Shown in pieces: positions 1-22,513 of a DNA stretch of 22,513 bases; the first letter of the stretch is position 1, and the number at the start of each line of letters is the position of its first letter. The translations under genes were made by a program, and so were the position numbers. Location: the IMG/VR virus record IMGVR_UViG_3300021478_000290, positions 1-22,513 of that record, one strand, 5' to 3'. The DNA is from a virus. Under the pieces are notes generated by a model, which saw only the letters and a program-made list of their open reading frames with translations, was not told the origin of the DNA and did no database searches.

Positions 1-67
1 GGCGGGGGGGGGCGGGGCGGGGGGCGGGGGGGGGGCGGGGGGCGGTGGGGGGGGGGGGGGGGGGGGG
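1..67. repeat. Poly-G low-complexity contig end
   Basis: Bases 1-67 are almost entirely G, with a few scattered C and one T. This is unlike the rest of the window, which is GC-rich but not homopolymeric. The G tract cuts into the lipoprotein gene that starts at 202 and would translate as a proline run. Dark-cycle poly-G from two-colour Illumina chemistry or a failed contig end is the simplest reading; a true G-rich tract is less likely. Nothing should be annotated from these bases. Confidence 0.8.
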
Positions 68-202
68 AGCCGCGTCCGGTGCCGGGGTGGCGTCGGGGCA
101 TGCGTCGCCCGCGGCCTTGACCTCGGTGCACGGGACGGGGGTGGGTTGCGGAGTACAGCCGAGCACCGCGACGGTGACGGCGAGGGCGAAGAGGGTCTTC
201 AT
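68..202 (-). CDS. Small putative lipoprotein, 3' end lost in poly-G
   Basis: This gene is too short and broken for simple ORF calling. Read from the ATG at 202 it begins MKTLFALAVTVAVLGC, a classic lipoprotein signal: a Lys at position 2, a hydrophobic stretch, and the lipobox VLGC with the lipidated Cys at residue 16. After it comes a Pro/Thr-rich linker with two further Cys. The frame then runs into the G tract, so the C-terminus is unknown. An AAGGAAAGGA Shine-Dalgarno-like stretch lies just after the TAA of the upstream peptidase gene, 20 bases away, so the two are probably co-transcribed. In a phage lysis region a small lipoprotein could be an outer-membrane spanin subunit; that is inference from position and signal only. 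Confidence 0.6.
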
Positions 203-222
203 GGGGTGGCCGGATCCTTTCC

Positions 223-1179
223 TTACGCCTGCACGGGTTCGGGGATGGGTGCGGAAGCATCGCCCGCGACCGGGGCGACCTTCATCACGTAGACGCACGA
301 CCATCCGATGTTCGGGTCGGCAGCGCTCGGGGTGTAGAAGGCGGGGCCGCCCTCGAAGTAGCCGCCCGCGCCCCACCCGGTGCCCCACGAGTTGACGCAG
401 TCGAGGATCGTGTTGCCCGCCGCGTCCTCGTGGTAGCCGTCGCAGTAGAGATCGTGACCGCCGCCGTTCGGGTCGGAGGTGTTCGGCGCGCCGACGGGGC
501 CGCTCGCCGGGTTCCAGCTCTCGAAGGCGCCGTCGACGAACACGGCGAAGTTGACGGCGTAGCCCGCCACGATCGCCGCACGCACGAGCTGAATGAAGTC
601 CGACTCGGTCGGGTCGATACCGTACTGCCCGTTCATCTCGTAGCACTGCGCCGCTTCGAGCGTGGCGAGGTCGGGCTCGACGTTGATCGTGTTCGGCGTG
701 CAGTCGGAGAGCCGACCGTCCGGGGCTCGCGCGCCCATGGCGCAGATCCCGAACTGATTGATCGCCGCCTGTACGCTCTGCGGGTTCGCGCCGCTGTCGG
801 TGAGCGCGCCGGCCGACGGTGAGCCGCGGTCGATGCAGCGGCCGAGCTTGTAGATTTCGTCCGGGCTCGGGATCGGGATCGTCGTCGACGCGCTCTGATT
901 GCACGTCGTGTAAATCGCGCCCGCGTTCGCGTGGCCCGTGCACGAGCCGACGGGACCCTGATCGAGAACCGGGCAACCCTTCGAGCGGAGCGAGCAGCTC
1001 GACGGCGTCGCTGCGTCGACCTTGACCCCGAGGCGCGCGAGGAAGGCGCGGAAGTGGACGAGGTTGCGCGCGCTAACGCTGCGCTGCGCGCCCAGCTCGC
1101 CCTTGTGTCCGTAGCCGTTGGGGCCGCCGTACTTTCGGCCGGAAGTCGCGGGAGCGGGGGCGGGGGTCGGGTCGGTCAT
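223..1179 (-). CDS. Papain-like (peptidase C1A) cysteine protease
   Basis: This 318-aa protein carries a full papain-type catalytic set. Gln75 (oxyanion hole) and Cys80 lie in DQGPVGSC, His242 in GGGHDLYC, and Asn263 in VNSWGTGWG, which is the usual order and nearly the usual spacing for family C1A. The first ~65 residues are Pro/Ala-rich without a clear pro-domain or signal peptide. Many further Cys (for example 62, 69, 93, 115, 146, 160, 179, 246, 261, 295) suggest disulphides. The start is set at 1179 because the upstream extension is Arg-rich and because a promoter-like element ends 7 bases before this ATG. No Shine-Dalgarno is visible. The family is secure; the role is not. It could attack host proteins, process virion proteins, or serve in lysis. 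The C-terminus is a short Pro/Ala tail. Confidence 0.85.
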   Translation of the reverse strand: MTDPTPAPAPATSGRKYGGPNGYGHKGELGAQRSVSARNLVHFRAFLARLGVKVDAATPSSCSLRSKGCPVLDQGPVGSCTGHANAGAIYTTCNQSASTTIPIPSPDEIYKLGRCIDRGSPSAGALTDSGANPQSVQAAINQFGICAMGARAPDGRLSDCTPNTINVEPDLATLEAAQCYEMNGQYGIDPTESDFIQLVRAAIVAGYAVNFAVFVDGAFESWNPASGPVGAPNTSDPNGGGHDLYCDGYHEDAAGNTILDCVNSWGTGWGAGGYFEGGPAFYTPSAADPNIGWSCVYVMKVAPVAGDASAPIPEPVQA

Positions 1180-1180
1180 G

Positions 1181-1199
1181 CCGGGGAGACTATCCCCGG
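1181..1199. repeat. Perfect 7-bp inverted repeat around the -10 box
   Basis: CCGGGGA and TCCCCGG form perfect arms of 7 bp around a 5-base centre, directly before the ATG of the cysteine protease. The centre falls inside the TAGTCT box of the predicted promoter. As DNA it could be an operator. As RNA it would hardly exist if transcription starts at the ATG. There is no T tract, so an intrinsic terminator is unlikely. Confidence 0.5.
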
Positions 1200-1216
1200 T
1201 CGGAGCCGTTGAACAG
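1187..1216 (-). promoter_or_regulatory. Predicted leaderless promoter of the C1A peptidase
   Basis: On the minus strand CTGTTC (1216-1211) is followed by 18 bases, then TAGTCT (1192-1187), then 7 bases, then ATG. TAnnnT about 7 bases before a start codon is the known layout of leaderless promoters in GC-rich bacteria. The same layout recurs at four other starts in this window. No Shine-Dalgarno lies before this ATG. Confidence 0.55.
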
Positions 1217-1217
1217 A

Positions 1218-1532
1218 TCAGACTTTCGTGGCCGCGTAGACTGACGTGACGACATTCGCGATGGGCATGACGAGGTTCGCGAAAGCCGCGCAGGCCCCCA
1301 AGATCGCGAGCACTTCGTCCCACATGCTCTTTGTGATGGGGACGGCCGCGTCCTTGTACGCGACGATCAGCGCCGCGCGCTCATCGTCCGAGCACGCGAG
1401 GAAGCCCGCGAGGTCTTCGCCCGAGAGCGGAACGACTTCGAGGATCGCGGCCATGGCGTCTTCGCGCGACATGGGCGCGCGCACGGGCGAGGTCGGCGTG
1501 TCGGTGTCGATCCTTCCGTCGGGGTAGCTCAT
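1218..1532 (-). CDS. Hypothetical 104-aa protein with hydrophobic C-terminal half
   Basis: I do not recognise this family. The N-terminal 20 residues are polar (Asp, Thr, Pro). Residues ~22-60 look helical and acidic. Residues ~74-101 are a hydrophobic Ala/Val/Ile stretch with one Cys that could be a membrane helix. The start at 1532 overlaps the TGA of the upstream lipoprotein by 4 bases (ATGA), which fits translational coupling and excludes the Arg-rich upstream extension. It sits between a lipoprotein and a peptidase in the accessory block, so a membrane-linked role in lysis or exclusion is possible, but nothing in the sequence proves it. Confidence 0.65.
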   Translation of the reverse strand: MSYPDGRIDTDTPTSPVRAPMSREDAMAAILEVVPLSGEDLAGFLACSDDERAALIVAYKDAAVPITKSMWDEVLAILGACAAFANLVMPIANVVTSVYAATKV

Positions 1533-1771
1533 GGCGCGCACGCAATGCCCGCGTCTGCGGTCCCGGCTTCGCCGAGGTTTCGACGCAAGACGCCCGCGAC
1601 TGCGCAGTAGGCGCCGCGGTCGAGCGCTGCGCCGGGCGTGCCCGCTTCCTGATGCGAGTAGCCCATCGCGGTCAGCTTCGCGGCATCGTTCAGGCCCGCG
1701 AGGTCGGCCGCCGAGAGTCCGCCGCACGCGACGAGCGCGCCGAGGGCGAGAATGAGGATCTTTCGCTTCAT
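1529..1771 (-). CDS. Small putative lipoprotein (80 aa)
   Basis: The protein starts MKRKILILALGALVAC: three basic residues in the first four, a hydrophobic core and the lipobox LVAC with Cys16, so signal-peptidase II processing is expected. The mature part is ~64 residues with Cys56 and Cys78, rich in Ala and Gly, with no domain I recognise. A TATCCT box ends 7 bases before the ATG, with TTGACC 15 bases further upstream, so it may be read from its own leaderless promoter. The next gene is coupled by an ATGA overlap. An outer-membrane spanin-like role is possible from size and context only. Confidence 0.7.
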   Translation of the reverse strand: MKRKILILALGALVACGGLSAADLAGLNDAAKLTAMGYSHQEAGTPGAALDRGAYCAVAGVLRRNLGEAGTADAGIACAP

Positions 1772-1778
1772 GGGCCAG

Positions 1779-1805
1779 AGGATAGCGCTAGAGCCGTCCG
1801 GTCAA
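1779..1805 (-). promoter_or_regulatory. Possible leaderless promoter of the 80-aa lipoprotein
   Basis: TTGACC (1805-1800), 15 bases, TATCCT (1784-1779), then 7 bases to the ATG at 1771. The box and its distance to the start match the other five sites, but the spacer is 15 rather than 18, so this is the weakest of the set. Confidence 0.4.
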
Positions 1806-1932
1806 AAGGAGGATCACGACGACGAGAAGGATCAGCCCCCGCGGGCGACCATCCGGGCAGACCGAACCGCCCATGACCGATCGCGCCGCCGAAAAGACAG
1901 ACGAGTAGGACGACGACGAGGATCGTCAGCAT
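1788..1932 (-). pseudogene. DUF3309-like small membrane protein, frame broken at a G run
   Basis: From the ATG at 1932 the frame gives a hydrophobic helix (MLTILVVVLLVCLFGGAIGH), then FGLPGWSPAG. After a run of five G on the minus strand (1840-1836) it turns Arg/Pro-rich and runs on into the next gene. Removing one G instead gives AGLILLVVVILLLTGRL followed by TAG at 1788. The result is a 47-aa protein with two hydrophobic ends around a Gly/Pro/Trp turn, the layout of DUF3309 proteins. I take the corrected frame as the ancestral one. The ATG overlaps the upstream TGA by one base (TGATG). Either the base count in the run is wrong or the gene is genuinely frameshifted. Confidence 0.6.
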
Positions 1933-2105
1933 CACTTTAGGTGTCCGAGAATCGTTGTACTCTGCGTGGCTAGGTACGCGACCGTCCAGAAAAGGCCGAC
2001 GGCGATCGCGATCTTGCCGACCTCTTTGGTCTCGGGCGTCTTGCATGCGTAGTACATGAACAGACCGATGCCGAAGACGAGGAGCGGGATGAGGATGATC
2101 AGCAT
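1932..2105 (-). CDS. 57-aa two-helix membrane protein
   Basis: This short gene starts at the ATG at 2105: MLIILIPLLVFGIGLFMYYA, then a polar turn (CKTPETKEVGK), then a second hydrophobic segment (IAIAVGLFWTVAYLA) and a short polar tail ending HLK. Two membrane helices with a short loop are likely. Third codon positions are GC-rich and the TGA overlaps the ATG of the DUF3309-like gene, which supports a real gene. A promoter-like element ends 6 bases before the ATG. Small two-helix proteins in phage lysis regions may be holins or antiholins; there is no family match that I can name. Confidence 0.6.
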   Translation of the reverse strand: MLIILIPLLVFGIGLFMYYACKTPETKEVGKIAIAVGLFWTVAYLATQSTTILGHLK

Positions 2106-2111
2106 CGGACG

Positions 2112-2141
2112 AAGGTAATCACTCGACCGAGGCTTGAACAG
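2112..2141 (-). promoter_or_regulatory. Predicted leaderless promoter of the 57-aa membrane protein
   Basis: CTGTTC (2141-2136), 18 bases, TACCTT (2117-2112), then 6 bases to ATG. The bases after CTGTTC closely resemble those of the site before 2451 (CTGTTCAAGCCTCG against CTGTTCAAGTCTCG), which suggests a shared binding site or copied promoter. Confidence 0.5.
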
Positions 2142-2142
2142 C

Positions 2143-2451
2143 TCAAGCGCTCGCGCTCTTCTTCTCTTGCGCGCGCGCGAACGCTCGCGCTTCCACGGAG
2201 TCGAGCGCGCACCATACGAGCTGTCGGGAGACGATCGGGGACGACTTGCCGAGCGCCTCGGCGAGCTTGTCGCCGCCGTCGGCGAGCACCTCGGTCGGTT
2301 CCTTCATCAGCTTCTTGTGCTTGCGGCAGACCTTGAGTCCGACGATGCACCGCACGGTCGCGCCGTTGCCGTTCGTGAAGAGCACGATCGGGTGATAGGC
2401 CGCGGTGTCGCCGCACTCCTTCATCATGCAGACGGGGAACGTCTTCGCCAT
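2143..2451 (-). CDS. Small Cys/His protein, possibly zinc-binding (102 aa)
   Basis: Cys8, Cys13, His20, Cys35, Cys42 and His45 cluster in the first half (a C-x4-C pair and a C-x6-C-x2-H group), which could bind one zinc ion in a treble-clef or ribbon-like fold. The second half is helical and charged (KLMKEPTEVLADGGDKLAEA, then a C-terminal Ala/Lys helix). No exact family is recognised. No Shine-Dalgarno precedes the ATG, but a CTGTTC-18-TACCGT element ends 8 bases before it. Zinc-binding proteins of this size in phages often act on DNA or on host regulators; that is only a possibility here. Confidence 0.7.
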   Translation of the reverse strand: MAKTFPVCMMKECGDTAAYHPIVLFTNGNGATVRCIVGLKVCRKHKKLMKEPTEVLADGGDKLAEALGKSSPIVSRQLVWCALDSVEARAFARAQEKKSASA

Positions 2452-2459
2452 CGAGGATC

Positions 2460-2489
2460 ACGGTAGCGCCGAGGTCGAGACTTGAACAG
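2460..2489 (-). promoter_or_regulatory. Predicted leaderless promoter of the Cys/His protein
   Basis: CTGTTC (2489-2484), 18 bases, TACCGT (2465-2460), then 8 bases to the ATG at 2451. The element lies inside the tail end of the preceding reading frame and overlaps its TGA. Confidence 0.45.
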
Positions 2490-2651
2490 TCGCGCCGAAG
2501 CCGACGCCGTCGTCCGCGTTCGAGATGACGCACGCGGGCCGCAAGCCGACGTGAAGCGAGCGCCCGGAAAAGACACGCCCCCCGAACCATGCCGGGGCTG
2601 TCGGCGGTTCGAGGGGCGAGGGGGCGAAGTAGCCCGCGAGACCGTTCGAGG

Positions 2652-3311
2652 TCAGGCCGCGAAGCGTCTCGGGGGGAGGAGCGCCCAGCGCGGGAACAAA
2701 GGGACGACGACCATCGACGTCTTGCGCGCCGGGGGCTTGTAGACCGAGCCGGGCGGGGGCTGCGTTCCGGTCGCCGCTTGGTTCTGCATGAAGGCCGAGA
2801 TCACGGTCTCGATGTCGCTCTCGGCGACGTTGGCGAGAGCGCACACGGCTTTGACGTCGTTCGCGACTTGAGCCACGGGCGTCCCGGGCGGGATCGCTGC
2901 GCTCGCGAGCGCGAACGCCATGCAAGCGGTCTGCGCGTCGGTGAAGATCGTGTTCAGCGTGTTGATCTCGGCGGGCGTGCACGCGGCGCTCGGGGCCGCG
3001 GCGCAAGCGACGAACAGGATCGCGATACTGACGGTCGCGTTCATGTGCTGATGCACTGTCACGCCCACGGCGGTCCCGGTGAGCGAGGTCAGCCCGGCGA
3101 CGAGCGCGGCGAACCATGCGGCTTCGTTGACGGTCGACGCCGTCGAGATGCTCGCGACGAATGCGGCGAGGAAGGTGCCGATCAGGGTCAGGTAGGGGAG
3201 CCATGCCTTCGGGAGCGTCTTCACGCCGAAGAGGGATCCGGTATTGACCGCCTGCGAGATGTAGCCGGCGAGCACGCTCAGAAGCGCGATGATCATGGTT
3301 GTCGGTGTCAT
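2652..3311 (-). CDS. Holin-like membrane protein fused in frame to a lipoprotein-like segment
   Basis: Residues 1-88 look like a phage holin: hydrophobic stretches at ~5-20, 38-56 and 65-86 with short polar turns, ending VHQH. The frame then continues through Met90 into NATVSIAILFVAC, which resembles a lipoprotein signal with candidate lipid sites Cys103 or Cys111. A helical Ala-rich region follows (to ~180) and then a Pro-rich end. The two halves could be one protein, or the second could be made from the internal ATG at 3044, where the bases form an ATGA motif. As read, the protein stops after 219 residues, but the last ~10 look out of frame (see the extension down to 2458). The start has no Shine-Dalgarno and carries a promoter-like element. 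An inner-membrane lysis role is inferred from topology and neighbours. Confidence 0.6.
   Translation of the reverse strand: MTPTTMIIALLSVLAGYISQAVNTGSLFGVKTLPKAWLPYLTLIGTFLAAFVASISTASTVNEAAWFAALVAGLTSLTGTAVGVTVHQHMNATVSIAILFVACAAAPSAACTPAEINTLNTIFTDAQTACMAFALASAAIPPGTPVAQVANDVKAVCALANVAESDIETVISAFMQNQAATGTQPPPGSVYKPPARKTSMVVVPLFPRWALLPPRRFAA
2697..2703 (-). other. Possible -1 slippery heptamer
   Basis: On the minus strand the heptamer reads C CCT TTG in the frame of the holin-like gene, which matches the X XXY YYZ rule (CCC, TTT). It lies 12 codons before the zero-frame TGA and is followed within 5 bases by a short GCGC-TGG-GCGC hairpin. A weak stem and a nearby six-C run make an indel an equally good explanation. 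Confidence 0.3.
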
Positions 3312-3313
3312 GG

Positions 3314-3329
3314 GCGGAAGGCTATCCGC
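3314..3329. repeat. Inverted repeat flanking the -10 box of the holin-like gene
   Basis: GCGGA and TCCGC are perfect 5-bp arms whose 6-base centre is exactly the TAGCCT box of the predicted promoter. The arrangement repeats that found before the C1A peptidase, where the arms are 7 bp. An operator is possible. Confidence 0.4.
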
Positions 3330-3348
3330 GCTTGGACACCACTGTCAA
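3319..3348 (-). promoter_or_regulatory. Predicted leaderless promoter of the holin-like gene
   Basis: A perfect TTGACA (3348-3343) is followed by 18 bases, TAGCCT (3324-3319) and 7 bases to the ATG at 3311. TTGACA overlaps the stop codon of the XhlA-like gene. This is the best match to a housekeeping -35 box in the set. Confidence 0.6.
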
Positions 3349-3674
3349 TGCGCGTGCGCGAGGAGCCACCCGAGGAACGCCGAGCCGCTCATGAAGATGA
3401 GGCTCACGAAGGTCGCGACGACGTAGCGGACCCACTTGTCGCCGCTCTCGTCGCGCTCCTTGAGCTTCTTCTTCAGGTCGTCGACGTAGACGTCCTTCGT
3501 GTTCTCGGTCGCGTCTTCGAGCCGCTCGACGACCTCGACGACGTGGTTCAGGTCCGCGCGAAGCTGGACGGCTTCGATCTTGAGCCGGTCGACGTCGACG
3601 TCGAGCCGCTGATCGATCTGCCGTTCGAGAGCGAGCGCGAGCCGCTCTAGCGCCTGTTCGCCGCGCGGAGTCAT
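3345..3674 (-). CDS. XhlA-like coiled-coil protein with C-terminal membrane anchor
   Basis: This 109-aa protein has a long charged heptad-like helix at residues ~5-75 (ERLALALERQI, then VVEVVERLEDATENTKDVYV) followed by one hydrophobic segment at ~84-106 (YVVATFVSLIFMSGSAFLGW). A coiled coil followed by a C-terminal membrane helix is the layout of haemolysin XhlA and similar holin-accessory proteins. The start at 3674 overlaps the fibre gene stop by one base (TGATG), and the upstream extension in this frame is Arg-rich shadow. It lies directly before the holin-like gene, which fits a lysis role. Sequence similarity to XhlA itself is not proven here; the call rests on layout and position. Confidence 0.65.
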   Translation of the reverse strand: MTPRGEQALERLALALERQIDQRLDVDVDRLKIEAVQLRADLNHVVEVVERLEDATENTKDVYVDDLKKKLKERDESGDKWVRYVVATFVSLIFMSGSAFLGWLLAHAH

Positions 3675-5173
3675 CAGGGACGGTAGACGACGACGTGACC
3701 GTCGAGCGGGTTGATCAAGAGGTTCTGCGACGCGTTGCCGGCATTGTAGCCGTAGTGGATCGCGTTCGAGCCGGCGACCGCACTGAAGATCGCACGGACG
3801 TATCCGTTCGTCTGCGCGAGCGGTGCCGCACGCACGTCGGACGTCCACTGCGGGACAACAGGGCTCCCGTTTTGCGTGAAATTGATCGTGAAGAAAGTCC
3901 CCGCCGTCGAGAACGCGTAGTCGAACATCATCTCGACGGCGATCTTGTCGGTCGTGAGCAGACCCGCGATGGTCGTCATCGGTCCGCCCGGGGCGACGTG
4001 AAACGCCGTGTCGCCGGGCACGCCCGAGAACTGCCACGCGCCGCCCCCGGCCGTCGGGTCGTAGAAGGCACTGACGATCGCCCAATGCGTGTCGAGAAGC
4101 TTGACCTTGCCGAATGAATCGAGCTGCGGCAGTCCGCCCGGAATTTCGAGCGCGCCGCGGTACGAGATGTTCCACCGTCCGAACGCGGGAGTGTCGGCGG
4201 GAAGGATCACGGTAAGCCCGTCGTCGGTCGAGTTGTCGCCCGAGTTCCAGAAATAAAGCGCGTACTGTTGATTATTCGGCGTCGAGAGGTTCACGTTGAC
4301 GACCGAGTTCGCGAGACGGTTCGGGGCGGTGATCGCGCGGAGCGCCGTCAGGTTCACGACGGTCTTCACCGTGTCCGCGCCGACGGTCATGATCGTGTCG
4401 ATGCCGCCTTGCAGGGCGTCGAGCTGCGACGAGACCGAGCCCGACGAGAGCGAGAAGCGCGTCCCGGGCGAGGCGCCGTTCGTGAGGGTCGCCGCGGAGA
4501 TCGTGTTCAACTGCGCGAGCATCGCCGTGATCGCTTGGCCGAGCGTGCCGGCGCTGAGCGAGAAGGGCGAGCCCGTGATGTCGAACGTGACCTGGAAGCG
4601 TCCGGTCTGCCCGAACTTCGTCCCGGTCTGAAGGATGTCCGAGTTTTGAAACGTCGTCTGCCCGAACGCGCGATGAAGGTCAGCGACGAGAAGCCCGGGG
4701 TTGATCAGCCCGACGCGCACCGCGGTCCCGATCGGCGCCTCGGCGCCTTGGAGCACTTGGTACTCGAACGATTCAGAGTTGACGTAGAAGACCGTCGCGC
4801 CGTTACCGTCGATGACGGGATCGGACAGGACGCGCTCGAAGAGGATGAAGATCGAGATCCACTTCTCGTTACCCGCGCCCGCGACCGCCGTAGTGACGTG
4901 ACTCGAATCCTGCGAGCAGTCGAGCCCGGGGTTGTTCCCCGTCCCGGTCGTGAAGATGCGCTGACCGAGCTGATCGTAGGCGTAGAGCGGGCCGCCCACG
5001 ACGACGGTGAGGTCGGCGCTCGGGGTGTCTTGCGTGACGGTGCCGCCTTGCGCGATGCCGATCAAATTCTGATCGCTCATGAGAAGCTGCATCGAGGACT
5101 GCACGGCGCCGAAGGCGTCGTTCATCTGCTCCTCGGTGACGGCTTGCTTGAAGTACCAGTCGTAGATCAGCAT
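3674..5173 (-). CDS. Phage tail fibre-like structural protein (499 aa)
   Basis: The N-terminus (YDWYFKQAVTEEQMNDAF, then a VVGGPLYAYDQLGQRIF block at ~57-74) resembles the attachment domains found at the start of fibre proteins in large contractile phages. Residues ~200-290 are Ser/Thr/Ala-rich with long helical stretches (SQLDALQGGIDTIMTVGADT), as in trimeric fibre shafts. The C-terminal ~200 residues are beta-rich and aromatic (FWNSGDNSTDD, HWAIVSAFYDPTAGGGAWQF), as in receptor-binding tips. The start follows an AGGGAAG Shine-Dalgarno 9-10 bases upstream, 15 bases after the gpI-like gene. Position next to gpI matches tail fibre genes in P2-like order. Confidence 0.7.
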   Translation of the reverse strand: MLIYDWYFKQAVTEEQMNDAFGAVQSSMQLLMSDQNLIGIAQGGTVTQDTPSADLTVVVGGPLYAYDQLGQRIFTTGTGNNPGLDCSQDSSHVTTAVAGAGNEKWISIFILFERVLSDPVIDGNGATVFYVNSESFEYQVLQGAEAPIGTAVRVGLINPGLLVADLHRAFGQTTFQNSDILQTGTKFGQTGRFQVTFDITGSPFSLSAGTLGQAITAMLAQLNTISAATLTNGASPGTRFSLSSGSVSSQLDALQGGIDTIMTVGADTVKTVVNLTALRAITAPNRLANSVVNVNLSTPNNQQYALYFWNSGDNSTDDGLTVILPADTPAFGRWNISYRGALEIPGGLPQLDSFGKVKLLDTHWAIVSAFYDPTAGGGAWQFSGVPGDTAFHVAPGGPMTTIAGLLTTDKIAVEMMFDYAFSTAGTFFTINFTQNGSPVVPQWTSDVRAAPLAQTNGYVRAIFSAVAGSNAIHYGYNAGNASQNLLINPLDGHVVVYRP

Positions 5174-5188
5174 GGCGGGGCTTCCCTG

Positions 5189-7438
5189 TTAGGCGTGGAG
5201 GATCCAGTCCTCGCCAAGCTCGGAGATGCCAAGCTCGACGGGATCATACGTGGGCGGGGACGTTGGAACAACGATCCCGATGAGGTGCGTGTGCGCGGGC
5301 TTCATGTAGTTCGCGATGAACTCGATCTGCTCCTCTTGCGCCGCGGTGAGCGCGATCGAGCTGATGATCGTGAAGGCGTAGAGCGCATAGCTGCCGCCCG
5401 GTCCGAGGACGGCGCTCCCCGTGAAGATGCTCGCGTCGTCGGTGACCTGCCACGAGATGAAGCCGTTGTTCGTGTCGCTCGCGTAGCCGCCCGCGAGGAA
5501 GAAGGTCAGCGAGGTCGGCCCCGTCACGGTCGCGATCGCGACGGTCGTGTCGAAGTTCAGGTTCGCGGCGCCCTCGAACTTGATCGTCGTCTCCGTGAAG
5601 CTCGGGTCGATGCCGGTGAGCCCGGTCACGCTGTATTGAGTCGTGAGACCGATCCGAGTGATCGACGCGTTGTTCCCCGCGGGGAACGAGATCGGGTCTT
5701 CGCCGAGGATCGACTCGCCGAGGATCCACTCGCCCGAGCTGTCGTAGGTGCCGATCGTGATCGTGAGCCCGAGGAAGAAGCGGACCGCATTGATGATGCC
5801 GATCGCGGTCCCCTTCTGTTTGTAGATCGCGACGAGGATCGCGATGAGCTGCCGCTTGCTCTCGGTCGAGAGCACGAAGGGGAATGGGTTGCCGAGGTCG
5901 GCGAGGATCGCCGAGAGGAACGCGTCGTCCGCGAGGTTGAAGTTGAAGATGTTCGTCCACGTGTCGACGTCGTGCAGCAAGAGCCCCGTCGGCTCTTGGA
6001 GACAGTTCAGGAACCGCAAGAGGTCTTGCGTCACGTCCTCTTGCCGGTTCATGAGCGGCATGAGGCGATAGAGGTTCAGCGCGCGGCCGACGGGGACGGG
6101 CGGAACGAACGACGTCGTCGCCGTCACGCTCGTCTCGAAGTTGCCGGCGAGATCGGCGACGCCGACCTCGGTGACGAGATAGGTGATCCCCGGAGTCAGC
6201 TCGTCGCTCGTGAAGATGTCGACGACGCTCGACGACTCGCTCGGGACGACCGCGACGCTGACGACGGTGATGTAGGGCGCGGGCGAGTAGATGAGCGGAC
6301 CGACGGGACCGCCTGTCACCACGGGCGTCAGGTTTTCGGGCTGAACCGCCTGCACGTAGTAGAGCGCCGGGTTCAGCGCATCGTGGGGGCCGACCGGATC
6401 GTCCGCGTCGACGACCTTGCTCCACGTAATGCGAAGCTGCCGCGTCGCGAGCGCTTGAATGCTCGACATCACGGGCGCGGTCGTGTCGGCGACTTGGAAG
6501 GTCCACGTGCGCGTGTTCGTGTGCGGCGAGAGGTTCGCGGCCGAGACCGAGACCGTCACGATCGAGTTGCTCGCGAACGAGATGTTCGGCGCGATCGTGA
6601 CGTGCGTGATCTCGGCGCTCGCGCCGATGCTTCCGTGGAAACCGGATTGAATGGCGCCGCCCACGATCGCGGGCGTGCCGTTGATCGTGACGGCGATCGA
6701 TCCGAGATTGATATGCGAGCCGAGCCCGAAGAGATCGAAGTCGATCGCGGTCGTGTCGAGCGGAGCGGGACCGGCGACGCCCTCGCCCTGTCCCGCCGTC
6801 GGCACCTCGTTCGAGATGAAGGGCGCGCCCGATCCTGCGATGGTCGAGAAGACGAGATCGTCGACGTAGAAGGCGGGGATCTCGACTTCGAGAACGGGAA
6901 GCCGCACCTCGGGCGGGGGCGTCGGCAGCGACGGACCCGTGAAGGTGAGTCGGAACGAAATCTTGTGCGAGCCCGTGATCCCGGTGAGATCGACGTACCA
7001 TTCCCACGACGTCGGCTCTAGGACGTCGTCGCTGTCGGCGTCGTCGTCGGGGAACTTCAGGGGCGCGAGCGTGCGCGAACCGATCGTGGTTCCGTCCATG
7101 AGGACCGAGGCGATCCACGCGTAGCCGGGCGGAAGCGGGATGACGGGGCCGCGCGTGACCGCTTGGAACGTGAACACGTTGCCCGCGGGGAAGGTGCCGG
7201 TCTGCGCGATATCGACGAAGTCGCCGGGCTGAACGAACCCGGTGTAGCCGGGCTCATCGTGCCCGAGGCAAAAGACGTAGCTCCCGTCCGCGGGAACGAT
7301 GCCCCTCGGAATGATCCGACTCGCATCGACGCCCGGGTCGTGCTCGAACACGTCGAGCCCCGTCGGCGGGGCGGGGCCGCTGCCGAGAAGCTCTAGGTGA
7401 CCGCCGAACGATCCGATGGGGCCGATGGGGCGCGGCAT
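5189..7438 (-). CDS. gpI-like baseplate/tail protein with Ig-like domains
   Basis: Residues ~450-565 match the phage tail protein I pattern: GRALNLYRLMPLMNRQEDVT, then the helix around 526-557 (STESKRQLIAILVAIYKQKG, IINAVRFFLGL), and YMKPAHTHLIGIVVP near 711-725. The short LGESILGED (573-581) and LGISELGED (737-744) motifs also fit this family. P2 gpI is about 175 aa; this protein is 749 aa. The extra N-terminal 450 residues contain a beta-rich first part, then two Ig-like segments: ~205-316, and ~318-445 starting DTTAPVMSSIQALATRQLRI. A ~100-residue beta-rich insert sits at ~590-690. The start is adjacent to the upstream TAA (TAAATG). It probably joins the baseplate to fibres, with Ig domains giving surface contacts. 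Confidence 0.75.
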   Translation of the reverse strand: MPRPIGPIGSFGGHLELLGSGPAPPTGLDVFEHDPGVDASRIIPRGIVPADGSYVFCLGHDEPGYTGFVQPGDFVDIAQTGTFPAGNVFTFQAVTRGPVIPLPPGYAWIASVLMDGTTIGSRTLAPLKFPDDDADSDDVLEPTSWEWYVDLTGITGSHKISFRLTFTGPSLPTPPPEVRLPVLEVEIPAFYVDDLVFSTIAGSGAPFISNEVPTAGQGEGVAGPAPLDTTAIDFDLFGLGSHINLGSIAVTINGTPAIVGGAIQSGFHGSIGASAEITHVTIAPNISFASNSIVTVSVSAANLSPHTNTRTWTFQVADTTAPVMSSIQALATRQLRITWSKVVDADDPVGPHDALNPALYYVQAVQPENLTPVVTGGPVGPLIYSPAPYITVVSVAVVPSESSSVVDIFTSDELTPGITYLVTEVGVADLAGNFETSVTATTSFVPPVPVGRALNLYRLMPLMNRQEDVTQDLLRFLNCLQEPTGLLLHDVDTWTNIFNFNLADDAFLSAILADLGNPFPFVLSTESKRQLIAILVAIYKQKGTAIGIINAVRFFLGLTITIGTYDSSGEWILGESILGEDPISFPAGNNASITRIGLTTQYSVTGLTGIDPSFTETTIKFEGAANLNFDTTVAIATVTGPTSLTFFLAGGYASDTNNGFISWQVTDDASIFTGSAVLGPGGSYALYAFTIISSIALTAAQEEQIEFIANYMKPAHTHLIGIVVPTSPPTYDPVELGISELGEDWILHA

Positions 7439-7672
7439 TTACTGAACCTGGACATACGAGATGCCGGTGAGCGCGTGACCGCTCGGGGGTGTCGTGTTCG
7501 GGTAGCGGTACGAAGTCCAAGTCTCGTAGACCGCGCCCGTCGGATACCAGCCGGTCATCTTGTACTGCGGGACGAGCGTGGGCGTCGCGAGGGCGACGTT
7601 CAGCGGTCCTTGGGACATCTGCGTCGTCGCCTTCGAGGGCGGGTCGTAAAGCACTCCGATCCAGCTCGCCAT
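7439..7672 (-). CDS. Hypothetical 77-aa structural-type protein
   Basis: A small Thr/Pro/Tyr-rich protein (WIGVLYDPPSKATTQ, then PQYKMTGWYPTGAVYETW) with no charged helix and no membrane segment. A beta fold is likely. A GGAGAGAGAAG Shine-Dalgarno precedes the ATG and the gap to the upstream paralogue is 12 bases. Its stop touches the start of the gpI-like gene. It sits between two fibre-type genes, so a small fibre or decoration part is the likely role. No family is recognised. Confidence 0.6.
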   Translation of the reverse strand: MASWIGVLYDPPSKATTQMSQGPLNVALATPTLVPQYKMTGWYPTGAVYETWTSYRYPNTTPPSGHALTGISYVQVQ

Positions 7673-7684
7673 AGCTTCTCTCTC

Positions 7685-8701
7685 CTACCCGCACTGGTAC
7701 GGCGTGTTCGACGGCCACGGGACCAGGATCCGAAAATCGTCGTTCGTCAAAATGTTGAGATGGTCTCCTTTGGCGTTCGGATCGATCTGCACGACGACGC
7801 CGCCCCCGGTGTTGCCTTGCATCAGCATGAAGAGAGACGAGTAACCCTTCGTCGACGGTCCGGGCTGCGCTGCCGAGCTAGGTTGCAGAGCGTAGAACGG
7901 AGTCACGACCGCCATCTTGTTCGAGTTGCCGTCGCTGCCCGCGATGCTGAAAGGGGGATAGCCGGAACTGAAATTCATCCCCGTCAGATCCATGCTCACG
8001 AAGTTGCTCGGCGCGAGCCCGCCCACGAACCCTTTCGGGTAGGAGTTCGACGTCATCAGGTTTGAGCCGAAGTTCCCCGGCTGGACGAAGATGACACACG
8101 GATCAGGATCGCCCGCTTGCGTCGTCCCTTGCTGCAAGACGTCGAGGACCCACACGAGACTGTTGCTCATGTTCTGACCGAAGACGGTCACTTGATAGAT
8201 GATGAACGAGTAGCCGAGCGGACCCTGATCGAACAGAATGTGTTGCTGGAATTGGTAGTCTGTCCACTGCGCCCATGTGTTGAATGTCGGCGCCGCGTCC
8301 GTCCCGCCGCCGTACACGATCACTTCATCGGTCGCGCTCGGCACTTGCGTTGCGCTCGGGCTCCCGCCAACGAAGCCCGTCGCCCCCGTCGGGTTCGGCG
8401 AATACTTCATTCGCATTTGGATCGACGAGTAGCTGCTACTGATCTGAAGAACGAACTCGCGCCGCTGCCCGTTGACGGGAGGAGACTGGACTCGAAACCA
8501 CGCGTCCGTGTTCCAAATGTTTCCCGCGACCGCGAAAGGAAAAGCGCACGTGAGCGCCGATCCATCCGTGCCGCTGTAGCCGAGCAGCCCATCGCCCGAG
8601 CCGAGGATCAACCATCCCGCCGCGGCGAACGCTTGGAAAATAGCGAAGATCGCCTGACCGTTCGTCATCCTTCTTTGATTGACGGCAGCGTAGAAGCTCA
8701 T
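7685..8701 (-). CDS. Tail fibre paralogue 3 (338 aa)
   Basis: This is the last of three tandem related genes. Shared marks are VNQR near residue 7, Gly-Trp at 29-30, AWFR (67-70) with REFVLQ (81-86), MKYSP (98-102), QVPSATDEV (119-127), LDVLQ followed by DPDPCVIF, GYSSLF near 290, and the ending ILVPWPSN. Most of the protein is predicted beta with many Gly/Ser/Asn and aromatics, as in virion surface proteins. TGA of the upstream paralogue overlaps a GAGG Shine-Dalgarno, so translation is coupled. The function is inferred from its place between baseplate and gpI-like genes. No catalytic motif is visible. Confidence 0.6.
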   Translation of the reverse strand: MSFYAAVNQRRMTNGQAIFAIFQAFAAAGWLILGSGDGLLGYSGTDGSALTCAFPFAVAGNIWNTDAWFRVQSPPVNGQRREFVLQISSSYSSIQMRMKYSPNPTGATGFVGGSPSATQVPSATDEVIVYGGGTDAAPTFNTWAQWTDYQFQQHILFDQGPLGYSFIIYQVTVFGQNMSNSLVWVLDVLQQGTTQAGDPDPCVIFVQPGNFGSNLMTSNSYPKGFVGGLAPSNFVSMDLTGMNFSSGYPPFSIAGSDGNSNKMAVVTPFYALQPSSAAQPGPSTKGYSSLFMLMQGNTGGGVVVQIDPNAKGDHLNILTNDDFRILVPWPSNTPYQCG

Positions 8702-8710
8702 GGTCGCACC

Positions 8711-9667
8711 TCAGTTCGCCGCGTCCACGCCCGCGGGCCAGGGCACGAGCAGACAGTTGTTCCATTCACCTTGCGCCATGTGATCCTTGGTTCCGGCCAC
8801 GGGAGGATTGCCTACGCTCGCAGTGTCGCCCGTATACATGAGCGTGTTCGACGTCGGAGTGAAGAGTGTACTGTAACCCTTGTACCCGTAGGTCGGGCTC
8901 CACCACATTCCGGGGAGGACGTCGAAGTAGCCGTTCCACTCGTTGTTCGCCATGATCTGACCGGCCGTCGTCCCGAAGTAGCTCGGCTTGTAAGGGCCGA
9001 GCTGAACCGGAAGAAAATTCGCCGACACGATCGACGTGAAGAAACAGTTCGCGTTCAGTCCGAGCCCGACGGTTTGAAAGTCGTGCGCGTTCGCTCCCGC
9101 GAAGTGGACGGTCGGATCGAGATCGCCCACGTCGGAATTGAGCACGTAGTCCATGCACCACGAACCGAACGCCGATCCCGACGTCGTCCCGAGGATCAAC
9201 GCTTGCGCCCAGAAAGCGTAATGAACCGACGCGTCGCCCATCCCCATGTGCAGGTTGTACGTTCCGTCCGACGTGAAGAGACCCGCGTAGGTTTGGGTCG
9301 CGCCCGTGATGTTTCCCCAAATCGCGACCTCGTCGGTCGCCGTGGGAACTTGGGTTGCAGTCGGCGCTCCACCCGTGAAGCGCGCGGCTGGGCTGTACTT
9401 GATCGCCCACTGCAAGTTCGTCGTCCCGCGCTGCACGATGAACTCGCGCACGCCACCCGGATCGCGAATGCGAAACCAAGCCATGTTATTCGCCAAGCCG
9501 TGCGCGCCCGTGCCGCCGCCCGTGATCTGATTGCCCGACGAGTTGTAGGTCGTCCCGTCGCTCGACGACTCGACGACCCACGCCGCGGCGATGAAGTTCG
9601 AGAGGATTAGATACATCGCAACGCCGCCCGTCGACGGCCGCTGATTGACGAGGAACGTGTAGCTCAT
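8711..9667 (-). CDS. Tail fibre paralogue 2 (318 aa)
   Basis: The middle member of the tandem trio. It carries VNQRPSTGG at 7-15, Trp30, NMAWFRIRDP (61-70) with REFIVQR (74-80), WAIKYSP (87-93), ATQVPTATDEV (104-114), MDYVLNSDVGDLDPTV, GYKGYSTLF near 270, and the ending LLVPWPAGV. It is about 20 residues shorter than paralogue 3, the difference lying in the loop at ~35-60. Codon use is like that of its neighbours. The gap to paralogue 1 has the TGA-overlapping GAGG site also seen before paralogue 3. Divergence between copies is high in the middle and low at the two ends, as expected when a shared scaffold carries different surface loops. Confidence 0.6.
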   Translation of the reverse strand: MSYTFLVNQRPSTGGVAMYLILSNFIAAAWVVESSSDGTTYNSSGNQITGGGTGAHGLANNMAWFRIRDPGGVREFIVQRGTTNLQWAIKYSPAARFTGGAPTATQVPTATDEVAIWGNITGATQTYAGLFTSDGTYNLHMGMGDASVHYAFWAQALILGTTSGSAFGSWCMDYVLNSDVGDLDPTVHFAGANAHDFQTVGLGLNANCFFTSIVSANFLPVQLGPYKPSYFGTTAGQIMANNEWNGYFDVLPGMWWSPTYGYKGYSTLFTPTSNTLMYTGDTASVGNPPVAGTKDHMAQGEWNNCLLVPWPAGVDAAN

Positions 9668-9677
9668 GGGCGCCGCC

Positions 9678-11132
9678 TCACAACGTGACCGCCACGCCCG
9701 AGGGCCATGGCAGAAGCGAGTTGTTGATCCAGATATGATCGTAGTGTGCGCCGCCGTCGAGACTGAAGAGATCGAGGTTCGTCTTCCCCGCTCCCGTGGT
9801 CAGGTCGGCGAGGATGAGTTGACTGTATCCTCGGACACCCGACGAGTGATTGTAGGGAGGAGCCGTGTTCTGATTCGAGACCCAAACCGGCGTGGCGATC
9901 GGGTTCTCTCCCGACCACGAGTTGACCGGCATCGACTGCCACCCCTGCGCGCAAATGTGAGCTTGGCCGAAGGTGATCGGCGCTGCGAAGTAAGTTTGAT
10001 AGAGCGCCCCCTTCACGCCGCCCGAGTGAATGAACGCGCCACTATTGTTCAAGTAGCTGACGGAGTAGCCGTTCCACGAGTTGCCGCTGTACTGTCCGAT
10101 GCAGACCGCGCAGTCCTGATCGGCCGCTCCCGCCCACGGCGTCAAGATGTCCATCCCGAAGCACGCGACGATGTTCGTCGTCGTGTTCGTCGTGAGCGTG
10201 AACTCCCACGAGTAATTTTCGGTCGCGTCGCCCGCGACCATGTGGAAGCGCATCCCGCCGTCGGCATTCCAGATCGCCGACGGCTGAAGCGTCACGCGAG
10301 TCTCGTCGCCGAGGCACCCGTAGGCGAAGAAGCCGGGGAACATGACCTCGTCGAGCGCGACGGGGACGTTCAACGCGGTACAGACGTTTGTGTAAGCGAG
10401 CCCGGTGCCGCCCGTGCCGCCGTACATCGTTGTCAGCGTGGCCGATGTCGACGCGACGGTCGCCGTCTGCACGTAGTAGACGACGGTAGGTTGCGCCGCG
10501 AAGATCAGACCCGCGCCCACGGGGAACGTCTGCGGGCTCGCGAACGTGACCGCGGCCGAGCCGTTGGTCACTGTCGCGTTGCCGTTGATCACATGGTAGG
10601 GCGAGCAAGTCGACAAGCCGGAAGCGCCCGTGTACGCGCTCGTCATCGTTCCGTGCGTCGTGTTCACGGCGCCCGCGCCGTTCAGTTGATAGGCGACCGT
10701 CGGTTGCGTCGCGAAGACGAGGAATTTGTTCGCGGGCAGATTGTAATAGGGGTACTGCGCGTTCCCGTCGGTGAGGAAGTAGACAGTCGTGGACCCGTTG
10801 ACCAAGGACACTTGGCCGATCATGGTCGTACTCGTGAAGCCCGCCGCGGCGGAATACTTCATGGCCCAATATTGGTAAGACGCGCTGCCCTGTCCATTCT
10901 GAACGACGATCTCGCGCTGCGCGCCCGTCGTAGGATCTGCGGGCGAGCGAAGACGAAACCACGACTGATAGTTCTTCAGGTTCGCGGCGACGGGCGCGCC
11001 CGCTACATGGACGTTCGTGGCGTCACTCCACTGCGGGAGCGTCCACCCGACCGAGAGCAGCGTCGTGATGACCTCGATCCAAATGTCGGCCCCCGTCGCC
11101 GGGGTCTTGTTGACGTCGTAGGTCCAAGCCAT
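9678..11132 (-). CDS. Tail fibre paralogue 1 with two inserted repeats (484 aa)
   Basis: The first and longest of the trio. The common frame is visible as VNKTPATGAD at 8-17, Trp30, SWFRLRSP (57-64) with REIVVQ (73-78), WAMKYSAAAGFT (89-100), NVPVALDEV (255-263), GMDILTPW, GYSQLIL, and the ending LLPWPSGV. Between GFT100 and NVP255 it has ~150 extra residues made of two ~75-residue repeats (about 105-181 and 182-253), each with VxNGSxxV, a FAxQPTVxY block, and a Thr-rich end with YxG and GL. Such VTNGSATV repeats are known in many phage tail proteins. The start at 11132 follows the upstream stop by 4 bases. Confidence 0.6.
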   Translation of the reverse strand: MAWTYDVNKTPATGADIWIEVITTLLSVGWTLPQWSDATNVHVAGAPVAANLKNYQSWFRLRSPADPTTGAQREIVVQNGQGSASYQYWAMKYSAAAGFTSTTMIGQVSLVNGSTTVYFLTDGNAQYPYYNLPANKFLVFATQPTVAYQLNGAGAVNTTHGTMTSAYTGASGLSTCSPYHVINGNATVTNGSAAVTFASPQTFPVGAGLIFAAQPTVVYYVQTATVASTSATLTTMYGGTGGTGLAYTNVCTALNVPVALDEVMFPGFFAYGCLGDETRVTLQPSAIWNADGGMRFHMVAGDATENYSWEFTLTTNTTTNIVACFGMDILTPWAGAADQDCAVCIGQYSGNSWNGYSVSYLNNSGAFIHSGGVKGALYQTYFAAPITFGQAHICAQGWQSMPVNSWSGENPIATPVWVSNQNTAPPYNHSSGVRGYSQLILADLTTGAGKTNLDLFSLDGGAHYDHIWINNSLLPWPSGVAVTL

Positions 11133-11136
11133 GACT

Positions 11137-11523
11137 TCACTGCACGAGGATAGCCGCGTGACTGCACGTCACGGACTGTCCGGCAAGGGTTGTCGTGAGC
11201 CAGATTCGCGCGAGAAGCATGATGTTCGATCCCAGCGTTTCGAGATTGCCGCCCGCGGCGTTCAGCTCGACTTCGAGATCCGTCCCCGTCGTGTTCGTCG
11301 TCTGAAGAAGAGACCCGGGCACCTCGGCGCCCGCACCGTTGCCGAGGACGTTGTTCACGTCGACGAGATCGATGTTCGCCTGATGCCCGGGGTCCGTTGT
11401 TTCGAGCACGACGCGAAAGAAGACCTTGAAACCGGGATTGTAGTCCGACGGTTTGAAGTAGACGTTCCCGATCCGAAGCGGGTTCGTCGGTCCGTTTTGC
11501 GTTGAAGCGAGTCCTACGCTCAT
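11137..11523 (-). CDS. Hypothetical 128-aa beta-rich virion protein
   Basis: No family recognised. The sequence has alternating hydrophobic stretches (KVFFRVVLETTD, TDLEVELNAAGGNLETLG, IMLLARIWLTTTLAG) typical of a small beta sandwich, no signal peptide, and a single Cys near the C-terminus. It overlaps the lectin-like gene by 4 bases (ATGA), and only 4 bases separate it from paralogue 1. It is therefore part of the fibre operon and may be a small fibre-attachment or decoration protein. The start at 11523 is chosen because upstream sequence in this frame becomes Arg-rich. Confidence 0.6.
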   Translation of the reverse strand: MSVGLASTQNGPTNPLRIGNVYFKPSDYNPGFKVFFRVVLETTDPGHQANIDLVDVNNVLGNGAGAEVPGSLLQTTNTTGTDLEVELNAAGGNLETLGSNIMLLARIWLTTTLAGQSVTCSHAAILVQ

Positions 11524-12236
11524 AGTTGCCTCGACACGACGAGCTGATCGAAGTAGCTGCGTCGCGTGACGTCCTTGGTCGCGAATCCGAAACCGCCGTA
11601 GCCGCTCGTGAACGGAGCCGAGCCAGAGTTGACGCCGAGCGCGTCGTCGACGAACTGCGCCGCGCCGGGCAGTGGCTCCCACGTCGGCGTGAGGACCGAT
11701 GCGCCGACGACGGTAAGGTCGTTGCGAAACATCTGAAGGATCACGTCGCCGTTCGTGTTCACGATCATGTCGAGCCGGATCTGAAGCCATGTGTTGTTCA
11801 AGAACGTCTCGTTGCCGACCGCGAGGACGCCCGACTGCGGAGGTTGCGCGCCCGGCGTGCCGGTGACGAGCGGTCCTTTGACGAGCGTGATCCAATGCGG
11901 GTCCGCGTCAGCGAGCCCGAGCATGTAGCCTTTCGTCCCCGGGCTCGACCCGAGGACGTTGTTCTGCGCGCCGCAGAAGATGAAGGGTGAGAAATTCGTA
12001 GGCCCGCCACTCACGCCGCGCTTGATCGCTGCGCTGATCGACATGCCCTTCGCCATGGGCGCGAAGTTCACTTGAGCCGCGAAGAGCCCGACCGCGCCGG
12101 CCGACGTCACGACCGAGTTCATCCCGAACACGAAGCTGCCGCCGCCCGGGGGAGGAGTCTCGCCCGAGGTGACGCCGCGAAGAACGCTCGCCGTGTCGAG
12201 ACCGTCCGAGAAAAATGTCCAATCTGCTTCGGCCAT
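11520..12236 (-). CDS. Lectin-like (concanavalin-type fold) virion protein (238 aa)
   Basis: Residues ~1-30 (WTFFSDGLDTASVLRGVTSG) followed by SFVFGMNSVVTSAGAVGLFA and the later NNTWLQIRLDMIVNTNGDVI and SYFDQLVVSRQL resemble the beta-strand pattern of laminin-G/concanavalin A-like domains found in phage appendages. The closing YFDQLVV strand is typical. The ATG is preceded by a GAGGGCGC site that overlaps the TGA of the 537-aa protein. Binding of a host glycan or of another fibre part is likely from fold and context. No direct sugar-binding residues can be assigned. Confidence 0.55.
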   Translation of the reverse strand: MAEADWTFFSDGLDTASVLRGVTSGETPPPGGGSFVFGMNSVVTSAGAVGLFAAQVNFAPMAKGMSISAAIKRGVSGGPTNFSPFIFCGAQNNVLGSSPGTKGYMLGLADADPHWITLVKGPLVTGTPGAQPPQSGVLAVGNETFLNNTWLQIRLDMIVNTNGDVILQMFRNDLTVVGASVLTPTWEPLPGAAQFVDDALGVNSGSAPFTSGYGGFGFATKDVTRRSYFDQLVVSRQL

Positions 12237-12245
12237 GGCGCGCCC

Positions 12246-13859
12246 TCAAATTCCTACGTTCGTTAGGGTCCAGTATTGCGTAGGGTCGGCCTTGATGAAG
12301 CAAGGCGCTGTCCCGTTGTCGGTGAACGCGACGGCCGGTCCGCCGCTCGTGAGCGAGAGCTTGAACGAGTTCGCTGTAGCGCTGACGACGTAGTAGGTGA
12401 TCAGCGGGTTCAGACCGCTCGGGACGAGCCCAGCGTTGCCTTGCGGCGTGACGCCCGCGTAGATCGTGACCGCGTCGCCGTTCACGTGCGACGTTCCGAC
12501 GTCGTTGATCTTGCTCGTCGTGAAGTCGGGCGCGACGGTCTCGTCGGGGAAGTAGTCGAAGAAGTTCTCGTAGGGCTGCGTCGGGAACGATTGACCCGGG
12601 AAGAGCATCGTCGTCGTCGCGGGCATGACGGTGTGATAGGGGACGTTGTCCCATCCCGCCGAGAAGTTCTCGTAGGCGACCGAGCCACTGTCGAAGAGTG
12701 CAGTCGCCGCGGGGACCGCCGACCACGCGAGATAGAACGGGATCTGAGCGACGGGCCATCCCGCCTCGAAGCCGTCGTAGGCGATCCCGTGCGGCGGAAA
12801 CTCGACGGCACTGAAGAGCGCCTGAACGGCGCTGTCGAAGATGAAGATCGCCGTCTCGTCGCCGGGGTGCTGCGCGTCGACGCCGCCCGCGTAGTTGCCG
12901 GGCTCCCACCCGAGCGCGGCGAGCGACGTGCTCGAACCGTTCACGAAGATCGCGCAGCCCGAGCTTGGAATCGTGGGAGCGATCGTCCAGTCGATCGAGC
13001 CGTTGTTCGCGTCGGGCGCGACGCCGCCCGCGTTGCTGATCGTCATCGACCACTGACCCGGCCCCGTGTACGTGACCGACACAATCGGCGTCGTGACGTT
13101 GTTCCCCGGGCTCGACGCGCCCGTGAAAGCGACGGGGAGCCCGACGAAGCTGTCGTTCAAGTTCGGGAAGCCGTCGAGCGTGACGACGCTCCCGACTTTG
13201 CTGACGACCGCCGCAGTGATCCCGGTCGCGCCGCCCTCTTGAACCGTCGCGCCGCCCGTCTCGACGGTTCGGATGAAGACGTGGCCGAACGCGTCGTAGA
13301 AGGCGAATCCGGCCGCGGGCGAGCCCGCGTAGGCGGTTCCGATCGCGACGTTGATCGCGTGGACGACTTCAGTAGCGAGCGCGTGCGTGATGTCGACGAA
13401 CTGCCCCGTTGAGAAGACGCACGCGACGACCGTAGCTTCGCCGTCCGCGTCGGTGATCGTGAAGTTCAGCGTCGCGCCGTTGAAGAGCGCGAAGGGCGCG
13501 CGGAGCCCGTAGGGGTAGCCGTTGAAGGGGGGCGCGGCGCCGAAGTAGGGACCCGGACCGCTCATCGCGAGCCCGTGCGAATTGGGAAGCCGCCACCCGC
13601 GCTCGAAGCCGTCGTAGGGCGTGATCACGCCGCCCGAGGGCTCGGTTCCGAAGTCCATCGCCGCCGCGTTCGTCGGCACGATGAGCGAGTCGACGAAGTC
13701 GTCGACGCCCCATCCCCTCTCGAACCCCTCGAAGCGCGACTCGAAGAGCGGCGTCTCGAACGCCTCAAAGATGAAGGGGACCGAGACCGAGCGCGTCCAT
13801 AGCGCGGCATCGCCGGGGTTCGGCCCTTGCGTCTCGAAGGACAGGTTCGCGATCGTCAT
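12246..13859 (-). CDS. Baseplate-associated appendage protein with repeated GFExGW motifs (537 aa)
   Basis: The N-terminus (ANLSFETQGPNPGDAALWT) is the carbohydrate-binding-like opening seen in several phage tail proteins. A short aromatic motif recurs: FEAFETP (31-37), FEGFERGW (43-50), YDGFERGW (82-89), YDGFEAGW (361-368), YENFSAGW (397-404) and YENFFDYF (430-437). The C-terminal ~90 residues (YYVVSATANSFKLSLTSGG) match a repeat common in tail fibres. A beta-rich middle part (130-300) separates the two repeat groups. The gene overlaps baseplate J by 4 bases, so it is made together with the baseplate. It probably builds an adaptor or fibre; the exact role is unknown. Confidence 0.65.
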   Translation of the reverse strand: MTIANLSFETQGPNPGDAALWTRSVSVPFIFEAFETPLFESRFEGFERGWGVDDFVDSLIVPTNAAAMDFGTEPSGGVITPYDGFERGWRLPNSHGLAMSGPGPYFGAAPPFNGYPYGLRAPFALFNGATLNFTITDADGEATVVACVFSTGQFVDITHALATEVVHAINVAIGTAYAGSPAAGFAFYDAFGHVFIRTVETGGATVQEGGATGITAAVVSKVGSVVTLDGFPNLNDSFVGLPVAFTGASSPGNNVTTPIVSVTYTGPGQWSMTISNAGGVAPDANNGSIDWTIAPTIPSSGCAIFVNGSSTSLAALGWEPGNYAGGVDAQHPGDETAIFIFDSAVQALFSAVEFPPHGIAYDGFEAGWPVAQIPFYLAWSAVPAATALFDSGSVAYENFSAGWDNVPYHTVMPATTTMLFPGQSFPTQPYENFFDYFPDETVAPDFTTSKINDVGTSHVNGDAVTIYAGVTPQGNAGLVPSGLNPLITYYVVSATANSFKLSLTSGGPAVAFTDNGTAPCFIKADPTQYWTLTNVGI

Positions 13860-15391
13860 ACGGCAAGCCCGGTATCTCCGTCGATGAGCGTGACGGTTCC
13901 GAGTGCCGGAAACTGCTCGGGCGTGAGCGTCGGATCGCCGTGCGCGTTGTTCAAGAGGAAGTCGGTCGGGTTGCCGCCGATCTCACTCACGCCCGTCGTC
14001 TGCTCGCACGCGTCGATCAGTCCGTTGATCGAGATCCTCGGCGCTGGGTTGCCGTTCGTGTCGGTGAGGTTGGCGCCGAAGTCGACGTTCTTGTTCGGCG
14101 TGCCGTCGGCGTTCTGCACGGCGAAGAAAGCCGCGAGGGTCGCGCGGAGATTCGCGCCGACCTGCGCGCCCGTGAATCCCTTTTGCTTGTAGAAGCGCGC
14201 GAAGACATTCACCGAGAGGTAGCGCGCCGAGAAGGTGTTCACCTTGAAGGTGAGCGTCGAGGGATAGGTGACGGTGACCATCGTGAAGACGGCGTTCAAG
14301 AGAGCCACGCCCGCGACGCCGCCGCCGACGGGGACGATGTAGAGGTCGCCCGTGTTCTCGGCGACCGCGGGATCCTGATTCGAGGTCACCATGAGCGCGC
14401 GAGCTGCGCCGGGGACGCGGAGCGCGTTCGTCTCGAAGTCGTCGATCGACACGCTGCGAGTGTTCGAGCGCAGGCCCGCGGGAGCGGCAACCTGGATCTG
14501 AGCGACGGTCTGCGGATCGAGCCCGCCTTGCGCTTGCTGCGCGTTCGTCGCTGAAACCGCGACCGGGTTGCCGAGGCTGTCGGTGAACTGCCCCTGCATT
14601 CGGGAGATGGTCGTAGGCTCGACATTGCCCGCGCTGCCGCCGCCCGTGCGGTAGTCGACGGTGATCGCGCCGCTCGGGATCGAGCCGTTGATCCCGTCGC
14701 CCGTCATGATCGTCGCTTGCCCCGTCGCCGAGATCGAGACCGTGAAGTGTTTGTCCGTGGGGGTCGAGTCGAGAAAATTGACGACCTCGGTGTAGACGCC
14801 GTCCGCCGCGGTGAATGTGGTGATGGGGACGCCGTTGCTCGTGTCGAGGAACGGCACTTGCGAAAGGACGAAGGTTTGGTTCGGCAGTCCGTTCGAGGTG
14901 AAGGTGTCGGTCTGATCGGTCGAGTTCTCGACGAGCACCTTCACCGTCGGCGGGTTCAGACCCGCGGCGAAGAAGGCGTCGGCAAGAAGTTGAAACGCAA
15001 CCGTCCCGGTGATGTTCGCCGTCAGGATGACGGAGCCCTTCGGGATCGTCACGGTGCCGATCGGAGGGGACGCGAGCGTGAGCGTCTCTTCCGTCTGCGC
15101 GGCCTCGGCGCCTTGCACGGTGTAGCCGAGCATCTGCGCGAGCGCGATCACGTTCTGAAGCTGAACGGCCGTGACGAGCCGCGACTCGCGCGCTTGGTTG
15201 TCCTGGTAGTAGGTGAGGATGTCGCCCGTGAAGGCGAACAGCTCTAGGAGGATGTCGCCGAAGTTCGCGACGTTGAAATCCGTCCACGTCGGGAAGACCG
15301 ATCGGATGAGCGCTTGCAGCCGAAGGCGGATCGAGGCGAAGTCCTTGTCGGTGTAGTCGAGGCTCGCGGGAAGGATCGGCGCGTTGCTCAT
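13856..15391 (-). CDS. Baseplate J / gp47-like wedge protein
   Basis: This 511-aa protein has the standard opening of the baseplate J family: DYTDKDFASIRLRLQALIRS, then WTDFNVANFGDILLELFAF, TYYQDNQARES, and the helix with QNVIALAQMLGY. The middle (190-320) is beta-rich, and the end carries the usual Ala/Gln and beta parts (SIDDFETNALRVPGAARALM, then FYKQKGFTGAQVGANLRATL). In P2 the homologue is gpJ and in T4 the related protein is gp6, which forms the baseplate wedge ring. The start at 15391 overlaps gp25 by 4 bases; the 90-residue upstream extension is Arg-rich shadow. Its place after gp25 is the order conserved in almost all contractile systems. Confidence 0.92.
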   Translation of the reverse strand: MSNAPILPASLDYTDKDFASIRLRLQALIRSVFPTWTDFNVANFGDILLELFAFTGDILTYYQDNQARESRLVTAVQLQNVIALAQMLGYTVQGAEAAQTEETLTLASPPIGTVTIPKGSVILTANITGTVAFQLLADAFFAAGLNPPTVKVLVENSTDQTDTFTSNGLPNQTFVLSQVPFLDTSNGVPITTFTAADGVYTEVVNFLDSTPTDKHFTVSISATGQATIMTGDGINGSIPSGAITVDYRTGGGSAGNVEPTTISRMQGQFTDSLGNPVAVSATNAQQAQGGLDPQTVAQIQVAAPAGLRSNTRSVSIDDFETNALRVPGAARALMVTSNQDPAVAENTGDLYIVPVGGGVAGVALLNAVFTMVTVTYPSTLTFKVNTFSARYLSVNVFARFYKQKGFTGAQVGANLRATLAAFFAVQNADGTPNKNVDFGANLTDTNGNPAPRISINGLIDACEQTTGVSEIGGNPTDFLLNNAHGDPTLTPEQFPALGTVTLIDGDTGLAV

Positions 15392-15930
15392 GCTGCCGCC
15401 TGCATCGGGACGCCGACTCTTTGGGCCACGCCTTGGAAGATCACTTGATTGCCGGGGACGTTCTTCGAGATCACGTCGTAGATGAGGTCGATGTAGAGCG
15501 CGAGCTGAGACGGGAAGAAGGCCGAGGTCACGCGCAGGTTCGTCACGCGCGGCTCCCATCGCGCGAGCGCGTCGGTCGCGTAGTGACGCGATGCCTCGAT
15601 GAGCAGCGGCCCCTTCTTGTGCTTCAAGAGGTAGATGCGCGAGCCGAACGACGGACGCCACGCAAGCTCGCCTTGCATCACGCCGCTATCGTCCGCGGCG
15701 AAGGTGCCGAGGATCTCGCTCACGCACGACTTGATCACGTTCAGCCCATTGTCGTTCGCGAAGTCGTTTTTCTGATCGCGAATGAAAGGGTGGATGAGTC
15801 CCGAGCCGAGGAAGGCGGGGACCGTCGGGCTATAGATGTTCGACGAGATGAGCGCGATCGGGCTCGGCGGAAGCGGAGGGGGCGCCGCCCGGGGCGTGAG
15901 CTGATACGTGTAGCGGTGCGGGTTGCTCAT
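15388..15930 (-). CDS. gp25/gpW-like baseplate wedge protein
   Basis: Residues ~45-165 show the GPW/gp25 pattern: IHPFIRDQKNDFAND, VIKSCVSEILGTF, a WRPSFGSRIYLLKHKKG segment, ARWEPRVTNLRVTSAFF and a closing strand. This family caps the wedge at the edge of the central hub and helps start sheath polymerisation. Despite the old name lysozyme, gp25 has no proven muralytic activity. The protein is 180 aa, a little longer than usual (about 110-140), with a Pro-rich N-terminal extension (TPRAAPPPLPPSP). It overlaps both neighbours by 4 bases, so it is tightly coupled to baseplate J. Confidence 0.88.
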   Translation of the reverse strand: MSNPHRYTYQLTPRAAPPPLPPSPIALISSNIYSPTVPAFLGSGLIHPFIRDQKNDFANDNGLNVIKSCVSEILGTFAADDSGVMQGELAWRPSFGSRIYLLKHKKGPLLIEASRHYATDALARWEPRVTNLRVTSAFFPSQLALYIDLIYDVISKNVPGNQVIFQGVAQRVGVPMQAAA

Positions 15931-16259
15931 GGCGGGTTCTCGTTGCCCGACGTGTCGATCGCGTGGACGACGAGCTGCGGCGCAGCCGGCCACCCGCCCG
16001 CGCGATTCAAGACGAAGTGGTAGCCGCTGTTCGGGCCGTCGGTGACCGACGCGATCGACGATTGCGCATTGTAGAACGGCGTGAAGGCCGCGCCGTCCCA
16101 AGGCACTTCGACGAGGTTCGTCCCGGGGAAGTAGACGAGGACGAGGATGTCCGTGAAGGTGCCCGCCGCGTCGACGACGTCGAAGCTGATCGCCGTGTTT
16201 TGCCCGATGGGTCCCGCGCTCGGATCGGGGGTGAGGTTCTCGATGAGGGGACCCGGCAT
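15927..16259 (-). CDS. Small Ig-like beta-sandwich protein (110 aa)
   Basis: The sequence follows a single Ig/cadherin-like domain: PLIENLTPDPSAGPIGQNTA at the start, FDVVDAAGTFTDILVLVYF in the middle and the closing VVHAIDTSGNENPP, typical of the last strand of Ig-like domains in surface proteins. It has no signal peptide or membrane segment. A 42-base gap and a promoter-like element precede it, an exception in an otherwise overlapping operon. Its stop overlaps gp25. A decoration role on the spike or baseplate is likely, since free Ig-like domains are common on phage particles. Confidence 0.65.
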   Translation of the reverse strand: MPGPLIENLTPDPSAGPIGQNTAISFDVVDAAGTFTDILVLVYFPGTNLVEVPWDGAAFTPFYNAQSSIASVTDGPNSGYHFVLNRAGGWPAAPQLVVHAIDTSGNENPP

Positions 16260-16268
16260 AACGGCCCT

Positions 16269-16298
16269 AGCCTATCCGCATGCGAGGCGCTCGAACAG
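16269..16298 (-). promoter_or_regulatory. Predicted leaderless promoter before the Ig-like/gp25 genes
   Basis: CTGTTC (16298-16293), 18 bases, TAGGCT (16274-16269), then 9 bases to the ATG at 16259. It sits in one of the few real gaps of the structural operon and could start an internal transcript covering the Ig-like, gp25 and baseplate J genes. Confidence 0.5.
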
Positions 16299-16301
16299 GC
16301 C

Positions 16302-17045
16302 CTAGCAGGACCCCCCGACGGGCAAAGAGGCGAGGAGCGCCTTCAGGATCGCGATGATGTCGTCGATCGGGGTCAGGATCGCTTCGAGCGCGCTCACGTC
16401 GACGCCGACCGAGAGCGTGATGTTCAGCTCGGGCAAGCCGATGAGTCCGAGCAGCGCATTGATCAGGGTGAGCAGACACGTGATCGGCTCGACGAGCGTG
16501 GAGATCCAAGCGAGGAAGCCGTCGAGGTTTTGCTGTTCGCAGTCGACGGCGACTTGCAGCGCGAGCGAGCCCGTCACCTTGACGCGGAGCAGCGCCGCGA
16601 GGATTCGGATCAGCTTGTTCAAGATGCTCATGATCACGGCGCGCAGTCCTTCGAGGAAGCAAAGGATCGCTTCGAGGATGCTCGCGATCAGGACGGGCAC
16701 CGAGAGCGGCGGAAGGATTCCGAGCAGCTTCGCGAGGTCGTCGACGAGCTTCGGGAAGCACGCGATCAGCTTGCCGGGGTTCGGGGGCGGCCCGAGGATG
16801 CCGGGGATCGCCTTCACGCACGCGACGAGGTCGACGAGAACGTTGATCACGTCGAAGACGGGTTGCAGCGGAGCGAGCGCGACGGTCGCTTGCGCGACGG
16901 CACTCGCGGCGAACGATAGAGAGTCCGGGGGCGTGGTGCCGCCGACGCCGCAGAATTGAGCGCCGCCCGGGAAGGTGATGCAGAGGGGGGCGCACGTCTG
17001 CGGAGCGGGCGGGTTGCAGAAGTTGTTCAGATCGGGGAGAGCCAT
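16302..17045 (-). CDS. Hydrophobic cysteine-rich protein between spike and gp25, unknown role (247 aa)
   Basis: No known family is recognised. Residues 1-40 hold Cys10, Cys18, Cys22 and Cys32 in a Pro/Gly-rich stretch, like a small disulphide or metal knot. Residues ~50-240 are a chain of Leu/Ile/Val-rich helices with Cys76, 96, 129, 169 and 190; Cys247 is the last residue. Several helices carry charges on one face (KLVDDLAKLLGI, ALLRVKV), so amphipathic or pore-like packing is as likely as plain membrane helices. The gene has a good AGAAGGAA Shine-Dalgarno 16 bases after the spike stop. In many contractile systems this slot holds a PAAR tip protein, but no PAAR motif is present. It might be a tip- or membrane-penetrating part. 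Confidence 0.65.
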   Translation of the reverse strand: MALPDLNNFCNPPAPQTCAPLCITFPGGAQFCGVGGTTPPDSLSFAASAVAQATVALAPLQPVFDVINVLVDLVACVKAIPGILGPPPNPGKLIACFPKLVDDLAKLLGILPPLSVPVLIASILEAILCFLEGLRAVIMSILNKLIRILAALLRVKVTGSLALQVAVDCEQQNLDGFLAWISTLVEPITCLLTLINALLGLIGLPELNITLSVGVDVSALEAILTPIDDIIAILKALLASLPVGGSC

Positions 17046-17061
17046 AAGGTTCCTTCTGATC

Positions 17062-17673
17062 CTAGAACGGCTGATCGCCGTCGGACATCGTGCGCCCGTT
17101 GATCGTGCACGAGAGCGCATCGACGACGAACGCGCCGTCGCTTTTGATGTAGACCGCCGCGGTCCCGTAGATCGTGATCCCCGGTCCCGTTGCGGCCGTG
17201 CCGTCCATCTCGATCATGTCGCCGTTCTTCTTGTCCTTCAGGCGCAGCGTCTCGGAGCCGTCGCGGTTGTCGATCGTGATGATGTATTTCTCGGTCTCGA
17301 TGACGTCGATCTTCTCGGCGCCCTCGGTGACGCCCGTGCTCGACGTCGGAAAGTTCTCGCCGCAGATCGGCGCCTCGCTCGCGCCGCCCGGCATGCCCCA
17401 TTGCGCCGGCATGTAGTAGGGGCAATCGGGATCGCCGCCCTTGAAGAACACCGCGACCTCGGCGCCCGAGCGCGGGACCATCTTCATCCCGACGCCCTTG
17501 CCGCCGCCGCCCGGCATGCCCATCGGGAAGCACCATCCCGACTGTCCTTCGAGCAAGCCGGGGATCGTGACGCGCACGCGCCCGAGCGCTTGCGGGTCGG
17601 CCGCCGACACGACCGTCCCGACGTACATCGCGAAGTAGCGAATGTCTCCGTGGTCGTTCTCGTGGTTGCTCAT
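17062..17673 (-). CDS. Spike / baseplate assembly protein V (gp5-like)
   Basis: The first ~95 residues form the OB-fold of the gpV/gp5/VgrG family: YVGTVVSAADPQALGRVRVT, then GMKMVPRSGAEVAVFFKGGD and DCPYYMPAQWGMPGG. After it the Ile/Thr- and Asp-rich region (IDVIETEKYIITIDNRDGSE, LRLKDKKNGDMIEMD) is the beta-helix that forms the membrane-piercing needle. Length 203 aa is normal for gpV. No lysozyme domain like that of T4 gp5 is present. The ATG overlaps the hub gene stop by 4 bases. The start is fixed at MSNHEN because the 100-residue upstream extension is shadow sequence. Confidence 0.9.
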   Translation of the reverse strand: MSNHENDHGDIRYFAMYVGTVVSAADPQALGRVRVTIPGLLEGQSGWCFPMGMPGGGGKGVGMKMVPRSGAEVAVFFKGGDPDCPYYMPAQWGMPGGASEAPICGENFPTSSTGVTEGAEKIDVIETEKYIITIDNRDGSETLRLKDKKNGDMIEMDGTAATGPGITIYGTAAVYIKSDGAFVVDALSCTINGRTMSDGDQPF

Positions 17674-19115
17674 GTGCCGGTGTTTCCGCCGTCGGGCTGA
17701 TAGGTGACCTCGCCGGTCCGTCCCGAGACTTGGTAGGGGTTCAGTTGATCGGTCTCCTTCGGGCTCTTCTCGTTGACCGCCTTGTCCGACTTCACACCTT
17801 GCGTCCCCGGGCCGCCGTTCAAGCCGTTCGTCACGCACGCGAGCGACATCGTGTAGCCGCTCGCGGTGACCTTGTGCTTCGCCTTCTTGCAGTAGTAGAG
17901 CCCCGAGAGCCGCTTCGAGATCCCTTGGATGTCGAGGATCTGTTTCGCGCGGACCGTCGGGTCGCCGACGCATTCGAGCGTGATATGCGCGGCGACTTGC
18001 TGCGACTTCACGTATTTCCCGTCCGCCTCGCGCTTCGCCGCTGCCGCGTTCGGAGCGTTCGAGAGGACGATCGCGCTCGCCGCCGTGGGCGTCGCGGGAT
18101 CGACGACGACGCCATTGAACCGCGTGACCGCGGGCGAAGCCGTGGGGACTGCGGGCGGGCTCGTCGTGGCGCCGGGGGCGCCTACGCTCACGACGCCCGT
18201 TCGCGCCGAGACGCTCGCGATGACCTCGGGCGCCGTGTCGGTTCGATCGGTGTCGGTGTTCGAGCCGATCTGGCGAATGGTCGACTTCTCAAGAGGATCG
18301 CGGCAGACCGCTTGCACCGCGCCGGGCAGAGCGGTGACGTCGTTCTCTAGGTTCCACGTGAGGATGTCTCCCGCGCCCGGGTCGACGTAGTAGATGAGTC
18401 GGCGCGTCGGCGCGCTCGTCGTCTTGCGCCGCTCCCAATGCAGCCCATCGGGACCGACGTAGAAGACGAAGCCTTCGCGTTTGGCGAGATGCTGCAAGAA
18501 CTCGAAGTCCGTCATGCGCGCCTGATGCGTCGCCGAGATCATCACCTCGGAGTCGTCGACGAATTGCGCGTTCGACGCGAATCCGTTCGCCTTCGCGATC
18601 GCCGAGACGATGTCGCTCCGCTTCATGTTCTCGAAGGTCTGCGACTGCTTGATCTTGTTCATTGTCGCGCTCATCGCGTGCGCGACGACCTTCATCACGA
18701 TCGAGCCGGTGATTTTCTGAATCACGAGCGTCTGCGTCGGCGTAAGGAAGCCCGCGTAGCCCCACGTGACGAGGAGCCCGTTGCCTTGCTTCCAATTCGG
18801 ATCGTCGAAGAGCGCGAGATCGAAGTTGTTCAGCGTCAGCGTCATCTCGTCGATCTTCTGATCGTCCTCGTCGAACTCTAGCGAGACGACGCGCTCGGTG
18901 ACGTCGACGGGGACCGAGGTGAAGGTGTAGCCGCACGCCGCCGCCGTGGGCGCGGGAGTCGCGCCGGCCGTGTTCGTCGTGTTCGTGAAGCTCGTCGGCT
19001 GACGCACCGCAGACGAGCCCGACGACGTCGAGGATCCTGCTACGCCTTGCGTGGCGGTCTGAATGACCGAGCCGATCTTGACCGTGTAGACCGGCGCGTC
19101 GCGAGTGATCGCCAT
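17670..19115 (-). CDS. Baseplate hub protein, gpD/gp27-like
   Basis: This 481-aa protein carries the late control protein D pattern: DVTERVVSLEFDEDDQKIDE, TLTLNNFDLALFDDPNW, GLLVTWGY, then FENMKRSDIVSAIAKANGF and the FEFLQHLAKREGFVFYVGPD block at ~204-223, which is typical of gpD and VgrG hub domains. The first 60 residues and a ~70-residue stretch near 300-370 are Ser/Thr/Ala/Pro-rich linkers that many homologues lack. The protein forms the trimeric hub that links the inner tube to the spike. The start at 19115 is chosen because MAITRDAPVYTVKIG reads as normal protein while the upstream 32 residues are Arg-rich; the gap to the LysM stop is 4 bases. Confidence 0.85.
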   Translation of the reverse strand: MAITRDAPVYTVKIGSVIQTATQGVAGSSTSSGSSAVRQPTSFTNTTNTAGATPAPTAAACGYTFTSVPVDVTERVVSLEFDEDDQKIDEMTLTLNNFDLALFDDPNWKQGNGLLVTWGYAGFLTPTQTLVIQKITGSIVMKVVAHAMSATMNKIKQSQTFENMKRSDIVSAIAKANGFASNAQFVDDSEVMISATHQARMTDFEFLQHLAKREGFVFYVGPDGLHWERRKTTSAPTRRLIYYVDPGAGDILTWNLENDVTALPGAVQAVCRDPLEKSTIRQIGSNTDTDRTDTAPEVIASVSARTGVVSVGAPGATTSPPAVPTASPAVTRFNGVVVDPATPTAASAIVLSNAPNAAAAKREADGKYVKSQQVAAHITLECVGDPTVRAKQILDIQGISKRLSGLYYCKKAKHKVTASGYTMSLACVTNGLNGGPGTQGVKSDKAVNEKSPKETDQLNPYQVSGRTGEVTYQPDGGNTGT

Positions 19116-19119
19116 GGGG

Positions 19120-19467
19120 TCACGTCGCCGAGGTTTGCTGACGGGTCGACGCGAAAATCTCCGTCTGCAAGGTTTGGAGTGAGGGAATCTGAAGCACGCG
19201 CCCGATCTCAAGCTGGATCGTCGGATCGAGGATGGGCTCGGGTTGGAAGTCGGCGATGACCCACCATAGTTGCGGAGCTTGCTTCATCGCGGCGTAGTAG
19301 CGGTTCGCGATCGAGAAAAGCGTGTCGCCGCTCTTCACGGCGTGTTGGATATTGTCCGAGAAGGGGGCGAAGCGGTACGGGTCGCGATCGGTGAGCGTCA
19401 AGAGCCCGGTCACCGGATCGATGTATCCGACGCAGAATTGAAACCGCGAGAAGAGTTGCGGGGGCAT
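19120..19467 (-). CDS. Small LysM-domain tail protein (115 aa)
   Basis: Residues ~40-96 form a LysM module: IQHAVKSGDTLFSIANRYY, LWWVIADFQPEPILDP, IGRVLQIPS. The N-terminal 38 residues (FQFCVGYIDPVTGLLTLTDR) resemble the lead-in of P2 gpX-type tail proteins. LysM proteins at this place in contractile tails sit at the tube-baseplate junction and link tube to hub; peptidoglycan binding is not required. The start is the ATG at 19467, which overlaps the upstream TGA by one base. In Afp-type systems this LysM is usually fused to the protein encoded just before it; here they are separate genes. Confidence 0.85.
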   Translation of the reverse strand: MPPQLFSRFQFCVGYIDPVTGLLTLTDRDPYRFAPFSDNIQHAVKSGDTLFSIANRYYAAMKQAPQLWWVIADFQPEPILDPTIQLEIGRVLQIPSLQTLQTEIFASTRQQTSAT

Positions 19468-20051
19468 CAGCCGGTCCCGTCGCTCGCGCCGCCCGTGGAC
19501 TGTCCGGGGGCGAGCTGCCCGCTGCGCGCGGTGCCCATCGTGAGCACGTCTTCCGAGTAGAGCCGGAAGTCGCGAATCTCTTCGAGGTCGACCTTGCACG
19601 AAAAGTGGACCGAGTCTCCTTTTCGGTTGAAGAACGTGTGCGAGAGGTGAAGCTTCTTGATCACGCTCGTCAGCGAGACGAAGCCGCCCGCGAGGCTCGA
19701 CGGCCACACGAACAGGACGCGCGGAGGAGCGCCGCCGACGACCGTAGCGGGCGAGTTTCGCGACGGGTAGCAGAGCGAGAGAAGGAAGCGCCGCTTGTAG
19801 TGGATGTCCGCCAAGCGCGACGTGGGGTTCTTGTCCCACGCGCGGAACGCCAGCTCGAAGCTCATCGCGTGGTTGTCGGTCTGTTGATACTGAAGCGGCA
19901 TGTGCGAGAGCCCGAGGACCGCTAGCTTGTTCCAGTTGACCGCGAGATCCTCGTCGAGCTGCGTCGGATTGAACTGCGCCTCGACCGAGACGGCCGTGCT
20001 CGTGTTCATGAGCGACATCCGATCGGGCGCGTAGTCTCCGAAAGCCGACAT
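19467..20051 (-). CDS. CIS-tube (Afp7/PVC7)-like tail terminator/hub-adaptor protein
   Basis: The 194-aa protein has the mark of the contractile injection system tube N-terminal family: VEAQFNPTQL near residues 23-32, then QQTDNHAMSFELAFRAWD, RRFLLSLCYPSR, and a closing VHFSCKVDLEEIRDFRLY. In Afp and PVC systems the domain joins the inner tube to the hub and is followed by LysM in the same chain; here the LysM part is the next gene, overlapping by one base. The tape measure stop lies only 2 bases upstream, with GGAGA as a possible ribosome site inside the end of the tape measure gene. Confidence 0.75.
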   Translation of the reverse strand: MSAFGDYAPDRMSLMNTSTAVSVEAQFNPTQLDEDLAVNWNKLAVLGLSHMPLQYQQTDNHAMSFELAFRAWDKNPTSRLADIHYKRRFLLSLCYPSRNSPATVVGGAPPRVLFVWPSSLAGGFVSLTSVIKKLHLSHTFFNRKGDSVHFSCKVDLEEIRDFRLYSEDVLTMGTARSGQLAPGQSTGGASDGTG

Positions 20052-20053
20052 GG

Positions 20054-22450
20054 TCAGGTCTCCACGGGCGACGGCTCGCCGCTGCGCTGCGCCGACGATT
20101 TGTTTTGCTTCGCGGTGAACTTCGCGAGCTGCTCGCCGTCGACGACTACGACCCCCGTGAGCGTCGGACCCGCTTCGGTGTTCTTGCTGATCTTCGAGAG
20201 GTGTTCGGTGAGGGCGCCCATGTCGGGGGCTGCGCCGGGGGCGCCGGCCGAGGCGAGCGCCGGGGACGTCATCGTCGGGGAGAGTCCCGCCGCCCCAAAG
20301 CGGGGGCCAGGAGACCCGCCAGCGGCCCCGAGCGCCGGGGGGGCGCTAACGGTCGTCGTCGGCGTCGTAGCGCTTCCCGGGGGCGCTGCGCCCGTCTTCG
20401 CGGCGTCCTCGCGCTGCAAGCGGGCCATGACGTCCGCGGGGGACTCGCCCCGGATGAACTTGAGCCCCTGCACGACCTTGTCGATGAGCCACACGAGCCC
20501 GCCCATCACGGCGACGATCCCGCCGACGATCTGGACGACGATGCCGCCGACGAAGCCGACGATCTTGCCGAAGGTCTGCCACCCCGAGCCCGCGTTGACC
20601 GTGCTCTCGGTCATGATGCCGAGCGTGACGAGTAGCTGTTTGATCTGGTCCCAGAGGAAGCCGAACACCGTCGACATCTGATCGACCGCGGGACCGAGCG
20701 ACGTCTGAAAGCCCGAGACGACGCCCGAGACGTAGTCGAGCCACGCGCTCATCACGATCGCGGCGACATTCGCGAGCCAGTTGAAAATGTTCCCAACGAC
20801 GGTAGCGACGGCGACGCCGACCTCGCCGAAACGATCGAAGCTAGCCGCCGCCGCGTCGGGCGAGTCCTTGCCGCCGAGGAGCAAACCGAACGCATTCGCG
20901 ACGCGCGTGATCGACTCGCCGAGCATGTGGAAGGTCGGCGCGAGCTTGGACAGCGACGCCTCGATCCCGGTCTTCAGGCCCTCGAAGAAATTCTCGATGC
21001 GCGAGACCCACATGAAGACGGTGATCGCGAAGTTCTTGATCCCCGAATGCTCTTCGAGCTTCTTGTACGTGTCAGCCGTGAAGCCGCCGCCCGAGAACAG
21101 CTCGTAGAGCGAGACGAAGATCATCTTCACGTTGTCGAAGATCGGTTGCAGGAAATCGCGAATCCCACCGAAGTTCGTTTCCCACGCCTTCGTGAACGCG
21201 TAGCTCGCGAGCGCGAGCGCGCCGACGACGGCGATGACGGGAAGCATGACCTCGGAGAGCGCCGCGAACACTCCCGAGAGCGCCGAGATCGCTGCGCTGC
21301 CGTAGGCGACGGCCCCCGCGACGAGGAGCGCCGCGCCCGCGGCCCCTGCGAGCGCTGCGGCGATCTTCACGATGACGGTGACGATCGGCTTCGGGATCTT
21401 GAGGAAGGCTTCGAGGACGGCGTTCTTGACCTTGAAGAATCCCTCTTCGAGCGGCAAGAGCACCTCGCCGATCATCTTCGACGCCGCGGCCGAGAGCGCT
21501 GCGAACTTCTTCTCGGGGTGCGCTTCGAGCATCTTCTCGGCGGCCTCGGCCGTCTTGCCCTGCGCGTGCGCCAGCTCGTCCATGACGCCAGCGAGATCAC
21601 TGCCGCCGTTGCGCATGAGAGCCATCGCGACGGTCGCGCCCTCGGTCGAGCCGAACATCTTCTGAAGCTGCAAGTTCGTCTTGCCGACCGACTGCGCGAG
21701 GATGTTCGGACCGTGCGTGATCATCGCGTCGATCACGGCTTTGAGTCCGGCGACCGCGGGTCGACCTTGGATGCCCGCGGCCGAGAGCTGTTCGACGTAG
21801 CCGAGAAGCTGATCCATTCCGACGCCCGCTTGCTTGGCAACCGGGGCCATCTTATCGAGGATCGACTCCATGCCCTGCAAGCCCCCGGGCACCTTCGACG
21901 ACGCGACGAAGAGACGATCGGTCGCCTCGGTCGCGTCCTCGAACGAGATCCCGTAGACCTTGAGCAGCTCGGCCGTCGACGACATCGACTGTTGAAGATC
22001 GCCTTGCGTCGCTGTCGCCAGCTCGTTCGCCGCGGTCATGAGCCCCGTCATCTTCGCGGAGTCGTCCGCGCCGTTCGCGACGGCGTCGTAGAAGACCTTC
22101 GCCTCGTCGGTCGGGAGCATGCCGAACTTGATCCCGATCTCGGTGACGTCCTTCGCGAGTAGCTCGTGCGGATACTGCGCCTCGCTCACGCGCGTCGAGA
22201 CGAGCGCGATCGCGGCCTCGAACTCGTGCGCGTCTTTGATCGCAGGCTCGAACGCCTCGAAGACCTGCATCCCCTTTTCGAGCACTTCCTTCGCGCCGCC
22301 GAACGCCATGAACGACTTGGAGATGTTCTCGCTCATCTCGTGCGCGGCGTGCGTGATCTTGTGAAACGATCCCTCGACGTGATCCATCGTCGAGGTCGCC
22401 ATGTCCTTCGCGGTGAAGGTGAAGCCGAGACCCATGTTGTTCAGGCTCAT
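20054..22450 (-). CDS. Phage tail tape measure protein
   Basis: At 798 aa with long helical stretches, it has the TP901-type N-terminal region (EFEAAIALVSTRVSEAQYPH, FYDAVANGADDSAKMTGLM, TAELLKVYGISFEDATEATD, GVGMDQLLGYVEQLSAAGIQ), a hydrophobic Ala/Val/Leu region at ~355-420 and a WETNFGGIRDFLQPIFDNVK motif common to tape measures. The C-terminal ~110 residues are Pro/Ala/Gly/Thr-rich and flexible. By the known rule of about 1.5 angstrom of tail per residue, a tail near 120 nm is expected. The ATG overlaps the TGA of the preceding gene (ATGA). No peptidase or lysozyme domain is seen. Confidence 0.9.
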   Translation of the reverse strand: MSLNNMGLGFTFTAKDMATSTMDHVEGSFHKITHAAHEMSENISKSFMAFGGAKEVLEKGMQVFEAFEPAIKDAHEFEAAIALVSTRVSEAQYPHELLAKDVTEIGIKFGMLPTDEAKVFYDAVANGADDSAKMTGLMTAANELATATQGDLQQSMSSTAELLKVYGISFEDATEATDRLFVASSKVPGGLQGMESILDKMAPVAKQAGVGMDQLLGYVEQLSAAGIQGRPAVAGLKAVIDAMITHGPNILAQSVGKTNLQLQKMFGSTEGATVAMALMRNGGSDLAGVMDELAHAQGKTAEAAEKMLEAHPEKKFAALSAAASKMIGEVLLPLEEGFFKVKNAVLEAFLKIPKPIVTVIVKIAAALAGAAGAALLVAGAVAYGSAAISALSGVFAALSEVMLPVIAVVGALALASYAFTKAWETNFGGIRDFLQPIFDNVKMIFVSLYELFSGGGFTADTYKKLEEHSGIKNFAITVFMWVSRIENFFEGLKTGIEASLSKLAPTFHMLGESITRVANAFGLLLGGKDSPDAAAASFDRFGEVGVAVATVVGNIFNWLANVAAIVMSAWLDYVSGVVSGFQTSLGPAVDQMSTVFGFLWDQIKQLLVTLGIMTESTVNAGSGWQTFGKIVGFVGGIVVQIVGGIVAVMGGLVWLIDKVVQGLKFIRGESPADVMARLQREDAAKTGAAPPGSATTPTTTVSAPPALGAAGGSPGPRFGAAGLSPTMTSPALASAGAPGAAPDMGALTEHLSKISKNTEAGPTLTGVVVVDGEQLAKFTAKQNKSSAQRSGEPSPVET

Positions 22451-22513
22451 CGCGACTTCACCCGATTCGCGGCCTTGATCGCGTCGTGCTCCTTCTGCCG
22501 CTCGGTTTCGAGT
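22447..22513 (-). CDS. C-terminal end of a small gene in the tail-chaperone position (partial)
   Basis: Only 21 residues and the stop are in the window: a charged helix ending KAANRVKSR, then TGA overlapping the ATG of the tape measure gene. In contractile-tail phages the gene just before the tape measure encodes the tail assembly chaperone. The short charged end fits, but identity rests on position alone. Confidence 0.4.
   Translation of the reverse strand, partial: LETERQKEHDAIKAANRVKSR

Follow-up and report, generated by a model that had tools for sequence, protein, structure and literature searches.

The available portions of two reports describe -10-adjacent leaderless promoters in Deinococcus and other bacteria, in which TANNNT lies ~6-7 bp before the start codon (PMC12340547; PMC3160421). 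The T4 middle promoters, as set out in the sections of the account drawn on here, carry a box specific to the phage at the -35 position, alongside a -10 of the host type, and are used through sigma appropriation (MotA box plus AsiA) (PMC2988021), and excerpts on Thermus phage P23-45 describe how host RNA polymerase uses middle and late promoters, sparing the standard -10/-35 class (PMC7403470). The start-associated sequences of cluster K mycobacteriophages are, in the part of that study consulted, a repeated asymmetric element located 3-7 bp before starts, mostly in one orientation (PMC3203893).

We analysed an IMG/VR phage fragment of 22,513 nt (IMGVR_UViG_3300021478_000290; "the window") and the 98.2-kb sequence obtained by joining it with an overlapping 95.6-kb contig, in which 124 genes were called by our own script rather than a published caller. 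The reading that we favour, with a probability of roughly 60%, is that the phage has one class of late promoters, in which a host-type -10 suited to leaderless mRNA would be combined with a CTGTTC box read by a factor that the phage makes or recruits. The elements and associated genes in the window are as follows.

223-1179, minus strand: 318-aa protein with a weak resemblance to papain-family (C1) peptidases, below the Pfam cut-off; follows the promoter at 1187-1216
1187-1216, minus strand: predicted late promoter, CTGTTC (1211-1216), 18 nt, TAGTCT (1187-1192), 7 nt to the ATG of start 1179; stop codon of the upstream gene 1 nt from CTGTTC
1529-1771, minus strand: 80-aa protein, lipoprotein-like signal by our reading of the sequence; no family match
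1779-1805, minus strand: possible leaderless promoter lacking CTGTTC, TTGACC, 15 nt, TATCCT, 7 nt to the ATG of start 1771
1932-2105, minus strand: 57-aa protein, hydrophobic stretch by our reading; no family match; follows the promoter at 2112-2141
2112-2141, minus strand: predicted late promoter, CTGTTC, 18 nt, TACCTT, 6 nt to the ATG of start 2105; upstream stop codon 1 nt from CTGTTC
2143-2451, minus strand: 102-aa protein; no family match; follows the promoter at 2460-2489
2460-2489, minus strand: predicted late promoter, CTGTTC, 18 nt, TACCGT, 8 nt to the ATG of start 2451
2652-3311, minus strand: 219-aa protein, hydrophobic parts by our reading; no family match; follows the element at 3319-3348
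3319-3348, minus strand: promoter-like element, TTGACA, 18 nt, TAGCCT, 7 nt to the ATG of start 3311
15927-16259, minus strand: 110-aa protein, first gene after the promoter at 16269-16298; no family match
16269-16298, minus strand: predicted late promoter, CTGTTC, 18 nt, TAGGCT, 9 nt to the ATG of start 16259; heads a gene run with the baseplate wedge (13856-15661); upstream stop codon 3 nt from CTGTTC

The boxes, spacings and distances to ATG had been proposed by a sequence-only reading of the window, and all of them proved exact. CTGTTC-N18-TANNNT matches the window four times, always on the minus strand (100 dinucleotide shuffles: mean 0.00, largest 0), and its exact form occurs nine times in the joined sequence, against a mean of 0.06 and a largest count of 1 in 200 codon-preserving shuffles, which bears out the expectation that the motif is not as frequent by chance. 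The pattern was drawn from the window, so the five of the nine sites found beyond it form an independent test. All nine are on one strand, 6-9 nt ahead of ATG (seven) or GTG (two), and a tenth site, at 74660, has TAGCCC as its -10 box. Only the 18-nt spacing occurs in the joined sequence, with no match at any of the spacings 14-17 and 19-22, and when all hexamers were paired with spacings of 14-20 before TANNNT, CTGTTC at 18 was the top pair (9 versus 0.10 expected). On the coding strand, 10 of the 12 intergenic copies of CTGTTC run on into N18-TANNN(T/C) and a start, and (A/G)A often follows the box. At 6 of the 10 sites the box lies 1-4 nt past the previous stop codon, and the predicted late promoters are thus packed into gaps of 37-42 nt, versus a median of 9 nt at the 99 other junctions. 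Less specific searches gave little: CTGTTC alone is weakly enriched in the window (14 versus a mean of 8.7; 4 of 100 shuffles reach 14), the pattern with up to two mismatches occurs there 26 times versus 19.8 (10 of 100 shuffles reach that), a generic TTGACA/TATAAT scan of window positions 1-4000 found nothing, and a de novo ZOOPS motif search, in which codon periodicity and ribosome sites prevailed, yielded nothing.

The placement of the -10 box is itself far from random. With starts less than 60 bases from an end excluded, here as in the early/late counts and the -10-adjacent counts for relatives below, 17 of the 123 starts of the joined sequence have TANNNT 6-9 nt upstream, versus ~0.9 expected (18 of 123 versus 0.91 at 5-9 nt), in agreement with the proposal of promoter-like elements with TANNNT placed for leaderless mRNA; 9 of the 18 -10-adjacent starts lack CTGTTC. 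Strong anti-Shine-Dalgarno pairing (duplex of -5.5 kcal/mol or below, a cut-off of our choosing) was found at 1 of 11 motif starts (the 10 CTGTTC starts and 3311) versus 60 of 111 others (p = 0.008; rank test p = 0.013), the called start 94922 having been moved to 94907, which is window start 3311, for this and the early/late count. The claim that these starts have no Shine-Dalgarno is accordingly nearly right, holding for 10 of the 11 and failing at start 1179, the sole one past the cut-off (-5.7 kcal/mol). A variant with TTGTTC-N17 at 32137 has GAGGAG before its ATG. With TANNNT 5-9 nt from the start above chance, and strong Shine-Dalgarno pairing at just that one start, the elements match -10-adjacent leaderless promoters in sequence and are predicted to act as such.

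The sequence-only reading had assigned the elements to accessory genes apart from the structural operon, and this part was not supported: within the window, one element already heads the run with the baseplate wedge. Elsewhere in the joined sequence the element precedes the gene adjoining a major-tail-protein homologue (33193/33531), a gene at 49545 in the run that holds a capsid-protein homologue (capsid at 55925), a TIG-domain gene (70253) and a baseplate-hub homologue (74696, box TAGCCC). It is restricted to the part of the phage with virion genes and the genes of the window: from 32 kb onwards 10 of 77 starts carry it, versus 0 of 46 before that point (p = 0.013), with the boundary set by us after the sites were seen and start 30977 moved to 31124, and the replication part has none. 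The set thus looks like a late-gene set, "late" being read from gene content rather than timing. The idea that early genes are more often Shine-Dalgarno-led was not supported (SD>=5 at 9 of 46 early versus 24 of 77 late starts).

The element is conserved in a close relative. In G401 (IMGVR_UViG_3300020122_000511), a related phage from another metagenome, two orthologous sites have the same spacing and agree at 12 of 12 box bases, and their spacers are identical at only 11/18 and 10/18 positions. A pattern scan of the whole collection returned four stretches, two being the known contig, one G401 and one a 43% GC stretch (G400) that holds no related protein and was taken as chance. A match to CTGTTCAAGTCTC...TAGGCT in another contig (G023) was also set aside, that contig having no phage-related proteins and its predicted start matching no called gene. 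A more distant relative (G003) has a single intergenic site; at 13 nt ahead of a called start it breaks the 6-9 nt rule and is either chance or a remote trace. No CTGTTC element was found in a relative with 65% TerL identity (G011; -10-adjacent starts 5/39 versus 0.15 expected), in the element of the MAG "Deltaproteobacteria bacterium DP_38", which carries a syntenic module (0/87 versus 0.7), or in the prophage region G047 (3/111 versus 1.0), so the box is not a requirement of the family as a whole. Most relatives examined are without it. A lineage-specific promoter class is the best reading.

Close TerL relatives occur in 10 of 377 genomes of DP_38's phylum. Because the elements read there lack the promoters, only the phylum of the host, that of DP_38, is suggested.

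A different explanation, which we regard as unlikely, is that these are plain host promoters, with CTGTTC read as a -35 by the host's primary sigma factor and late timing coming from elsewhere. The -10 is host-like: in DNA sampled from a bacterial group that has related prophages, with starts of caller score below 20 excluded, -10-adjacent starts number 34 of 186 in G019 (~0.9 expected) and 10 of 168 in G010 (~0.8 expected). An 18-bp spacing is one that sigma-70 accepts, TTGACA stands in the same arrangement at start 3311, and CTGTTC-N18-TANNNT-N6-8-ATG has 14 matches in 11 such bacterial genomes versus 4 for the reversed control. Zero spacing variation would nevertheless be unusual for sigma-70, and CTGTTC agrees with TTGACA at only two of six positions, with TTGACA itself, the canonical sigma-70 -35, present only at start 3311 and CTGTTC at 10 sites. 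As a bacterial -35, CTGTTC was tested and is not favoured. It occurs at 0 of 44 -10-adjacent starts in the sampled DNA of the two bacterial genomes, one of which has a related phage module and neither of which need be the host; it is not clearly above its scramble, since CTTGTC gives 10 matches (control 5) in the 11 genomes, where the TTGAC version gives 42 versus 6; and the CTGTTCAA version falls below its control in 235 genomes (2 versus 5). The label "primary-sigma promoters" from the earlier reading thus suits start 3311 and sits poorly with the CTGTTC sites.

We think it improbable that CTGTTC is instead bound by a repressor, or by another kind of regulator, which would overlap the -35 and keep late genes silent in the lysogen. 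The phage does carry an integrase, G047 sits inside a 416-kb bacterial contig, and the -35 of start 3311 overlaps an imperfect copy (3332-3349, 4 mismatches in 18 positions) of the phage palindrome TATGACA-N4-TGTCATA. Against this, the box is short and non-palindromic, and its distance from the -10 never varies. The early and integrase regions, in which one would look for repressor sites, contain no full element, and the palindromes of this phage differ in sequence from the box and lie elsewhere.

A phage-encoded sigma factor or RNA polymerase that reads both boxes would also fit the fixed geometry and the dedicated box, and since the joined genome may lack sequence at either end, the gene for it could be missing. 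We hold this to be more improbable still, given a -10 that looks like the host's own, the lack of any Sigma70_r4 match above cut-off in G000, G001 and G401, where the one weak match (13.2 bits) falls in a gene with HNH/HTH-like sequence, and the lack of such a family among the best 25 of 42 families. Chance or a coding artefact is hardly credible: TTGACA at 3311 is not significant singly, because 6 of 100 shuffles reach the one match to TTGAC-N19-TANNNT found in the window, and relaxed forms of the pattern show no enrichment there, but for the CTGTTC set both are excluded by the shuffles of the window and joined sequence, the hexamer scan, the intergenic count and the conservation in G401.

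We therefore return to late promoters read with the help of a phage factor. Their -10 half resembles the host's own and the CTGTTC half looks like a feature seen almost only in this virus lineage. A host-type sigma-A -10 beside the start codon would place the transcript start at or within 1-2 bases of ATG or GTG, and an mRNA with its 5' end there would be leaderless. The constant CTGTTC, often with (A/G)A, at its fixed 18-bp spacing would replace the normal -35, and it may be read, where sigma region 4 would otherwise sit, by a factor that the phage makes or recruits later in infection and that brings host RNA polymerase to the late genes as a group, much as MotA may be said to do at T4 middle promoters. 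Among the families listed for part of the 124 genes (the best 25 of 42 and the best 25 of 61), no sigma, RNA polymerase or MotA-like family appeared as a candidate reader. More tentatively, and at somewhat less than even odds, the host's leaderless, -10-adjacent habit may have been turned into a temporally switched late regulon by a 6-8-bp box, with an unrelated phage regulator replacing the contacts of sigma region 4; this would be a new case of sigma appropriation, arisen in a single lineage of a prophage family and seemingly missing from the other members. The set would amount to an addressable late-gene code for an uncultured phage group, and the CTGTTC element offers a sequence handle for finding the phage regulator and the host. 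With the element missing from most relatives examined, one can also ask how a phage gains a new late-promoter specificity and shifts its structural genes to leaderless expression.

The MotA box of T4 is centred at -30, differs in sequence from CTGTTC and, unlike the predicted late elements of this phage, serves middle genes; no MotA or AsiA relative is among the families listed, which cover part of the genes, and unrelated proteins could serve. The likeness to T4 middle promoters, as described in the sections available, is one of sequence, a dedicated box in the -35 place with a host-type -10 (PMC2988021). From cluster K the phage is further removed: the core GGGATAGGAGCCC resembles GGGATAGGCTCCCC at one phage site, but this 13-bp element contains AGGAG in the ribosome-site position, and AGGAG is found at none of the 10 CTGTTC sites; the consulted part of that study speaks of the element at non-structural genes and mentions no CTGTTC-18 element (PMC3203893). 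As in the excerpts on P23-45, host RNA polymerase is here proposed to act at promoters outside the standard -10/-35 class (PMC7403470). Unlike the extended -10 class described in those excerpts, TG does not as a rule precede the -10 (at the T of TGN, T in 1/10 sites, G in 8 and C in 1) and the upstream box is constant. With the Deinococcus-type leaderless promoters, as the available portions present them, the phage shares TANNNT close before the start codon (PMC12340547; PMC3160421); to what appear there as general cellular promoters it adds a fixed upstream box on its predicted late genes.

On re-reading the window, the boxes, spacings and distances to starts given in the sequence-only reading all proved exact, and CTGTTC-N18-TANNNT matches the window four times and the shuffled window not at all. 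The window shows hardly any enrichment for CTGTTC alone or for the pattern when two mismatches are allowed; the TTGACA at start 3311 is not significant taken singly, and a generic sigma-70 scan of window positions 1-4000 gave no match. The main genes of the window, a virus record of 22,513 bases, lie on the minus strand; a tail protein comes between the two genes below, and smaller genes follow the second one toward position 1:

20054-22450, minus strand, tape measure
13856-15661, minus strand, baseplate wedge

The longer virus contig G001 (IMGVR_UViG_3300050821_003950, 95,607 bases) overlaps the window by 19,903 bases with 0 mismatches, its end falling at window base 2,611. Joining the two gives J, a sequence of 98,217 bases (subtracting a window position from 98,218 gives the J position), and our own gene caller places 124 genes in it, 112 of them on one strand. 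Window bases 1-70, at the contig end, are almost pure G, probably a sequencing or assembly artefact.

J contains nine matches to CTGTTC-N18-TANNNT, five of which lie outside the window and are thus independent of the pattern as originally read. Codon-preserving shuffles gave a mean of 0.06 matches and a maximum of 1 (n=200). No match in J has a spacing of 14-17 or 19-22, and CTGTTC at 18 is the strongest pair when all hexamers are considered at spacings of 14-20 before TANNNT. A tenth site, at J 74660, has the -10 box TAGCCC with ATG 6 nt downstream, and a variant at J 32101 (TTGTTC-N17-TAGAGT, ATG 7 nt downstream) is accompanied by a ribosome-site-like GAGGAG. The set of elements is real and more general than first reported.

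All nine exact sites are on the coding strand, 6-9 nt upstream of ATG or GTG, and 10 of the 12 intergenic CTGTTC sequences on the coding strand of J are part of an element (two are not). At six of the ten sites the previous stop codon lies 1-4 nt before CTGTTC, so that little further upstream DNA seems to be needed there unless coding DNA is used; the whole gap at these sites is 37-42 nt, the median gap at 99 other junctions of J is 9 nt, and the remaining four stop-to-box distances are 20, 52, 162 and 239 nt. Strong anti-Shine-Dalgarno pairing is found at 1/11 motif starts versus 60/111 other starts (p = 0.008), and TANNNT stands 6-9 nt upstream of 17/123 starts in J, where about 0.9 would be expected.

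J before 32 kb carries helicase, MT-A70, Toprim-like and PD-(D/E)XK nuclease genes; beyond it are the integrase, terminase, portal, capsid, tail and baseplate genes together with the window's small genes. With this boundary, chosen after the sites were seen, motif sites precede 0/46 starts before 32 kb and 10/77 after (p = 0.013), and TANNNT at 5-9 nt precedes 1/46 and 19/77 (p = 0.0007). The earlier interpretation, primary-sigma promoters serving accessory genes apart from the structural operon, is correct in part: its division needs correcting, since the putative promoters precede structural-gene runs as well as small genes.

Other putative control sequences occur in the phage. Within L017:4150-6580 (G001 64.15-66.58 kb), TGGCAY-N6-TGCAA, a sigma-54-like GG-N10-GC sequence, lies 12-59 nt before four gene starts, and palindromes (TATGACA-N4-TGTCATA and ACCAGGACCGATCG...) lie about 80-246 nt upstream; the arrangement resembles either a phage accessory region with sigma-54 promoters and their enhancer sites, or a repressor network. 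By our count the predicted transcription start falls 2-3 nt before ATG at three of the four genes, which also have SD-like bases. A candidate reader of the palindromes is the 139-aa protein of L017:9558-9977, which has a Fis-type HTH (PF02954, 22.5 bits, cut-off 22; a second copy was seen by eye) and no AAA+ match in a family search. At window 3332-3349 an imperfect copy of TATGACA-N4-TGTCATA overlaps the TTGACA -35 of start 3311 (GACAGTGGTGTC is shared), so this promoter may be under other control than the CTGTTC set.

A close relative from a different metagenome, G401 (IMGVR_UViG_3300020122_000511, 18.5 kb; capsid protein 96% identical to that of J), carries the element upstream of the orthologues of J starts 49545 and 59040, at distances of 7 and 6 nt. 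At both, 12/12 box bases and the spacing are the same, versus 11/18 and 10/18 spacer bases, and the TAGAGT box is kept at the orthologue of J 58536. L162 shows the 59040-type site as well and is not independent of G401, because it is apparently the same kind of phage. Among 40 loci (4-21 kb each) from a capsid-protein search, the element precedes a start in all three at 96-100% identity (J, G401 and L162); of the 37 others (<=73%), 36 lack the pattern and one, L179, has an intragenic match with no called start nearby. Of the eight other virus records that encode a related baseplate wedge and were searched whole (G002-G009), G003 has an intergenic match lying 13 nt upstream of a called start, G006 has a match inside a gene, and the other six have none. 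No CTGTTC element was found in G011 (TerL 65%, portal 60%), in the syntenic element of MAG DP_38 or in the G047 prophage region, where starts with an adjacent -10 number 5/39 (0.15 expected), 0/87 and 3/111, respectively. Going by these comparisons, the element at 6-9 nt before starts is to date a trait of a single lineage.

The G047 prophage, of the same family and lying within a 416-kb bacterial contig (L134-L138, G047:C15:220001-320000), encodes 35 proteins that have relatives in J or G011 and mostly follow the same order, and would be of use for defining attachment sites and naming the host. An amidoligase gene lies near two probable gamma-glutamyl-cyclotransferase genes (L017:4354-5334, 8300-8761 and 9063-9521; two proteins match the latter family, and their assignment to the two genes is our reading); relatives of all three are grouped together in the DP_38 element. 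Among 52 small proteins of L014 or L015, one matches the Thoeris anti-defence Tad2-like family PF11195 (1.9e-24) and, judged by its sequence, is probably L014:8671-8925.

In the bacterial DNA sampled, G010, which bears the related phage module, and its relative G019, 10/168 and 34/186 starts are -10-adjacent; CTGTTC is present at none of these 44 and TTGAC at one. Across 11 genomes, TTGAC-TANNNT-N7-ATG gave 42 matches versus 6 for the reversed control. CTGTTC-N18-TANNNT-N6-8-ATG gave 14 versus 4 and a scrambled CTTGTC version 10 versus 5, so CTGTTC is not clearly above its scramble. Without ATG the pattern gave 10 matches versus 22 in G010, and CTGTTCAA-N16-TANNNT-N6-8-ATG gave 2 versus 5 for the control across 235 genomes of the phylum. 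From these indirect comparisons we conclude that the sampled bacterial group, which may not include the host, habitually uses leaderless -10 starts and that the box is the phage's.

The element has two conserved boxes in fixed geometry, stands at late-type genes and comes with little ribosome-site signal. We infer that it acts as a promoter yielding leaderless mRNA, with CTGTTC read by a phage-made or phage-recruited factor; among phage late promoters it would be a variant not described before, probably dependent on such a reader. No description of it was recognised among papers listed for leaderless late phage promoters in a library with few subscription journals. TANNNT 6-7 bp upstream of ORFs is described as yielding leaderless mRNA in Deinococcus (PMC12340547) and occurs across bacteria, including delta-proteobacteria (PMC3160421), and phage transcripts are described as often leaderless (PMC5312081, on AR9). 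The middle and late promoters of P23-45 belong to the extended -10 class, and the gp39 block on -10/-35 promoters spares them (PMC7403470). The closest working model would be MotA and AsiA of T4, where the host -10 is retained and a phage box takes the place of the -35 (PMC2988021).
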